Positions 1 to 64,000 of a DNA stretch of 64,000 bases are shown here, one piece after another. How positions within the stretch are numbered: position 1 is the first letter of the stretch; each line of letters starts with the position of its first letter. A program made the translations under genes and the position numbers. The DNA is from Acidithiobacillus caldus ATCC 51756 (GTDB lineage Bacteria > Pseudomonadota > Gammaproteobacteria > Acidithiobacillales > Acidithiobacillaceae). The notes beneath the pieces are model-generated. The model was not told where the DNA came from. It saw nothing but the letters and a program-made list of their open reading frames with translations, and did not search any database. The stretch spans positions 2,242,615-2,306,614 of the forward strand of contig NZ_CP005986.1 in assembly GCF_000175575.2 (NCBI RefSeq), written 5' to 3'.

Positions 1-1009
1 TGTTGGCTACCCACTGGTTCCGCCAATTCAACGCTAAAGGCACAACGTTGGTGCCGTTCCAGGGACCATAGATATTGAAGGTGTTGAGGGTGTTGTGCCA
101 GTTGATCCACTGCCCCTCCACGCTCACCAGCCACTGCGGGATGGGGCGGATGGCAATACCCAAGGCAATCTGCTGCGGATAGTTCAGATGACCGCTGTAC
201 TGACCGGGGTTGCCCGTCAGGACCTGACCGTTGGGCATCCGCAGCGATTGGGCTCCTCCTTGGAAGGTTAAAGGCGTGAACATGATGGGCGACTTGTAGG
301 TAGCGCCCAGGGTGACCTTATCGTTCACCTTGTACAGAGCGCCCAAGGTCACACCGACGCCATAGGCCCAGGAGGGTGTGGAAAGGTTAAGACCGCCCGT
401 CAGCGGTACCACGAAGGGCTGCTTGGGGTTCGGACTGAACTGGGTCATGGTTTGCTGGAAAGAACCCTGCTCCGCAGCAATGTTCAGAGAGCCACCGATG
501 TAGAGGTGATCATTGACCTTCATGGCGATGGACGGGGCCATCTGGATGAAGGTGATACTGCTGTAGGCCTGCGCATAACCACCGTAGGGAAGCGCAGAAT
601 TGGGTCCGATGTTCTGGAGATAATTCACACCCAGGCCCGAGGTACCATACACGCCGCCACCGAAGACGATGCCGTCACCAAAGGCAGGGGCAACCCAGCC
701 GATGGAGGGGATGCCGTACACATTGCTGTGGCTGCCGATCTCACCAAAACCCATATTGGTTTTGCGTGTGGGATTGAAGATCTCCGCCGAGAAGGCTGCC
801 TGCGGCTTGATCATGGCCAAGCCTGCCGGGTTACTAATGGCCGCCGATAGGGGGTCGTCGGGAGCCGCCACCACGGCGCCACCCATACCCACCGCATACT
901 GCCCGATACCGATCAACTGGTAGCCGTCCGTGGCCATGGCCGAACCGGCAAAGGCGCAGGAGAGCGCCGCCGCCACCGCCACACCCAACCGCATCGCTTT
1001 CTTTTTCAT
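1..1009 (-). CDS. fadL: FadL/TodX-family outer-membrane transport protein (3' part missing)
   Basis: A long-chain hydrophobic-compound porin of the FadL family, an outer-membrane beta-barrel. The frame starts at the ATG at 1009 with a GGAG-like site just upstream and stays open to the window edge, so the C-terminal barrel strands are missing. The first 26 residues are a typical signal peptide (MKKKAMRLG, then an Ala-rich core ending in SAMA). The mature N-terminus has the family signature of a glycine-rich start followed by DDPLSAISNPAGLA, the plug-like NPA segment of FadL. In sulfur oxidisers, FadL-like porins are often suggested to import elemental sulfur or other hydrophobic substrates. 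That is inference here, supported only by the neighbouring sulfur oxidation operon. Confidence 0.85.
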   Translation of the reverse strand, partial: MKKKAMRLGVAVAAALSCAFAGSAMATDGYQLIGIGQYAVGMGGAVVAAPDDPLSAAISNPAGLAMIKPQAAFSAEIFNPTRKTNMGFGEIGSHSNVYGIPSIGWVAPAFGDGIVFGGGVYGTSGLGVNYLQNIGPNSALPYGGYAQAYSSITFIQMAPSIAMKVNDHLYIGGSLNIAAEQGSFQQTMTQFSPNPKQPFVVPLTGGLNLSTPSWAYGVGVTLGALYKVNDKVTLGATYKSPIMFTPLTFQGGAQSLRMPNGQVLTGNPGQYSGHLNYPQQIALGIAIRPIPQWLVSVEGQWINWHNTLNTFNIYGPWNGTNVVPLALNWRNQWVAN

Positions 1010-1189
1010 TTCGTTCTCCGCCTCTGTTGTTGCCCAATTTCTTCACGATTGTGTCGTAATGGGCACACTATGGCAAGACGGCAAAGCATCAAATCTTTCA
1101 TGGCCGTAACAAAATATCGCAATGATAGATCATCAGAATACGGTAATGTTATGCCAAAGCATTCCTGCGGCGGCTACCGATCGCACCGT

Positions 1190-1213
1190 AAAAAAGCGCC
1201 CTTTCGGGCGCTT
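1190..1213 (-). terminator. Rho-independent terminator of the sHdr-lip block
   Basis: A perfect 8-bp stem AAGCGCCC / GGGCGCTT with a 4-nt loop (1194-1213) is followed on the minus strand by a run of T (A-run 1190-1195 on the plus strand). It lies 24 bp after the stop of the last radical SAM gene and before fadL, so it closes the minus-strand block that starts at the rhodanese gene. Confidence 0.85.
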
Positions 1214-1236
1214 CGGCAATGGGTGGGGCAACGGTC

Positions 1237-2367
1237 TCAATCGACGCGCAGATCCCGCAGGCGCATCTGACGACGCACCACTTCCACATCCTGCTTGTTG
1301 AGGGCAAAGGGGAAAGAGCGGATATCCGAGGGGGAGGAGTCACCGTAGGGACGGTTGCAGGCGCTCACTTCTTCGTCGTCCTTACCCGGACAGCCACTGG
1401 TCTGGAAGGGCTTGCCGGAATTGATGATGTCCTCGAGCTCCGCCTGCGGATAACCAAAATCCTCAACCCGCCCGTAGGCATCAAAACTCATGTCCTCGTA
1501 GCGCCCACCGGCGTAATCGATGAGAAAGCGCCCCAGCTGCACACGGCGCCAGTGATCCTGAGGCACAGCATCCCAGTCTTCCATCATGGAGCCTTTTTCC
1601 GGGAAAAAGGCAAACATGTGGTTGTGGCCACCCATGTCCTTGATGCGTTGGCAGACCTCCAAAATCTCCTGCTCCGTCTCACCCATACCACAGATGAGGT
1701 GGGCACCGAACTTTTCCGGGCCATAGATCTCTGCCGCCCACTCGATGGCCTGCCAGTACTTGTCCCAGCTGTGCGGACTCTGCACCGTCTTGCCCCGAGT
1801 GCGCTCGAATATGGCGGGCGTCACCGCATCCAGGGCGACGGTGAAGATGTCGGCCCCCAGATTCTTGAGATCGATAAGGTCCTGCTTTTCCATGGTGGTG
1901 GGGTTGGAGAGAATGGACACTGGGATGTGAGGAGCCGCTTCCATCCAGCGCTTCAGCACCACCTGGGTATCGTGGTCGGAATCGGGATGGGTGATCATGC
2001 TGATGCACATACGCTCAAACTGCCCCTTGTCGCCGTTGGCGGCGATGCGTTCCAGCATCTCGTCCACCCGCACCGTCGGCCAATCCACGCGAATGAAGTT
2101 GCGGTCAGCATAATCCCGACTCTCTTCGCGGTGGCGGGCCAGTCCACAGTAGGTGCAGTTGGCACGACAACCTTCAGGATAGGTCATCAGGAGATTGAGA
2201 CAGTGAGTGCAGCTGGTGCGGTGCATGACCCCGGGGATGAGCCCCAGAGTAATGGCCGCCGCCGTACTGAGCTGCACGTAATCGGGCGAGCGCATGGTCG
2301 GCGTCTTGACGAAATAGTCGGGCCGGTAAAAGTTCAAGGGTGTTGCATCGGACGCTACCGCACTCAT
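1237..2367 (-). CDS. Radical SAM protein, lipoyl synthase subunit of LipS1/LipS2 type
   Basis: One of the two radical SAM proteins that together insert sulfur at C6 and C8 of octanoyl-lysine in the LipS1/LipS2 pathway; the target here would be the LbpA proteins. The CX3CX2C cluster motif is C69-x3-C73-x2-C76 (CRANCTYC), preceded by another pair, C55 and C58. A Cys plus an SSPSD segment near the C-terminus resembles the auxiliary-cluster region of lipoyl synthases. ATG at 2367 is preceded by AGGAGG, giving 376 aa; a TTG two codons upstream is less likely. It is the last gene of the block, 24 bp after lipT. Which of the two names applies cannot be decided from sequence alone. The context of sLpl, lipT and lbpA makes the functional class firm. 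Confidence 0.85.
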   Translation of the reverse strand: MSAVASDATPLNFYRPDYFVKTPTMRSPDYVQLSTAAAITLGLIPGVMHRTSCTHCLNLLMTYPEGCRANCTYCGLARHREESRDYADRNFIRVDWPTVRVDEMLERIAANGDKGQFERMCISMITHPDSDHDTQVVLKRWMEAAPHIPVSILSNPTTMEKQDLIDLKNLGADIFTVALDAVTPAIFERTRGKTVQSPHSWDKYWQAIEWAAEIYGPEKFGAHLICGMGETEQEILEVCQRIKDMGGHNHMFAFFPEKGSMMEDWDAVPQDHWRRVQLGRFLIDYAGGRYEDMSFDAYGRVEDFGYPQAELEDIINSGKPFQTSGCPGKDDEEVSACNRPYGDSSPSDIRSFPFALNKQDVEVVRRQMRLRDLRVD

Positions 2368-2391
2368 GGTCAATCCTCCTGTCGTTTTGCC

Positions 2392-3447
2392 TCAAGCGGC
2401 AAAGTATTCCTCAAATGCGATCCAACTGGAACGCATCACCCGATCGTCCGCGGCGGCTGGCGTGTGCCAGACGGCCTCCAGAGAGGCGCGCCGCCGCAAG
2501 GCCCGTTCCAGGGCCGGTCCAAACTGGTCGTGCATGTCTTCGGCGTAACTTTCCAGAGCCTCCTGGTCGCCGGCAAGATAGTCGGCCACGGCTGCCCCCG
2601 CCGCAAATCCGCTGATCACCGCGGCGGGAATGCCAGCGCCGGTGATGGGATGGGTGAGACCGGCGGCGTCGCCCACCAGCAGTGCTTTTGGATGCACGAG
2701 CGGACGGATTCCGCCGACGGGAATGGCGCCTCCGGTCCGGGCCAGGATCTCCGCCCCCACCAATCCCCGTTCCTGCATCTGCCGATGCAGGGCCTCCAAG
2801 GGTATCTTCAGATTGTCGGCAAAGCGACGGTCGGCGCCTAGCCCCAGATTGGCCACCGGGCCGCGGGGAAAGAGCCAGGCGTAGCCTCCGGGGAAATCGT
2901 CCGACAGGAAAATATCGGTATCGGCATAGGGAGTACGCAGTTCCACGGTGTACTGGCGTGTCTGCACGATGGGCTGAGGCGGAAGCCCCAGGGCAGTCGC
3001 CACGACGCTGTGCGGACCGTCGGCACCCACCAAAAAGCGCGCCGCCACGGACCAGGACCGGCCATCCTGCTCCAGTTCAGCGCGCTCGCCATCCCAGCCA
3101 CGAAAGGTGGTGTGTGTCCGGATCTCGGCACCGGCGGCGCGCGCTGCTTCGGCGAGACCCTGATCGAAGCGCGCGCGATCGATCATGATCCCTGGGAAAT
3201 CGCGATGATCCTCGGCTCCGGAGGGCAACACACTGCGCATGGCCACCACATCCTGCACCCGTGAGCAGGTCTCATGCACCTGTCGCAACAGCGGCATGGG
3301 CACGAATTCGGCACACTGCACGGGCACGCCAATTGCTCTGCGCCGATCCACACAGAGCACACGCAGCCCCCGTGCTGCCGCCGTCTGCGCCGCCGCCGCC
3401 CCGCCCGGTCCGGCTCCTACCACCAGAAGGTCATAGACACGGTGCAT
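2392..3447 (-). CDS. lipT: FAD-dependent oxidoreductase LipT (geranylgeranyl-reductase-like)
   Basis: A flavoprotein of the geranylgeranyl reductase/FixC superfamily, proposed in the literature as electron donor for the LipS1/LipS2 lipoyl synthase. The N-terminal Rossmann motif GAGPGGAAAA begins around residue 11. A second FAD motif, LLVGDAAGLTHPITGAG, lies near residues 265-280, and an FLVGADG segment sits between. The frame stays open 161 codons upstream, but ATG at 3447 (MHRVYDLLVVGAGPG) puts the dinucleotide fold at the usual place. This start overlaps the end of the ligase gene by 17 bp, implying translational coupling. Length is 351 aa. The LipT assignment rests on gene order; the fold is evident from the sequence. 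Confidence 0.83.
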   Translation of the reverse strand: MHRVYDLLVVGAGPGGAAAAQTAAARGLRVLCVDRRRAIGVPVQCAEFVPMPLLRQVHETCSRVQDVVAMRSVLPSGAEDHRDFPGIMIDRARFDQGLAEAARAAGAEIRTHTTFRGWDGERAELEQDGRSWSVAARFLVGADGPHSVVATALGLPPQPIVQTRQYTVELRTPYADTDIFLSDDFPGGYAWLFPRGPVANLGLGADRRFADNLKIPLEALHRQMQERGLVGAEILARTGGAIPVGGIRPLVHPKALLVGDAAGLTHPITGAGIPAAVISGFAAGAAVADYLAGDQEALESYAEDMHDQFGPALERALRRRASLEAVWHTPAAADDRVMRSSWIAFEEYFAA

Positions 3448-4528
3448 GCGCGTCCTCCACGGCCTGCCGCACAACCGCAACAAAGTGCTCGGGCCGCATG
3501 CCAAAGGCGTCCACCACCTCAGCGGCGAACCAGGCGGACACCAGATCCTCCAGCTCGCGGATGTGGCTATTGCGCAGGCGCGCTTCCAGATCCACCAGGG
3601 CACGGCTGGGCTGAATGAACATATCGCCCCGAAACTGAATCTGTTTGACGCGCTGACCACGCTCATCCCAGAGCACCGCCGCGCGCAGGGTGCCACCGCT
3701 CGTGCGCACGATCGCGTGCCGCAGGCTCTGTTCCTCCGGCGGTCGATCCTGTAGGGAGAGCCAGTCCGGTGCACGCACCTCCGCCAGAGCCTGGGGCAGT
3801 CGCCGGGCAACGGGCTCGGGAAGATCGCCCTCGGCCATGTCCTCCCACTGCCCGCCAAAGCGCTCACGGAAGCCCTCCAGCAAGGCCTGACGCACCACTG
3901 CCATAGAGGGTAACTCCGGCAGCAGTGCACGCAGACTGGTCACGCGCTCGGCCACGCTACGGATGGCGTGGGCATCCAGCTTCTCCACCGGGACTCGCAA
4001 AATCCGCAACATCCGCGGAATATCCAGCTCGATGAGCACGGTTCCCTGAAAAAGAACGGCCTCTCCGTCCAGGACACCGCCCGTTCCAGAGATCTTGCGG
4101 CCATCCACCTCGATATCGTTGCGCGGTCGATATTGGGCATTCACCCCCAGACGCCGCAAGCCCGCCGCCGCCGCCTCGCATATCTCCCGGGAAAGGGCCG
4201 TCATGTCCCCAGCGGGCAGATGGCGACGCAGGCAGACCAACTCCCAGCCGATCTGGCTGGGATCAAAGACGATGGCGCCGCCCCCCGTGAGTCGCCGCTG
4301 GACCTGAATCCCCTCTGCCGCGCAGTAATCCAGGTCCAGTTCTTGCCGGGGAGATTGGTGGTGTCCGAGCAGGGCAGAATCGCGAAAACACAGGAAACGC
4401 AGGCTCGGTCCCCACTCCCCCGCCGCCACCGCATCGAGCAAGGCCCGATCCAGTGCCATGTTTTCGTCGGCATCGCGCAGGCCCGTGTCCAACACCGACC
4501 ACAGCTGCCCACTGCAGGATCGAGACAT
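3431..4528 (-). CDS. Lipoate:protein ligase sLpl(AB)
   Basis: A lipoate/octanoate-protein ligase of the LplA superfamily, specific for the LbpA proteins of the sHdr pathway by context. The catalytic N-terminal domain carries QRRLTGGGAIVFDP and the lysine-containing KISGTGGVLDG followed by LFQGTVLIE, both standard LplA landmarks. A C-terminal accessory domain (about residues 260-365) matches the fused AB architecture. It lies between the two radical SAM genes and overlaps lipT. Expected product: octanoyl- or lipoyl-LbpA, which LipS1/S2 can complete. The organism also has lipB and lipA at 37.3-38.9 kb, so this ligase is unlikely to serve the 2-oxoacid dehydrogenases. Confidence 0.88.
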   Translation of the reverse strand: MSRSCSGQLWSVLDTGLRDADENMALDRALLDAVAAGEWGPSLRFLCFRDSALLGHHQSPRQELDLDYCAAEGIQVQRRLTGGGAIVFDPSQIGWELVCLRRHLPAGDMTALSREICEAAAAGLRRLGVNAQYRPRNDIEVDGRKISGTGGVLDGEAVLFQGTVLIELDIPRMLRILRVPVEKLDAHAIRSVAERVTSLRALLPELPSMAVVRQALLEGFRERFGGQWEDMAEGDLPEPVARRLPQALAEVRAPDWLSLQDRPPEEQSLRHAIVRTSGGTLRAAVLWDERGQRVKQIQFRGDMFIQPSRALVDLEARLRNSHIRELEDLVSAWFAAEVVDAFGMRPEHFVAVVRQAVEDAHAPCL

Positions 4529-4554
4529 ATCGAGGCGCTTCCGGAGCCCTGCAC

Positions 4555-5676
4555 TCAGGCCGACAGGACGATGGGGATATCGCGCAAACGGCTCTGGCGC
4601 TTGGGCGCAGCCGGAATGTGATCCAGGGGGATGCTGTCGCCGTTTTCCCCCATGGCCAGTACCTCTTCACCGACGATCATGGAGCAGCAGGACGGTGTCA
4701 CATACACCTCGCGATCCAGATGCTTGGCGAGGGCGAGCATGCCGTCGGAGGGGAAAGCGATACCGTTGAGGCCAGCCATCACGGCGTAGGTGTCGGTCAT
4801 GGAGCGGTGCACCCCCGAGGGTCGGGCGCAACCCAGCAGCACCGGCGTGTCCGTCAGGGCCGCTCGGGCGTCCATGAAGAATTGTCCCACCTCTTCCGCC
4901 GGCGGCGTCGCAAAGGGTCGACTCTGGCTCGCGTACTGCGACATGATCACCACCAGGACCAGGGCGCTGGGGAGGTGGCGCTGGACGATCTCCAGAGCGT
5001 TCCACTCCCCCAACAGCTGCCCGTAGTGCAGACCGATCACGATGTGCGGAACCACCTTCATCCGGGTGTTGACCAGGGTCTCCAGAGCCCGTTCGAAATC
5101 GTCCACCGACCGGCGCAGATGGTAGACCTGGTGAATGGTATCCTGGGCGCCGATGACGTCCATCATGGCGACATCGACGCCGGCATCCTCCATGCCGAGG
5201 GCAAAGTCGCGGGTGGCGATGCCGGTATGCATGGCGATCTGCAGCGTGGGGTAGCGGTCCTTGAGCCGCCGGACCGTGGGGAAATAGGGCTCGTAGTGCA
5301 CCACATTCTGATGGTCGGAACCGCCCGATAGCAGCAGCCCCCGGCCACCATCGGCAACGATCCCATCGACGAGACGCTCCAGTTCTTCCGGAGAGCGCAC
5401 CGGGATCATGGGCTCGAGAATCTTCGCCTTGCAATGATCGCACTGCAGTTTGCAGTCACCGCCGGTAATGGAAATGGCTGGAAAGGCATTCTTGCCACAG
5501 GTGGACAGTTCGGAGGTCTCATGGTGACGGAAGGACGGTGTGTAGAAGTTCATTCGCCCGACCTGGCTACCCGAAAGCCCTGACCAACGCTCCCGCATGG
5601 AGGCCACGAGGTTTTCATCCAGACGGAGATCTTCGAGGGCTTCTACCTGCGCTACCGCTTCCAACCAGGGATTCAT
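4555..5676 (-). CDS. Radical SAM protein, lipoyl synthase subunit of LipS1/LipS2 type (second)
   Basis: Second radical SAM partner of the lipoyl synthase pair. CX3CX2C is at C75-C79-C82 (GGDCKLQCDHCKAKI), preceded by SELSTCGKNAFPAISITGG, typical of the BioB-like members of this group. ATG at 5676 follows GAGGAA; an upstream in-frame start at 5709 lacks a ribosome site. Length is 373 aa. It is first in the lipS-sLpl-lipT-lipS group and is separated from the upstream lbpA by a hairpin (5725-5756). It is distinct in sequence from the other subunit, as expected for two non-equivalent proteins that each add one sulfur. Assignment to LipS1 or LipS2 is left open. Confidence 0.85.
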   Translation of the reverse strand: MNPWLEAVAQVEALEDLRLDENLVASMRERWSGLSGSQVGRMNFYTPSFRHHETSELSTCGKNAFPAISITGGDCKLQCDHCKAKILEPMIPVRSPEELERLVDGIVADGGRGLLLSGGSDHQNVVHYEPYFPTVRRLKDRYPTLQIAMHTGIATRDFALGMEDAGVDVAMMDVIGAQDTIHQVYHLRRSVDDFERALETLVNTRMKVVPHIVIGLHYGQLLGEWNALEIVQRHLPSALVLVVIMSQYASQSRPFATPPAEEVGQFFMDARAALTDTPVLLGCARPSGVHRSMTDTYAVMAGLNGIAFPSDGMLALAKHLDREVYVTPSCCSMIVGEEVLAMGENGDSIPLDHIPAAPKRQSRLRDIPIVLSA

Positions 5677-5724
5677 GGACGATTCCTCACCTATCCAAGG
5701 AGCACGCAATGCAGCTGCGCGCTA

Positions 5725-5756
5725 ACAGAAAACGTGCGGCCGCATAAGCGGCCGCA
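5725..5756 (-). terminator. Hairpin between lbpA and the lipoate assembly genes
   Basis: A perfect 9-bp stem, TGCGGCCGC-ATAA-GCGGCCGCA (5735-5756), with a short T-rich tail on the minus strand (CGTTTTCTGT). It probably acts as a partial terminator, letting abundant LbpA mRNA stop here while the enzyme genes are expressed at lower level. Confidence 0.6.
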
Positions 5757-5774
5757 GATACCGTGCTGCAAAAC

Positions 5775-6212
5775 TCAGCAGCCGCCGAAGCCGTCGGCGT
5801 TCATCTTCTCTTCGAAAGCCGCAAGGGCGTCGGAGCCCGTCTTCAGGTCCGCCGCATCGCCGTCGAAATCCGCCGGTTTCAGCTTCGCGATCCAACCGCT
5901 ACCGTAGGGATCCTTATTGATGAGGCCGGGATCCTTGGCCACATCCTCGTTGGTCGCCGTTACCGTACCGCTGACGGGGCTCTTGAGGGGACCCACCCAC
6001 TTACCGGATTCGACGGTGGCCGCAGACTTGTCTTTCTTGATGTCCTTGCCAACACCCTTGGGGGTATAGGATACGATCTGCCCTGCCAAAGAGCAGGCGT
6101 AGGAAGTCATGCCGATGGTGACGGTGCCGTCGTCTTCCTTGCGCAGCCAGACATTATTTTCGACGTTATACATCAGATCTTCGGGGATTTCACAACCACG
6201 AACCGTTCCCAT
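5775..6212 (-). CDS. lbpA: Lipoate-binding protein LbpA (GcvH-like)
   Basis: A small GcvH-like protein carrying lipoate for the sHdr sulfur oxidation pathway. The lipoyl lysine is K71 in the motif VESGKWVGP; in glycine cleavage H proteins the equivalent is an ESVKA-type motif, so this is the LbpA variant. The first 40 residues hold a CEIPEDLMY segment and C40; the C-terminus ends GFGGC, an unusual terminal Cys. Length 145 aa, about GcvH size. No gcvT or gcvP is nearby and sHdr genes are, which supports the sulfur role. It is one of two lbpA genes here, clearly diverged from the one at 6664-7110. Confidence 0.9.
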   Translation of the reverse strand: MGTVRGCEIPEDLMYNVENNVWLRKEDDGTVTIGMTSYACSLAGQIVSYTPKGVGKDIKKDKSAATVESGKWVGPLKSPVSGTVTATNEDVAKDPGLINKDPYGSGWIAKLKPADFDGDAADLKTGSDALAAFEEKMNADGFGGC

Positions 6213-6271
6213 TATGCCCTCCTTAGGGTTTACTAGACGTTGGTGACACTATACGAATGGGCGATGCCCGT

Positions 6272-6667
6272 TTAAAAGAACAAAAGGCGATCCGTCGACA
6301 GAATGAGGTCGGCAAGATCTCCAGCCGAGGCGACGTGGTCCACCTCCGCGATCAGATCCTCTGCGGGAATCTCGTAGCCGGGCAATGCCGGTCGACATAC
6401 GTGGATCTCGACCCCGGCGTTCTTGGCATCGCGAATGAATTCGATGACCTTTTTACCACCTTCCATGGCGGACAGGTTCTCGGCAACACCCTTTTGCATC
6501 AGCCGAACCGCTTCCATGGTGCAAAAAATCTTAACCTCTGCATCCATGGATGACAACAGCGCGCCCAGATAGAAGGGTGTCGCACAACGGTGCGCCGTAC
6601 TCGGACCGCTGGTCATGACGATGACCACCTGCTTCTCTTCATCGTCTTCCAGGTAATGACCGCTCAT
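6272..6667 (-). CDS. DsrE-family sulfur-transfer protein
   Basis: A DsrE/DsrF-like protein of 131 aa, expected to relay sulfane sulfur on a cysteine. The N-terminal beta strand VVIVMTSGPSTAHRCATPFYLG and the later segment VEIHVCRPALPGYEIP (Cys near residue 96) match the fold, the latter at the usual position of the active cysteine. Its ATG overlaps the stop of the upstream lbpA (ATGA), so the two are translationally coupled. It differs from the DsrE2-like protein at 12831-13301. Its position between two lbpA genes suggests it loads or unloads sulfur on LbpA; that is inference. Confidence 0.82.
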   Translation of the reverse strand: MSGHYLEDDEEKQVVIVMTSGPSTAHRCATPFYLGALLSSMDAEVKIFCTMEAVRLMQKGVAENLSAMEGGKKVIEFIRDAKNAGVEIHVCRPALPGYEIPAEDLIAEVDHVASAGDLADLILSTDRLLFF

Positions 6668-7110
6668 CGCATACCCCGCTCACAATGGATATCGTCCCGT
6701 TCGCAACGGGCCTTGTACAATTCGAAAGCGGGATCGCCCGTCACCATGTCCTTGAGGGCCACTTCCATAGAGGCAGTGGGCCGAACCCGCGCGATCCAGG
6801 CCTCATAGGGCTCGATATTCAGGAGATTGGGGTCCTCCAACACATCCTCGTTGGCCAGCTCGATGACACAGTCGAAGACGTTGGGCACCGGCCCCGCCCA
6901 CTTGCCGCTCTCGATGGTAGCCACCGGCTTGCCAATGGGTCGACGCGTGCCGGGACGTCGCACACGCACGTGCAAGATCTTCCCGGCGATGGATTGGGAA
7001 ATGTCGGTCATGCCCACGGTCAAGGTACCGTCGTCCTCGCGCCGGGCCCAGATCTGGCTTTCTTTGTCGTAGTACAATTCGGCGCGAAACTCGCAACCGT
7101 TACACTCCAT
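6664..7110 (-). CDS. lbpA: Lipoate-binding protein LbpA (second type)
   Basis: A GcvH-like lipoate carrier of 148 aa with lipoyl lysine K70 in TIESGKWAGP. The N-terminus MECNGCEF has a cysteine pair (C3, C6) absent from the other LbpA. An Arg-rich stretch, RVRRPGTRRPIGKP, precedes the lipoyl site. ATG 7110 is chosen because GGAGA lies 7 nt upstream; a start at 7137 would have no site. It comes directly after the terminator that follows hdrB2 and overlaps the dsrE-like gene. Two LbpA types in one cluster imply either two acceptor partners or successive carriers. Confidence 0.88.
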   Translation of the reverse strand: MECNGCEFRAELYYDKESQIWARREDDGTLTVGMTDISQSIAGKILHVRVRRPGTRRPIGKPVATIESGKWAGPVPNVFDCVIELANEDVLEDPNLLNIEPYEAWIARVRPTASMEVALKDMVTGDPAFELYKARCERDDIHCERGMR

Positions 7111-7135
7111 GAACGCTTCTCCTCTACCGACCGGC

Positions 7136-7160
7136 AAAAAAAACGCCCCCGTGGGGGCGC
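7136..7160 (-). terminator. Rho-independent terminator after hdrB2
   Basis: A GC-rich stem CGCCCC/GGGGCG (7144-7159, extendable by one pair) is followed on the minus strand by eight T residues (7143-7136). It lies 14 bp after the hdrB2 stop and just before lbpA, so lbpA either has its own promoter or is fed by readthrough. Confidence 0.8.
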
Positions 7161-7173
7161 CAGCCGAAAAGCA

Positions 7174-8085
7174 TTACGCAATGCCTTTGGCAGCAAGAAG
7201 ATCCATGGAATCGCTGACGTTGTCGGGGATGCCCACCTTCCGCGGCGACAAGCCCATGGCCAGACCCAGGAGCTGGGTGAAGTAAATCACCTTCACGTTG
7301 GTCTTGATGCCAAATTCCACTTCGGCCCGTACCTGGTGCATCTCCAGACCCGAGTGACAGGTCGGACACTCGGTGGCGATGACCTCGGCACCGGCATCTT
7401 CAGCAGCCTGGAGGATATTGAGCACGAGCTGGGTGGAGGTATCGGAGTCGGACAGGGTATGCGCCCCTCCACAGCAGGCCGTCTTCAAGGGGAAGTCCAC
7501 CGCAACGGCGCCAGCGGCGCTGAGCAGGTCGTCCATGAAATGCGGCGCATAAGAAGATTCCGAGCCGGGACCCTGGTCCTTTTCCGGAAAGATCTGCCGC
7601 GGACGGGTGTACATACAGCCGTAGTAATTGGCAATCTTCAGTCCATTGAGACTCTTCTTGACCCGCTGCTTGATGCCTTCCGGACCGAGTTCTTCCATGA
7701 ACCACTCCAGCGCATGGAGGGTACGCACGTCGCCCTCATAGACCGGATCGCCGGACTTGTTGGCGAGATCCTGAACCGTCTTCATGGTCTCTTCGGAGGT
7801 AGCGCACTCATACTCGGTCTGCTTCAGGTTACGGTAGCAGCCGTTGCATGGCGCCATGACCGTATCGCAGCCCTGAAGCTTGCTGGCAATGGCCAGGTTA
7901 CGAGCGGACATGTAGGTCTGCAGCATGGGATGGATGTTCTTCACCTCCATGGCGCCACAGCAGTTGTAGTCTTCGAGGTTCTCCATCTCCAGACCCAACT
8001 CCTTCACCAGCACCCGCGTGGACTTGTCGTAGGGTCCACCGGATCCTTCCAGCGCGCAACCGGGATAATACGCAACCTTAGCCAT
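7174..8085 (-). CDS. hdrB2: sHdr complex subunit HdrB2
   Basis: A heterodisulfide-reductase-like B subunit with two CCG domains that bind noncubane [4Fe-4S] clusters. First-domain cysteines: C10, C42-C43 (NCCGAME) and APCNGC around residue 80. Second domain: NYYGCMY, TACCGGAH and ECPTCHSG. Length 303 aa. In the sHdr complex it is thought to act on the lipoate disulfide of LbpA while sulfane sulfur is oxidised to sulfite in the cytoplasm. The ATG overlaps the hdrC2 stop by 8 bp. Cysteines of both CCG domains look complete. Confidence 0.93.
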   Translation of the reverse strand: MAKVAYYPGCALEGSGGPYDKSTRVLVKELGLEMENLEDYNCCGAMEVKNIHPMLQTYMSARNLAIASKLQGCDTVMAPCNGCYRNLKQTEYECATSEETMKTVQDLANKSGDPVYEGDVRTLHALEWFMEELGPEGIKQRVKKSLNGLKIANYYGCMYTRPRQIFPEKDQGPGSESSYAPHFMDDLLSAAGAVAVDFPLKTACCGGAHTLSDSDTSTQLVLNILQAAEDAGAEVIATECPTCHSGLEMHQVRAEVEFGIKTNVKVIYFTQLLGLAMGLSPRKVGIPDNVSDSMDLLAAKGIA

Positions 8086-8797
8086 GGTGTGCCGCCTCCT
8101 TCTGAGCCTTCACATACTCCGCCAGTACCGCACCCGTCCGCCCCCAAGACTTGGTCTTGGGCCGAAACAGCGTATTCAACCCCATCTTGGCCAGCTGTCC
8201 CAAGGGCATGTGCTTGGTCAAGCCCTTGCCGAACTCAACGATCCACTGCTGCACCAAAGGTTGGCCGGTACGCTTGAAGAAACCCATCATCACCTCAGTG
8301 TCTTCGATTCGACCGAATTCCAGACACTCGTGGGTGAATTCCTCGTCGAAGTGGGTGGATGGCGATTTTTCCGTATAGCCATTTTCTTCCAGCCAGTGGG
8401 CCGTAGCCTTCATCACGCCCTCGGGACGCACGTCCTTGGGACAGATGTTGGTGCATTTGTTGCACGACACACACTGCCAGATGATGTCCTTGTCCTTCAT
8501 CAACTCCGCTTTCAGGCCCAAGCGGATGAGGTAGATCCAGTAGCGCGGATTGAAGTCCACATTCTGCGCATACATGGTGCACGAATTGGTGCAGGACCCG
8601 CACTGCCAGCAACGATGCACATTCTCGCCGCCGCTGTAGCTCTGAATGATCTTTTCGAAATCCGGCTCGTAGTCCGTCAGGGTACGAGGGGAAATCATGG
8701 TGTTCCAGGACCCCGAAACATCCACACCATCGACGATCAGGTGATCGTGCTGGAGGATGCGATCGGGATCGATCAGGGTCTTCTCATGAATAGCCAT
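8078..8797 (-). CDS. hdrC2: sHdr complex subunit HdrC2, ferredoxin-like
   Basis: An iron-sulfur electron-transfer subunit with two [4Fe-4S] motifs: C63-x2-C66-x2-C69-x3-C73 (CWQCGSCTNSC) and C109-x2-C112-x2-C115-x3-C119 (CVSCNKCTNICP). Length 239 aa. It would carry electrons between HdrB2 and the flavoprotein HdrA. It lies 21 bp after hdrH and overlaps hdrB2, keeping the conserved C1-B1-A-H-C2-B2 order of sHdr operons. Confidence 0.93.
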   Translation of the reverse strand: MAIHEKTLIDPDRILQHDHLIVDGVDVSGSWNTMISPRTLTDYEPDFEKIIQSYSGGENVHRCWQCGSCTNSCTMYAQNVDFNPRYWIYLIRLGLKAELMKDKDIIWQCVSCNKCTNICPKDVRPEGVMKATAHWLEENGYTEKSPSTHFDEEFTHECLEFGRIEDTEVMMGFFKRTGQPLVQQWIVEFGKGLTKHMPLGQLAKMGLNTLFRPKTKSWGRTGAVLAEYVKAQKEAAHHG

Positions 8798-8818
8798 AAC
8801 TGCTCCTGATTCCTTGCG

Positions 8819-9634
8819 TCAATGAAGACCATCTCGCTTGAGGCGAGACCCGCCAAACCGTCTCTGGGTTTCTACCCCCAGAAGTTTTCTGATCTGTTCC
8901 GTAAAGTCCGACTGACCACCAAAGTCCGAGCGCAAAAAACCCTCGGCCATGGCCCGCAGATACTGGGAGTACTGATAGGCCAGAATGACGTCCATCAGAT
9001 ACGGGAGATCGCGATAGACACCCAATTCTGCCAAAGAATCCCGCATCCAGACCCGTACGCCTTCGAACATCTCCGGACTTTCCCCCAAGGGAAAATCCGT
9101 CAGGTAGTCACCACCGGGAATGAACTCCCGAATGGCGCCGGATACGGTACCCTGATCCCAAACCCAGCGCGTCATCAAGGGATAGGTTTCGGGATCCGTG
9201 AAATGCAGGACCTCCGCCGCCACATCCCGTAAAGCGCGCTGCGCCTTTCCGGTGGCCGGTACCGCTTCTTCAAACCGCTGCATGCGTTGCACCAGTGAAC
9301 CATGACCGGTCAAAAGATCGGACATGGCCGCACCAACCTTGGCAGAGCCCGCGGCATCGAATGCTGGCCAAATCTTGCGGCGCGCCGTGAACATGCGCTC
9401 TACCAGCGTCTCTAGCTCCTCTTCGCTGAGGGCTTCCGTCCGGGCCGAAAGCGTGTCACGAAAGACCGCACTTTTCTCGGCCAGGCGTTCGATCAGATCC
9501 GCAAGACCCTGCTGCCCCTCAAAGGCCTCCTCTAACTCGTAGAACGACTTCTTGAGGAGACCCGCATCCAGATCGAAGGGCAGCTTGGCCGGGGTAATCC
9601 GATCGGCCGATCGCGCAAGCTCGTCAGACGGCAA
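8819..9634 (-). CDS. sHdr-associated protein HdrH (function unknown)
   Basis: A protein of about 271 aa that occupies the place of the conserved hypothetical gene between hdrA and hdrC2 in sHdr clusters. No domain is recognisable and there is no cysteine motif or membrane segment; it is rich in acidic and Leu residues and probably helical. The frame remains open far into hdrA, but a start there is implausible. The TTG at 9634, overlapping the hdrA stop by 11 bp, gives the N-terminus (M)PSDELARSADR and is the best start by coupling; no ATG lies near. The role may be assembly or structural, which is inference from operon conservation only. Confidence 0.75.
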   Translation of the reverse strand: MPSDELARSADRITPAKLPFDLDAGLLKKSFYELEEAFEGQQGLADLIERLAEKSAVFRDTLSARTEALSEEELETLVERMFTARRKIWPAFDAAGSAKVGAAMSDLLTGHGSLVQRMQRFEEAVPATGKAQRALRDVAAEVLHFTDPETYPLMTRWVWDQGTVSGAIREFIPGGDYLTDFPLGESPEMFEGVRVWMRDSLAELGVYRDLPYLMDVILAYQYSQYLRAMAEGFLRSDFGGQSDFTEQIRKLLGVETQRRFGGSRLKRDGLH

Positions 9635-10679
9635 CTTTCTGCAGTCCGTACAGATCCGCCACCGCGCGGGAGCCCGCCGATTGACCCTGGGCGATGGAAT
9701 CGTCAATGGTCTCTGGTCCCGTGGCGGCACCGCAGACGTAGATGCCCTTGCGCGTCGTGCCCTGGCTGTTGGTGTACTGCTCGGCGCGGTCGATGAAGCC
9801 GTGCTTCTCGAGACCAACGCCAAAGACCTTGGCAATCTCGGGATTCAGCGCGTTGGGATCCATGCCGATGGCGTGCACCACGATGTCCATGGGGATCACG
9901 ATGGGGCGCTTGACCAGGGTGTCCTCACCCTTGACCAGGAGCCGACCGTCCGGGGACTTGGTCACCTCGGCGATGCGCGCCTTGACGAACTTGGTCTTGT
10001 ACTCTTCCTGGCTCTTCCAGTAGAACTTGTCCTCGTAGAGCCCGAAGGTGCGGATGTCCATGTAGTAGATGAACACGTCCGTGGAAGGCGACAGCTCCTT
10101 GATCTCCATGGCGAGGTTGGTGGAGACGGTGCAGCAGATCTTGGAGCACCACTCTCGGCCGATCTGCCGGTCACGGGAGCCGACGCACAGCAGAATGGCC
10201 ACCCGCTCGGGCACGCGCCCGTCGGACGGACAGCGAATCTGGCCGGTACCCACCATCTGCTCCATCTGGGTGGTGGTGAGGACGTCTTCGTAGGTACCGA
10301 AGCCCCACTCGGGCTTGTTGATGGAATCGAAATGGGTAAAGCCCGTGGCCAGGACGATGCTGCCCGCTTCCACCTGCTGGCCATTGCTCAGGTGCGCCGT
10401 GAAATTACCGGCCTCGCCATCCAGCCGGGTCACCTTGGTGGACTTGTGGATGCTGACGTTGCCATTGCCGTCCACACGGCTGACCATGCGGCCGATGGCG
10501 TCCTTGGCCCACTCGCCCGAGGGCACCAGCTTGGCGTACCCGGAGATGATGGGGGCGCCGCCCAGCACGTCTTCCTTCTCGACGATGACCGCCTTCTTGC
10601 CCATGGCCGCCACCGTGGCCGCCGCCGACAGACCCGCCGGGCCCGCCCCTACTACCAACACCGTGTCTTGTGCACTCAC
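9624..10679 (-). CDS. hdrA: sHdr complex flavoprotein HdrA
   Basis: The FAD-binding core subunit of the sHdr complex. GAGPAG (residues 11-16) forms the dinucleotide fold, and VCGAATGPETIDDSI near the C-terminus is the second FAD contact. The segment LLCVGSRD...WCSKICC supplies the cysteines of the HdrA-type iron-sulfur site. At 351 aa it is much shorter than methanogen HdrA and lacks the extra ferredoxin domains, as expected for the sulfur-oxidising type. GTG start at 10679 with GGAG 8 nt upstream. It lies 12 bp after hdrB1 and overlaps hdrH. Confidence 0.93.
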   Translation of the reverse strand: MSAQDTVLVVGAGPAGLSAAATVAAMGKKAVIVEKEDVLGGAPIISGYAKLVPSGEWAKDAIGRMVSRVDGNGNVSIHKSTKVTRLDGEAGNFTAHLSNGQQVEAGSIVLATGFTHFDSINKPEWGFGTYEDVLTTTQMEQMVGTGQIRCPSDGRVPERVAILLCVGSRDRQIGREWCSKICCTVSTNLAMEIKELSPSTDVFIYYMDIRTFGLYEDKFYWKSQEEYKTKFVKARIAEVTKSPDGRLLVKGEDTLVKRPIVIPMDIVVHAIGMDPNALNPEIAKVFGVGLEKHGFIDRAEQYTNSQGTTRKGIYVCGAATGPETIDDSIAQGQSAGSRAVADLYGLQKVAV

Positions 10680-10691
10680 CGATATCTCTCC

Positions 10692-12035
10692 TTAAGCGCC
10701 CGTCTTCATATTGATGTGCTGATTGGTGGCGAGTTCGGGGTTGTAGAGGTACTCCACGTTGCCCGCTTCCACCTGCTTCAAGTATTCCTGGAAGTCCGCC
10801 TTGGCCTTGTCCCAGCTGATGCCCATCTTTTCCACCAAGTCTTCGCAGGGCGAGGCATGCCACTGCAGCTGCACGATCTTGAAGGGATCGGCACCACAGG
10901 CCAGCGCCGCCAACTGCACGTCGGCAATGATGGGCACGGAGTAGTTCATGTCGTGCGCCTTGCCGATCCACTGGTTCTTGTCCATGGTGGTGATGCAGCC
11001 CGTGTCGATGCCAATCATCACGTCCGCCTTGGCCTCCTCCCGCGCCACCTTGATCTTGCGGTTCATGGTGAAGCTGCGGGTAAACTCGCGCTCGGAAATG
11101 ATGTGGCGGAAACCAAAGCCGCAGCAGTCGTACCAGGTGGAGTAGTCGATGACCTGCGCCCCCAGGGCCTGGGCCACCGAGGTACCCACCGCCGTGCGGT
11201 TGCCACCCAAAACGGTGTTATCGTAGATCGCGTCTTCGTGCACCATCTTGTAGTAATGGCAGGCGGCGTGCACCGTCACCCGGATGTTGCTCATGTCGAT
11301 GGTCTGCAACTCACTGGCAATGCGATTGCGCATGACGTGCAGCCACTCGCTGTAGTGCACCACTTCCTCGGGGATGACGATCTTGCCGTCGACCAGACGC
11401 CCGAGCTTGCCGAGGATCTTCTTGACCTTCTCGCGCAGTTCGGCGGATTCGATGAGGTACTTGCGAATCTCCTTGTAGTTGCCAAAGGAGGTGCCGCAGT
11501 GCACCAGCGGGTAGAAGTGGCCGTTCTCGAAGCCGTGCTGCTTGCCCGAGACGTAGGCCTGATGGAAGTTGCGCAAAAAGACCGCCGCCAGGGACTCGAC
11601 ATTGCCGATGCCGGAACCGTGGTAGTTCCAGGCGGTACAGGAGGTCTGATCGGTCTCGTCGAGGTAGTCGATGCCGAACTTGTTCATGAACCACATGAGG
11701 CTCGTGGGGTAGCCCGGGATGTTACCGCACTGCCCACAGCTCTTGTGGTGCCAGAGCTGGTTGGTGGGAATGCGCTTCTTCCAGCCGAAAAGGGTCTCCA
11801 CCTCCACGGGCTTGTGGGCATCGGTGATGCGGTGGACGATGATCTCGCCCTCCTTCTCCAACTCCCACATGTGCTCACGGATGTCGTCCATGCGATCACC
11901 CAAGTCTACCGTGCGCCGGTCCACGTGACTGCGCACCCAGGCCGTCGCCGCCTCGGCCTCCTCGGCCTTCAGATTCGTATCCTGAAAAAAGGCACCGTGC
12001 CCAGCCACCCCTTGCTGCGTCGTGTTCTCACTCAT
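10692..12035 (-). CDS. hdrB1: sHdr complex subunit HdrB1
   Basis: A large CCG-domain subunit, 447 aa, of the sHdr complex. Cysteine motifs seen: KSCGQCGN, HAACHYYKM, YDCCGFGFRH and GCITTMDKN, consistent with noncubane clusters. ATG 12035 is preceded by AAGGAG at 8 nt; a GTG three codons upstream falls inside that site. It sits between hdrC1 and hdrA. A second nearly identical gene lies 40 kb away at 51402-52745. Seen protein differences are Asp/Glu near residue 49, Ile/Val in DAIYDNT/DAVYDNT, and the last residue Ala/Ser. Confidence 0.93.
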   Translation of the reverse strand: MSENTTQQGVAGHGAFFQDTNLKAEEAEAATAWVRSHVDRRTVDLGDRMDDIREHMWELEKEGEIIVHRITDAHKPVEVETLFGWKKRIPTNQLWHHKSCGQCGNIPGYPTSLMWFMNKFGIDYLDETDQTSCTAWNYHGSGIGNVESLAAVFLRNFHQAYVSGKQHGFENGHFYPLVHCGTSFGNYKEIRKYLIESAELREKVKKILGKLGRLVDGKIVIPEEVVHYSEWLHVMRNRIASELQTIDMSNIRVTVHAACHYYKMVHEDAIYDNTVLGGNRTAVGTSVAQALGAQVIDYSTWYDCCGFGFRHIISEREFTRSFTMNRKIKVAREEAKADVMIGIDTGCITTMDKNQWIGKAHDMNYSVPIIADVQLAALACGADPFKIVQLQWHASPCEDLVEKMGISWDKAKADFQEYLKQVEAGNVEYLYNPELATNQHINMKTGA

Positions 12036-12049
12036 ATCCGTCACTCCTT
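10699..12049 (-). repeat. hdrB1 duplication, copy 1
   Basis: A 1351-bp block repeated with near identity at 51388-52738 on the other strand. The block begins exactly at the AAGGAG ribosome site of hdrB1 and ends two codons before the stop. Flanking bases on both sides differ between copies. Confidence 0.9.
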
Positions 12050-12083
12050 CAAAACCTTGTCCGTAACCGGGAGCGCCCGAAAA

Positions 12084-12764
12084 CTACTCGCCCTGCTTCT
12101 CCAGCCAGTCTTCGTAGTCTTCCCGCTTCTCATCGATGAAATCCTCGATCACGTCGAAAAGGTTCTCATCCATGGTTTCCAGCGACTTCAGCACACCCGT
12201 CATTTCCCAGATGGTGTACATCTCTACGGACGTCTTCAGCGACACCTCCCACGCCGTTTCCACGGTCTGCAGCGTGCGGACGGGGATGGCCTTGCGCAGG
12301 ACACGCAGATCGCCCTCTACCTTCTGAATGTTTGGACCCCAGTCCGGGAAGTGGTCGGGCTGGATCATATCCGGGGACAACTGGTTGCCGGTGGTGATGA
12401 GCTTGAGCATCACGCGCCCGAAAGGCCGGAGCACATCCTTGGCCGACTGCATGCCGTGGCGGATGGACACTTCGCGCATGATCATCACCAAACCGCCCGG
12501 AGAATTCTTGAAGGGGCAGCGCGCGGCGCAGGTCATGCACTGCGCACAGGCCCAAATCTTTTCCTGCATGGCGTCGTAGATCTGCTCGACGTTTTCCGTC
12601 CAGAGCAGCTGGACGATCTCCCGCGGGCTGTAGTCGTAGAACTGCGCCGAGGGACAGGTGGCGGTACAGATACCGCAGTTGAGACAGCCGTTGAGTTCGT
12701 GGTCGTAACGAAAATCCGCCCGGATCTCGTCGAACATCTCCTTCATTTCAGCATACGTAGCCAT
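12084..12764 (-). CDS. hdrC1: sHdr complex subunit HdrC1, ferredoxin-like
   Basis: A 226-aa iron-sulfur subunit with two [4Fe-4S] motifs: C27-x2-C30-x2-C33-x3-C37 (CLNCGICTATC) and C73-x2-C76-x2-C79-x3-C83 (CAQCMTCAARC). It pairs with HdrB1 for electron transfer toward HdrA. The ATG is preceded by GAGGAGCGAGTGA. It is the first gene of the hdr core, 66 bp downstream of the DsrE2-like gene. It ends with an acidic helical tail. Confidence 0.93.
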   Translation of the reverse strand: MATYAEMKEMFDEIRADFRYDHELNGCLNCGICTATCPSAQFYDYSPREIVQLLWTENVEQIYDAMQEKIWACAQCMTCAARCPFKNSPGGLVMIMREVSIRHGMQSAKDVLRPFGRVMLKLITTGNQLSPDMIQPDHFPDWGPNIQKVEGDLRVLRKAIPVRTLQTVETAWEVSLKTSVEMYTIWEMTGVLKSLETMDENLFDVIEDFIDEKREDYEDWLEKQGE

Positions 12765-12830
12765 TCACTCGCTCCTCGCTCGTCAATTCATTAGCGGATA
12801 CTGATTACGACCACAGTACCGCGGTTGGGT

Positions 12831-13301
12831 TCAAATGAAAAGGGTGATGTCCGCTTCGCCGGCGAACTCGAAGAAGGCCGCGGCACCGCCAAGCTCGATA
12901 CCATCGATGAAGTCGGCCGTATCGAACTCGAAGAGGTCCACCGTCATCTGACAGGCGATCATGCGCACTTCCGCCTCGACACACAGCTCCCGCAGTTCTT
13001 CGAGGCTGGCCACTCCCTTCGCCTTCATTTTGCTTTTCATCATCGCCGTGGCCATGCCTTCCATGCCGGGCAGGACCATCGCCAAGGTAGGCATGGGCAC
13101 AGGCATGGGCATGGCGGGGTTGCCGAGGGGGCTCACGCGCAGGTGCCCAAGATCTTTCTTCAGTAACTGCAGTCCGTAAAAGGTGAAGAAAATCTCCACC
13201 GAGTAGCCCAGGGCCGCCGCCGTCGACGCCAGGATGAAAGGCGGGTAACCCCAGTCGAGGGTGCCCTTGGTTGCGATGATCGCCAGTTTTTTCTCGTCCA
13301 T
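12831..13301 (-). CDS. dsrE2: DsrE2-like sulfur carrier protein
   Basis: A DsrE/DsrF/DrsH-like protein of 156 aa (the group named DsrE2 or DsrE3A in sulfur oxidisers) that takes sulfur from or passes it to TusA. Cysteines C107 and C117 are present; C117 (IACQMTVDLF) is at the conserved reactive position. A Met/Pro-rich hydrophobic loop lies at residues 62-90. The gene stands in the conserved rhd-tusA-dsrE order upstream of hdrC1. It is soluble or membrane-associated; no clear transmembrane helix apart from the hydrophobic N-terminal third. Confidence 0.88.
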   Translation of the reverse strand: MDEKKLAIIATKGTLDWGYPPFILASTAAALGYSVEIFFTFYGLQLLKKDLGHLRVSPLGNPAMPMPVPMPTLAMVLPGMEGMATAMMKSKMKAKGVASLEELRELCVEAEVRMIACQMTVDLFEFDTADFIDGIELGGAAAFFEFAGEADITLFI

Positions 13302-13360
13302 GTCAAATCTCCCGAGGCTGCAGGCTTGGCCTGCACGGCCTCGCTGTGGGCTGTCGGGAT

Positions 13361-13591
13361 TCAGGCCTTCTGAATGAAAAAGACGAACTCGCCGCCGGCT
13401 TCCGCCTGATCCAGAAGCGGGTTCTTGGTCTGCTTGGAGAAAGCTTCGAAATCCTTCACCGCGCCCGGATCGGTGGCAACGACTTTCAGGACCTGACCCG
13501 AGCTCAGCTCTCCCAGGGCCTTCTTGGTGCGCAGGATGGGCAAGGGGCAGTTGAGACCACGGGCATCCAGGACCTTATCTTCTTGTACCAT
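13361..13591 (-). CDS. tusA: Sulfur carrier protein TusA
   Basis: A 76-aa SirA/TusA-family protein with the invariant CPxP motif at residues 15-18 (GLNCPLPILR), where C15 carries the persulfide. It moves sulfane sulfur in the cytoplasm between rhodanese, DsrE2 and the sHdr/LbpA system. The gene has its own AT-rich 124-bp upstream region, in contrast to most spacings in the block, which suggests a promoter here. Length and motif are typical of the family. Confidence 0.95.
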   Translation of the reverse strand: MVQEDKVLDARGLNCPLPILRTKKALGELSSGQVLKVVATDPGAVKDFEAFSKQTKNPLLDQAEAGGEFVFFIQKA

Positions 13592-13668
13592 CTCTCGTTC
13601 TCCTAAAATTGACTGACAAACCGCTGAGCGTCCACTCTAGCAGGAACCCTATAGGGAGCAAGGCAAAA

Positions 13669-13699
13669 TTTTTGATTTGTTGATTAAGCCCCCATATTT
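13669..13699 (-). promoter_or_regulatory. AT-rich motif upstream of tusA shared with soeA
   Basis: In an AT-rich island, the plus strand reads TTTTTGATTTGTTGATTAAG, then CCCCC and ATATTT. A closely similar order (TTTTTGATTT, ATAAGC, CCC, TATTT) occurs at 19898-19927. Each ends about 80-90 bp upstream of the start of a minus-strand gene (tusA, soeA). It is a candidate common regulator site. Confidence 0.4.
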
Positions 13700-13715
13700 T
13701 AGATTTTACTAATAC

Positions 13716-14042
13716 TCAGTCTGGGGCCACAATGGGGAATCCCCGTCCGGCCCAGGCCGAGATGCCGCCACGCAGGTTCAGTACCTCGCCCGCCCCCTGG
13801 GCCGCCGCAAAGGCCGCTGCCTGGGCCGAGCGGCCTCCGCTCAGACAATAGAACACGAAGGGACGATCCCGCTCCAGATCCTGAATCGACATGGGCAGCA
13901 AATGCAGCGGGATGTGACGGGCACCGGCGATGACACCGCGCGCCACTTCCGCCGGCGAGCGCACGTCGATGAGGTGAAAATTCTGCCCGGAATCCAGCAG
14001 ACTCTTCAGCTGATCCGCGGTGATTTCTTTGAAACCATACAT
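13716..14042 (-). CDS. rhd: Rhodanese-like sulfurtransferase
   Basis: A single-domain rhodanese of 108 aa. The active loop is C66-LSGGR, and the family CH2A-like segment HLIDVRSPAEVARGVIAGARHIPLHLLP is present. It transfers sulfane sulfur to TusA in sHdr organisms. It is the first gene of the minus-strand sulfur block, 69 bp after moaA, with an 8-bp tandem repeat in the gap. There is no signal peptide, so it is cytoplasmic. Confidence 0.92.
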   Translation of the reverse strand: MYGFKEITADQLKSLLDSGQNFHLIDVRSPAEVARGVIAGARHIPLHLLPMSIQDLERDRPFVFYCLSGGRSAQAAAFAAAQGAGEVLNLRGGISAWAGRGFPIVAPD

Positions 14043-14060
14043 GAGGTATCACCTGTATAA

Positions 14061-14076
14061 GCAAACAGGCAAACAG
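14061..14076. repeat. Tandem 8-bp repeat upstream of rhodanese gene
   Basis: GCAAACAG occurs twice in direct tandem, 18 to 34 bp upstream of the rhodanese ATG, embedded in an imperfect symmetry (CCTGT...ACAGG, 14052-14069). It could be a regulator site at the head of the operon. Confidence 0.4.
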
Positions 14077-14111
14077 TATATCACTGGCTGCCGGCGCCTC
14101 ACCACGGCGGA

Positions 14112-15155
14112 TCAACCGCCAAGGCGCATCATGAACACCCGTGACGAGCGCTCCCGATTGTCCAGGAATTCGTGTCGTTCTGGCTTGTCGTGCCAGATAC
14201 CGGCGCGGATTCGCGCACGGAGGTCGTCATCGGAACTGCCGTCGCGCAAAAGCTCGCGCAGGTCGAGCCCCGCCTCCTGGCCAAGGCAATAGACCAGACG
14301 ACCGTGGGCCGTCAGCCGAACCCGATTGCAGTTGGCACAGAAGTTCTCGCTGATGGGCGTGATGAAGCCGATACGCGTGGAGGCCTGGCCCACCTGGAAG
14401 AGCCGCGCCGGCCCGTGATCGCGCGCGGCGGCGACGGGGTGCAGTGGCCCGTAGTGGGCCTCGATGATGGCCCGCGCCTCTGCGGCGGGCAGGTACTGCG
14501 CATCGCGCGCCGCGCTACCGGCGCTGCCCAGGGGCATGGTTTCGATGAAGCGCAGGTCCAACCCATGACGTAGGGCGTACTCCGTCAACGGCAGGATCTC
14601 ACTGCGATTGTCTTTGCCGAGCAACACCGTATTCAGCTTGATACGGGGAATACCCGCCTCTTGCGCCGCTGCGATACCCCGCAGCACTCGCGCAAGGTCG
14701 CCACCACGGGTTATGGACCGGAAAATCTCGGGATCGAGGGCATCCAGGCTGATGTTGAGGTTGTTGAGACCGGCTTCGCGCAGGGCGGGCGCGAGCCTTG
14801 CCAACAGCAGACCGTTGCTGCTGATGCTGATCTTGCCGATGCCCATGGCCTTAGCCGCACGAACGTAGTCGACGACGTGGGGATGAATGAGGGGTTCACC
14901 ACCGGTCAGACGCAGGTGCTGAAGCCCCATGCCCACGAAAAGCTGCAGCAATCGCACCAGTTCCGCCCGCTGCAGGTGCTCGGCACGATCGAAGTATGGC
15001 GTACCGTCTTCGGGGGTGCAGTACTGACAGCGAAAATTACAGTGCTCCGTGAGGGAGACCCGCAGGTAGGTAATCCGCCGACCAAAACGGTCCTGTAGCC
15101 CGTCACGGGGCGGACCTATCTCCGCACTGGTCCGAGGCCCAGGTCGCATCACCAC
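14112..15155 (-). CDS. moaA: GTP 3',8-cyclase MoaA
   Basis: A radical SAM enzyme converting GTP to the precursor of cyclic pyranopterin, the first step of molybdenum cofactor synthesis. N-terminal CX3CX2C is at C39-C43-C46 (EHCNFRCQYC). The C-terminal substrate-binding cluster motif is FCANCNRVRLTAHGRLVYC. The chain ends in Gly-Gly, as MoaA does. Length 347 aa from the GTG at 15155; ATG two codons later (15149) is equally possible. It is adjacent to the molybdopterin enzyme genes soeABC and near moaC at 20.3 kb, indicating a local cofactor supply. Confidence 0.95.
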   Translation of the reverse strand: MVMRPGPRTSAEIGPPRDGLQDRFGRRITYLRVSLTEHCNFRCQYCTPEDGTPYFDRAEHLQRAELVRLLQLFVGMGLQHLRLTGGEPLIHPHVVDYVRAAKAMGIGKISISSNGLLLARLAPALREAGLNNLNISLDALDPEIFRSITRGGDLARVLRGIAAAQEAGIPRIKLNTVLLGKDNRSEILPLTEYALRHGLDLRFIETMPLGSAGSAARDAQYLPAAEARAIIEAHYGPLHPVAAARDHGPARLFQVGQASTRIGFITPISENFCANCNRVRLTAHGRLVYCLGQEAGLDLRELLRDGSSDDDLRARIRAGIWHDKPERHEFLDNRERSSRVFMMRLGG

Positions 15156-15246
15156 CCATCACCCATCTGCTGCCATTCCTCCAGGCGCCAGTGAACCGGC
15201 AGGGGAAAGCACACCTGCTGCATGCTAGCTCGCCCTGCAGGCTGTA

Positions 15247-16185
15247 TCAACAGGAGGGACGCCCGTGATATAGGTTGACCACGTGTTGCGCCTCGACGAA
15301 GAACAGCCAGCGCTCGATGCCAATGCCAATGACCACTGCCACCGCCGCAATGAGCGCCGCAAGCGCCGAGCCCGTGTCCAGGGCCAGGGCCAGGGCGGCG
15401 ATGGGAACCACAAAGGCGATGCCATACATGAGCACCTTGATGTTCCGCGCCTGCGCCGTCGGCAGGGTGTGGCCAAACTCCTCCGTCAGAAAGGTGCCAA
15501 AGGTATGTCCTTGGTCGAGAATCCGCACCGTCAGGCGGTTGAAACCCGTAGCGGTACGGATGCTCGGCCCGCCGGGGCGAGCGATCCAGAAATAGTAGAT
15601 CCCCTTGAGCACGGCCGCCGCCACCAACAGGGCAACGGCCAGGGCAACGAAGGCCGTTGCCGGCGCTCCCAGGACGATGCGCTCAGCGGCCAGGATGGTG
15701 GCGCCGATGCCGAGTCCCATGAAGTAAAAATTGGCCGGCACCAGAGGCGTATTCCACTGCCGGATGGTCCGCAGAACGGCGTAGATCATGCCCTGACAGA
15801 AAATGGTGATCAGTCCGATGAGACCGGCAAGGTTGGCGAGCACGAGACCCACGACGTCCGCCGGCGCCTGGGTGAAGTACACCCAGAGCAAATACAGACC
15901 AGCGAAGGGGTAGAAGAGCACCGCAAAGATTCCCTCCCGGGCAAGCCAGGACGTACGCCAGCGGGTGAAGGCGCGCCAGGCATTCTTGGGATTGGCCAAA
16001 TGCGCGGTGGAGGAGAGCATGCCGATGGTCACGAAGACCAGGGCGATCAGGACGGCGATGAGGGTCTGCAGGGGGTTGAGACCACCGTCGATGTGAAAGT
16101 CGTTGACGATGGCGACCAAAGCCATGAGGCCAAAACCGCCGCCCGAGAACAGGGTAAGAAAAATGACTGCCAATGCCGGATGCAT
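15247..16185 (-). CDS. soeC: Sulfite dehydrogenase membrane anchor SoeC (DmsC/NrfD-like)
   Basis: An integral membrane quinone-reducing anchor of the DMSO-reductase family with about eight hydrophobic segments. The N-terminus MHPALAVIFLTLFSGGGFGL is the DmsC signature region, with its HP motif. Length 312 aa. Directly follows soeB with an 11-bp gap. By family it passes electrons from SoeB to the quinone pool. PsrC- or TtrC-like anchors are an alternative, but the absence of a Tat signal on the catalytic subunit and the sHdr neighbours favour Soe. Confidence 0.85.
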   Translation of the reverse strand: MHPALAVIFLTLFSGGGFGLMALVAIVNDFHIDGGLNPLQTLIAVLIALVFVTIGMLSSTAHLANPKNAWRAFTRWRTSWLAREGIFAVLFYPFAGLYLLWVYFTQAPADVVGLVLANLAGLIGLITIFCQGMIYAVLRTIRQWNTPLVPANFYFMGLGIGATILAAERIVLGAPATAFVALAVALLVAAAVLKGIYYFWIARPGGPSIRTATGFNRLTVRILDQGHTFGTFLTEEFGHTLPTAQARNIKVLMYGIAFVVPIAALALALDTGSALAALIAAVAVVIGIGIERWLFFVEAQHVVNLYHGRPSC

Positions 16186-16196
16186 GGGAACCCTCC

Positions 16197-16889
16197 TCAG
16201 CGCTCGACGACGCGGTTGACCCAGGCTTTGACCTTCGCTGCGGCCTTCTTGCGCATCCCCTCCGTGGGGATCGGCGCGTGCACCCGCGGCGGTAGGTAAT
16301 GATTGCTGGGGTTGTAGTTCAGTTCGGGCATGAGCTGATAGCCGCCGCGCTCGCGCACGGCTCGGCTCACCGGGCTTTCGGGATCGTCAAAATCGCCGAA
16401 CATACGGGCGTGCGCCGGGCAGGTCAGCACACAGGCTGGCTGTCGCTCTTCTTCCGGGATCTCCATGTCGTAGATGCGATCGATACACAGGGTGCACTTT
16501 TTCATGGTGCCGGAGGCGCGATCCAGCTCGCGGGCGCCGTAGGGGCAAGCCCAGGAGCAGTAATTGCAGCCCATGCATTTGCTCTGGTCCACCAGCACGA
16601 TGCCGTCCTCGGCGCGCTTGTAGCTCGCCCCCGTCGGGCACACCGTGACACACTCCGCGTTCTCGCAATGCATGCAGGACATGGGGAAGTTGACGGTCTT
16701 GTTGTGCGGATAATCGCCGATTTCGTAGTGGCGAATGCGGTTGAACCACACGCCCGAGGGCTTGGCCCCGTAGGGCTGGTAGTCCGTGAGCGCCCCCGTG
16801 GTGCCACTGGTATTCCATTCCTTGCAGGCCACCGCGCAGGCGTGACAGCCCACGCAGGTGTCCAGATCGATAACCAATCCAAGTCTCAT
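16197..16889 (-). CDS. soeB: Sulfite dehydrogenase iron-sulfur subunit SoeB
   Basis: A DmsB-type four-cluster ferredoxin of 230 aa. The first motif is C12-x2-C15-x2-C18-x3-C22 (CVGCHACAVAC). Others follow: CMHCENAECVTVCP, CMGCNYCSWACPYG and CTLCIDRI...CVLTCP. There is no signal peptide. It links SoeA to the SoeC membrane anchor. It lies 60 bp after soeA. The set of cluster motifs appears complete. Confidence 0.9.
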   Translation of the reverse strand: MRLGLVIDLDTCVGCHACAVACKEWNTSGTTGALTDYQPYGAKPSGVWFNRIRHYEIGDYPHNKTVNFPMSCMHCENAECVTVCPTGASYKRAEDGIVLVDQSKCMGCNYCSWACPYGARELDRASGTMKKCTLCIDRIYDMEIPEEERQPACVLTCPAHARMFGDFDDPESPVSRAVRERGGYQLMPELNYNPSNHYLPPRVHAPIPTEGMRKKAAAKVKAWVNRVVER

Positions 16890-16949
16890 GCTGAACTCCT
16901 TGCTGCAATCCGGTCCCAGTCTGGGTGATGGAATTTCTTCACCCCTGGG

Positions 16950-19808
16950 TCAGGACCTGAGGTTGACGGGTTCGTGGGTGTGGTAGCGCAGCTGATCCGG
17001 TGACGGCGCCATACCGGGCAGCGGCTTGATGGTTTCGAAGGTCGGCCACACCCCCTCCTCGCCCGGCGCCGCCGGCGTGATCTTGACCATGAGGTCATAC
17101 CAAGCCGCCTGACCGGTGATGGGATCGGAGTTGGTCAACCGACGCTCTCCTCGCTTGGCTGGTAACAGTTCGGAAATGAGATGGTTCATGAGGAAGCCAC
17201 GGGTTGCTTCGGCGGCGTCGGGCTTGAGTCCCCACGCCCCGGACTGCTTGCCGATGGCATTCCAGGTCCATACCGTATCTTCCTGGCAACCCTCGATGAG
17301 CTTGACCTGGACCCGGATCTTGCCGTTGTGGCTCTCCACCCAGACCCAGGACTTGTCTTTGATGCCCATCTGCTCCCCGCGCTTGCGGTTCATGTAGAGG
17401 TAATTCTGGGCGATGATCTGGCGCAGCCAGGCGTTCTGACTGTCCCAGGAGTGATACATCATCATCGGCCGCTGATTGACCGCAAAGAAGGGGTACTCCT
17501 TCTTGTCGATGCGCTGCTGTTCCAGAGGCTCGTACCAGTCCGGCAACGGGTCGAAATAGGTGGCCAGACGCTCGCGGTCCACGGGGTCCTTGGGCTGCGG
17601 GCCGTCGTAGAGCCCGAGTCCCGCCAGGCGAAAGCGCTGAAAGGTCTCGGAATAGAGCTCGATGGTGATGGGATCGGCACTGGGATTGAAGCCGATTTTC
17701 TGGGCCAGATCGAGGTATTCCCGGTTGGCGAAGCGGTAGAAGGCCGCCGACTTGGGCAAGTGGTACTGGAAGAAACCCTGATTTTCGATATAGCGCTCCC
17801 ACTGCTCGGGATTGGGCTCACCGCGCAGATGCGACTTGCCATCCTTGCCCCGCCAGCCGGCCAGGAAACCGATCCCCGGGGCGCGTTCAAAATTGACGAT
17901 GAAGTCCTTATAGTCCTTGAAACGCGGCTCACCGTTCTCACGCGTGAATGCGGGGAATTTGAGGCGCGTAGCCAGCTCCACCATCACATCCTGCCAGGGC
18001 CGGACATTGCGGTCGGGCTTGAGGATGGGGTGCCGGATGGAGTCGCAGATGGCATCGGGCTCCGAGATGGGCCGATCCAGGAGCGAGATACAGTCGTGGC
18101 GCTCGAGATAGGTGGTATCGGGCAGGATGAGGTCGCCAAAGTTGACCATCTCCGAGTGGTAGGCGTCGATGACCACCAGGAAGGGGATCTTGTACTCGCC
18201 GTCATCGTCCTTGGCCTTCAGCATCTCCTGCACGTTGGCCGTGTTCATGGTGGAGTTCCAGCTCATGTTGGCCATGAAGAAGATCAGGGTATCGATGCCG
18301 TAGGGATCCTTGTTGACGGCATTGGTGATGACCATGTGCATGAGGCCATGGTTGGCGATGGGCGCCTCCCAGGAGTAGGCCTTGTCGATACGCTTGGGAC
18401 GGCCCTCCTCATCGATGACGAGATCCTCGGGTGCCGTGGGGAAGCCCAGGGGCGACGACTTCAGAGGCGTATTGGGGGCGCTGTGCTGAGCCGGCTTGAC
18501 GGGCGGCGGCACGGGCTTCGGGTAGGGCGCCTTGGCGCGGAAGCCGCCGGGGCAGTCGATGGTTCCCAGCAGCACCTGGAGCAGGTGGATGGCGCGCGCG
18601 GCCTGCATGCCGTTGGAGTGTGCGGAGATGCCGCGCATGGCGTGCATGGATACGGGTCGACCGATGAAACGGTCGTGCTTGCGTCCCGCCCAGTCGGTCC
18701 ATTCCACCTCGACCTCGATACTCTCCTTGAAGGCAACGTGGGCCATTTCCAGGGCCAAACGCTCGATGGTCTCGGCGGGCACGCCGGTGAGACGCGCGGC
18801 ATTGGCCGGGCTGAAACGCTCATCCAGATAGCGATCGGCGAGGATGCTCATGATCGTGCGCAGGGGGCGACCATCGGGGCTCTGGAAGTCACCAAAGAGG
18901 GCGGCCTTGACGCCGGGCTCCATGCCATTGACGAAGGCCTCTTTCTCGAGATCCCAGACCAGAGGGTGTCCAGCCTCGTCGCGATAGATGAGTCCATCGC
19001 CCTTCTGTCCCGGGGTCTGCACCACGAGGAACGGGGCGTTGGTGTAACGGAGCAGGAACTCCCAATCGAACTGCTCGTTCTGAAGCAGGACGTGCACCAT
19101 GGACAGAGCCAGCATGCCATCGGTGCCGGGACGGATGGGGACCCACTCGTCGGCAATGGCCTGATATCCCGTGCGCGCGGGATTGATGCCCACGAACTTG
19201 CCGCCGTTGCGCTTGAGCTTTTCGAGCCCGATCTTCATGGGGTTGGAGGAATGGTCCTCGGCAACTCCCCAGAGCATGAAGTACTTGGTGCGATCCCAAT
19301 CCGGATCACCGAACTCCCAGAACGCGTGGCCGAGCATGTACAGGCCAGCGGTAGCCATGTTGACGGAGCAGAAACCGCCGTGCGCCGACCAGTTGAGGGT
19401 ACCGAACTGTTGCGCCCACAGGCCGGTGAGTGCCTGCATCTGGTCGCGGCCAGTAAAGTACGCCAGCTTGTTGGGATCCGTGGCGCGGATGTGCTGCAGG
19501 CGCTGGGTGAGGATGTCGAGGGCCTCGTCCCAGGAGATCTCCTCGAACTCGCCGGCGCCACGCTCCGTCCCCGGCTTGCGCCGCAGGGGGTTGCGCAGCT
19601 TGGCCGGGGACTGCTGCTTCATGATCCCCGCCGAGCCCTTGGCGCAGAGCACGCCTTGGTTGATGGGGTGATTGCGGTTACCCTGGATGAAGCGCACCTG
19701 ATTGTTCTCGACCGTTACCTTGATGCCACAACGGCAGGCGCACATATAGCAGGTGGTGTACTTGATCTCCTGCTTACCGTGATCCTCGAATTCCATGACC
19801 GTAGCCAT
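16950..19808 (-). CDS. soeA: Sulfite dehydrogenase molybdopterin subunit SoeA
   Basis: A large molybdopterin-guanine-dinucleotide oxidoreductase of the DMSO reductase family, 952 aa. The N-terminal [4Fe-4S] motif is C20-x2-C23-x3-C27-x27-C55 (CYMCACRC...LCAKG). There is no twin-arginine signal, so the enzyme should face the cytoplasm, as SoeA does and unlike PsrA or TtrA. The molybdopterin-binding C-terminal domain has the usual NRKRGEQMGI and KPDAAEATRGF segments. The reaction by context is sulfite to sulfate with electrons to quinone, draining the sulfite from sHdr. The substrate is inferred; related enzymes use polysulfide or tetrathionate. Confidence 0.85.
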   Translation of the reverse strand: MATVMEFEDHGKQEIKYTTCYMCACRCGIKVTVENNQVRFIQGNRNHPINQGVLCAKGSAGIMKQQSPAKLRNPLRRKPGTERGAGEFEEISWDEALDILTQRLQHIRATDPNKLAYFTGRDQMQALTGLWAQQFGTLNWSAHGGFCSVNMATAGLYMLGHAFWEFGDPDWDRTKYFMLWGVAEDHSSNPMKIGLEKLKRNGGKFVGINPARTGYQAIADEWVPIRPGTDGMLALSMVHVLLQNEQFDWEFLLRYTNAPFLVVQTPGQKGDGLIYRDEAGHPLVWDLEKEAFVNGMEPGVKAALFGDFQSPDGRPLRTIMSILADRYLDERFSPANAARLTGVPAETIERLALEMAHVAFKESIEVEVEWTDWAGRKHDRFIGRPVSMHAMRGISAHSNGMQAARAIHLLQVLLGTIDCPGGFRAKAPYPKPVPPPVKPAQHSAPNTPLKSSPLGFPTAPEDLVIDEEGRPKRIDKAYSWEAPIANHGLMHMVITNAVNKDPYGIDTLIFFMANMSWNSTMNTANVQEMLKAKDDDGEYKIPFLVVIDAYHSEMVNFGDLILPDTTYLERHDCISLLDRPISEPDAICDSIRHPILKPDRNVRPWQDVMVELATRLKFPAFTRENGEPRFKDYKDFIVNFERAPGIGFLAGWRGKDGKSHLRGEPNPEQWERYIENQGFFQYHLPKSAAFYRFANREYLDLAQKIGFNPSADPITIELYSETFQRFRLAGLGLYDGPQPKDPVDRERLATYFDPLPDWYEPLEQQRIDKKEYPFFAVNQRPMMMYHSWDSQNAWLRQIIAQNYLYMNRKRGEQMGIKDKSWVWVESHNGKIRVQVKLIEGCQEDTVWTWNAIGKQSGAWGLKPDAAEATRGFLMNHLISELLPAKRGERRLTNSDPITGQAAWYDLMVKITPAAPGEEGVWPTFETIKPLPGMAPSPDQLRYHTHEPVNLRS

Positions 19809-19897
19809 CGTCTACCTCGCTCGTGGAAAGCGACCGGGCGGGCCGCTCTAAGTTGTATCGGATGGTCGCCGAGGGTGGGTGATAAAGCAACTCAGCG

Positions 19898-19927
19898 TTT
19901 TTGATTTTGTAATAAGCAGCCCTTATT
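19898..19927 (-). promoter_or_regulatory. AT-rich motif upstream of soeA shared with tusA
   Basis: Plus strand TTTTTGATTTTGTAATAAGC, then AGCCC and TTATTT, similar in order and content to 13669-13699. It lies about 90 bp upstream of soeA in the 177-bp gap between soeA and the divergent small gene at 19986. A candidate common operator or promoter part. Confidence 0.4.
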
Positions 19928-19985
19928 TGCTTTGGCGCCCAGGGCACAGGTACTTTCACTCAGCCCATTCCACGGAGAATCAGCG

Positions 19986-20291
19986 ATGAACCGAAACGAT
20001 TTCAAAGAACACTCGCGCATCACCGTCACCTGGCGGGACAAGGAGGGCAAGCTGCGCCCAGGTAACTTCTACGTCTACGCCCTCCTGAAGGACGCCATGA
20101 TCGTGCGTGCCACGGACAAGGATGGCCTCCTGCGCAAACTCCCTTACGCCGACGTACTGCGCATCGTCAAGGCCAAGGAAGTCGCCCCCCAGGATCGTTA
20201 CCTGATCCCGGAAGAGGTCCTCAAAGAGGCCAACTGGAAGGACCGGGACGTGATGATGCGCTACAGCTCCTCGCCCCACCGCGGCAAGTAA
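19986..20291 (+). CDS. Conserved-looking small protein of unknown function
   Basis: A 101-aa, charged, probably all-beta protein with no signal peptide. ATG 19986 has GGAG 9 nt upstream, better than the open upstream codons. It contains RITVTWRDKEGKLRPGNFYVYAL and a basic tail ending SSPHRGK. It is transcribed divergently from soeA and convergently to moaC. I do not recognise the family. Position suggests a link to the molybdoenzyme or to sulfur metabolism, but nothing in the sequence shows it. Confidence 0.7.
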   Translation: MNRNDFKEHSRITVTWRDKEGKLRPGNFYVYALLKDAMIVRATDKDGLLRKLPYADVLRIVKAKEVAPQDRYLIPEEVLKEANWKDRDVMMRYSSSPHRGK

Positions 20292-20330
20292 CCCTGCAGA
20301 CATCGCCCCGCTCACCGAGCGGGGTACCCG

Positions 20331-20831
20331 CTAGGCTTCCCGGCGCCAGTGACCACTACGCCCGCCGCTTTTCTCTAACAGGCGCACGGCGGTGATCTCC
20401 ATGCCTCGGTCGATGGCCTTGCACATGTCGTAGACCGTCAGCAAGGCGACGCTCACCGCGGTGAGCGCCTCCATTTCCACGCCCGTCTGGCCGCTACAGC
20501 GCAGATCCGCGCGACAGAGCAATTGGGGCGGCTCATCCTGGTCCACGAACTCCACCTCTACGGCAGTGAGGGCCAGAGGGTGTGCCAAAGGGATCAGGTC
20601 GGCCGTCTTTTTGGCCGCCTGGATGGCCGCGATGCGGGCGACGGCAAGGACGTCCCCTTTGCCGACGGTACTCTGGCGCAGCCGCTCCAGAGTGCTCCTG
20701 TGCATGCGAATGCTGCCTTCGGCCCGAGCGCGGCGGTCGCTTACGGGCTTGTCCGTGATGGCCACCATGTGCGCTTCACCGCGGGCATTGAAATGGGTCA
20801 GGAACGAGTCCGGGCCTGGCTTCTGGGACAT
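20331..20831 (-). CDS. moaC: Cyclic pyranopterin monophosphate synthase MoaC
   Basis: The second enzyme of molybdopterin synthesis, completing the MoaA product to cyclic pyranopterin monophosphate. Landmarks: [29 protein letters not shown], with the conserved Lys and His, and [26 protein letters not shown] 20831 gives 166 aa, the normal MoaC size; a start at 20861 would overlap the divergent gene more. With moaA it brackets soeABC. Confidence 0.95.
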
Positions 20832-20887
20832 GAAATCTGGCACTCCTTTTGCTTGAATCACGCAAACCCGAGGGCGCGCTTGTGGAG

Positions 20888-22414
20888 ATGTCGGTGCTGA
20901 AGAAAACTCTCATCGCTTGGATTCTGAGCCTGTTCTGCCTCTCGGCACAAGGGGATCTGCGCTTTCTGCTGCCGCCGGTGAGCAGCCCCGCGGTCATGTA
21001 CGCAGCCTTCACGCCCTTGGCCCAGTACCTCAGCCGCGTCAGTGGCGAGACGGTGCACCTCAGCTTCAGCGGCAATCTGCAGAGCTTTTATCTCGAGGCC
21101 AACAAGCCCGTGGCACAGATCGCCCTGTTCTGCCCCATCTCGTATTTGCGCGTTGCCCACGAAAGCCCGTATCTGCCCCTCGTCGGCATCGACGGCGGTC
21201 CCGGTAGCAACCACAGCGTGATCCTCGTCCGCGCCGACTCCCCGGTCCATAGTGTGTTGCAGCTGCGCGGCAAAAGTTTTGTCATGGGGGACCCCGCCTG
21301 TGCTGCCTCTGCCCTGCTGCCCTTGTCCCTACTCAGCAGCGTCGGAATCGGCACCAAGGATTTCAGCACCCTGCGCCAGAGCGGCTCGGATCAGAGTGCC
21401 CTGATGGACGTGGCAGCCCGCTTCTACGACGCCACGGCGGTAGCCGAAAATGTGGCCATGCCCTACCTTCGCAACGGCACGCTCCGGGTGGTGGCGCGCA
21501 TGGATGTCGGCCCCGGCGATCTCATTGCTGCCAGTGCCGAGGTGCCGCCGGCGCTGCGCGACAAACTTCGCGCCGCCCTCCTCGAGACTGCGCACGCCGA
21601 TCCTGCTGCCTTGCGCGCCCTGGGCGGTCTTGCCTACGGCTTCCACCCTCTGGAAGAGGGTGCCTATGCTCCCTTGCGCGCCCTCTACCGTGATCTATAC
21701 GGTAAGCGCCTGGATCCCAAATATCGCAGCAAGCACTTGGTGCTTGGCATTCCACCGGCCTTTTCTCCAGTGACGGCAGCGCGCCTCTTCGCCCCCCTGG
21801 TTCAGGCCTTGCGCAAGGCCACCGGTGAGTCGGTGGTGGTGGTCATTCCGCCCAGCGAGACGGATTATGTGCGCGACCTGCGCGCGGGACGCTACCAGTT
21901 TGCCCTCTTGAGTCCGCTGATGCACGAGGCGGCCAAGGGTCGGCTCCAAGTGTTGGCACGCCTGGACCCACCCAATAGCGAGAAGGGTCTGGCGGTGGTG
22001 AGCATTCAGCACCACGGAACCACACCGGAAACCGCCGGACCCGCTCTGACCATTGCCTACAGTAGCCCATACTGTAGTGCTGCCGGCATTCTGCGTCCGT
22101 GGATCCAGCAGCACGCCCATGGGCGGCCGTTGCACTGGCAGGGAGTGGCCTCGGAACGGGCGGTGTTTGCAGCTCTGGCCACGGGCAAGGCGGACTGGGG
22201 CGTGCTGCGCGCCGCGACCGTGACCGATCTCATGCGCGAGACTCCCGACACGTGGCGCGTGCTGACCACGGCCGGACCAGCGCCGGCCTGGGTGCTGGCC
22301 TCACGCCCGGCGCTGCCCAAGGTTGAGATCACCCGGCTGCGACAGGCATTGGCGGCGATCCCGCCCGCAGAGCTCGAAGCCGCCGGTTTTGCCAGCATTC
22401 GTCCCAGCTCATGA
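20888..22414 (+). CDS. Double PhnD-like periplasmic binding protein of the sensor system
   Basis: A 508-aa protein with a signal peptide ([22 protein letters not shown]) and two PhnD/SsuA-like substrate-binding modules in tandem (about residues 22-265 and 275-505). Both begin alike: [13 protein letters not shown]...[14 protein letters not shown] and [13 protein letters not shown]...[14 protein letters not shown]. Motifs such as [11 protein letters not shown] and [12 protein letters not shown] are of this family. The stop overlaps the kinase ATG, so it very likely forms one signalling unit with it. A periplasmic oxyanion sensor for the sox regulator is the natural guess. The ligand is unknown. 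Start: ATG 20888; GTG at 20882 is possible. Confidence 0.85.
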
Positions 22415-23946
22415 GCCGCGAGCTCTCCGAGGCAGCGGGCGGTACACGTCCCGCGGAACCCGCCGGCGCTTCGTCCATGCGCAGAAGGGCCCGGGTGCTC
22501 CTCGTCGGCTCCTGGCCCCATCTGTGGCAGGAACTCAGTTGGCGCAGCAAGAGCATGGCCTTCGTCCTGCTACTCGTTGCCCTGATCTATGCCCTCATCG
22601 CGGTATTTCTCTACACCTCGGTACGCGCCGACCTGACGAGCCAAGTACAGAACGAACTGGCTCGCCTGGCCGACAACATCGCGCGGGAGGCCGCCAACCC
22701 CATCCTGCTCAAGGATGGCGGCAAACTGGCGCAACTGGCCAATCCCGGCAACCCACTGGTGCGCGCCGTGGAGATCGTCGACCGCAGTGGCGTGGTCGTC
22801 GCCAGCAACCAGCTCAACCAGCTGGGTGCACAGGCGCAGTTGCCCCTGCACCCCGGCAGCCACGGCGACCTCTTCCAGGCCCCCATTGCCGCGGGTTCCT
22901 ACCGCCTGGGTACCGTCTGGCTGCAGGGAAACCGACATAAGATCAGTGCCTTGGTGGATGAGCGTCTCAACCGCACCACGAGCCGCCTGCTGATCCTGGG
23001 CGCCATTACGGCTCTACTGGGTTTGCTGGGTGCGTACCTGGTGAGCCTGGCCATCACCCGACCGGTACTGCGCTTGTTGCGCGACATCGAGGGCATGGAG
23101 CAACGCCTGGGGCTGGAGGATCGTCGCGAGCTGTACGCCCCCGATCGTCACGGGGATGAGCTCCACCGCCTGGAGCGGGCCTTTCGCATCACCGAAACGC
23201 GCCTGCACGAGCATCTCCAGGAGCTGCAGCGTCTGCACCAACGGCAACAGGACATGCAATGCATGGCCACCATCGGCGAGATGTCGTCACAGGTCGCGCA
23301 CGAGATCCGCAATGCTCTGTCCTCACTGCGGGGAGCGGCACGCTACCTGGTTCGCTACGGTGGCCAGGACAACGGCAAGAATAATCTGGTGCCAGAGGAT
23401 TTTCTGTCGATCATCGAGGAGGAGGTCCAGCGTCTTTACGACATGACCCAGGGCTTCCTCGATTTTGGTCGTTCTTACCGCCCCGAGTATGCCGATACCT
23501 CGCTGTATGCCCTGCTGCAGCGTTGTGTCGAGCGTCACCGTCCGGACTTCGAGGGACACGGTGTCGCCGTCGACGTGGACTGCCCCCCCGAGTTGCACGC
23601 CAGCGTCGACCCCTCCCTCATTGGCCAGGCCCTCAGCAATCTCCTGCTCAACGCCATCGATGCGGTGCCTGAGCCCGGCGGTCGCATTGCTCTGCGTGCC
23701 TACCGGGAAGGTCCGGGACTGGTTTGCATCGCCGTTCACGACAACGGGCCCGGCGTGCCGGCAGACAAAAGGGGTGTCATCTTCAAGCCTTACTTCACCA
23801 CCAAGACCAAGGGCAGCGGTCTTGGTCTGGCCATGGTGGCGAAGATCATGATGGTGCACGAGGGTCGTGTGGAGCTCAAGGAGGCGGGCGAGGGCGCCGA
23901 ATTTGTCCTGCACATTCCCGATCGCCTATCCTCAGACGCCGACTAG
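22411..23946 (+). CDS. tspS: Sensor histidine kinase, TspS-like
   Basis: A membrane histidine kinase of 511 aa. TM1 is about residues 49-69, the periplasmic domain 70-190 and TM2 191-213, followed by a HAMP region. The HisKA box has H297 in SSQVAHEIRNALSSLRG. The ATPase domain shows NLLLNAIDAV, DNGPGVP and GSGLGLAM. It is followed 33 bp later by an NtrC-type regulator and then the sox genes. This arrangement is that of the TspS/TspR system reported to control sox in A. caldus. The name rests on context. Confidence 0.88.
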   Translation: MSRELSEAAGGTRPAEPAGASSMRRRARVLLVGSWPHLWQELSWRSKSMAFVLLLVALIYALIAVFLYTSVRADLTSQVQNELARLADNIAREAANPILLKDGGKLAQLANPGNPLVRAVEIVDRSGVVVASNQLNQLGAQAQLPLHPGSHGDLFQAPIAAGSYRLGTVWLQGNRHKISALVDERLNRTTSRLLILGAITALLGLLGAYLVSLAITRPVLRLLRDIEGMEQRLGLEDRRELYAPDRHGDELHRLERAFRITETRLHEHLQELQRLHQRQQDMQCMATIGEMSSQVAHEIRNALSSLRGAARYLVRYGGQDNGKNNLVPEDFLSIIEEEVQRLYDMTQGFLDFGRSYRPEYADTSLYALLQRCVERHRPDFEGHGVAVDVDCPPELHASVDPSLIGQALSNLLLNAIDAVPEPGGRIALRAYREGPGLVCIAVHDNGPGVPADKRGVIFKPYFTTKTKGSGLGLAMVAKIMMVHEGRVELKEAGEGAEFVLHIPDRLSSDAD

Positions 23947-23979
23947 CACGATCCACCCTGGCGCCTGTGTGAGGATTCC

Positions 23980-25347
23980 ATGGAAGCACCCATTCTCATT
24001 GTCGAGGACGAACGCAATCTGCGCCGCGTCTTGGCCGCAGTCCTGGCGGCGGAAGGTTTTGCCACCAGTGAGGCGGAGAGCGCCGAAGCGGCATTGGAGT
24101 CGATCCGCCAGCAGCCCCCTGCCCTGATCCTGACGGACCAGCGTCTGCCCGGCCGTTCCGGTACCGATCTCCTGCGGCAAGTGAAAAGCACCTATCCGGA
24201 AATCCCGGTCATCATCACCACCGCCTACGGCGAGATCGAGCACGCCGTGGACGCCATCAAGGCAGGAGCGGAACACTATCTGACCAAACCGGTGGATGAG
24301 GGCGAACTCATCGCCCTCCTCCGCCAGGTCCTGGGACAACGTGGACGCGTCTTGCCACCGCTGCGCCAGGAGCCTCGCCGGCATGGTCTGATCGGAGTCA
24401 GTCGCGCCATCGAGACACTTCTCGAGGTCATCGATCTGGTTGCACCGGCGCCGTCCAACGTGCTGATCACGGGGGAATCGGGCACCGGCAAAGAACTGGT
24501 GGCGAGAGCCCTGCACGACGCCTCGCCGCGCGCCGGGCAACCCTTCGTTGCCTTCAACTGCGGGGCAATCCCCTTGGAACTCGTGGAGAGTGAGATTTTT
24601 GGCTTCGAGCGCGGCGCCTTCACTGGGGCCACGCGTTCCCAGGCCGGTAAACTGGAGATGGCTGCCAGCGGCACCCTCTTTCTGGACGAGGTTGGGGACA
24701 TGCCGCTACCCATGCAGGTCAAGCTCCTGCGGGCGCTGCAGGAACGGGAGTTCACTCGCCTCGGCACCCACCAGGCGCTGCCGCTCCAGGCCCGCATCGT
24801 TGCGGCAACCCACATCGACCTGGCCCAGGCCGTCAACGACGGGCGGTTCCGAGAAGATCTCTACTACCGCCTCAACGTCATTCCGCTGCACATCCCACCG
24901 TTACGGGAGCGCCGCGCCGACATCGCGCCCCTGGTGCGCCACTTTCTGGCCAAGATCAGTGCCGACATTGGGCGCTCGCCGCCCATCGCCATCAGCAGCG
25001 ATGCTCTGGCGGCTCTGGAGGCCTATGACTGGCCTGGGAACATCCGGCAATTGGAGAACCTGCTGGAGCGGATGATCGTCCTCAGTCGCGGCCCCGAGAT
25101 TCGCCGTCAAGATTTGCCAGCGGAGCTCTTGGGTAAGGCCGGCAGCGACGGCGGCCCGGCCAGCCCCTTCGATCTTCCATCCCTGGAACGCCAGACGGTA
25201 CTGAGCGCCTTGGAAAAAACCCGTTTCAATCAAAGCCAGGCGGCGGTGCTCCTGGGCATCAGTCGTAAACAGCTACGCACCAAGATGAAGAATCTGGGGC
25301 TCCTGGGCGATCACGATAACGACGACGACCTGGGCGACGGAGACTGA
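23980..25347 (+). CDS. tspR: Sigma54-dependent response regulator, TspR-like
   Basis: An NtrC-family activator of 455 aa: receiver domain with phospho-acceptor D53 (LILTDQRLPG), AAA+ domain with Walker A GESGTGKE (165-172) and the sigma54-contacting GAFTGAT loop (212-218), and a C-terminal Fis-type helix-turn-helix (FNQSQAAVLLGISRKQLRTK) followed by an acidic tail. It is expected to bind the palindrome at 25359-25374 and activate the -24/-12 promoter at 25580-25596 in front of soxX. Confidence 0.92.
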   Translation: MEAPILIVEDERNLRRVLAAVLAAEGFATSEAESAEAALESIRQQPPALILTDQRLPGRSGTDLLRQVKSTYPEIPVIITTAYGEIEHAVDAIKAGAEHYLTKPVDEGELIALLRQVLGQRGRVLPPLRQEPRRHGLIGVSRAIETLLEVIDLVAPAPSNVLITGESGTGKELVARALHDASPRAGQPFVAFNCGAIPLELVESEIFGFERGAFTGATRSQAGKLEMAASGTLFLDEVGDMPLPMQVKLLRALQEREFTRLGTHQALPLQARIVAATHIDLAQAVNDGRFREDLYYRLNVIPLHIPPLRERRADIAPLVRHFLAKISADIGRSPPIAISSDALAALEAYDWPGNIRQLENLLERMIVLSRGPEIRRQDLPAELLGKAGSDGGPASPFDLPSLERQTVLSALEKTRFNQSQAAVLLGISRKQLRTKMKNLGLLGDHDNDDDLGDGD

Positions 25348-25358
25348 GCCGCTGGCTC

Positions 25359-25374
25359 TGTCCCAAATGGGACA
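25359..25374. promoter_or_regulatory. Upstream activator site for the sox promoter (TspR)
   Basis: The perfect palindrome TGTCCCAAATGGGACA, extended by C and G to 18 bp at 25358-25375, is placed about 220 bp upstream of the -24 element. From memory it equals the upstream activating sequence reported for the sox regulator of A. caldus. Its place right after the regulator stop fits. Confidence 0.8.
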
Positions 25375-25550
25375 GGGATTTCCCAACGAACAGGGCCAGT
25401 CGTAGGTTCCGGCGTTTGCGCGCCGTGCAACTAGGTGGGCTCCGCCGCCAGTGCTTCTTCCTCGACGCGAGGCCGTACCGGCTGAAAGTCTATCGCTTAT
25501 TGCCCCCGTGCCCTTAAAGGGTCGATATTTTTCTCCCCTTAACTCTACAA

Positions 25551-25574
25551 CTTATAGTAGATTAATACTATAAG
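25551..25574. promoter_or_regulatory. 9-bp inverted repeat just upstream of the sox -24 box
   Basis: CTTATAGTA, 6-nt spacer, TACTATAAG: a perfect 9-bp inverted repeat in a very AT-rich stretch, ending 6 bp before the sigma54 promoter. It may be a second operator or a binding site for an architectural protein. Confidence 0.6.
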
Positions 25575-25579
25575 ACGTT

Positions 25580-25596
25580 TTGGCACGATTTCTGCT
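25580..25596 (+). promoter_or_regulatory. Sigma54 (-24/-12) promoter of the sox operon
   Basis: TTGGCACGATTTCTGCT matches the YTGGCACGRNNNTTGCW consensus at all but one position, with GG (25582-25583) and GC (25594-25595) properly spaced. Transcription would start about 25607, leaving a short leader to soxX at 25646. Confidence 0.85.
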
Positions 25597-25645
25597 CTTA
25601 CTCCATTGCCCATGTTTCGAAAGGGCAGCACCACAGGAGTACGAT

Positions 25646-26044
25646 ATGAAACTCGATACCATCGTTCGTGCGGGAATGCTCAGCAGCCTCCTCGGCACCC
25701 TTTTGTTCCTGGGCGCTGTGGATCGTGTCCAGGCGGCGGAAAACGCGGCGGCACAGAGCAACATCGAAGCAGGTCGGGCTATTGCCTTTGATCGGGAAAA
25801 GGGAAATTGCCTCGCCTGCCACGCTTTACCGGGTGGCTCCCAGGCTGGCAATGTCGCCCCTGCCCTTCCCATGAAGGGAGTAACCTTCCAGCAGATGTTC
25901 CAGACCAAAGAAAAACTCGTGGCTTTTTTGGCGGATCCGGAAAAACTATTCCCCTACGCCAATATGCCACAATTTGGCAAAAATGATGTTCTGACACCAA
26001 AAGAATTGCAGCAGGTGGCGGATTACCTCTGGTCCTTGAATTGA
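25646..26044 (+). CDS. soxX: Sulfur-oxidising protein SoxX, cytochrome c
   Basis: A monohaem c-type cytochrome subunit of SoxAX, 132 aa. The signal peptide is about residues 1-30 (ending VQA). The haem site is CLACH at 55-59, with the likely Met ligand in YANMPQFG. The ATG at 25646 has GGAG 7 nt upstream; the frame extends further but without signal-peptide logic. SoxAX couples thiosulfate to the SoxY cysteine in the periplasm. First gene of soxXYZA-DUF302-soxB. Confidence 0.92.
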   Translation: MKLDTIVRAGMLSSLLGTLLFLGAVDRVQAAENAAAQSNIEAGRAIAFDREKGNCLACHALPGGSQAGNVAPALPMKGVTFQQMFQTKEKLVAFLADPEKLFPYANMPQFGKNDVLTPKELQQVADYLWSLN

Positions 26045-26070
26045 ACCCCTTAATCAGGAGTAGACCTTCC

Positions 26071-26583
26071 ATGAAGAAAACTATTCAGCGTCGCCAATTT
26101 ATCGGCACAAGCCTCGTTGCGGGAGCTGCGGTCACCCTGGCCGGTGGCGCCCTGCTCCGCTCAGGAGCCGCCCTCGCCGACAACGTCGCCGGTTGGCCGG
26201 CCAAGGCCTTTGACGCCAAGGCCCTCGATCAGGCCATGGCCGCCAGTGTCGGCAAGAACAACGTCCCCGTATCGCCCAAGGTGAAGCTCACGGCACCCAC
26301 CATTGCCGAAAACGGTGGAGCCGTGCCTGTCACCATCGAAATCGACTCGCCCATGACCGCCGACGATTACGTCAGCACCGTCTGGCTCTTCGTGGACCAC
26401 AACCCCACACCGCTGGCCAGCCAGTTCGATCTCACCCCAGGTCTCGGTGCCGCCTATTTCCAGCAGCGCATCAAGATGGCCAAGACCGACAACGTACGGG
26501 TCATTGCCAAGACCAGCAAGGGTGAGTTCATGGCCTCTGCCCCGCGTGAGGTCAAGGTCACCATCGGTGGTTGTGGCGGTTGA
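26071..26583 (+). CDS. soxY: Sulfur carrier subunit SoxY
   Basis: The swinging-arm subunit of SoxYZ, 170 aa. A twin-arginine signal (RRQFIGTSLVAG) directs folded export together with SoxZ. The C-terminus ends GGCGG with reactive C168, to which thiosulfate is attached. ATG 26071 follows AGGAG and sits 26 bp after soxX. The motif is intact. Confidence 0.94.
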   Translation: MKKTIQRRQFIGTSLVAGAAVTLAGGALLRSGAALADNVAGWPAKAFDAKALDQAMAASVGKNNVPVSPKVKLTAPTIAENGGAVPVTIEIDSPMTADDYVSTVWLFVDHNPTPLASQFDLTPGLGAAYFQQRIKMAKTDNVRVIAKTSKGEFMASAPREVKVTIGGCGG

Positions 26584-26631
26584 TAAACCGGGCAACAACC
26601 ATTTCATCGAGCATTCACGAGGAACGACAGC

Positions 26632-26964
26632 ATGGCAGACAATATTGGTAACCCCATGATCCGTATGGCCAACAGCGCCAAGAAGGGGGAGATGGTGGAA
26701 GTCCGCTCCCTGATCATGAATCCCATGACCACGGGCCTGACCAAGGACAAGGAGGGTAAACCCATCCCTGCCCACTTCATTCAGACCGTCAGCGTCACCT
26801 TTGATGGTGCAAAGCTGCTGGACATCGATTGGAGCACGGCGGTCAGCGCCAATCCCTACCTGGCCTTCAAGATGCGGGCCGAGAAAAGCGGCACACTGAA
26901 GATGGTCTGGAAGGACAATCAGAATGGCGTCTGGAGTGCGGAGTCCAAGCTGACGGTGAGCTAA
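26632..26964 (+). CDS. soxZ: Sulfur carrier partner SoxZ
   Basis: The 110-aa partner of SoxY without its own signal peptide, carried out by SoxY through Tat. Family segments: GEMVEVRSLIMNPMTTG, FIQTVSVTFDG and FKMRAEKSGTLKMVWKDN. It lies 48 bp after soxY with GAGGA before the ATG. Confidence 0.94.
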   Translation: MADNIGNPMIRMANSAKKGEMVEVRSLIMNPMTTGLTKDKEGKPIPAHFIQTVSVTFDGAKLLDIDWSTAVSANPYLAFKMRAEKSGTLKMVWKDNQNGVWSAESKLTVS

Positions 26965-27016
26965 AGAAGACGGTACTGCGTTTGTCGCGGTACCCGACTC
27001 GAGGAGGAAACGGACA

Positions 27017-27880
27017 ATGAAGAACTGGTTTTTCACGCTGTCTTTGGGAGCCCTCATGGGCGTTGCGGGGAGTGCGCAGGCCGTCAATTGGTGGGACATC
27101 GGTAACCTGAAGACCTCTCCGGCGCAGACCCTCAAAGAATCCCGCGAGTTATTCAAACAGCAGCACCCGGATCTACCCTTCGACAAGTATGCACTGGGTG
27201 CCTATGCCTTCAGTCCCGAACTGTACAGTCAGTATCAGGAGGCCATGCAGTTCAACCCGGGGGATCTCACCCTGTCTACGGGTAAGGAGCTCTGGGAGAA
27301 GCCCTTCAAGAACGGCAAGACCTATGCCAGCTGTTACCCCAACGGCGGCAAGGGCGTGGCCGCCCACTATCCCATGTACGACAACAAGACTCATCAGGTG
27401 GAGACCATTGCCACCAGTATCAATGCCTGTCGCGTGGCCAACGGCGAGGAACCGCTGAAATACGGCAGTGCCGACATGATCGCGCTGCAGACCTACCTCA
27501 CCTCCCTCTCCAATGGGATGCCCGTGGCGGTCAAGGTGGAAGGACCGGGAGCCACCAAGGCCTTCCAGGAAGGCAAGGCCTATTACTTCATGAAGCGCGG
27601 TCAACTGGGTTTCTCCTGTGCATCCTGCCACATGGCTTACGACGGCAAATATCTGCGCGATCAGATCATTTCGCCCTTGCAAGGCGAGACGGCACATTTC
27701 CCCACCTATCGCGCGGCCTGGTCGGCGGTGAATACCCTGCAAAAACGGATTCAGGGGTGTAACAAGAACGTCGGCGCACAGCCCCAACCCCTGGAAAGTA
27801 CCGATTACCGCAATGTCGAGTATTTCATGGCCTATCTGAGTAACGGCATAAAGATCAACGTGCCGGGATATCGCCCCTGA
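27017..27880 (+). CDS. soxA: L-cysteine S-thiosulfotransferase subunit SoxA
   Basis: The catalytic cytochrome of SoxAX, 287 aa with a signal peptide of about 22 residues. Only one haem motif is present, CASCH at 201-205. The place of a possible first haem has C106 and C138 instead, probably a disulfide, so this is a monohaem SoxA. C248 (RIQGCNKN) is at the position of the persulfide-modified haem ligand. With SoxX it forms the SoxY-thiosulfonate from thiosulfate. Confidence 0.92.
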   Translation: MKNWFFTLSLGALMGVAGSAQAVNWWDIGNLKTSPAQTLKESRELFKQQHPDLPFDKYALGAYAFSPELYSQYQEAMQFNPGDLTLSTGKELWEKPFKNGKTYASCYPNGGKGVAAHYPMYDNKTHQVETIATSINACRVANGEEPLKYGSADMIALQTYLTSLSNGMPVAVKVEGPGATKAFQEGKAYYFMKRGQLGFSCASCHMAYDGKYLRDQIISPLQGETAHFPTYRAAWSAVNTLQKRIQGCNKNVGAQPQPLESTDYRNVEYFMAYLSNGIKINVPGYRP

Positions 27881-27931
27881 TCGACCGACAGTCCGTTTTA
27901 TCCATTCGCCAATAGCTGAAGGAAGGTCACC

Positions 27932-28462
27932 ATGCCGAGCCGTCTCCACAAAAGCCTTGCGGCCGTCGCTCTGAGTTGTGCCATGACGCTGCCCTTGGCT
28001 GCCGCCGCAGCTACCGTCCCGGCGCCCGTCGCCGGGATGCCCCCGATAAATACCGATTCTCCGCTCTACGTCGTGCCCGTACAGAAAGGGGTCACTCCTG
28101 CCCAGGTGCAGATGGGCATCCAAAGTGGCGCCGAGGCCGAGAACATGAATGTCGTCGGTACACTGGATGTCCAGAAGGGATTGCAGGAACGCGGCATTCC
28201 GAGCAAGAGTCCCTACGTCATCTACGAAGTGTGCAATCTCGTGCTGGGCTCCAAGATCCTCGATACCGATCCCGAGTTCGGAGCCTTTGCACCCTGCAAG
28301 ATCGTGCTCTATGAAAAACAGGGAAAACTCATGCTGTTGACCTATCTACCGACCTACGCACTGAAGTATTTCCCAACCAATCCGGCAGCCAAACGCGTTG
28401 CCGAAGCATTGAACAAACAGATCATTTCCGTAATGAAACAGGCGGCCGCTGGCGGTCTGTAA
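27932..28462 (+). CDS. DUF302-like periplasmic protein in the sox operon
   Basis: A 176-aa protein with a signal peptide ending in AAAA at about residue 28. The core (residues 65-165) resembles the DUF302 fold: VVGTLDVQKGLQERG, YVIYEVCNLVLGSKIL and APCKIVLYEKQGKLMLLTYLPT. Two cysteines (C101 in EVCN and C122 in APCK) could bind a metal or sulfur. It lies between soxA and soxB, 17 bp before soxB, so it is co-transcribed. Its role in Sox is unknown; a periplasmic sulfur or metal carrier is possible. Confidence 0.75.
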   Translation: MPSRLHKSLAAVALSCAMTLPLAAAAATVPAPVAGMPPINTDSPLYVVPVQKGVTPAQVQMGIQSGAEAENMNVVGTLDVQKGLQERGIPSKSPYVIYEVCNLVLGSKILDTDPEFGAFAPCKIVLYEKQGKLMLLTYLPTYALKYFPTNPAAKRVAEALNKQIISVMKQAAAGGL

Positions 28463-28479
28463 TCGGGGGAGAATTAACC

Positions 28480-30207
28480 ATGCATCTGGATCGACGCGAT
28501 TTCTTACAGTTGCTCGGGGTAGCCGGCGCTGCCAGTTTTTTTGCTCCTGGGGCGATACAGGCCGCCTGGGGCAGCGATAAGGACCCATACACCATACCTG
28601 ACTATGGCAACGTGACCTTACTGCACATGACGGACTCCCACGCCCAGCTCTTGCCCGTGTGGTGGCGTGAACCCGACACCAATATCGGCGTAGGCTCCGT
28701 CCTCAACCAGACGCCCCACCTCTGTGGTAAATGGATGCTGGATTACTACGGCGTCGGCAACGATCCCAGGTACAAGTATGCCTATTCCTGCCTGGACTAC
28801 GACACCCTAGCCCACAAGTACGGCAAGATCGGTGGTTACGCGCACATCGCCGCACTGGTCAAGCGCTTTCGCCAGGAGCGCGGCGACAAGGTCCTGCTGC
28901 TGGACGGCGGCGATACCTGGCAGGGCTCAGCCACGAGCTTGTGGACCAACGCGGCGGACATGGTGGGTGCGCAGAATCTGCTGGGCGTGGACGACTTCGT
29001 TGGACACTGGGAATTCACCTTTGGCCAGGAACGCGTCGAGCATCTGGTCAAAAATGAGCTCAAGGCTGCTTTCCTCGCCCAGAACGTTTTCAGTAACACC
29101 TGGCAGGAACTGGTTTTCAAACCCTACCGAGTGCATGAGATCAGCGGTCGCAAAATCGCTGTCATCGGCCAGGCGTTTCCCTTCACTCCCATTGCCAATC
29201 CGGCCTATATGATTCCGGATTGGGGCTTTGGGATCCACACCGAACACATGCAGAAAATGGTGGACGAAGTCCGCCAGCAGCATCAGGCCGATATCGTGGT
29301 CGTACTCTCCCACAACGGTGCCGATGTCGACAAGAAGATGGCATCCATGGTCAAGGGGATCGATATCATACTCGGTGGTCACACCCACGATATCATGGGG
29401 CCAAAACCTTTCGTCGTGAATCAGACCTTGATCATCAATACCAGCACCAATGGCAAGATTCTTGCCCGTTTTGATCTCGATGTCGGCAAAGGCAAGCTTA
29501 AGGGTTGGCGTTTTCATTACCTCCCGGTCTTTTCCAACCTCATCAAAGCCGATGCGGAAATGGCAGCATACATCGAGAAGGTACGCGCTCCCTACAAGGA
29601 CAAGCTCAGCCAGCCGCTGGCCACGACCGCGAGCCTGCTCTATCGGCGCGACAACTTCAACGGCACCTTCGACCAGCTGCTCTGCGACGCTCTGCGCGAA
29701 GAGATGGACTGCGAGGCCTCCTTTTCTCCGGGCTTCCGCTGGGGCTACTGCAAACTTCCGGGGGAGACCATCACCATGGAAGACGTCATGGGGCAGACGG
29801 CCATTACTTACCCGCAGGCAACCATCAACGCGTATACCGGGGAGCAGATCAAAAACATCATGGAACAGGTTGCCGACAACATTTTCAATCCAAACCCCTA
29901 CTATCAGCAGGGCGGTGATATGATCCGCGTCGGCAATATTCAGTACGATTTCAACCCCGACGAAAAGATTTATCATCGCATCAGCAACCTGCGCATTGGC
30001 GGCAAGGCCGTTTCCGCCACGAAGAAATATAAGGTAGCCGGCTGGGCGTCCATGCAGAAAGTCGAGGGCAAGCCGGTATGGGAGATTTTTTCCCACTGGT
30101 TGCAGAGCAAAAAGCATGTGGAAGTCAAAAAGCTCGATCTGCCGGTACTCAACAAAGACATGCAGAACAATCACGGCATTGCGTTTCCGAAAGCGTACAA
30201 ACTCTAG
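28480..30207 (+). CDS. soxB: S-sulfosulfanyl-L-cysteine sulfohydrolase SoxB
   Basis: A dinuclear-manganese hydrolase of the 5'-nucleotidase family, 575 aa, releasing sulfate from SoxY-bound sulfonate. A Tat signal (DRRDFLQLLGVAG) is at the N-terminus. Metal and active-site motifs: LLHMTDSHAQL, DGGDTWQGS, LSHNGADVD and GGHTHD. It ends the sox operon before a terminator. No soxCD follows, so the remaining sulfane sulfur is not oxidised by Sox itself. Confidence 0.95.
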   Translation: MHLDRRDFLQLLGVAGAASFFAPGAIQAAWGSDKDPYTIPDYGNVTLLHMTDSHAQLLPVWWREPDTNIGVGSVLNQTPHLCGKWMLDYYGVGNDPRYKYAYSCLDYDTLAHKYGKIGGYAHIAALVKRFRQERGDKVLLLDGGDTWQGSATSLWTNAADMVGAQNLLGVDDFVGHWEFTFGQERVEHLVKNELKAAFLAQNVFSNTWQELVFKPYRVHEISGRKIAVIGQAFPFTPIANPAYMIPDWGFGIHTEHMQKMVDEVRQQHQADIVVVLSHNGADVDKKMASMVKGIDIILGGHTHDIMGPKPFVVNQTLIINTSTNGKILARFDLDVGKGKLKGWRFHYLPVFSNLIKADAEMAAYIEKVRAPYKDKLSQPLATTASLLYRRDNFNGTFDQLLCDALREEMDCEASFSPGFRWGYCKLPGETITMEDVMGQTAITYPQATINAYTGEQIKNIMEQVADNIFNPNPYYQQGGDMIRVGNIQYDFNPDEKIYHRISNLRIGGKAVSATKKYKVAGWASMQKVEGKPVWEIFSHWLQSKKHVEVKKLDLPVLNKDMQNNHGIAFPKAYKL

Positions 30208-30242
30208 ACCTTCCTGCAGTAGTTGTCCGTAACGAGCCATCA

Positions 30243-30269
30243 GCCGGCGTCTCACGCCGGCTTTTTTTT
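30243..30269 (+). terminator. Rho-independent terminator after soxB
   Basis: A strong stem GCCGGCGT / ACGCCGGC (30243-30261, loop CTC) is followed by eight T residues (30262-30269). It closes the sox operon 35 bp after the soxB stop. Confidence 0.9.
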
Positions 30270-30326
30270 CGTGTCCAGGGGCACGTATGGCGCACACCGT
30301 AGCCAAAACTCCACAGTTACAGGCTC

Positions 30327-30356
30327 TTGGGCTTTGCGCAGGGCTCGTGCTAGACT
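30327..30356 (+). promoter_or_regulatory. Possible sigma70 promoter of mreB
   Basis: TTGGGC (30327-30332), 18-bp spacer, TAGACT (30351-30356), about 90 bp before the mreB ATG and after the sox terminator. The match is moderate. Confidence 0.4.
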
Positions 30357-30394
30357 GCGCGTCTTACGCCTAGGGCCCTGCAGAGCTTGCCTGA

Positions 30395-31489
<1,095 letters not shown>

Positions 31490-31511
31490 TACCTTCCGGG
31501 TCTAGTCGGTC

Positions 31512-32342
31512 ATGGTCGGCCTTTTCTTCCGCCGCCCTCTGCCATCCCTGCTGCGTGTCGGCATACTGGCGATACTGAGCCTTGCCCTGAGCTTCTACAG
31601 CACTACCCACCCCAACAGCAGGAATATCGGGCTCTACCTCGCAAGCCCGGTGCTGGCGATGGACCATGCCTTCGTCCGCTTATGGCGTGAGGGCCGGGAC
31701 TATCTCCGCAGCCGCGATGCGCTTCTGCGCGAAAACGCCCGCTTGCGCGAAGCGCTTGCCAAGGCACAGCAAGAGCTTGTGAGCCTCCCCCTGGTTCGCA
31801 GTGAAAACCGGCAGTTGCTGGCCCTATTGGACAGCTTTCCCGTACCTCCCGGTCGGGTGACCGTGGCCAGCGTGGTGGCCCAGGACCTCAGCCCCAGCAA
31901 TCAAAGTATCGTCATCGATCTTGGCAGTCGCGCAGGTATCCGCATCGGCCAGCCCGTGCTGGCCCCTGGTGGTGTAGTGGGACAGGTGGTGGCCGTCAGC
32001 ACCTGGGATGCGCGGGTTGCGCTGCTGTCGGATCTGGACAGTAGCCTGCCGGTCCGTCCGGAGCACGGCAACCTCCCCTTGTTGCTGGATGGGACTGGGA
32101 ATCTGCAGGAGTTGCGCGTGCCCTTTCAGGCTCGGGATACGGAACTGAAACCCGGCACCCTGCTGGTCACGTCGGGCCTGGGTGGACGCTTTCCGGCCGG
32201 CCTGCCGGCGGGACGCATCACCTCGGTGGAGCGCTCGACGGATGCAGCTTTTGCGGTGATTCGCGTGCGTCCCCTGGTTCAGTTGGGGCAGCTCAATACC
32301 GTGCTCCTGCTCTGGCCAGGTACGCGTCATCCGGAATCGTGA
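31512..32342 (+). CDS. mreC: Rod-shape protein MreC
   Basis: A bitopic inner-membrane protein of 276 aa. The transmembrane segment is near residues 15-34, followed by a coiled coil (about 60-90) and a periplasmic beta-rich domain. It bridges MreB/MreD to the wall synthases. Its stop overlaps the mreD GTG by 4 bp. Confidence 0.95.
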   Translation: MVGLFFRRPLPSLLRVGILAILSLALSFYSTTHPNSRNIGLYLASPVLAMDHAFVRLWREGRDYLRSRDALLRENARLREALAKAQQELVSLPLVRSENRQLLALLDSFPVPPGRVTVASVVAQDLSPSNQSIVIDLGSRAGIRIGQPVLAPGGVVGQVVAVSTWDARVALLSDLDSSLPVRPEHGNLPLLLDGTGNLQELRVPFQARDTELKPGTLLVTSGLGGRFPAGLPAGRITSVERSTDAAFAVIRVRPLVQLGQLNTVLLLWPGTRHPES

Positions 32343-32812
32343 CGATCCTGACCTGGATTCTGGCCTTCCTCGCTGCTTTCGTGGCGACGACCCTGCCCTT
32401 TGGGCCGGTATACGCCAGTCTGCACCCCGATTTCGTCGCACTGCTGGTGCTGTACTGGGCCATCGGCGGAAACGGGAGTCTGGGCTACACTCTCGTCTGG
32501 GGGATCGGCCTGCTTCAGGATCTGATTCTCGGTGACGTTCTGGGAGCCCATGCCATGGGACTGGTGGTCATGCTATACCTGCTCTACCTGGGGCTGACGC
32601 GGGTACGTCGTCTGCCCCCCTGGGAGCAACTGTTCTTCATCTTCCTGTTGCTCCTGACGGAGCGTCTGGTGGTGTGGCTGTGGCAGGGGTGGACGACGCC
32701 GCCACGCTGGCACTGGGCGCTGTTGGTGGGACCGGCATTTGGGGCGGCGCTCTGGCCCTTGTGGACCTACCTCCTGGATGTGGTCTTTCGCCGGCAGATA
32801 GGACGTTCCTGA
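32339..32812 (+). CDS. mreD: Rod-shape protein MreD
   Basis: An integral membrane protein of 157 aa with about five hydrophobic helices, GTG start overlapping mreC. The segment FGPVYASLHPDFVALLVLYW is typical of MreD. Its TGA stop overlaps the mrdA ATG (TGATG), so translation is coupled. Confidence 0.93.
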   Translation: MTILTWILAFLAAFVATTLPFGPVYASLHPDFVALLVLYWAIGGNGSLGYTLVWGIGLLQDLILGDVLGAHAMGLVVMLYLLYLGLTRVRRLPPWEQLFFIFLLLLTERLVVWLWQGWTTPPRWHWALLVGPAFGAALWPLWTYLLDVVFRRQIGRS

Positions 32813-34617
32813 TGGTGCCGATCCATGGGCGGGAGCGCGCCTTCTTCACCTCGCGGCTGCTGTTCATCGCCGTCCTCATCGGATTGATGAGCACCGTTTT
32901 GCTTGGCCGCATCTTGCACCTGCAGGTACAGGCCCACGAGCGCTACCTCCTGCAGTCGGATCGCAATACCCTGGCAGTGTTGCCGCTGGCACCGGTACGC
33001 GGCCGGATTCTCGACCGCCACGGTCGGGTACTGGCCGACAATCGACAGGAATACATACTGACCCTGATCCCCGAAGCCGTCGACGATATTGCAAGAACCG
33101 TCTCGGCGCTGCGGGCGGTGTTGCCCATATCGGAGGAAGACTACCAGGCTTTCCTGCGCAACCGCCGCGGCACCCACCCCTATCAGGCGGTGGTGTTACG
33201 CCGCAACCTGAGTGCCACGGAACTGGCACGCTTTGCCCTGGTCAAGGGAGGATTCCCCGGGGTGCGGATCGAGACCCGCTGGCAGCGGGTGTATCCCTAT
33301 GGTCCCCTCTTCGCGCACCTGCTTGGTTACGTTGGTCGGCCCGACGCGCGCGATCTGGCACGGGATTCGACCCTTGTGCGCTCGGGCCTGGATCAGGTGG
33401 GGAAAAGCGGGTTGGAGGCAGAGTACGAAACACTCCTGCGCGGCGTCCCTGGGGTACAGGAGGTGGAAGTCAATGCCCGCGGCAACAGCGTTGGCAGCTT
33501 TGAAGAGCGTCCTGCTCAGGCTGGCGAGGACCTGCATACTACCCTGGATCTGGATCTCCAGCGCACCGCCGCAGCGGCCATGGCCGGCCACTCGGGTGCG
33601 GTGGTGGCCGTTGAGCCGCGCACTGGCGCGGTGCTGGCGGCAGTCTCAGCGCCCAGCTTCGACCCGAACGACTTCGTCCGGGGGCTCGATGGTACCGAGT
33701 GGCAGCGCCTGCGAGACGACCCCCTGCACCCCCTGAACAACCGCTTTGCTACAGGAAACTATCCACCGGGCTCCACCATCAAACCCTTCGTGGCGCTGGT
33801 GGCGCTGCGGAATGGCGCAATCCGACCCGAGGAAACCCTGGCAGGGGGAAGTTATTTTCAGATTCCCGGCACGACCCATCGCTACTACGATTGGCGGCCA
33901 GGTGGGCACGGGCGCCAGGATCTGCGGGCGGCGATTCGCGACTCCAACGATGTGTTTTTCTATCAGCTGGCCCTGCGTCTCGGTCCTACACCTTTGGCAC
34001 AAGGTCTCCAGGACATGGGTTTTGGGCAGTCCACCGCCATCGATCTGCCCAGCGAGGGCCGCGGCCTGGTGCCGAGCCCCGCCTGGATGAACACCCGGAA
34101 TGGACGGGAGCGTTGGCACACAGGACAGACGGTGATGATGGGCATAGGTCAAGGCTACATGCTCGCAACTCCCCTACAGCTGGCTCGGGCAACGGCGGCC
34201 ATTGCCGCCGATGGTCGACTGCCGGACCTGCGTCTACGCGCCGACCGACCGGTGGCGACCCGGGCCATCGGAGTCGCGCCACGGCAGTTACAACTCGTGG
34301 ACGAGGCGATGCGGGCAGTGGTGCGCCGCGGCACTGCCCACATCCTGGCCGACGATCCCCACGATATCGCCGGCAAGACCGGCACTGCGCAGGTACGCCG
34401 CGCCGAACGCGACGTCAATGGCCGCGTCCGCGGCGGCAGCGATAGCCGTCACCTGCGCGACCATGCCTTGTTCATCGCCTACGCGCCGGCCAGTGACCCG
34501 CGCATTGCCGTCGCCGTGATCGTTGAGCACGGTGGCCACGGCGGCAGTGCCGCAGCCCCGGTGGCCAAGGCGGTCATCGACCAGTATCTGGACGGCAATT
34601 CCGTGGCCCAACCATGA
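32812..34617 (+). CDS. mrdA: Peptidoglycan D,D-transpeptidase PBP2
   Basis: Class B penicillin-binding protein of the elongasome, 601 aa with one N-terminal membrane anchor (about residues 15-37). Transpeptidase motifs: SxxK in PPGSTIKPF, SxN in RDSNDVFF and KTGTAQ. ATG 32812 overlaps the mreD stop; an upstream frame extension has no signal. It partners with RodA, encoded immediately downstream. Confidence 0.96.
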   Translation: MVPIHGRERAFFTSRLLFIAVLIGLMSTVLLGRILHLQVQAHERYLLQSDRNTLAVLPLAPVRGRILDRHGRVLADNRQEYILTLIPEAVDDIARTVSALRAVLPISEEDYQAFLRNRRGTHPYQAVVLRRNLSATELARFALVKGGFPGVRIETRWQRVYPYGPLFAHLLGYVGRPDARDLARDSTLVRSGLDQVGKSGLEAEYETLLRGVPGVQEVEVNARGNSVGSFEERPAQAGEDLHTTLDLDLQRTAAAAMAGHSGAVVAVEPRTGAVLAAVSAPSFDPNDFVRGLDGTEWQRLRDDPLHPLNNRFATGNYPPGSTIKPFVALVALRNGAIRPEETLAGGSYFQIPGTTHRYYDWRPGGHGRQDLRAAIRDSNDVFFYQLALRLGPTPLAQGLQDMGFGQSTAIDLPSEGRGLVPSPAWMNTRNGRERWHTGQTVMMGIGQGYMLATPLQLARATAAIAADGRLPDLRLRADRPVATRAIGVAPRQLQLVDEAMRAVVRRGTAHILADDPHDIAGKTGTAQVRRAERDVNGRVRGGSDSRHLRDHALFIAYAPASDPRIAVAVIVEHGGHGGSAAAPVAKAVIDQYLDGNSVAQP

Positions 34618-35711
34618 GCGTCTACCCATTTTCGCTACGTCGCGCCCTGAGCCATCTGGATCCTGCACTGATGACGGGGATCTTCCTGCTCATGGGTATC
34701 AGCCTTGCCGTGCTCTATAGCGGCAGTCAGGAAAGTATTCGCGTGGTCCTGGCCCAATTGCTGCGTTTTGCCATCGGCCTCGTGGTATTGGTGGGGGTTG
34801 CCAACATCCCGCCCGAGCGTCTGCGCGCCTGGGCGCCCGTCCTCTACGGTCTGGGAATCGCGCTCCTTGCCATCACCCTGGTGGCGGGGCGAACCTATCT
34901 GGGTGCCAAACGCTGGCTGGGCGTCGGCCCCATCAGCTTTCAACCCTCGGAGCTCGTGAAACTCGCGCTGCCCTTGATGCTCGCCTACTATTACTCCCAG
35001 ACCGAGAACGTGCAGAGCTGGAAGGCGGCCTTGAGCGGCTTTGCCCTCATTTCCGTGCCCTTCCTGCTCATTGCCAAAGAGCCGGATCTGGGCACGGCGG
35101 CCCAGATTGGAGCGGCAGGAATCTTTACCATGTGGCTGGCCGGGGTACGTCGACGCTGGTTCATCGGCCTGATCCTGCTGGCCGTGATCAGCGGTCCGGT
35201 GCTCTGGCATTTCCTGCATGGCTACCAGAAGGAGCGTATCCTGACCTTTCTCGATCCCCAGCGAGACCCTTTGGGAGCGGGATATCACATCATCCAGAGC
35301 ATGATTGCCATCGGGTCCGGCGGAATTTTCGGTAAAGGTTGGTTCAACGGTACCCAGGTGAACCTGGATTTCCTCCCCGAGGCGCAGACGGATTTCGTCT
35401 TTGCCGGTTTCGCCGAGGAGTTTGGCCTCGTGGGTGTGCTCTTTCTCATGGCCACCTACCTGCTCATCGTCCTGCGCGGTCTCATCATTGCCTACGAGTG
35501 TCGCGACCGCTTCGGTCGCCTCATCGCCGGTACCTTGAGCCTGACTTTCTTTCTGTACGTGTTCATCAACATGGGGATGACGACGGGCATCCTGCCGGTG
35601 GTGGGGGTGCCCCTGCCGCTGGTGAGCTACGGCGGCACCGCCATGCTGACCTTTCTCATCGGCTTGGGTATGCTCATGTCCGTACATTCCCACCCTCGTT
35701 TCCACGAATAA
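34614..35711 (+). CDS. rodA: Peptidoglycan glycosyltransferase RodA
   Basis: A SEDS-family polytopic glycosyltransferase of 365 aa with about ten membrane helices. Signature regions: GAKRWLGVGPISFQPSELVK, AKEPDLGTA, LPEAQTDFVFA and VPLPLVSYGG. ATG overlaps the mrdA stop by 4 bp. It polymerises lipid II with PBP2 for elongation. Confidence 0.96.
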   Translation: MSVYPFSLRRALSHLDPALMTGIFLLMGISLAVLYSGSQESIRVVLAQLLRFAIGLVVLVGVANIPPERLRAWAPVLYGLGIALLAITLVAGRTYLGAKRWLGVGPISFQPSELVKLALPLMLAYYYSQTENVQSWKAALSGFALISVPFLLIAKEPDLGTAAQIGAAGIFTMWLAGVRRRWFIGLILLAVISGPVLWHFLHGYQKERILTFLDPQRDPLGAGYHIIQSMIAIGSGGIFGKGWFNGTQVNLDFLPEAQTDFVFAGFAEEFGLVGVLFLMATYLLIVLRGLIIAYECRDRFGRLIAGTLSLTFFLYVFINMGMTTGILPVVGVPLPLVSYGGTAMLTFLIGLGMLMSVHSHPRFHE

Positions 35712-35746
35712 TCCGTCCATACGCTCTTGTCCACCTGAGGAATCCC

Positions 35747-36913
35747 ATGTCCGTTCCGTTCCGTCGCGCAGCCATCGCGCTCCTCACCATCTGGATCACG
35801 CTCTTTGCCAGAATCTCCCTGGCGGCGACGCCAACGCCGCAGATCCCCATTCCCCCGGCGCCGGCCCTGCCCGCCGTGGCCAGCTACGTGCTCATGGATT
35901 ACGACAGCGGTCAGATCATCGCCGCCAAAGAGGAGAACCTGCACCGCGCACCGGCCAGTCTCACCAAGCTGATGACGGCCTACCTCACCTATCAGGCCAT
36001 GGCCAACGGCAGCCTGCGACCAGACGAAACGGTGAACGTGTCCAACACCGCCTGGAAGACGGGCGGCTCACGCATGTTCATACAGCCTGGCCTGCCGGTG
36101 ACGGTGGATCAGCTGCTCCACGGCCTGCTCATCGATTCGGGCAACGACGCCGCCGTGGCTCTGGCCGAGACCGTCGGCGGCAGCCAGGCCGGCTTTGTCA
36201 CCCTGATGAACGATGCTGCCCGACAATTGCACCTGGACAACACCCACTACAGCAACGTCAACGGTCTTCCCGACAGCAACCTTTATACCACTGCCCTGGA
36301 TGTGGCCAAGCTCAGTCGTGCCCTGATTCAACAGTATCCCCAGGTGATCGCCATCACCCGGCAAAAATCCTACACCTACAACAAGATCACGCAGCGCAGC
36401 TGGAATCCCGTGCTCTTTCGCGACCCCAGCGTCGACGGTCTAAAGACGGGACTCACCGACGAATCCGGCTACTGCATCGACGCTACCGCACAACGCAATG
36501 GCCGACGTCTCATTGCCGTGGTCCTGGGCGGGCCAAGTTGGTCTGGCAGCACCAATGCGGTGGAATCCCTGCTCAACTACGGCTACCGCTTTTTTGAGGA
36601 TCACGAGCTCTACAAACCCATGACCGAGGTGGGCGAGATTCGCGATCCCAACCTGTCGCCCATGCGTGTGCCCGTCGCTGTGGCCACCGAGGTGATCGTC
36701 ACCGTGCCGCGTGGGCGGCTGGATGAACTGGACAGGCGCATCGTCTGGAAGCCGGCCGGCTCCCTGCCCATAGCCAAGGGCGGCGTCGTTGGCGAAATGA
36801 TCCTTTCCCTGCACGGTCAGACACTACAGACCGTACCTCTGGTTAGTCTGGTCCCGGTGGATCGGGCCGGCTGGCTCGCGCGACAGTGGTACCGCATACA
36901 GAGTGCCCTGTGA
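35747..36913 (+). CDS. dacC: D-alanyl-D-alanine carboxypeptidase (PBP5/6 family)
   Basis: A periplasmic low-molecular-weight penicillin-binding protein, 388 aa, that trims the terminal D-Ala of pentapeptides. A signal peptide occupies residues 1-26. The active motifs are SLTK (71-74), SGN (in LIDSGNDAA) and KTG (in DGLKTGLTDESG). The C-terminus WLARQWYRIQSAL is an amphipathic membrane tether. ATG 35747 is chosen for the signal peptide; the frame extends upstream into rodA. DacA and DacC are not distinguishable here. Confidence 0.92.
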   Translation: MSVPFRRAAIALLTIWITLFARISLAATPTPQIPIPPAPALPAVASYVLMDYDSGQIIAAKEENLHRAPASLTKLMTAYLTYQAMANGSLRPDETVNVSNTAWKTGGSRMFIQPGLPVTVDQLLHGLLIDSGNDAAVALAETVGGSQAGFVTLMNDAARQLHLDNTHYSNVNGLPDSNLYTTALDVAKLSRALIQQYPQVIAITRQKSYTYNKITQRSWNPVLFRDPSVDGLKTGLTDESGYCIDATAQRNGRRLIAVVLGGPSWSGSTNAVESLLNYGYRFFEDHELYKPMTEVGEIRDPNLSPMRVPVAVATEVIVTVPRGRLDELDRRIVWKPAGSLPIAKGGVVGEMILSLHGQTLQTVPLVSLVPVDRAGWLARQWYRIQSAL

Positions 36914-37010
36914 TGCGGCCAGGGCTTCACCCCCGGACGGTGAAGCTCTACCATGGGGACATGAGGTCGGGCTCGGATCAGAGCCCAGCACAGGTCTATG
37001 AGGAGAGCAG

Positions 37011-37292
37011 ATGACCGCGACAGGTTTGGAATCCGGCGACCCCTTTGGCGGGGATTATCCCCACCTCCACCACGTCAAGGTCATTGGTCAGAGCGATGAC
37101 CTGCTCGCAGCGGTGCGCAGGGCCGTGGCACCACATGCTCCAAGCCTGCCGGACTCGGCCTTTTCGGTACGACCGAGCCGGGCCGGTAACTACCACGCCG
37201 TGACCTGTTCTCTGATGGTGGAGAGCGACGACCAGTTACGGGCCGTGTACGCGGCCGTAAGCCATATCGAGGGGGTCATCCTGTGCCTGTGA
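37011..37292 (+). CDS. ybeD: YbeD/DUF493-family protein
   Basis: A small ACT-like protein of 93 aa ([57 protein letters not shown]). As in many proteobacteria it sits between the dac gene and lipB and overlaps lipB by 10 bp. Molecular role unknown; family members are thought to be regulatory. Confidence 0.9.
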   Translation: MTATGLESGDPFGGDYPHLHHVKVIGQSDDLLAAVRRAVAPHAPSLPDSAFSVRPSRAGNYHAVTCSLMVESDDQLRAVYAAVSHIEGVILCL

Positions 37293-37927
37293 ACTCCCCC
37301 ATCGCCCTGCGCTGCTGGCCGGGTCTGCTTCCCTACTTCACGGTACTCGATGCCATGCGCGAATTCACGCGCCAACGCGATGCCGTGACCGGCGACCAGA
37401 TCTGGCTCTTGCAGCATCCGCCCGTCATCACCCTGGGCAGCAATGCCGATCCAACGGATGTCGTCGATCCCGGATCCATTCCCGTCATCCGCAGCGATCG
37501 CGGCGGTCAGGTCACCTACCACGGCCCTGGGCAATGGGTCGTCTACACCTTGCTGGATCTCCGGCGTATGGGTATCGGTGTTCGCGATCTCATCAGCGCC
37601 CTGGAGAATGCCGTGATCGACCTGCTGGCAGACCATGCCATCGTCGCTACCGCCCGCAGCGAGGCTCCCGGAGTCTACGTCCACGGCGCCAAGATCGCCT
37701 CCGTTGGCCTCAAAGTCCACAAGGGCTGCAGCTATCACGGTCTGAGTCTCAACGTGCACATGGACCTCGAGCCCTTCGGGCGGATCACGCCCTGCGGACA
37801 GCAAGGCCTCGTGGTGACTCAGATCCATGACCTTGCACCGGACTGGGACGAAGCCAGCATTCCCAAGGCGCTGATGGATGCCCTGGCGCGGCGGCTGGGC
37901 CGCCCCATACAGCGGGGTGGGGTATGA
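37283..37927 (+). CDS. lipB: Octanoyltransferase LipB
   Basis: Transfers octanoate from acyl carrier protein to lipoyl domains, first step of canonical lipoylation. GTG start at 37283; 214 aa. Motifs: [15 protein letters not shown], catalytic Lys in [12 protein letters not shown], and [10 protein letters not shown]; the acyl-thioester Cys is in RITPCGQQG. It overlaps both neighbours. Together with lipA it is a complete classical route separate from the sLpl/LipS genes at 1.2-5.7 kb. Confidence 0.96.
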
Positions 37928-38889
37928 GCGCCGCCCACGATGCCGATGGCACGGGGCGGGCGCAACGCGGGCGCGACAAGGTGGCGCGCAACCCCATTCC
38001 CATCGTCGCCGAGAGTGTGCCTCGGCAGCGTAAGCCAGACTGGTTCCGGGTGACATCTCCCCTCTCTCCGGAAGTGGACCGCCTCAAGGGTATTCTGCGC
38101 GACGCGAAGCTGCATACTGTCTGTGAGGAGGCCTCCTGCCCCAATCTGGGAGAGTGCTTTGGTTCCGGTACGGCCACCTTCATGATCCTGGGGGATCTGT
38201 GCACCCGGCGCTGCCCCTTCTGCGATGTGGCCCATGGGCGCCCCGAGGCTCCGGACCCCGAAGAACCGGAGCATCTGGCAGAGACCGTCGCGCGCATGGG
38301 GCTGCGTTTCGTGGTCGTCACCTCGGTGGACCGCGACGATCTGAGAGACGGTGGCGCAGCGCACTTTGCCGCCGTCATCGGGGCCCTGCGGGCGCGCTGT
38401 CCGCAGTTGCACATCGAGATCCTGGTGCCCGATTTCCGCGGTCGCGCGGCGGTGGCTCTGGATATCCTCGGCGCCACCCCCCCCGACGTCTTCAACCATA
38501 ATCTCGAGACGGTGCCGCGCCTCTACCCGCGCGCCCGCCCCGGCGCCGATTACCGCCACTCCCTGCAACTGCTGCGGGACTTCAAGGCGCGCCAGCCACA
38601 GGTACCCAGCAAGTCGGGCCTGATGCTGGGCCTTGGTGAAAGCCTGGACGAGATTCGGGCTGTCCTTCAGGACTTACGGGCAGCGAACTGCGATCTGTTG
38701 ACCCTGGGGCAGTATCTTGCCCCCTCCCGGCACCATCTGCCGGTGGAGCGCTATGTGCCGCCCGAGGAATTTGCAGCACTCAGAAACGAGGCCTTGGCCA
38801 TGGGGTTCAGCCAGGTAGCCGCCGGCCCGCTGGTCCGCTCCTCCTACCACGCCGAACACAGTTTCCGCGAGTGGCGGGCAGACGAATAG
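37924..38889 (+). CDS. lipA: Lipoyl synthase LipA
   Basis: A radical SAM enzyme inserting two sulfurs into octanoyl domains, 321 aa. Auxiliary cluster cysteines are C67-C72-C78 ([12 protein letters not shown]) and SAM cluster cysteines C93-C97-C100 (CTRRCPFC). The C-terminal RSSYHAE serine ligand motif is present. It follows lipB with a 4-bp overlap. Confidence 0.97.
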
Positions 38890-38896
38890 GGACACG

Positions 38897-39700
38897 GTGT
38901 TGCCACACACGCTGCTCCTGACGCTGGCATCGGCGATGCTGCAACCGCCGGGTATCTTTCTGGCGCTCGCGCTGCTCGCGGCTGCCCTGCTTGCCCTGGG
39001 GGTGCGGGCACTGGGCTGGTCGCTGCTCCTTGCCGCCGGTGTTGGACTCTACCTCAGCGCCACCGGAGTCGGGGCACGCTGGCTGGTACTGCCCCTGGAA
39101 AACCGCTACCCGCCCCTGCTGCACCCGCAACCCGGAGTGGGTGCCATCGTCGTTCTGGGAGGCGGTGAGGTGGCGAGGCCGCCGGGGGACGGTGGCGATA
39201 TGGCCAATGCGCGAACCTTGATGCGCCTGGAGGCCGCTGCCAAGCTCGCAAAACAAAGTGCCTTGCCCATCGTCACCAGCGGTGGCGCGCCGCGCTTCGG
39301 TGCGCCCCCGGAGGCCACCACCATGGCGCGGCTGCTGCGGGAGAGCTTTGCCGTCCACAACCCCATCTGGATCGAGGGCAGATCCTTCAACACCGCCGCC
39401 AACGCCTTCGATAGCAGCAAGTTGCTGGCGCAAAAAGGCATCCACCGCGTCTATCTGGTGACCTCGGCCCTACACATGCCCAGAGCCATGGCCTGGTTTC
39501 GTCGCGCCGGTCTCGATCCCGTGCCTGTGCCCTGCGATTACCGACTCGATCGCGGCCTGACTTCTGGCTACGAGTCCTGGCTGCCGCGCGCTATCTATCT
39601 CGAGGCCAGCAGTGAGGCCATCCACGAATATCTGGGCCTATTCTGGCTTCATCTGCAGGAGCGCGGCTGGGTACGCGGTCGAGCCAACGCTGCTCAGTGA
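38897..39700 (+). CDS. YdcF/ElyC-like DUF218 protein
   Basis: An inner-membrane protein of 267 aa with two N-terminal hydrophobic segments (about residues 1-22 and 25-50) and a DUF218 domain: AIVVLGGGE, LPIVTSGGAPR, RSFNTAANAFDSSKLL and HRVYLVTSALHMPRAMAWF. Family members (ElyC, SanA) act in envelope integrity or undecaprenyl-phosphate use. GTG start 7 bp after lipA. Confidence 0.87.
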   Translation: MLPHTLLLTLASAMLQPPGIFLALALLAAALLALGVRALGWSLLLAAGVGLYLSATGVGARWLVLPLENRYPPLLHPQPGVGAIVVLGGGEVARPPGDGGDMANARTLMRLEAAAKLAKQSALPIVTSGGAPRFGAPPEATTMARLLRESFAVHNPIWIEGRSFNTAANAFDSSKLLAQKGIHRVYLVTSALHMPRAMAWFRRAGLDPVPVPCDYRLDRGLTSGYESWLPRAIYLEASSEAIHEYLGLFWLHLQERGWVRGRANAAQ

Positions 39701-39705
39701 TCGTG

Positions 39706-40782
39706 CTAGGCATCGGGGAGCGTGACCTGTACCTGCACCCGCTCCTCCGGCTTGGCCAGGGGCAAGGGTGGCGGTACCGCCGCGCCATTGGCCGAGGGCC
39801 CATAGGGCGCGTAGGCGTAGGGTTTGGCCGGCAGCGCTGCCGCCAGCGTTTCGTAACTGGGCGCATGTACGCCGATGGGCAGGGCCACGGTATTGTGCTC
39901 GGCCACCATGCGCCGCACCCGCGCCCAATCGATGGCCTCGTGGATGTGGTGCTCTGCCATGAAATCCTTGATGTCCACCACGGCGCGCTGCAGGTCGCTG
40001 GGACCAGCCTTGTGGTAGGCATGGAGCGGCTTGAAGGCCTGCAGATAGACCTGGCCGTCGCGCACGCCCACCAGGTAGGGTCGGTCGATGAGGCGCACGG
40101 GCGTCCCCACCGGCACCATGGGGAAAAGCTGGGCGATATTCTCCGGATACATCTGGAAGCAGCCCTGACTGGCCCGCATCCCCACACCCCAGGGATGATA
40201 GGTTCCGTGGATGAAGATCCCGGACAATCCCGTTTCCATGGCCAGCTCACCCATGGGGTTCTCGGCCCCCGGCGGCCAGTACCAGGGAATATCCATGTGG
40301 AACTTTTTTTCGAACCAAGCGTGAATGTTTTTGGGAACATTCCAGGCGGGCATCTTGAATTTCTGGATGATGGAAGTGGTGGTCAGGGATTCCTTCCATC
40401 CGGGCAGGAAAACGCCCACGGGATAGGTGAAGACCACGTGGCGGTCTGCCGGGAAGTAGTACAGGCGCCGTGCTGGGATATCGACGACGATACCCGTCCA
40501 GGGTTTTGGCGGCAGGATATACTCCGAGGGAATCACCACCTTACGGGCCTGACCCGGCAACCAGGGATTCACACCGGGATTGGCGCCGACGATCTCGTCG
40601 TAACCGACATCGTAGAAGCGGCCGATATCCAGCAGGGTATCGTCGCGATGGGTCGTTACGGCCATGAGGCGACCGACGATATTGCCGTGTTGCGGCAAAG
40701 TGTAGACACTGGCCTGCGCCACAGGCGCGACGAGTCCGGCGAAAAGGAAAGCCAGAAAGGGACGCAGAATTTTTTTAAGCAT
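39706..40782 (-). CDS. L,D-transpeptidase (YkuD domain, LysM-like N-terminus)
   Basis: A periplasmic L,D-transpeptidase of 358 aa. Signal peptide 1-24 (ending AQA), a LysM-like segment (residues 40-85, DTLLDIGRFYDVGYDEIVGANP), then the YkuD domain with the catalytic HGTYHP...MRASQGCFQM (His and Cys). A C-terminal Pro-rich tail follows. It resembles ErfK/YbiS, which link lipoprotein or form 3-3 crosslinks. Convergent with the ydcF-like gene, 5 bp apart. Confidence 0.9.
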   Translation of the reverse strand: MLKKILRPFLAFLFAGLVAPVAQASVYTLPQHGNIVGRLMAVTTHRDDTLLDIGRFYDVGYDEIVGANPGVNPWLPGQARKVVIPSEYILPPKPWTGIVVDIPARRLYYFPADRHVVFTYPVGVFLPGWKESLTTTSIIQKFKMPAWNVPKNIHAWFEKKFHMDIPWYWPPGAENPMGELAMETGLSGIFIHGTYHPWGVGMRASQGCFQMYPENIAQLFPMVPVGTPVRLIDRPYLVGVRDGQVYLQAFKPLHAYHKAGPSDLQRAVVDIKDFMAEHHIHEAIDWARVRRMVAEHNTVALPIGVHAPSYETLAAALPAKPYAYAPYGPSANGAAVPPPLPLAKPEERVQVQVTLPDA

Positions 40783-40883
40783 TCAAAACCTCGGTTTTGC
40801 GGCTGCAGCGCAAGGCACCAATGCGGCGGGCATTGGCAGGCCTGACACTGGGGTGCACAATTGTAACGAAAAAGAGGAAGGCA

Positions 40884-41336
40884 ATGGAATCACCATTTTT
40901 ACTGGAGCTGCGCGAACACCTGTACGGCACACCCTTGGCCCAGGAGCGCCTTCGCGACGCACTGGGTCGGCTGGAACACCTCGTCGGGCAGCTTGCCCAG
41001 GATTTGCAGATTCCGCACCTCGGTCCCAGTGTGGGTATTGGCCGCCAGGGCGATGCTCAGCGTCTGTGCGTGGCGGATCACCACTGGACCGGCGCGGTAC
41101 ACGCCTGGGGGGTTGCCGTCTGCTCCACATCGCCCACGGGGACGCTGCGCGCGGATTGGCATCTGGCCAAGGTGAGTCGAGAGCGTCTGCCGCGGGTGGT
41201 CGCCGCCCTTCCCCAATTTTTCCGGGAATACGCCGCCCTCGCTGTCGGGCAGGCCGGCGAACGCGCGAGCAGCCAGCGCCTGCTCAGCATTGCCGAGCTT
41301 CTGAACGAGACCACCGGAACCCCACGCAGCCGTTGA
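40884..41336 (+). CDS. Hypothetical protein
   Basis: A 150-aa soluble protein, ATG 40884 after GAGGAAG. It begins MESPFLLELREHLYGTPLAQ with helical heptad-like Leu spacing. No known domain is seen. It lies between the transpeptidase and the TPR gene, 66 bp from the latter on the same strand, so it might belong to that cluster. Confidence 0.65.
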   Translation: MESPFLLELREHLYGTPLAQERLRDALGRLEHLVGQLAQDLQIPHLGPSVGIGRQGDAQRLCVADHHWTGAVHAWGVAVCSTSPTGTLRADWHLAKVSRERLPRVVAALPQFFREYAALAVGQAGERASSQRLLSIAELLNETTGTPRSR

Positions 41337-41402
41337 CAGGGCCATGAAAGCAACTAACTAAGGCCCTATCCAGGCCATCGATAACGGAATCCCGCGGTCC
41401 CC

Positions 41403-42923
41403 ATGTCCCTACCCCTGACCAGCCAGATCCTCATCCTCCTCCTCGGCGCCATGCTCGTGGCGGCCGTGCTGTGGAAGTGGCGGCAGAGCCGCGGTTTGCG
41501 GCAGGGGAGCAGGCCCGCGAAGGACCGGGGTGTGCGCGAGCCGGCCTCGCCACCACGCACCGCGCCGACACCGGTGCCGATGCCCCAGGCACAACGCGGG
41601 TCGGCGCGCGCCGCGCGCGTCGAGGAGGTCTCGCTCTTCGACGAGGTCGAGATCTACCTGTCCTATGGTCACCTGGAACAGGCCGCAACGGCACTGCGCT
41701 GGTACGTGGATCATCACCCTGAGGATCGGGCGCAGAGGCGTCGACTGCTGGATATCTATCTCGAGATTCCCGATATCGACGCCTACGCCGAAATCCTGGA
41801 GACAGGCCTCGATGCGGGACTCACGCCGCCGGAGGAGTTGCGCGAGCGGATCTTTCTCGGCCTCGAGCGCGATGCGCAGAATCTTGGTCTGCGCGTCCTG
41901 GGCGAGTCCACCTTGGGGCTGGACAACGCCGACATCGATCGGGAGCTGCGTCGGCGACGGCCCGAGGATCGGCGCCCAGCAGCCGCGCCGCAAACCAGCG
42001 GCAGCCCGCTCCTTGCGGACACGCAGCGTAATCTGGAGCAGATCATCGTCCATCCCGAGCCCCTGTCTCTGCAGGGTATCCTCCTGGATGGCTTTACCCA
42101 ACGGGAATCGGGACATGCCGACGATCGGCCGGTGCCGCACGAGACCACCGCCGCGCAGCTCGTGCATGGTCCGGCGCAGGTGCTTACCTTGGACGATGCC
42201 GAGATCGACATCATCGCCGCCATGGAGTCGCCGCAGCGGGCCGTGGCGCTGCTCCTGCAAGCGGGTGAACGGGCAAAGGCCGAGGCCCTGCTGTGGCGCT
42301 GGGTACTGCTGCGACCCCGTCAAATCGGCCTTCAGGTGCAGCTCCTCGAGCTCACCTACCGGCAACGGCGGGCCGAGGATTACGGGCGGGCCCTGGTATT
42401 TCTGTACGTAACCCTGTGGGGAGCGGGGCAGGCCCTGCGCCAGCGCCTCCTGCACCTGGGCAGGACCCTGGCCGACCTGCCGCTCTGGGATGCCCTTGCC
42501 GCGACGGAAGCAGCCCCCGGACGGCTGGCTGCCCTTGCCGACGAAGGCGGAATCTATCTGCCGACCAAGGCCATCCCCCTCAGCAGTCCGGCGCTGGTTC
42601 AAGAGCAACTGCGTCGGGATCACGAGATAGTCAAGGACGACTCCCACAAAGACAGCATTCTCGCGGAATTCAATGCGCTGTTGGAATACGGTCAGGTGGA
42701 GGAAGCCGTCACCCTGCTCGAGGGAGCCGTCCTCGCCAAACCCGAGCGCGAGCGCTACTACCCCCTGCTGTTGGAGATGTACGAGCGTATGGAGACTCCG
42801 GAGCGATTTGCCCAATTCACCCAGAAGGTCCTTGCCAGTCCGCATCCCCCGGGTGAGGCCGTCGTGCGTCAGATGTATCACCTTGCCGAACGCCTTTCGC
42901 GTCGGCAACGCCACACCGTCTAG
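41403..42923 (+). CDS. TPR-repeat membrane-anchored protein (FimV-like)
   Basis: A 506-aa protein with an N-terminal transmembrane helix (residues 7-24), a basic Pro-rich linker to about 75, then helical repeats: VEIYLSYGHLEQAATALRWY VDHHPEDRAQ is the first, and others occur at 285-345 and 410-470. It resembles the cytoplasmic TPR part of FimV but lacks the LysM domain. It heads a five-gene set with a receiver-like protein, a GTPase and two roadblock-like proteins. Likely a polar or motility scaffold; that is inference. Confidence 0.7.
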   Translation: MSLPLTSQILILLLGAMLVAAVLWKWRQSRGLRQGSRPAKDRGVREPASPPRTAPTPVPMPQAQRGSARAARVEEVSLFDEVEIYLSYGHLEQAATALRWYVDHHPEDRAQRRRLLDIYLEIPDIDAYAEILETGLDAGLTPPEELRERIFLGLERDAQNLGLRVLGESTLGLDNADIDRELRRRRPEDRRPAAAPQTSGSPLLADTQRNLEQIIVHPEPLSLQGILLDGFTQRESGHADDRPVPHETTAAQLVHGPAQVLTLDDAEIDIIAAMESPQRAVALLLQAGERAKAEALLWRWVLLRPRQIGLQVQLLELTYRQRRAEDYGRALVFLYVTLWGAGQALRQRLLHLGRTLADLPLWDALAATEAAPGRLAALADEGGIYLPTKAIPLSSPALVQEQLRRDHEIVKDDSHKDSILAEFNALLEYGQVEEAVTLLEGAVLAKPERERYYPLLLEMYERMETPERFAQFTQKVLASPHPPGEAVVRQMYHLAERLSRRQRHTV

Positions 42924-42935
42924 GAAACTCGAGTA

Positions 42936-44120
42936 ATGAATCCACAGACACCAAAACAGTGCCTGAAAGTGCAAGCCATCGGCATGGACGGACGCAAGTC
43001 GGCGGTATTCCGGATGGCGTTCAAGATGTACAGCAAGCGACAGTTCCTGCTGCTGGAGGCGGGGGAAACGGAGCCTGCAGACCTTGCAGTGGCCGATCTG
43101 GACAGCCCCGAGGCAGCGGCCCAGCTCGAAGACTTCGTTCGGGAACATCCGGGCGTTCCGGTGCTGTGCACCAGCGTCGATCCGACAACCGCCCAGCCCT
43201 GGCCCGTGCTGCGCAAGCCCATCCGGATGGAAACCCTCTTTCCGGCACTGGAAGCGCTGCTCACGCAGACGCAAGCGCCCAAAGCCCCTCCGCAAACACC
43301 GAGCGCTGCCACCCACGAGCCGCTGGTGGCGGCGCCGGCGCAACCGGTCGCGCCTGCCGACCCCGCCCACCAGCGTCCGACGCCGCAGACCGTGCCCTCT
43401 CCTGCCCGGCAGGACATAGCGGCCAATGAAGTACCACCCCGCCCGGCCCCGCCACCCGTCGTCACCCTGCTGCCCGAGAGCGTGCGCACCTTCGACCCCG
43501 AGGTCGGACTCTTGGGTCTGCTCCTGCGTGTGCGCCGGGACAAGATCCCCGCGGCCATCACGCGCGGTCGCGATGACCTCGTTTTCATCCTCGACCCCGA
43601 AGCAGACCGGGTGCGCACGACGCTGGGGGATGCGGACATCCAGACCCTGTGTAGCGAGGGTGAGGCGCTGCACCTGCGTGCCCTGAAAACCAGCGATGGG
43701 CTGGACCCCCGTGAGGAACGCGAACTCACTCTGCAGGCACTCCTGTGGCAGGTAGCGGCGTGGTCGGCCCGTGGACGCCTCAGCCAGCGCATCCCCCTCA
43801 ACGGCGTCGTACAGTTACGGCAATGGCCCAACCTCACCCGTCTGCCTGTCCTGCCCGAGTCCCTGCGCCTGTCCGCCTTCTTTGCCCGATCGCCCGCCTC
43901 CCCCATCCTCACCGTCAAGATACTGCAGGTACAGCCCTCGGACCTCTTCAATTTCCTGGCGGCTGCCGACAGCCTGGAATTGCTCCGCTATGGCAAAGAA
44001 AGCAGCGCAAGCGCCAGCAAGAAGCCGGAAGACGCTGGCGCGAGTGCTGAGGAGAGCGCGAAGGCAACGCCCCGGCGCGGCTTCCTCGGCAGGATTCTGG
44101 CCAAGATTGCGGGACTATGA
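42936..44120 (+). CDS. Receiver-like protein with C-terminal alpha/beta domain, unknown function
   Basis: A 394-aa protein. The first 110 residues look like a degenerate response-regulator receiver: DLAVADLDSPEAAA, then PVLCTS and a RKPIRM segment at the place of the KP motif. A Pro/Ala-rich linker follows (115-185). The C-terminal part (190-365) resembles a winged-helix or DUF4388-like domain, ending with a basic tail. It lies 12 bp after the TPR gene and 42 bp before the GTPase gene. No name can be given. Confidence 0.65.
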   Translation: MNPQTPKQCLKVQAIGMDGRKSAVFRMAFKMYSKRQFLLLEAGETEPADLAVADLDSPEAAAQLEDFVREHPGVPVLCTSVDPTTAQPWPVLRKPIRMETLFPALEALLTQTQAPKAPPQTPSAATHEPLVAAPAQPVAPADPAHQRPTPQTVPSPARQDIAANEVPPRPAPPPVVTLLPESVRTFDPEVGLLGLLLRVRRDKIPAAITRGRDDLVFILDPEADRVRTTLGDADIQTLCSEGEALHLRALKTSDGLDPREERELTLQALLWQVAAWSARGRLSQRIPLNGVVQLRQWPNLTRLPVLPESLRLSAFFARSPASPILTVKILQVQPSDLFNFLAAADSLELLRYGKESSASASKKPEDAGASAEESAKATPRRGFLGRILAKIAGL

Positions 44121-44162
44121 GTCCGGCAGAGGAAATTGGAGCGATGACAGAAAGGAGCTCCC

Positions 44163-44729
44163 ATGAAGGAAGATAACAAGATCGTTTTTACCGGTCCCGT
44201 TGGCGTCGGCAAGACTTCGGCCATTGCCGCACTATCCGATGTGCCCATCATCTCCACCGATGCCAGGGCCTCGGACATGACCATCAACCGTAAAGGCCAC
44301 ACCACGGTGGCCATGGATTACGGTATCCTCAATCTCGAGGGTGGCGGCAAGGTCCACCTCTATGGGACGCCGGGGCAGGAACGCTTCGACTTCATGTGGG
44401 AGATCCTCACCACGGGTGGCCTCGGTCTCATCCTGATGCTCGACAACACCCGACCGAATCCCAAGAAGGACATGCAGTTCTTCCTCCACGCCTTCCGCGA
44501 CTATATCGTCGATGTGCCGGTGGTCATCGGCATCTCCAAAACGGATCTGCAAGCCCGACCGAGTCCGCGCGACTATGCCGACATGCTGCCGGAGGTAACG
44601 GCGGATCTGCGCATGCTCAATCCCGTCCCGCCCATATTCGAGGTAGACGGCCGCAACAAGGAAGACGTCAAGAATCTGGTGCTTGCCCTGCTCTACTCCA
44701 TCGATCCGGGCATCGGGGCGGGCAGATGA
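44163..44729 (+). CDS. Small Ras-like GTPase (MglA/COG2229-like)
   Basis: A 188-aa GTPase. P-loop GPVGVGKT (11-18), switch II GTPGQERF (68-75) and SKTD in place of NKxD near residue 118. A TTVAMDYG segment supplies the switch I threonine region. The G2/G3 order and the DxxG equivalent (YGTPG) resemble MglA-group GTPases. It is followed by two roadblock-like genes, whose homologue MglB is an MglA GAP. In other bacteria such pairs set polarity of pili or motility. The local role is inferred. Confidence 0.85.
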   Translation: MKEDNKIVFTGPVGVGKTSAIAALSDVPIISTDARASDMTINRKGHTTVAMDYGILNLEGGGKVHLYGTPGQERFDFMWEILTTGGLGLILMLDNTRPNPKKDMQFFLHAFRDYIVDVPVVIGISKTDLQARPSPRDYADMLPEVTADLRMLNPVPPIFEVDGRNKEDVKNLVLALLYSIDPGIGAGR

Positions 44730-45364
44730 GCATCGAACTGGCCGTGAGCGCGGATCCTCTTTTTGCCGAGATCACCCCCGCCGGCGTCTTTTATGCCGTC
44801 TCCAGCCCCGAGCCCGGTGGCAACCGCAGCATTCTGCTCAATATCCTCCGCGAAGGGAACACCGCCCCCTTCTCCGTGGCGATGGCCCAGCGCTGGACAC
44901 AGCTTGCCGACGAGGAAGATGCCCTGCGCAGTATCTTTCGCCTCCAGCGCCTGGGGCTCGTGCGCGGCAATCCCGAGGCGCGGCGACCACCGCGGGAGCG
45001 CCTGGAGGATCTCCTTCCCCCGCTACTGGGGCAGCTCTCGGACCACGGCAAGGCCCTGCTCGCCGACGAGAATGGCTTTTATCTGGCGACGGCGGGCTTT
45101 GCGCACGAATCCGCCGAGGAACTGGCCGGGCTGTCCGCCGACCTCATCAGCCTGCAATCGCGGCACGGGCGCCTGCTGCGCAACAATCTGCGCGTCAACA
45201 GCGAAAGTTGGGCTCTGGTGGATCCTGCGGGTAACGCCGAACTGGGTTTCTGGCCACTCTTCGTCGGCCAGCAGCGTTTCATGCTCATCATCGGTGGAAC
45301 ACCCAGACTGCAGGATCAGTCCTTCGTCTATCTCGTCCAGGCCCTCGACACCCGCTATCGCTGA
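44726..45364 (+). CDS. Winged-helix plus roadblock-like protein
   Basis: A 212-aa protein whose ATG overlaps the GTPase stop (ATGA). Residues 1-85 look like a winged helix (LLNILREGNTAPFSVAMAQRW, SIFRLQRLGLVRG). Residues 90-212 have the roadblock strand-helix pattern (ALLADENGFYLATAGFAHESAEELAGL, and LFVGQQRFMLIIGG). It probably binds the GTPase together with the next protein. Confidence 0.65.
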   Translation: MSIELAVSADPLFAEITPAGVFYAVSSPEPGGNRSILLNILREGNTAPFSVAMAQRWTQLADEEDALRSIFRLQRLGLVRGNPEARRPPRERLEDLLPPLLGQLSDHGKALLADENGFYLATAGFAHESAEELAGLSADLISLQSRHGRLLRNNLRVNSESWALVDPAGNAELGFWPLFVGQQRFMLIIGGTPRLQDQSFVYLVQALDTRYR

Positions 45365-45402
45365 TCGCCCCATTCCGTTCCGATTTTTCAAGGAGTCATC
45401 CC

Positions 45403-45765
45403 ATGCGTGAAGAAATGCTCAAATCCATCCTCAGCGACCTCAACGGCTCGTCGGCCGATATCGAGGCCTCGGCAGTGATCTCCACCGACGGTCTGACCAT
45501 CGCCTCCCTGCTCGCCGCCAACATGGACGAGGATCGCGTCGGCGCCATGGCGGCAGCCATGCTCTCCCTGGGCGACCGTACCGCCGCGGAGCTGGCGCGG
45601 GGGGAACTGGAACAGGTCATGATCAAGGGCGACAACGGCTACGTCTTGCTCATCCACGCCGGCCACGATGCCGTCCTTACCGTCATCGCCCGCAAGGAGG
45701 CCAAGCTCGGCCTCGTCTTCCTGGACGCCAAGCGCGCCGCCGCGGGGATCGCCGAATTGCTCTGA
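45403..45765 (+). CDS. Roadblock/LC7-domain protein (MglB-like)
   Basis: A 120-aa single roadblock domain: [29 protein letters not shown], then [28 protein letters not shown] and [28 protein letters not shown]. Size and pattern are those of MglB-type GTPase-activating or co-regulating proteins. It closes the cluster, 38 bp after the previous gene and 67 bp before glyQ. Confidence 0.87.
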
Positions 45766-45832
45766 GGCGCGCGACTTTCCAAAGCGCGGGCCCATGGGCC
45801 ATAATCGGCCCCATTCGCCGCATGGGGTGCTC

Positions 45833-46717
45833 ATGACCTTTCAGGAAATTCTCCGCCGACTGCAAGACTTCTGGGCCCGCCAGGGCTGCGTCATCCTGCA
45901 GCCGCTGGACATGCCCGTGGGTGCCGGAACCTTTCATCCGGCCACCTTCCTGCGTGCCATAGGGCCCGAGCCGTGGCGGGCGGCCTACGTCCAGCCCTCT
46001 CGTCGTCCGACGGACGGTCGTTACGGCGACAACCCCAACCGGCTTCAGCATTATTATCAGTTTCAGGCGGTCCTCAAGCCCAACCCAGAAGATCTCCAGG
46101 AGCTCTATTTGCAGTCTCTGGCAGAGCTCGGCATCGACCCCGCCCTACAGGACATCCGCTTCGTGGAGGACGACTGGGAGTCGCCAACCCTCGGGGCCTG
46201 GGGCCTGGGCTGGGAGGTCTGGCTGAACGGCATGGAGGTTACCCAGTTCACCTACTTTCAGCAGGTCGGCGGCCTGGAGTGTCGTCCGGTCATGGGTGAG
46301 GTCACCTACGGTGTGGAACGTCTGGCCATGTATTTGCAGGGCGTGGAGAGTGTCTACGACCTCACCTGGACGCCCGGGGTGAGCTACGGCGATGTCTACC
46401 ACCAGAATGAGGTGGAGCAATCGCGCTACAACTTTGAGCTGGCGCCCGTCGAAGATCTTTTTTACCGCTTCGATCGCAGCGAGGCGGACTGCCGCGCCCT
46501 GGTGGCGCAGCGTCTGCCCCTGCCTGCTTACGAGCGGGTGCTGGAGTGCTCGCATACGTTCAACCTGCTGGACGCCCGCCACGCCATCGCCGTCAACGAA
46601 CGCGCCCGATACATAGGGCGGGTGCGCAATCTGGCGCGTGCCGTCGCCGAAGTCTATGCCGACGCTCGGGCAGAACTGGGGCACCCCTTGCTGCGGAGGA
46701 CCCATGCGACCGTCTGA
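45833..46717 (+). CDS. glyQ: Glycyl-tRNA synthetase alpha subunit
   Basis: Class II aminoacyl-tRNA synthetase alpha chain, 294 aa. Start [19 protein letters not shown] is the conserved N-terminus. Motifs [13 protein letters not shown] and [19 protein letters not shown] are diagnostic. It overlaps glyS by 14 bp. Confidence 0.97.
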
Positions 46718-48791
46718 GGACCTCCTCCTGGAAATCGGCTGCGAGGAATTACCCGCGCAGGAGCAACCCCGCCTGCTGCAGGCGGCGCCCGAGATTTTTC
46801 AGGGCCTTCTGGATGAGGCCGGGATCGCCTTTGGGGTCGTCCACGGCTTCGTGGGACCGCGCCGTCTGGCCCTCCTGGTGGAGGATCTGGCTCTGGAAAC
46901 CCAGGCCCGCGAAGAATGGCGCCGCGGCCCCAGCCTCGATCGTGCCTTCACCGCAGACGGTCAACCCAGCGCCGCCGCCCTGGGCTTCGCCCGTTCCTGT
47001 GGCGTCGCCCCCGACGCGCTCGAGGAGCTGGCCACGGACAAAGGACCGGTGTTGGCCTTTCGCGTCGTCACACCAGCGCAGAGCAGTGCGCGCCTGCTGC
47101 CCGGGATCGCCCAACGCTGGTTGCAAACGCTGCCCTTGCGCAAACGCATGCGCTGGGGCGAGCGTGATGACCGGTTTTCCCGTCCCGTGCGCTGGCTGGT
47201 CCTACGCCTGGGATCCCAGGTCCTGCCCTGGCAAAGCTTTGGTCTGGAAGCTGGTGCTGCCAGTCGCGGCCACCGCGTGCACCACCCCGAGGCGGTGCCC
47301 CTGCCCGTGCTGCGCGACTACCCGACCCTGCTCCGCGAGGCCAAGGTACGGGCAGACTGGCACGAACGGCGCCAGCATATTCTTCGGGAGTTGAGCTGCC
47401 TTGCCGAAAAGTTGGGAGCGCAGGCCCTGCTGGACGACGCCCTCGCCGATGAGATCACCGGACTCAATGAGTGGCCCGTTGCCCTGGCCGGCAGCTTCGA
47501 CCCCGATTATCTTCGGGTTCCCGAGGCCGTACTGCGCACGGTGATGGTACAGCACCAACGCTACGTGCCCCTGCGCGGTGGCGATGGTCGGCTGGCCCCG
47601 CACTACCTGTTCATCGCCAACATCGCCAGCCGTGATCCCCAGGTCGTCGTCCGGGGCAACGATCGCGTCCTGCGGGCGCGTCTGGCCGACGCCGCCTTCT
47701 TCTGGGATCAGGACCGGCGCCGGTCCCTCGCGAGTCGTCTGCCGGAGCTCGATGCCCTGCTCTTCCAGGATGGGCTCGGCAGCATGGCCGAGAAGAGCCA
47801 TCGCCTGGAGGCTCTGGCCCGCAGTCTGGCGGTAGCGTTTGGCCTCGATCCCCGGGCGGCAGCGCACGCGGCACGCCTGTGCAAGGCCGACCTGCTGACG
47901 GGCATGGTGGGCGAGTTCCCCGAGCTGCAGGGCATCATGGGCGGACATTATGCCCGTCACGACGGCGAGGACGAGGCCATCGCCACGGCCATAGCCGAAC
48001 AGTATCGTCCCGCCGGTCGCGATGATCCCCTGCCGGAGTCTCCTCTCGGGCGGATTCTGGCCCTTGCGGACAAGGCCGATACCTTGTGGGGATTCTTCGC
48101 CATCGGCCAGATCCCGAGCGGCGACCGCGACCCCTTCGGTCTGCGCCGGGCGGCACTGGGGATACTGCGTATCGCCCTGGAGGGCAGCGGGCTGTCGCTA
48201 CGCCAACTTCTGCGGGCGGCTGCCGATGGCTATGGGGCGTCCCTCCACCTTGCCGATCCCGAAGCGGTAACGGAGTCGGCGTGGGCCTTCGTGCAGGAAC
48301 GTCTGCGGGTACTGCTGCGCGACGAGGGTTTCGCCGCCGACCAGATTCAGGCCGTCCTCGCCGTTGCCGGCGACGATCCCATCGCCGCCCGGCGGCGCCT
48401 CGAGAGCCTTGCCGAATTCCTGCGCCTGCACGAGTCCGCCGATGCCCTCGCGGCCTTGATCAAGCGCATCAACAACCTCTTGCGCAAGGAAGATCTTGGC
48501 AGCCTGCCGCAGTGCAACCCCGATCGTCTTCAGGAGCCGGCCGAGATTGCCCTGTGGCGCGAGTATTCGGCACTGCAGGAGGCGCTGATCCCTCTGCTTG
48601 CCGCCGGGGATTTTGCCGCCAGCCTGGACCTGCTGGCCGGTCTGCGGTCGGCGGTGGACCGTTTCTTCCAGGAGATCCTCGTCCTCTGTGAGGATGCCCG
48701 CCTGCGCGCCAATCGTCTGGCCCTGCTCGCGCAGATCCAGAAAAGCTTCCTACAGATCGCCGATTTCTCCCTGTTGCAGGGCCGTTCGTGA
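46704..48791 (+). CDS. glyS: Glycyl-tRNA synthetase beta subunit
   Basis: The beta chain, 695 aa, normal length. Start ATG 46704 with GGAGG upstream gives [18 protein letters not shown], the conserved opening. Segments VQHQRYVPL and [14 protein letters not shown] are family landmarks, with the HD-like domain around LEGLARSLA. It overlaps gmhB by 4 bp. Confidence 0.97.
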
Positions 48792-49324
48792 GTCAGCTCA
48801 TCGTCCTCGATCGCGACGGCGTCATCAACGAGGACAGCGACGCCTACATCAAATCGCCGGCGGAGTGGCGTCCCATACCCGGCAGCCTCGAGGCCATCGC
48901 CCGCCTCAAGCGTGCCGGCTACCTGGTAGCCGTCGCCAGCAATCAGTCGGGCATCGGTCGGCGACTCTTCGACATCCGTGCCCTCAATGCCATTCACGCC
49001 CGCATGCGACGTGAACTGGCTGCGGTGGGAGGGCGCATAGACGCCATCTTCTATTGTCCCCACCACCCCGAAGCCGGCTGCAGCTGCCGCAAGCCCCTGC
49101 CGGGACTTTTTCTGGAAATTGCCGAGCGCTTCCAGATCTCGCTGAGTCAGGTGCCCGCTGTGGGCGACAGCCTGCGCGATCTGCACGCCGCCCGCGCCGC
49201 CGGGGCCCGTCCCCTGCTGGTCCTTACGGGCAAGGGGCAAGGGGCCCGGAGCGAGGCCGAGGCCATGGGCGTACCCGTGTATGCCAATCTTGCCGAGGCC
49301 GTCGAGTCGATCCTCGGGCACTGA
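48788..49324 (+). CDS. gmhB: D-glycero-beta-D-manno-heptose-1,7-bisphosphate 7-phosphatase
   Basis: HAD-family phosphatase of the LPS heptose pathway, 178 aa, GTG start coupled to glyS. Motifs: LDRDGVINEDSDAYIKSP (nucleophile Asp), SNQSGIGR, and the zinc loop CPHHPEAGCSCRKP; also GDSLRDLHAA. Confidence 0.95.
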   Translation: MSQLIVLDRDGVINEDSDAYIKSPAEWRPIPGSLEAIARLKRAGYLVAVASNQSGIGRRLFDIRALNAIHARMRRELAAVGGRIDAIFYCPHHPEAGCSCRKPLPGLFLEIAERFQISLSQVPAVGDSLRDLHAARAAGARPLLVLTGKGQGARSEAEAMGVPVYANLAEAVESILGH

Positions 49325-49341
49325 GCGCCGTGGGCCTGTCC

Positions 49342-50109
49342 ATGGTGCTGCGCAGCACACTCTTTTATGTCGGGTTTACCCTCTGGACCCTGGCCTATGC
49401 GCCCCTGACGCCACTCGCCTGGCTGCTTCTGAGCCGAACCCAGCGCATTGCCTTCTGTGGTCTCTGGGCTCGGGTTGGGGCTCGCTGGTTATCCTGGAGC
49501 TGCGGCATCGGCGTCGACGTCCAAGGTGAGGCGCCCGCCCGGGATCGTCCGGTGGTACTCGTCTGCAATCACCAGTCGGCCCTGGAAACCCTGTTGTTGT
49601 GGCGCTATTTTCCGCGCATGGCGGTGGTCCTCAAGGCGGAGCTCCTGCGCCTGCCCGTGATCGGCTGGGCCCTGCCCCTGGCCTGGCCCATCGCCATCCA
49701 GCGCGAGGCCGGGCGCAAGGCTCTGGAGCAGGTCCTCAGCGAGGGCCGCAAACGCCTGGAAGCAGGACTGCCCGTACTCATCTTTCCCGAGGGTACCCGC
49801 CAGGCCTGTGGCGAGGTGGGCCGCTTCCACCAGAGCGCGGTCCAGCTTGCCCGGACCTGCGGCGTGCCCATTCAGACCATCGCCCTCAACAGCGGTTGCT
49901 TCTGGCCCAAGGGACAGTGGCGCAAGTATCCCGGCACGGTCCGGCTGGAGTTTGGCCCCGTCGTGCCCGTGAGCGACTCCAACGCCCGTTTCACGGCACT
50001 GCTGGAGGCACGCATTCGCAGCACCGTGGAGGCTATGCCGCGCGGCCCCGGCTTTCCAGTTGCAGATGCATCCAGGCCGCCACGGCGGCGGCGACATCCA
50101 CCCCAGTAG
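49342..50109 (+). CDS. plsC: 1-acyl-sn-glycerol-3-phosphate acyltransferase
   Basis: A membrane acyltransferase of 255 aa with a hydrophobic N-terminal segment. The acyltransferase motif is NHQSALET, HX4E rather than the usual HX4D, as in several proteobacterial PlsC. FPEGTRQ is present. A GTG at 49330 is an alternative start. Its 3' end overlaps the convergent rimK-like gene by 77 bp. Confidence 0.9.
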   Translation: MVLRSTLFYVGFTLWTLAYAPLTPLAWLLLSRTQRIAFCGLWARVGARWLSWSCGIGVDVQGEAPARDRPVVLVCNHQSALETLLLWRYFPRMAVVLKAELLRLPVIGWALPLAWPIAIQREAGRKALEQVLSEGRKRLEAGLPVLIFPEGTRQACGEVGRFHQSAVQLARTCGVPIQTIALNSGCFWPKGQWRKYPGTVRLEFGPVVPVSDSNARFTALLEARIRSTVEAMPRGPGFPVADASRPPRRRRHPPQ

Positions 50110-50938
50110 CTTTCTCGATGCCCTCGAGGCTCGGTACCGGGTTCACCTCCAGTACCCGCAGACTACCGTCAGCGGCACGCATCAGATCCACGCCGGCAAA
50201 GTCGAGATCCAGGGCGGCGCTGGCACGCCGGGAGAGCTCCTGTACCTGCGCGTCCAGAACCCCCAGATCCCAGGCGCGCGCCTGACCGCCGCAGTGGAGG
50301 TTACTGCGGAAGTCCTGCGCAGACGCCCGGCGCTCCATGGCGGCCAATACCCGATCGCCCAGGACGATGACCCGCAGATCGCTGCGCCCCGGCAGGAACT
50401 CCTGCACCATGGCCTCGTGCTGCAGGTGCAACAGGGTATCCAGGAGCGCGCTGGCCACCTCTCGCGACTCCGCGAGGTTTACTCCAACCCCCTGCGAACC
50501 CGACAGGAGCTTTACGACCACCGGCGGCGCTAGGGTATCGAGCAGCGCTTCCTTCTGGCTGGCGTGGGCAAAATAGGCGGTTCTGGGCACCGGTAGACCA
50601 GCCGCCTGCAGGATCTGCAGAGAGCCGAACTTGTCCCGGGCCGCCAGCAGGGCATCGGCATCGTTCAGACAGTACCTGCCCTGGGCCGCAAAATGGCGGA
50701 GAATGCGCGCGCCGAGCTGCGTCAGGGGACTGCCTACCCGCGGCAGGACCGCTGCCACCTCGACCACGCCGACGTCGCGGTGGCGCCAGGTAAATTCCCC
50801 ATCGAGACCAAGGATGAACTCCTCGGGGGCGAGTCGGAGCACCGCAAAACCACGGTCCTCCAGGGCCTGCTGCAGCCGCCGCGTCGAGTACAGCTCCGGC
50901 TGACGCGACAGCAGCGCGACGGTATCCACCCCGCTCAC
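50033..50938 (-). CDS. RimK-family ATP-grasp ligase
   Basis: An ATP-grasp enzyme of 301 aa. ARDKFGSLQILQAAGLPVP, PPVVVKLLSGSQGVGVNL, VQEFLPG.SDLRVIVLGD and the metal site VLEVNPVPSLEGIE are typical. Family members add glutamate to ribosomal S6 or make other peptide or cofactor bonds. The substrate is unknown. It overlaps the upstream small gene by 4 bp, so the two are probably co-translated. Confidence 0.85.
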   Translation of the reverse strand: MSGVDTVALLSRQPELYSTRRLQQALEDRGFAVLRLAPEEFILGLDGEFTWRHRDVGVVEVAAVLPRVGSPLTQLGARILRHFAAQGRYCLNDADALLAARDKFGSLQILQAAGLPVPRTAYFAHASQKEALLDTLAPPVVVKLLSGSQGVGVNLAESREVASALLDTLLHLQHEAMVQEFLPGRSDLRVIVLGDRVLAAMERRASAQDFRSNLHCGGQARAWDLGVLDAQVQELSRRASAALDLDFAGVDLMRAADGSLRVLEVNPVPSLEGIEKATGVDVAAAVAAWMHLQLESRGRAA

Positions 50939-51249
50939 GCAGAAGGACTGGGAGCCGCACGAAAGCGTAGCAGCGGCAACTCACCGTGGGCGATGGAACG
51001 ACGAATGAAGGCCGCTCGACCAGGCTCTCGTCGCTCCAAGGCTGCCTCTCCCTCCGCGGCGCAGCCCAGCAGAGCGCTGAACAACACCTCCAGCTCCAGC
51101 GCATCCACCCGCAAGGACTCCGGCTCAAGCCCCGGACTGCGCCAAAAGAGATTGCTCGCCCAGCCCTTGGCGCGGATGGCGGGCTCCGCGTACCAGCGGG
51201 CACAGCGATGCGCTATGGCGGCAAAATCGGCGGGATCCTCGATGGCCAT
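50935..51249 (-). CDS. Small protein of unknown function, paralogue of 52920-53216
   Basis: A 104-aa protein; ATG 51249 follows an AGG-type site, better than the open frame upstream, which runs into the promoter of hdrB1 copy 2. The C-terminal half (VDALELEVLFSALL, then EPGRAAFIRR and PLLR) aligns with the gene at 52920-53216. No domain is recognised. It overlaps the rimK-like gene by 4 bp. Confidence 0.75.
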   Translation of the reverse strand: MAIEDPADFAAIAHRCARWYAEPAIRAKGWASNLFWRSPGLEPESLRVDALELEVLFSALLGCAAEGEAALERREPGRAAFIRRSIAHGELPLLRFRAAPSPSA

Positions 51250-51298
51250 GGACGTACCTCGTGCGTATGCAGACGTGGACGAGCATAGAGCATTGGGT

Positions 51299-51327
51299 TT
51301 GGCAAGGGAACATAAGTGGAGCATAAT
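51299..51327 (+). promoter_or_regulatory. Sigma70-like promoter of the second hdrB1
   Basis: TTGGCA (51299-51304), 17-bp spacer and CATAAT (51322-51327), near consensus. It lies 75 bp before the second hdrB1 ATG, outside the duplicated block, and so gives this copy independent expression. Confidence 0.7.
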
Positions 51328-51387
51328 GATCAACTATAAAAAGGACAGAGCAACCGGTAACGACGATTGGCGACCCGCGGGGTCAGC

Positions 51388-52738
51388 AAGGAGTGACGGA
51401 TATGAGTGAGAACACGACGCAGCAAGGGGTGGCTGGGCACGGTGCCTTTTTTCAGGATACGAATCTGAAGGCCGAGGAGGCCGAGGCGGCGACGGCCTGG
51501 GTGCGCAGTCACGTGGACCGGCGCACGGTGGATCTGGGCGAGCGCATGGACGACATCCGTGAGCACATGTGGGAGTTGGAGAAGGAGGGCGAGATCATCG
51601 TCCACCGCATCACCGATGCCCACAAGCCCGTGGAGGTGGAGACCCTTTTCGGCTGGAAGAAGCGCATTCCCACCAACCAGCTCTGGCACCACAAGAGCTG
51701 TGGGCAGTGCGGTAACATCCCGGGCTACCCCACGAGCCTCATGTGGTTCATGAACAAGTTCGGCATCGACTACCTCGACGAGACCGATCAGACCTCCTGT
51801 ACCGCCTGGAACTACCACGGTTCCGGCATCGGCAATGTCGAGTCCCTGGCGGCGGTCTTTTTGCGCAACTTCCATCAGGCCTACGTCTCGGGCAAGCAGC
51901 ACGGCTTCGAGAACGGCCACTTCTACCCGCTGGTGCACTGCGGCACCTCCTTTGGCAACTACAAGGAGATTCGCAAGTACCTCATCGAATCCGCCGAACT
52001 GCGCGAGAAGGTCAAGAAGATCCTCGGCAAGCTCGGGCGTCTGGTCGACGGCAAGATCGTCATCCCCGAGGAAGTGGTGCACTACAGCGAGTGGCTGCAC
52101 GTCATGCGCAATCGCATTGCCAGTGAGTTGCAGACCATCGACATGAGCAACATCCGGGTGACGGTGCACGCCGCTTGCCATTACTACAAGATGGTGCACG
52201 AAGACGCGGTCTACGATAACACCGTTTTGGGTGGCAACCGCACGGCGGTGGGCACCTCCGTGGCCCAGGCCCTGGGGGCGCAGGTCATCGACTACTCCAC
52301 CTGGTACGACTGCTGCGGCTTTGGTTTCCGCCACATCATTTCCGAGCGCGAGTTTACCCGCAGCTTCACCATGAACCGCAAGATCAAGGTGGCGCGGGAG
52401 GAGGCCAAGGCGGACGTGATGATTGGCATCGACACGGGCTGCATCACCACCATGGACAAGAACCAGTGGATCGGCAAGGCGCACGACATGAACTACTCCG
52501 TGCCCATCATTGCCGACGTGCAGTTGGCGGCTCTGGCCTGCGGTGCCGATCCCTTCAAGATCGTGCAGCTGCAGTGGCACGCCTCGCCCTGCGAAGACTT
52601 GGTGGAAAAGATGGGCATCAGCTGGGACAAGGCCAAGGCCGACTTCCAGGAATACTTGAAGCAGGTGGAAGCGGGCAACGTGGAGTACCTCTACAACCCC
52701 GAACTCGCCACCAATCAGCACATCAATATGAAGACGGG
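51388..52738 (+). repeat. hdrB1 duplication, copy 2
   Basis: A 1351-bp block nearly identical to 10699-12049, running from the ribosome site AAGGAG to two codons before the stop. No transposase, direct target repeat or integrase is visible at the edges. Confidence 0.9.
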
Positions 52739-52745
52739 TTCCTGA
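51402..52745 (+). CDS. hdrB1: Second HdrB1 (orphan sHdr subunit)
   Basis: A 447-aa duplicate of HdrB1. All cysteine motifs seen in copy 1 are retained (KSCGQCGN, HAACHYYKM, YDCCGFGFRH, GCITTMDKN). Only conservative protein changes are visible: Glu for Asp near residue 49, Val for Ile in DAVYDNT, and a terminal Ser for Ala. The DNA has several synonymous changes. It stands alone, without hdrC or hdrA, with its own promoter and terminator, so it can raise HdrB1 dosage or serve a different partner. An intact gene, not a pseudogene. Confidence 0.93.
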   Translation: MSENTTQQGVAGHGAFFQDTNLKAEEAEAATAWVRSHVDRRTVDLGERMDDIREHMWELEKEGEIIVHRITDAHKPVEVETLFGWKKRIPTNQLWHHKSCGQCGNIPGYPTSLMWFMNKFGIDYLDETDQTSCTAWNYHGSGIGNVESLAAVFLRNFHQAYVSGKQHGFENGHFYPLVHCGTSFGNYKEIRKYLIESAELREKVKKILGKLGRLVDGKIVIPEEVVHYSEWLHVMRNRIASELQTIDMSNIRVTVHAACHYYKMVHEDAVYDNTVLGGNRTAVGTSVAQALGAQVIDYSTWYDCCGFGFRHIISEREFTRSFTMNRKIKVAREEAKADVMIGIDTGCITTMDKNQWIGKAHDMNYSVPIIADVQLAALACGADPFKIVQLQWHASPCEDLVEKMGISWDKAKADFQEYLKQVEAGNVEYLYNPELATNQHINMKTGS

Positions 52746-52764
52746 GCTCCAGTACCCCGGGAAG

Positions 52765-52791
52765 AGCCCCGCCCCCGGCGGGGCTTTTTTT
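52765..52791 (+). terminator. Rho-independent terminator after hdrB1 copy 2
   Basis: A perfect 9-bp stem AGCCCCGCC / GGCGGGGCT (52765-52785, loop CCC) is followed by a T run to 52791. It ends the monocistronic hdrB1 transcript. Confidence 0.92.
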
Positions 52792-52919
52792 GTGCGCAAA
52801 CGAGCTTATTGCGCCATGGAAAGCTTCAATGACCGAAAAACTCCCAGGGCACGGACTTTTTCAGGTATGCTCCAGCAGGTGTCGTTCAAGACCATTCCGA
52901 GACCAGAAGGAGAAGTATC

Positions 52920-53216
52920 GTGGATCATCAGGAACTCAACAAACGGTGTGTGGAACTCTTCCAGAATGCCAACGTCCGTCGGCGGATGTGGGATGCCCGG
53001 ATGTTCTGGCGAGTCGGAGACCGCATGAATCCCACCCCCGAGGAGTTGACCCAGCCGAAGGTCGATCCCTGCGAGCTGGAGGTCATGCTGGCCACCGCCG
53101 CCCTGACGGAATCTCAGTGTGCCCCTGAGTTGGACAAGAAGGAGCCCGGCCGTGCCGCCTTCATCCAGAGGCAGGTGCGCGAGGGCATGCGGCCGCTGCT
53201 GCGCCCGGCTCAGTGA
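52920..53216 (+). CDS. Small protein of unknown function, paralogue of 50935-51249
   Basis: A 98-aa protein with GTG start at 52920, GGAG 8 nt upstream. It shares with 50935-51249 the segments ELEVM..A and EPGRAAFIQR, and PLLR at the end, plus an FW near residue 30. It has three cysteines. Function unknown. The two paralogues flank the duplicated hdrB1. Confidence 0.75.
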   Translation: MDHQELNKRCVELFQNANVRRRMWDARMFWRVGDRMNPTPEELTQPKVDPCELEVMLATAALTESQCAPELDKKEPGRAAFIQRQVREGMRPLLRPAQ

Positions 53217-53791
53217 AGCACGGGGGCGGGGCCTCGGTTTGCGGACGGCGGCGGCGCCGCCAGTAGGGGTTGGATGCGCCGCTCCCAGGATGCGAAGCTC
53301 GCCTCGCCCACCTGCCGGTAGACGATTTTACCCTCTCGATTCACCAAAAAGGTGGTGGGCGTCAGATTGACCTCACCAAAGGCCCGAGCCGCTTGGCCCT
53401 GGGCATCGAATAGGAGCGGATACGGTACGTTGTAGTAGGCGGCCACCGTCCGTTCGCCTGCAACGCTGTCACTGGGCAGACCAATACCGACCACCTGCAA
53501 TCCTTCCTTGCCATAGACCTGCTGCAGGCGGATCAACTCCGGCAGTTCGGCGATGCAACCGGGGCAATCGCTGGCCCAGAAATTCACCAAAAGTACGTGA
53601 CCGCGGTAGTGGTCAAGGTCCACCCGCCGCTCACCGAGATCAGACAACGCCAGGCTCGGCATGGTCATGCGCAGCCTTCCGCCGGAATCCTGTGGCCACC
53701 AGAGCCAAGCCGCAAAGCCCAGCAAGGCCAGCAGTGCGAGTCCGCTGAGAACCAGGCCCAGACGATTGGTTACCGTTGCCGTTTGGTTCAT
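53210..53791 (-). CDS. TlpA/ResA-like membrane-anchored thioredoxin
   Basis: A 193-aa protein with an N-terminal transmembrane helix (about 10-33) and a periplasmic thioredoxin fold with CPGC in FWASDCPGCIAELPELI. PTTFLVNREGKI carries the cis-Pro loop. It is likely a thiol reductase for cytochrome c maturation or another periplasmic redox task. It overlaps the convergent small gene by 7 bp and phhB by 4 bp. Confidence 0.88.
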   Translation of the reverse strand: MNQTATVTNRLGLVLSGLALLALLGFAAWLWWPQDSGGRLRMTMPSLALSDLGERRVDLDHYRGHVLLVNFWASDCPGCIAELPELIRLQQVYGKEGLQVVGIGLPSDSVAGERTVAAYYNVPYPLLFDAQGQAARAFGEVNLTPTTFLVNREGKIVYRQVGEASFASWERRIQPLLAAPPPSANRGPAPVLH

Positions 53792-54126
53792 GCGATCAGG
53801 GCGTCCACCGCCTGGGCGCAGAGGATGTCGTTCTCCGTAACCCCGCCCACCGAATGGGTCTGAAAACGTACCAGCACGTAGTCGTAACCCACCTGCAGAT
53901 CGGGATGATGGTCCTCACGCGCCGCAATCCAGGCGATGGCGTTGACGAAGGCCATGCTTTCGTAAAAGTTGCGAAAACGGAAACGGCGCTCAATGCCCGC
54001 ATCCTTTACCTGCCAATCGGTCAGTGCCGCCAGGGATTGGGTCAAGGCCTCTGGCGACAGGGCCGACACCCCGCCCTCGCAGGCCGCACACCGTCCCGGA
54101 CGCAGATCGCTCGGTCTTCTTTCCAT
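53788..54126 (-). CDS. phhB: Pterin-4a-carbinolamine dehydratase
   Basis: A 112-aa PCD/DCoH-family protein with the conserved DHHPDLQVGYDYVLVRFQTHSVGGVTENDI. The unusual N-terminus has a CAACEGG motif. ATG 54126 has GGGGGAGA upstream. No phenylalanine hydroxylase is nearby; a moonlighting role in molybdopterin or thiol chemistry has been suggested for such orphans, but is not shown here. Confidence 0.92.
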   Translation of the reverse strand: MERRPSDLRPGRCAACEGGVSALSPEALTQSLAALTDWQVKDAGIERRFRFRNFYESMAFVNAIAWIAAREDHHPDLQVGYDYVLVRFQTHSVGGVTENDILCAQAVDALIA

Positions 54127-54204
54127 CGCTTGGTCTCCCCCATTCACGCTCCCATGCTATCCTAAACCCGTTTGCACGGAAGACCAAAAGTTTTCGGAGG
54201 TGCC

Positions 54205-54858
54205 ATGGCCGGCAAAAATCCCCAGCTTCTCACTACGCCCGATGGCAGCGACCACGTCTTACTGCACTCGTGCTGCGCGCCCTGCGCGGGGCCCATCATG
54301 GACGATATTCTTGGCGCGGGCATCCGTTTTACCGTACTTTTTTACAACCCCAACATCCACCCCAAAGCGGAATACACCCTGCGCAAGGAAGAAAACATCC
54401 GTTATGCGCAAAAACTCGGGGTAGACTTCATCGATCTGGATTACGACAAGGACCGCTGGTTCGAACGGGTCCGCGGCCTCGAGTGGGAGCCAGAACGCGG
54501 TGCCCGCTGCACGGCCTGTTTCGACATGCGCTTCGAGCGCTCAGCGCTATTCGCCGTGGAACATGGTTTTACGGTTTTCACCAGCACCCTGGGCATCTCC
54601 CGCTGGAAGGACATGAACCAGATCAACGCCTGCGGCCACCGCGCGGCGCAACGCTACCCCAATCTCCATTACTGGGACTACAACTGGCGCAAGCAAGGTG
54701 GCAGCCAGAGGATGATCGAGATCGCCAAGGCCGAGCAATTCTATCAGCAGGAATACTGCGGTTGCGTCTACTCCCTGCGCGACAGCAACCGCCACCGTCT
54801 GGCCCAAGGACGGGGCAAGATCGTCCGCGGGGTAAAGTTCTACGGTCGCGAGTCCTGA
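54205..54858 (+). CDS. queH: Epoxyqueuosine reductase QueH
   Basis: The DUF208 enzyme for the last step of queuosine tRNA modification, 217 aa. Cysteine motifs HSCCAPC (C23, C24, C27), CTACFDMR and YCGCVYS are complete. ATG 54205 with CGGAGG 4 nt upstream. The 3' end overlaps the convergent gene at 54840 by 19 bp. Confidence 0.93.
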
Positions 54859-55430
54859 GACCCTACTGAACCCGCTGGGCCCGCGCGCAGCGGCATCCAC
54901 AGTCGGTATTCGTCGCCGGGCCCCAACAACTCCAAGGTCGGATAGTGAATGGTCGTGCCGCTGGCCTTGCCCCAGCGCTCCAGAGCCGCGTAGGCCTTCC
55001 AACTGGCCACGGCGGGGTTGGCGCGCACCCGCACAGCCACCACCCGTTGCGCGGGCCAGGTACCGCGCTGCCACCCCGGAGGGGTCGCCTGTGTCGCGGT
55101 CACGAGGACTCCCAATTGGGCATCCACCTGCGTGCTGCCGTCGGCGGCACGCCGCTCGGCATCGATGAGGGTCAGCACCGATGCCCCGCGCATGGCCGGC
55201 GGCAGGCTCTTGAGGTCATCTCGGCGCGCCTTTTCCATGGCGTGGAAGCTTCCGGAGAATGGTCGGTAGATGTAGCTCAGGGCAGGACTCGTCTCCGTCT
55301 GCACTGAGGCGCCATTGAAGACTCCCAGCCACCACAGACTAAAGAGCAAGAGCCCTAGAAACACCAGGAAGGGGCCTCCCCAACCGCTGCGCCAGTCGCG
55401 CTTAGGACGCACCCGCGTTGCCTCAGTCAT
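54840..55430 (-). CDS. Single-pass membrane protein of unknown function
   Basis: A 196-aa protein with a basic N-terminus, one hydrophobic helix (about residues 20-40, [18 protein letters not shown]) and an extracytoplasmic domain. No known motif. ATG 55430 overlaps ampD by 8 bp. Coupled with ampD and a thioredoxin-like gene; perhaps an envelope factor. Confidence 0.7.
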
Positions 55431-55977
55431 GACGAAAATGCTCCAGACGCTGCCAGTCAAACTGGGGACCGGGATCCCATTTGCGTCCGGGAGCGACCTC
55501 GGAGTGTCCGGCAATGGCATCCCCGGCTAGGGTCGGATAGCGCTGGCGCAAGGCGCCCAGAAGCCCATTGAGGCTGTGGTACTGAAGCTCTGCAAAGGGC
55601 TCCACGGCGTTACCCTCCAGTTCTATGCCGATACTGAAATCGTTACAGGCGGAGCGGCCACGCCAAGCCGAAACCCCAGCATGCCAAGCCCGCCCATCCG
55701 TAGGTACATGCTGCCAGATTTTGCCCGTACGCTCTATGAAAAAGTGCGCGGACACCCGCAGCTCGCGCAGTTGCGCGTAATAAGGGTCCGCCGCAAAGTC
55801 CAGGAGCCCCTGAAAGAAGCGTTGCACCTCGCCGGTCCCAAAGCGATCGGGCGGCAGACTGATGGCGTGGATGACGATGAGCTCCACCGCCGACCCCAGA
55901 GGGCGATCGTCCCAGTGCGGCGATGGCGCGCGCTGTGCATTGGCCCACCAGCCATCCTCCCAAGGCTCCGCGCTCAC
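55423..55977 (-). CDS. ampD: N-acetylmuramoyl-L-alanine amidase AmpD
   Basis: A cytoplasmic zinc amidase of 184 aa for muropeptide recycling. Landmarks: ELIVIHAISLPPDRFGTGEV (zinc His), SAHFFIERTG, WHAGVSAWRGRSACNDFSIGIELEG and GHSEVAPGRKWDPGPQFDW with zinc-binding His and Asp. GTG 55977 overlaps the thioredoxin stop (GTGA). Confidence 0.93.
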   Translation of the reverse strand: MSAEPWEDGWWANAQRAPSPHWDDRPLGSAVELIVIHAISLPPDRFGTGEVQRFFQGLLDFAADPYYAQLRELRVSAHFFIERTGKIWQHVPTDGRAWHAGVSAWRGRSACNDFSIGIELEGNAVEPFAELQYHSLNGLLGALRQRYPTLAGDAIAGHSEVAPGRKWDPGPQFDWQRLEHFRHD

Positions 55978-56312
55978 GGCAGCTCCTCGGCAGGCCACTG
56001 TTCACGGGCCTTGAGCCAGGCGTCGAGGGCGGGAAGCCGAGCCTCCACCTGGATGGGCCGCTGGTAGCGACCGTCCCGAAAGAGGAAAAGGGCCGGTAGA
56101 TGATAGACCTCGAACTCGCGCGTGAGGCCCATGTCGATGCCGGCGTCCACTTCCCAGACCACCAGGTCCGATCGTTGTCGTTCATATTCCGATAGCAGGC
56201 GCCGCCAGTGTTTACAGGAGGCACAGCCCGCTGAACTGAAGAAGAGAATCACCCAGTCGCGGCTCTCGCTCATACGTTGCCAGAAACCGAGCTCCGACAC
56301 TTTTTGCACCAT
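55974..56312 (-). CDS. Thioredoxin-like protein
   Basis: A 112-aa cytoplasmic thioredoxin fold with CASC in FFSSAGCASCKHW and a short VYHLPALFLFRDG cis-Pro loop. ATG 56312 follows GAGGGGCGGT. It is divergent from the peroxiredoxin gene, for which it might be a reductant, and co-transcribed with ampD. Confidence 0.83.
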   Translation of the reverse strand: MVQKVSELGFWQRMSESRDWVILFFSSAGCASCKHWRRLLSEYERQRSDLVVWEVDAGIDMGLTREFEVYHLPALFLFRDGRYQRPIQVEARLPALDAWLKAREQWPAEELP

Positions 56313-56332
56313 ACCGCCCCTCATAAAAAGAC

Positions 56333-56361
56333 TTGATTATAATTTAGATATAGTCTAATAT
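56333..56361 (+). promoter_or_regulatory. Likely promoter of the peroxiredoxin gene
   Basis: TTGATT (56333-56338), 17-bp spacer, TAATAT (56356-56361) in an AT-rich island between divergent genes. Arms AGACT and AGTCT (56330-56334 and 56351-56355 region) give a weak symmetry that could be an operator. Confidence 0.5.
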
Positions 56362-56405
56362 TCTTCTCGAACCGATTGGGTTCGTACACGACTCAGGAGT
56401 CTCTC

Positions 56406-57059
56406 ATGGATAACCCGATGGAAGTAAGCCCCATTCGTACCCCGCGCATTGACGAACCGGCCCCGGAGTTCACGGCCCGCACCACGCACGGCCAGCGGCA
56501 ACTCAAGGACTATCGTGGCAAGTGGCTGGTCCTCTTCTCCCATCCCGCGGACTTCACGCCAGTGTGCAGCACGGAGTTCATGGCCTTTGCCAAGCGCTAT
56601 CCGGATTTTCAGGCGATCAACTGCGATCTGCTCGGACTGTCCATCGACAGCGTCCACGCCCACATTGCCTGGATGCGCAACATTCAGGAGAAGTTTGGCA
56701 TCGAGATCCCCTTCCCCATCATCGACGACATCTCCATGGCCGTGGCCCACGCCTACGGCATGATCCACCCGGGGGCGAGCGACACCTCGGCGGTGCGTGC
56801 GACCTTCGTCATCGACGACAAGGGTATTCTTCGGGCCATGATCTACTACCCCATGAAGAACGGACGCTCCATCGACGAGATCCTGCGTCTCGTGAAGGCC
56901 CTGCAGACCAGCGATGCCAACGGGGTCGCCACCCCAGAAGGCTGGCAGCCCGGTGATAAGGTCATCGTGCCACCACCGGCAACCGTGGATGCCGCTAACG
57001 CTCGCCTGAAGGAAGGCTACGAGTGCACGGACTGGTACTTCTGCAAGAAGGACCTCTGA
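56406..57059 (+). CDS. Peroxiredoxin, Prx6/archaeal-type
   Basis: A thiol peroxidase of 217 aa. Peroxidatic C54 in HPADFTPVCSTEF and two C-terminal cysteines, C207 and C213 (CTDWYFC), resemble the archaeal thioredoxin peroxidases with that pattern. ATG 56406 after AGGAG. Protects against peroxide. Followed by a strong terminator. Confidence 0.93.
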   Translation: MDNPMEVSPIRTPRIDEPAPEFTARTTHGQRQLKDYRGKWLVLFSHPADFTPVCSTEFMAFAKRYPDFQAINCDLLGLSIDSVHAHIAWMRNIQEKFGIEIPFPIIDDISMAVAHAYGMIHPGASDTSAVRATFVIDDKGILRAMIYYPMKNGRSIDEILRLVKALQTSDANGVATPEGWQPGDKVIVPPPATVDAANARLKEGYECTDWYFCKKDL

Positions 57060-57083
57060 GGCACCCCGACCGGAGCGACACGA

Positions 57084-57116
57084 CCGCGGGACTCGCCGGG
57101 AGTCCCGCGGTTTTTC
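57084..57116 (+). terminator. Rho-independent terminator after peroxiredoxin gene
   Basis: A perfect 10-bp stem CCGCGGGACT / AGTCCCGCGG (57084-57110) is followed by TTTTTC. It separates the peroxiredoxin from the convergent leuA. Confidence 0.9.
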
Positions 57117-57173
57117 TTGCTTGGCGCGCCCCACGACGAGACGGCTGCGCGGGTAACGGTCAAGAAACCAGCC

Positions 57174-58715
57174 TCAAAGCTGGGGGTGTTGGCGATCCGC
57201 TGGAGACTGCAAGCGATTCAAGGCGGAAACGTAGGCCTTGGCGCTGGCCACGACGATATCCGTGTCCGCACCCTGCCCGTTCACGGCCCGGCCATCCTTG
57301 GCCTGTAGACGCACCGTCACCTCACCCTGGGCATCGGTACCCGTGGTAATGGCGTTGACAGAAAACAGCAAGAGCTTGGCCTCGCTGCGGACGATGCGCT
57401 CGATGGCCTGGAAGGTCGCGTCCACTGGTCCGCCACCCACCACGCTTTCGGTCTTGGCCACCCCATCCACCCACAGCTCCACCGTCGCCTCCGGGTGAGC
57501 GCCCATTTCGGAGCAGACCCGCAGGTAACCGAGACGATAGCGATCCACCGCCTCTTCCTGCAGTTCATCGCTCACCAGGGATTGCAGATCCTCGTCGAAG
57601 ATCTCGGCCTTGCGATCCGCCAGATCCTTGAAGCGGGCAAAGACCTGGTTGAGGGCCTCCCCCTCCAGGTGGATACCCAGAGCCTCCAGACGCGCCCGTA
57701 CTGCCGCCCGTCCCGACAGCTTGCCCAGGGTGATGCGGTTGGTGGACCAGCCCACGTCCTCGGCACGCATGATCTCGTAGGTCTCGCGATGCTTGAGGAC
57801 GCCGTCCTGGTGTATACCCGACTCGTGAGCAAAGGCGTTGGCACCGACGATCGCCTTGTTGGGCTGCACCGGAAAGCCGGTGATGGTAGACACCAGCTTG
57901 CTGGTGGCGAGGATCTGGGTAGTGTCGATGCGGGTACTGCAGGGAAAGACATCGGCCCGGGTGCGCACGGCCATGACGATCTCCTCCAGAGCCGCATTGC
58001 CCGCTCGCTCACCGAGGCCGTTGATGGTGCACTCCACCTGCCGCGCGCCGTTTTGTACCGCCGCCAGGGAATTGGCTACGGCCAGCCCAAGGTCGTTGTG
58101 GCAATGCACGGAAAAAATCGCCTGGTCGCTGTTGGGAATGCGCTCGCGCAAGGTGGCGATGAGACGGCCAAAGCGATCCGGCAGGTTGTAACCCACGGTG
58201 TCCGGGATGTTGATGGTGCGCGCCCCAGCGGCGATGGCCGCTTCGATAACCCGGCAGAGAAAATCCTCTTCCGAACGTCCGGCGTCTTCCGGCGAAAACT
58301 CCACGTCATCGCACAGATCCCGCGCCAATTTCACCGCGGCCACGGCCCGCTCGAGCACCTCATCGGGTGTCATACGCAACTTGGCCTGCATGTGCACGGG
58401 GCTCGTCGCAATGAAGGTGTGGATACGGCCTGCTGCCGCCGGTCGCAAGGCCTCGCCGGCGCGGCGGATGTCCTCCTCCCGGGCACGGGCCAGACCGCAG
58501 ACCCGGCTATCCCGAACCGCCTCGGCGATGGCCTGCACCGCCGCGAAGTCCCCGGGGCTCGCCGCCGGAAAACCGGCCTCGATGACATCCACCCGCAGCC
58601 GCTCCAGCGCCTTGGCAATACGCAGTTTTTCGTCCCGGGTCATGGCCGCGCCCGGCGACTGCTCGCCATCGCGCAAGGTGGTGTCGAAGATGATCAAATG
58701 CTCTTTTTGCTGCAT
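57174..58715 (-). CDS. leuA: 2-isopropylmalate synthase
   Basis: First enzyme of leucine synthesis, 513 aa, normal length. The catalytic [12 protein letters not shown] opens the TIM barrel; [17 protein letters not shown] is the second metal motif. The C-terminal allosteric domain (from about 395) is full length, implying leucine feedback. ATG 58715; a start eight codons earlier is possible. Confidence 0.97.
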
Positions 58716-58796
58716 GACTGTCCCTTCCCGCATGGGCAATGGTATCGCAAATCAAAACCAGGAATGTACTGGACCAGAAGGCCGAAAAGAGAGTAT

Positions 58797-58874
58797 TTAG
58801 CCCCAGAGGGGCAGCAGCCGTAGCCGCAGGAAGGCGGCGAGGAAGCGGGACGTGGCACGCGAAGGGATCTTCAT
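58797..58874 (-). CDS. Possible leucine-rich leader peptide before leuA
   Basis: A 25-codon frame upstream of leuA on the same strand. Its second half, FLAAFLRLRLLPLWG, has six Leu. It could be a leu attenuation leader. There is no strong ribosome site, and I see no clear terminator-antiterminator pair in the 81 bp that follow. Confidence 0.3.
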   Translation of the reverse strand: MKIPSRATSRFLAAFLRLRLLPLWG

Positions 58875-58884
58875 AGGCGAGAGT

Positions 58885-59727
58885 CTAGCCCCTTGCGTCG
58901 GTCGCTGCAAGTTCCTGGTGATATTTCAGAATGCTGCTGGCCAGCTCCTCCACGGAGGTATTCGTGCTGTCAAAGACGGGTATGCGGGCCTTGCGAAAAA
59001 TCCGCTCGGCAGCCCGGACTTCTCGGCGGCAGACGGAAAGTGCTGCATAGTGCGGCGAGGCGCGTCGTTTTTCACGAATGGTGTGCAGGGTCTCGGGCTC
59101 TATGGTCAGAGCCACCAGTTTATCCCGCCAGGCGACCAGTGGTGCCGGCAGATCGTCGTGCTCGAGATCCGCATCGGTCAGAGGATAATTCCCCACCTTC
59201 AGGGAAAAGTTCATGGCAAGGAAAAGCGCTGTCGGTGTCTTGCCACTGCGCGACACGCCCACCAGGATGAGATCGGCATCCGAATAGTGCTCGGGATGGA
59301 TGCCATCGTCGTGCGCTAGCGCAAATTCCATGGCATCCAGCCAACGCTGATGAACCCCCTCCCCCGGCGGCCGAAACGCCCGCCCAAGCGTGTGTACGGA
59401 GGGTTGCGCCAGCTCCTCCTCCAGTGGCCCGATAAAGGCCTCAAAAAGGTTGAGGACAAAGGCGCCGGTACGCACGATTACGCGCTGCGCCGCCTCATCC
59501 ACCAGGGTACTGAACACGATGGCCCGCTGACCCGTGCGCGCCTGACATTCCTCTATCTCACGCGCGGCCGCCTGGGCCCGTTCGAGACAATCCACAAAGG
59601 GGACTGCGCGTGTAGTGAAGCGAATACCCCGAAACTGCGCCAGCAGGCTCTTGCCGTAGGACGATGCGGTGAGCCCGGTGCGATCGGAGACGAAGAAGAC
59701 CGAACGCTCTCTTTCAGATTCTGACAT
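58885..59727 (-). CDS. ppsR: Phosphoenolpyruvate synthase regulatory protein
   Basis: A bifunctional kinase/pyrophosphorylase of the DUF299 family, 280 aa, that inactivates or reactivates PEP synthase. P-loop-like GVSRSGKTPTA, N-terminal FFVSDRTGLTASSYGKSLLAQF and VFDSTNTSVEELAS are conserved. 10 bp separate it from the leader frame before leuA. Confidence 0.93.
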   Translation of the reverse strand: MSESERERSVFFVSDRTGLTASSYGKSLLAQFRGIRFTTRAVPFVDCLERAQAAAREIEECQARTGQRAIVFSTLVDEAAQRVIVRTGAFVLNLFEAFIGPLEEELAQPSVHTLGRAFRPPGEGVHQRWLDAMEFALAHDDGIHPEHYSDADLILVGVSRSGKTPTALFLAMNFSLKVGNYPLTDADLEHDDLPAPLVAWRDKLVALTIEPETLHTIREKRRASPHYAALSVCRREVRAAERIFRKARIPVFDSTNTSVEELASSILKYHQELAATDARG

Positions 59728-60336
59728 ATCCCATCCTCAACCTGATGACCTCCCTCCACTGACTTGAGCGCTACATTTCTCGAATATCAACGCAACGTAG
59801 GCTGACTTATGAGCTATGAGTAGTTGGCACAGGATAGCATAACGCCAAATGTCATGTTTTTGTCATTAAATGTTCACAAAACTGTAACATTGTTCTGATA
59901 ACCTGTTGCATGGATACCAAGAGAGCGGGCGATGCAACGTTACCTCAGCAGATCGGCGTGGGGGTCTGGATGTACTAGCCTGTGATCGTTGGTGTTTCGT
60001 ACTCTCGAAGCTCGCTTGGAGACTTGGCATGCCGCAGGACATATCCCAATGTCGATCCATCGCCATCGTTCCGTCACAATGGCGTAAATCCGAGCGCGTC
60101 CATTTTAATCGAGATCTATCGTCAAGGGCTCGCTCTGTTGCGGCTTGCGGCTGCCACTCGCGTGCCAAGCAAACTCAAGCGGTATCGATGACCGGGTTTC
60201 AGCCCCGGGCGCACCGTACCACCAGATACATGAATGCGATAACGCAGATCGCCGAGGATACCATATCCGTAGTGGCGGTCCGAATTGCTCGACTTCTCAG
60301 ACCCAATCAACCGCAAACCGTAATGGAGATGACCAG
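59728..60336. other. 609-bp region without a convincing gene
   Basis: The region between divergent ppsR and the receptor gene holds the Pho-box array at its left, then about 430 bp of probable leader. An open frame at 59906-60340 exists but has no recognisable protein features. I see no riboswitch I can name. Confidence 0.6.
59849..59899 (+). promoter_or_regulatory. Pho-box-like repeat array (PhoB site)
   Basis: Seven-base units recur every 11 bp: ATGTCAT, TTGTCAT, TGTTCAC, CTGTAAC and TTCTGAT, each with a 4-bp AT-rich spacer. This is the CTGTCAT-N4 phasing of PhoB sites. Orientation points to the plus strand, toward the TonB receptor. A weak -10 (GATAAC, 59897-59902) follows. Confidence 0.65.
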
Positions 60337-62637
60337 ATGAAGAAAACCGCAATGATTCTAGCCCTCGCCGCTGCAGGAGTGGTGGAGGCGCCACTCGTTT
60401 TTGGATCCACACCGACCACGGACGACGGCACGGTACAGGTAGGTAAGGTCTCAAAGGTATCAAAGGCCGCGGCAGAGGCCAAAAAACACGCTCCGCTCAA
60501 GGCGCCTTACAGCGAGCATGTGATCAGTAAGAAGACGATCCGGAACGCCTCATCCATGGCCAATGCACAAACCATTCTCGCGCGCGAGCCCTCCATTAAC
60601 GCCAGCTCTGCCGGACCCAATGGTGTACGTAGTACCATCACTTTTCGCGCCTTCAATAGTGGGCAGTTCTCTGAAACCTTTGATGGTATACCACTCAATG
60701 GTGCATTCAATGGCGGCGCAACCAACCAGGCTTCTGAGCGGAATGCGGTGCCATTGACACTGAACGATATAAGCTCCATCAACATCTATAATGGCATTAA
60801 TAACCCGAGCGTGAACTCCTACAACTCTCTGGGCGGTACAATCAACTACCGTCCACGCCAACCCTCTCACAAGTTTGGAGGCTCGGTGGGCATCGGCTAT
60901 GGAAGCTTCGGAACATTTCACTGGGACGCTTTAATCAATACGGGATCCCTGGATGGCTTCCGATCCCTGTTTGCGTACAACAGGCAAACGTCCAACGGCT
61001 GGTTAGCCAATGACGGCGACCAGAACACCAATTACTACTATGCTGGCGTCATGCCCTATAACCAGGACCAGTCCAAGGTCTACGCCTACGTGATCGTCAA
61101 CAGGAACGTCGGCTATACCCCTCACAGTGTGCCACTCGCTCTAATCAATCAGTACGGTTACAACTATAACTGGCCCTTAAACTATAGCTACTCCTCACAG
61201 ACGGACACGGAGCTCACAGCAATCCTTGGGGACAAAAGCTTGCTGAATTCCTTTACTCTGTTGAACGCGAAGGTGTACGCACAGAATAATAACTACCACC
61301 GCACCTCGTATACAAACCCGGCTTACGATCAGAGTGCCTCTCAGCCTTACTATCTGCCAAATCAGAGCACTGGCTATCCCTTCTGGCTGAGCTATCCGGT
61401 ACCACCCACCTACGTGCCAGCAAATGTATTCGGCTCAACTCACTATGGTACCGACTACCATCTCTATGAAGAGATACGAAACACCTTGGGTTTCCAACCT
61501 TACCTGCGTTTTGCCCTGCCACACAACACGGTGACTGTCGGTGGCAACGTCAACTACAGCATGGAGCACTCGGCAGAATTTTGGTACGGTGCCTACAACA
61601 TGCCGAAAATCGGCGGGTACAACAATGCCTGGGACGAGCACGACGAGCGGCTCCTGGCATCCGTCTATGTCCAGGATAACATCAGCCTGCTGGGTGGCGC
61701 TGTGCACATCACCCCAGGTATCAAGTACCTGTATGGATATACGGTGAGCTCTGACGATATCGGATTTTACTACCCCATCGGCGGCAGCGTCTCGGGATCG
61801 TCCGCCTACACATCGCCAACTATCGCCATAAGCTACTCCCCCATCAAGCACGTGAGCGTCTACGCTGCCTACGGCAGAAACATCAAGTTCCCGAACATTG
61901 GTGCCTACTACAATAACATTGGTGAGCAGGACAACGCTGGCAACTATGTGGTAGTGCCAGAGAAGGTACAGCCCGAGTACGTATCGGACTATGAAATCGG
62001 TGTTCGTTACGCGAATCAGGGGTTGCACGCCTCTGCCGATCTGTATCGGGAGGACTTCAAGAATACCTTCATCAATGTGACCAACGCCCAGGGCCTCAGC
62101 GCGACCTTCAACGGCGGCTCGTCCCGTTACGAGGGCGGCGAACTGTCCATTGAGAACAACTTTGGACATCTTCTTTTTGGAGATTGGAAGGCCTTCGCCA
62201 ACTATTCCTATAACCAAGCCGTGTTTGAGTCCTCCTTCAACTCATCCTACGCCGGGACCGTTGAGGCCGGTCAGCCGCTGGCAAATATTCCCAAAAATAT
62301 GATCAATGTTGGTGTCGACTTTGCCCGGGGCCGGTTCGGCGCCCAACTGGAAGGCAAATATGTATCCTCCCAGTATGTCAATCAACAGCTTGCGGGAACG
62401 CCAGGCAGTCTGCAGATCCCTCCCTACTTCATTCTGAACCTTGGGCTCCAAGACACCATACCGGTCGGCTATGGATACATCAAGAACGTCAAATTGACTC
62501 TGGATATCGATAATCTCCTCAATCGCCATTACTATCCCCGTGGCTTTGAGGATACAGACTACTTCGGTAACAACTACCTCTCGGTTCTCAACGGTATGCC
62601 GCGGTATGTATTTGGTAGTATAACTGCCCGGTTCTGA
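60337..62637 (+). CDS. TonB-dependent outer-membrane receptor
   Basis: A 766-aa receptor. Signal peptide 1-23 (ending VFG or GS). The plug domain has EHVISKKTIRNASSMANAQT, RSTITFRAFNSGQF and DISSINIYNGINNP. The 22-stranded barrel ends in F (GSITARF), the usual terminal aromatic. There is no clear TonB-box. The barrel is rich in Tyr and Asn. ATG 60337 is chosen for the signal peptide; the frame extends upstream without one. The Pho-box array upstream suggests a phosphorus ligand, perhaps an organic phosphate. Ligand inference only. Confidence 0.9.
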   Translation: MKKTAMILALAAAGVVEAPLVFGSTPTTDDGTVQVGKVSKVSKAAAEAKKHAPLKAPYSEHVISKKTIRNASSMANAQTILAREPSINASSAGPNGVRSTITFRAFNSGQFSETFDGIPLNGAFNGGATNQASERNAVPLTLNDISSINIYNGINNPSVNSYNSLGGTINYRPRQPSHKFGGSVGIGYGSFGTFHWDALINTGSLDGFRSLFAYNRQTSNGWLANDGDQNTNYYYAGVMPYNQDQSKVYAYVIVNRNVGYTPHSVPLALINQYGYNYNWPLNYSYSSQTDTELTAILGDKSLLNSFTLLNAKVYAQNNNYHRTSYTNPAYDQSASQPYYLPNQSTGYPFWLSYPVPPTYVPANVFGSTHYGTDYHLYEEIRNTLGFQPYLRFALPHNTVTVGGNVNYSMEHSAEFWYGAYNMPKIGGYNNAWDEHDERLLASVYVQDNISLLGGAVHITPGIKYLYGYTVSSDDIGFYYPIGGSVSGSSAYTSPTIAISYSPIKHVSVYAAYGRNIKFPNIGAYYNNIGEQDNAGNYVVVPEKVQPEYVSDYEIGVRYANQGLHASADLYREDFKNTFINVTNAQGLSATFNGGSSRYEGGELSIENNFGHLLFGDWKAFANYSYNQAVFESSFNSSYAGTVEAGQPLANIPKNMINVGVDFARGRFGAQLEGKYVSSQYVNQQLAGTPGSLQIPPYFILNLGLQDTIPVGYGYIKNVKLTLDIDNLLNRHYYPRGFEDTDYFGNNYLSVLNGMPRYVFGSITARF

Positions 62638-62662
62638 AAACCTGACGAGGATGGGGACGGAG

Positions 62663-62690
62663 CGCGGGTGGCTTTGTCGTGCCACCCGCG
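62663..62690 (+). terminator. Hairpin after the TonB receptor gene
   Basis: A perfect 10-bp stem CGCGGGTGGC / GCCACCCGCG (62663-62690, 8-nt loop) 26 bp after the stop. The T tract that follows is weak, so it may only attenuate. Confidence 0.6.
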
Positions 62691-63037
62691 GCCTTGTTGC
62701 GTCGGCACGAGTTTGGGGACTGCCGGTATTCCGGGCGTCTCAGCTATCCTCGTCGAGCCAAAGCTTACGTTGCATACTAAGGATCCCACGTCATCCGACG
62801 GAAACACTTTGGGAATCGCCGGAGACGGGAAAGTCACATTCCTTGTGCTCGTCACATGGGTTGGGCAGCAGGTTGCGTACCGACGTCCAAGTTGGTCAAC
62901 AATCCCTCGCAAGCTGCAACGAGCGTCGTGAGATGGTCGAAGACCTAACGATCTCGGAATCGTTATCGGATTGGATAGAATATGTAATCGCGAACAACGC
63001 TCTCAGCCATCGTCTTCAAGAGAAAAGGAGCCTCATC
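62691..63037. other. 347-bp spacer without a gene
   Basis: No credible coding frame, no RNA gene and no clear Pho box seen. GAAAAGGAG at its end is the ribosome site of the next gene. A GTCACAT direct repeat (about 62833 and 62851) is not in Pho phase. Confidence 0.5.
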
Positions 63038-64000
63038 TTGGATATACGTCGAAAATTACTACCCCGGCCCGTCTTAATCGCTGTTTTGGTGCTTGGCTTG
63101 CATGCGCCAGCCGGATTTGCGTCTCCCGTCGTACCAGTCTACCACAATGCCGGTAGCATTTCGGCGCCGACCTCGATTCCCGAGCGGGATACGCGGGATG
63201 TTCTGCATCCCATAACCGTGAACGCCACCGACAAAGACTGGGTGACTCACGTCCTGCCGACGGGACGCATCGTGTCGCCAGTAGGTACGGTGGATGGGAC
63301 ACCAAACTTTGCAACGAATGTCGTTGCTCTGGGTCCGGATCACATCGCCGTCCTGGCCAACGGCGCTACACGCGCGCAGACGGTGACGCTCTACGACACC
63401 AAGACCCTACGGGCCGTCGCTCAGTTGGCGGCCTACAAGGAGAACGCGGACCCACGCGCTGCGTCATCGACGCTGAGCACCGTAGGCCACCAGAGCCTTT
63501 ACCAGGGGATCGCAACGGGACCGGATCACACCTTCTTTACGGCGGGCGGTGACAGCAACGACGTTGCCGAGTTTCGCTTTGAGGACGGAAAAATCCATCT
63601 GCTGCGCCGCTACCCTTTACAGTGGCAAGCCTTTCCCAAGGATCAGTACCCCTACTACTACCAGGGGGAGCGCAAGCCGGGAAAAGCGCGGCTTTTTTAT
63701 CCCGATGCCGTAGCTCTCGGGCCGAATCGTCGGCACCTTTTCGTCGCCGGCATGCTCAGTAACAGTGTGGCGCGCATCGACCTCAAAACGGGCCAAACTC
63801 AGTACCTCAATGTCGGGCCTTACCCCTTCGCCCTGACCCTGGCCGATGGCGGCAAGCGGCTGGTCGTCAGCCTGTGGGGGGCCGATGCCGTGGCGGTTCT
63901 GGATCCCACCGACTTCAAATCCCTAGGCACCGTCGCCGTGGGTCCGCAGACCGGTCCAGATAACCTTGCTGCCGGCGTCCACCCCACGGCTTTGGTGGCG
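63038..64000 (+). CDS. YncE-like beta-propeller protein, probably fused to a phosphatase (3' part missing)
   Basis: Open from TTG 63038 (AAAAGGAG 7 nt upstream) to the window end, at least 321 aa. Signal peptide about 1-27 (LLPRPVLIAVLVLGLHAPAGFA). The rest is a seven-bladed-propeller pattern: NVVALGPDHIAVLANG, LYDTKTL, LFYPDAVALGPNRRHLFVAGML, VARIDLKTG and GPYPFALTLADGGKRLVVSLWGADAVAVLDP. The order resembles bifunctional YncE/alkaline-phosphatase proteins, whose phosphatase domain would lie beyond the window. It lies downstream of the TonB receptor on the same strand. Confidence 0.75.
   Translation, partial: MDIRRKLLPRPVLIAVLVLGLHAPAGFASPVVPVYHNAGSISAPTSIPERDTRDVLHPITVNATDKDWVTHVLPTGRIVSPVGTVDGTPNFATNVVALGPDHIAVLANGATRAQTVTLYDTKTLRAVAQLAAYKENADPRAASSTLSTVGHQSLYQGIATGPDHTFFTAGGDSNDVAEFRFEDGKIHLLRRYPLQWQAFPKDQYPYYYQGERKPGKARLFYPDAVALGPNRRHLFVAGMLSNSVARIDLKTGQTQYLNVGPYPFALTLADGGKRLVVSLWGADAVAVLDPTDFKSLGTVAVGPQTGPDNLAAGVHPTALVA

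Follow-up and report, generated by a model that had tools for sequence, protein, structure and literature searches.

An orphan hdrB1 copy shared across the Acidithiobacillaceae and most likely homogenised with its operon counterpart by gene conversion

Orphan amoC/pmoC copies occur in nitrifiers and methanotrophs, and the locus described here resembles them in being a solitary extra copy of one energy-metabolism subunit gene, although it codes for an unrelated protein. The subunit is HdrB1 of the sulfur-oxidizing Hdr-like (sHdr) complex, whose genes follow the order hdrC1B1A-hyp-hdrC2B2, and a soeABC-mogA-rhd-tusA-dsrE-hdr cluster has been described for A. caldus strain SM-1 (PMC6335251), a species that the gene order of the window would fit. 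For A. ferrooxidans, the literature already covers an orphan hdrB (AFE_2586) together with its induction by sulfur, its promoter and its protein: AFE_2586 is raised on sulfur (PMC2754497), its transcript start has been mapped and RegA binding reported (PMC5506826), and the protein is increased in pyrite biofilm (PMC6450195). Conversion as a mechanism is known from the tuf genes; specifically, tufA and tufB of Salmonella are two inverted, dispersed copies kept alike by recombination, and their concerted evolution is accompanied by occasional chromosomal inversion (PMC8262849). The hdrB1 pair shares this arrangement and most likely this mode of evolution, but here the gene encodes a metabolic subunit, the copies lie 26-39 kb apart and homogenisation appears partly lost in one lineage.

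The window, that is, the whole stretch of 64,000 nucleotides of A. caldus ATCC 51756 that was analysed (genome of 2,987,045 bases in 4 contigs), contains a single repeat of at least 60 bp when searched with 20-nt seeds. Its arms, 51388-52738 on the plus strand and 10699-12049 on the minus strand, are 1351 nt long, inverted and 39,338 nt apart; the original prediction had recognised a real second copy, but had placed it 40 kb away and had missed the inverted arrangement. The repeat begins with an AAGGAG ribosome site, located 8 nt 5' of the start codon at 51402 (ATG), and stops within the penultimate sense codon, whereas the 400 bp on either side are unlike between operon and orphan, so that both the repeat bounds and the differing flanks proposed earlier agree with the alignment. 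The arms differ at 13 positions with 0 gaps, and the count of silent differences that had been suggested as a check comes to 11, the remaining two being amino-acid changes (D/E, I/V); past the repeat end, a further difference (A/S) falls in the final sense codon. The features of the two loci are listed in the table.

Coordinates of the features of the operon and orphan hdrB1 loci within the window
Feature	Position	Strand	Basis or remark
hdrA of shdr operon	9624..10679	-	HdrA-type matches below cut-off
Operon hdrB1 copy	10692..12035	-	repeat alignment; hdrC1 upstream, hdrA downstream
hdrC1 of shdr operon	12084..12764	-	HdrC-type matches below cut-off; 4Fe-4S domains
Segment between inverted copies	12050..51387	.	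hdrC1, DsrE-like, molybdopterin oxidoreductase genes, histidine kinase, sigma-54 regulator, SoxA-type cytochrome, others
RimK-like ATP-grasp gene, next to the orphan in most of the relatives compared	50033..50938	-	domain matches, flank comparison
Up, small divergent gene, paralogous to Dn	50935..51249	-	longer ORF 50935-51333 without Pfam/NCBIfam match; present in relatives
Putative orphan promoter TTGGCA-N17-CATAAT, spacer also conserved	51299..51327	+	scan; 22 aligned upstream regions; published AFE_2586 entry
AAGGAG ribosome site, repeat start	51388..51393	+	sequence
Orphan hdrB1, 447 aa	51402..52745	+	CCG domain above Pfam cut-off; NCBIfam HdrB models below cut-offs; 99.3% protein identity to operon copy
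Putative orphan intrinsic terminator	52766..52791	+	hairpin and seven T from sequence; scan gives inner stem 52771-52784; RNA fold
Dn, 98 aa, family co-occurring with hdrB1	52920..53216	+	class sample; model pLDDT 94.2, without PDB fold match

HdrB1 carries the cysteine-rich CCG domain (PF02754), while the methanogen HdrB model NF041780 reaches 126.8 bits against a cut-off of 450. The operon copy lies between hdrC1 and hdrA and is an ordinary HdrB1 in the sense of the described sHdr complex, whereas the orphan stands alone and is classed as sHdr HdrB1 because its sequence is 99.3% identical to the operon protein. The ten cysteine positions are occupied by no other residue in any of 38 aligned copies, incomplete copies being gapped there, in keeping with the earlier statement that the orphan retains every cysteine. 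On one side the orphan is flanked by the divergent Up gene and then the RimK-like gene, and on the other by the co-oriented Dn, followed by a TlpA-like gene, a pterin dehydratase gene and queH.

The promoter-like site upstream of the orphan matches the sigma70-type consensus at 10 of 12 positions (1 site found by the scan versus 0.3 expected), and the element TTGGC...GGAA..AT....GAGCATAAT shows strong conservation, broken by single changes, across an alignment of 22 orphan upstream regions, which bears out the sigma70-type promoter of the original prediction. The same element is printed for AFE_2586 in the mapped-promoter table (5' RACE) of PMC5506826, where the AFE_2586 stretch is identical to the sequence upstream of the A. 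ferrooxidans-type copy G018_L045. This locus is of the same type as AFE_2586 and has the same promoter element; the difference is that in G018, the genome matching AFE_2586, the two copies are down to 90% identity and group by position. When the pattern was sought elsewhere in the A. caldus genome, this site (2 mismatches) and one other (3 mismatches) were recovered, so no regulon is inferred. The terminator claimed earlier is backed by a hairpin followed by seven T and by an RNA fold better than that of shuffled sequences (z -2.84); conversely, the scan gives 2 terminator-like sites versus 1.9 in shuffles, a count at chance level, so the scan alone proves nothing. The objection that the orphan might never be transcribed is answered for A. 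ferrooxidans alone, by the published 5' RACE and proteomics; copy-resolving transcript or protein data were not found for A. caldus, and since the copies are near-identical, expression data mapped to either of them can be ambiguous.

The age of the orphan was addressed by comparing the flanks of copies and draft contig ends in 29 genomes of the family (G000-G028, that of the window included). At an E-value of 0.001, hdrB1 matches occur in 31 of 31 genomes of the order, the match in G012 being only a distant one (24%). The orphan context, defined as Up/rimK upstream or Dn/tlpA/queH downstream, borders an hdrB1 copy on one side or both in 28 of the 29 family genomes, the exception being G012, without a close hdrB1; the pair is accordingly older than the species, and the presence in relatives that the original prediction had proposed to check is family-wide. 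In nine drafts (G003, G009, G010, G014, G016, G020, G025, G026, G027), all four flanks (hdrC1-5', rimK-5', 3'-hdrA and 3'-Dn) end inside hdrB1, drafts breaking there because of the near-identical second copy; in A. thiooxidans A01, a partial HdrB has been described at a contig start (PMC4109375). Moreover, 15 family genomes have the two copies, or the ends of both, on a single contig, and in all 15 the arrangement is inverted, the 5' ends pointing towards each other across a gap of 25.7-39.4 kb; two copies with different flanks are present in the single-contig genomes G018, G022 and G023. The comparison of these sequences shows the orphan to be an old second copy that occupies the same locus across the family under its own conserved, putative promoter.

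Despite this age, operon and orphan copies are more alike within most genomes than between them. In a codon alignment of 38 copies, the two are 98.0-99.9% identical in G000, G002, G004, G007, G008, G015, G021 and G023, and about 90% identical in G018, G020 and G022. At 4-fold degenerate sites, the within-genome divergence is 0 in G008 and 0.005-0.074 in the other seven, whereas the nearest copy of another genome lies at 0.20-0.26 for six of the eight and at 0.10-0.12 for the closely related G002 and G023; copies are closer at silent sites within than between genomes, except in G018, G020 and G022. For a tree, 11 family genomes provide two copies of sufficient length; these are sisters at bootstrap 99-100 in seven genomes (including G008) and at bootstrap 65 in G002, while the other three (G018, G020, G022) sort by position. 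Topology tests on 14 copies of 7 genomes and 2 outgroup rows, with G008, G018, G020 and G022 left out and with groups chosen after the tree had been seen, reject forcing together the seven orphan copies (a cost of 1377 log-likelihood units, p-AU 7e-5), the seven operon copies (p-AU 0.0017), the orphans of G004, G007 and G015 (p-AU 5e-13) and those of G002, G021 and G023 (p-AU 4e-47). In operon/orphan pairs, similarity of the flanks is lost no more than a few bases from the gene, and the adjoining hdrC1, hdrA and Dn diverge between species. In several species pairs, hdrB1 changes at silent sites at about half the rate of hdrC1 and hdrA (0.24 versus 0.52 for G000/G015), a slowing absent from the G018/G022 pair, and codon constraint therefore adds to the similarity of the copies. 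Sulfuriferula-type orphans from outside the order (L088, L092) were considered and set aside as evidence for conversion: they are 85% and 83% identical to the operon copies of their own genomes and 85% to each other, and so say nothing for it.

Operon and orphan hdrB1 are shown by this comparison to evolve in concert in most genomes that can be judged, most likely through gene conversion. The original prediction had left the choice between recent copying and ongoing conversion; the former is excluded by the family-wide locus and promoter, and the latter is supported by the 4-fold distances, the tree and the topology test. By analogy with tufA/tufB, RecA-type conversion between the inverted copies would keep the pair alike, and the orphan, to judge from relatives, would supply the sHdr complex with additional HdrB1, under separate regulation, during sulfur growth. 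There is good reason to favour this account of an old, separately regulated orphan homogenised by conversion, which the A. ferrooxidans group has partly escaped, and it is held with high, though not full, confidence. In the open-licence literature, judged by title, no published report of hdrB1 gene conversion or concerted evolution was found.

The small genes beside the orphan bear on its possible partners. Up and Dn are about 34% identical, and neither received a Pfam or NCBIfam name; the Dn model gave nothing at E 0.001 or better in a Foldseek search against the PDB, and a profile search of PDB sequences gave no match. Among 274 gammaproteobacterial genomes of a class sample, the Dn profile, which detects Up as well (the matches in G180 and G291 being at least as close to Up), hits 12 and hdrB1 (E 1e-60) hits 18, with 11 shared (Fisher p 2.8e-14, a guide only since the genomes are related); one genome (G295) has the Dn/Up family without an hdrB1 match and seven have hdrB1 without the family. 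Of 398 genomes sampled from the phylum, 7 have hdrB1 and only that of the window has the Dn/Up family, and the link therefore rests on the class sample.

In the A. ferrooxidans-type genomes (G018, G020, G022), the two copies differ unevenly along the gene. Over codons 60-110, operon and orphan types differ by 26-31%, versus 3-5% when operon copies are compared with one another and 5-9% for orphan copies, and the orphan-specific patch spans approximately alignment codons 73-97, N-terminal of the region alignable with solved HdrB (query 100-403); with a mean pLDDT of 61.3, the HdrB1 structure model does not allow the patch to be located. Over codons 110-333, the divergence is 3.6-5.9% within a genome versus 6.0-7.6% between types across genomes, with 3.7-4.8% among operon copies and 4.6-5.7% among orphan copies. 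This within-genome closeness suggests that conversion still seems to act in the middle of the gene, short of full identity, while the patch is kept apart; in this group, conversion appears no longer to reach part of the gene, and the orphan has become an isoform with its own patch. An orphan-type patch is also found in the MAG copy G006_L054, in the extra copies of G023 and in both copies of A. ferrianus (G008), where its presence suggests that the operon copy was overwritten by the orphan. Such recurrence, the type-specific codons against a little-diverged middle and the presence of hdrB1 in 11 of the 12 genomes with the Dn/Up family would suit an orphan that is generally a distinct isoform for another partner (Up/Dn or another electron carrier), homogenisation in most species being a side effect. 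However, the proteins differ at 0-3 aligned codons in the eight genomes with near-identical pairs and are therefore hardly isoforms there, relatives of Up and Dn are not beside an hdrB1 in G029, G030 and G049, and the family is absent from 7 of the 18 hdrB1 genomes, which leaves this reading a rather unlikely one, with roughly one chance in its favour for several against.

Alternatively, the inverted copies may serve as a slow recombination switch, in which the 26-39 kb segment flips and leaves the shdr operon in two parts, hdrC1-hdrB1-terminator and orphan promoter-hdrB1-hdrA onward; in A. caldus, inversion of the 39-kb segment would place hdrB1-hdrA and the genes behind under the orphan promoter (RegA-bound in A. 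ferrooxidans). If so, the main promoter would read only hdrC1-hdrB1 up to the orphan terminator, and the orphan's own promoter and terminator would make both orientations workable. The uniformly inverted copies would permit such a flip, and the flanks in A. ferrianus are swapped at both copies (hdrC1-hdrB1-Dn and rimK-hdrB1-hdrA), as expected of its product; G006_L054, with the orphan upstream side and hdrA downstream, offers one swapped junction, and for tuf, 5 of 59 cassette-carrying clones were reported to show inversions, which older work had put at up to a quarter of events (PMC8262849). Against it, the standard order is found in seven assemblies of 1-6 contigs (G000, G004, G007, G015, G018, G022, G023; G015 judged by the operon copy and the orphan upstream side, its downstream side being without markers), and, with one genome compared per species, the alternative orientation is seen in the G008 draft and the G006 MAG only. 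Moreover, the A. ferrianus draft comes from Illumina sequencing with inserts of about 460 bp (PMC7040056), which cannot phase a near-identical 1.3-kb repeat, so that a wrong assembly path is a real possibility. Both the flip as such and the regulatory switch built on it are considered improbable.

A recent duplication in this species, which the 98.8% identity of its own pair over the codon alignment would suit, is rejected as very improbable, given the same locus, promoter and neighbours throughout the family. An assembly artefact, the objection that repeats of this kind invite by breaking drafts, is contradicted by relatives, including the three single-contig genomes with both sets of flanks, and by the 13 differences here, and its probability is close to nil.

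Further hdrB1 copies were observed elsewhere. G023 carries an extra pair (L042/L043, 5001-6329) with 2 differences, about 0.9 Mb apart and with nearly identical flanks, which is 81% like the main pair and has the orphan-type patch. Two more copies in G002 (L050/L051) are followed by hdrA and by HdrC-type genes, respectively, as in a second, rearranged hdr cluster. In G049 (L060/L061), an hdrB1 outside the operon is 97% like its operon copy and has a different neighbourhood. Lastly, in G118, outside the order, contigs end inside hdrB1 (L231, L235, L237, L238) with pieces 98-99% alike, probably a further pair of near-identical copies, one of which would not belong to the operon.

For sulfur oxidation, Dn and Up point to a linked, unnamed family of small proteins. 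Across the Acidithiobacillaceae, the hdrB1 pair would amount to a natural experiment on how conversion acts on a core gene of energy metabolism, which one lineage appears to have partly escaped with an isoform-specific patch.
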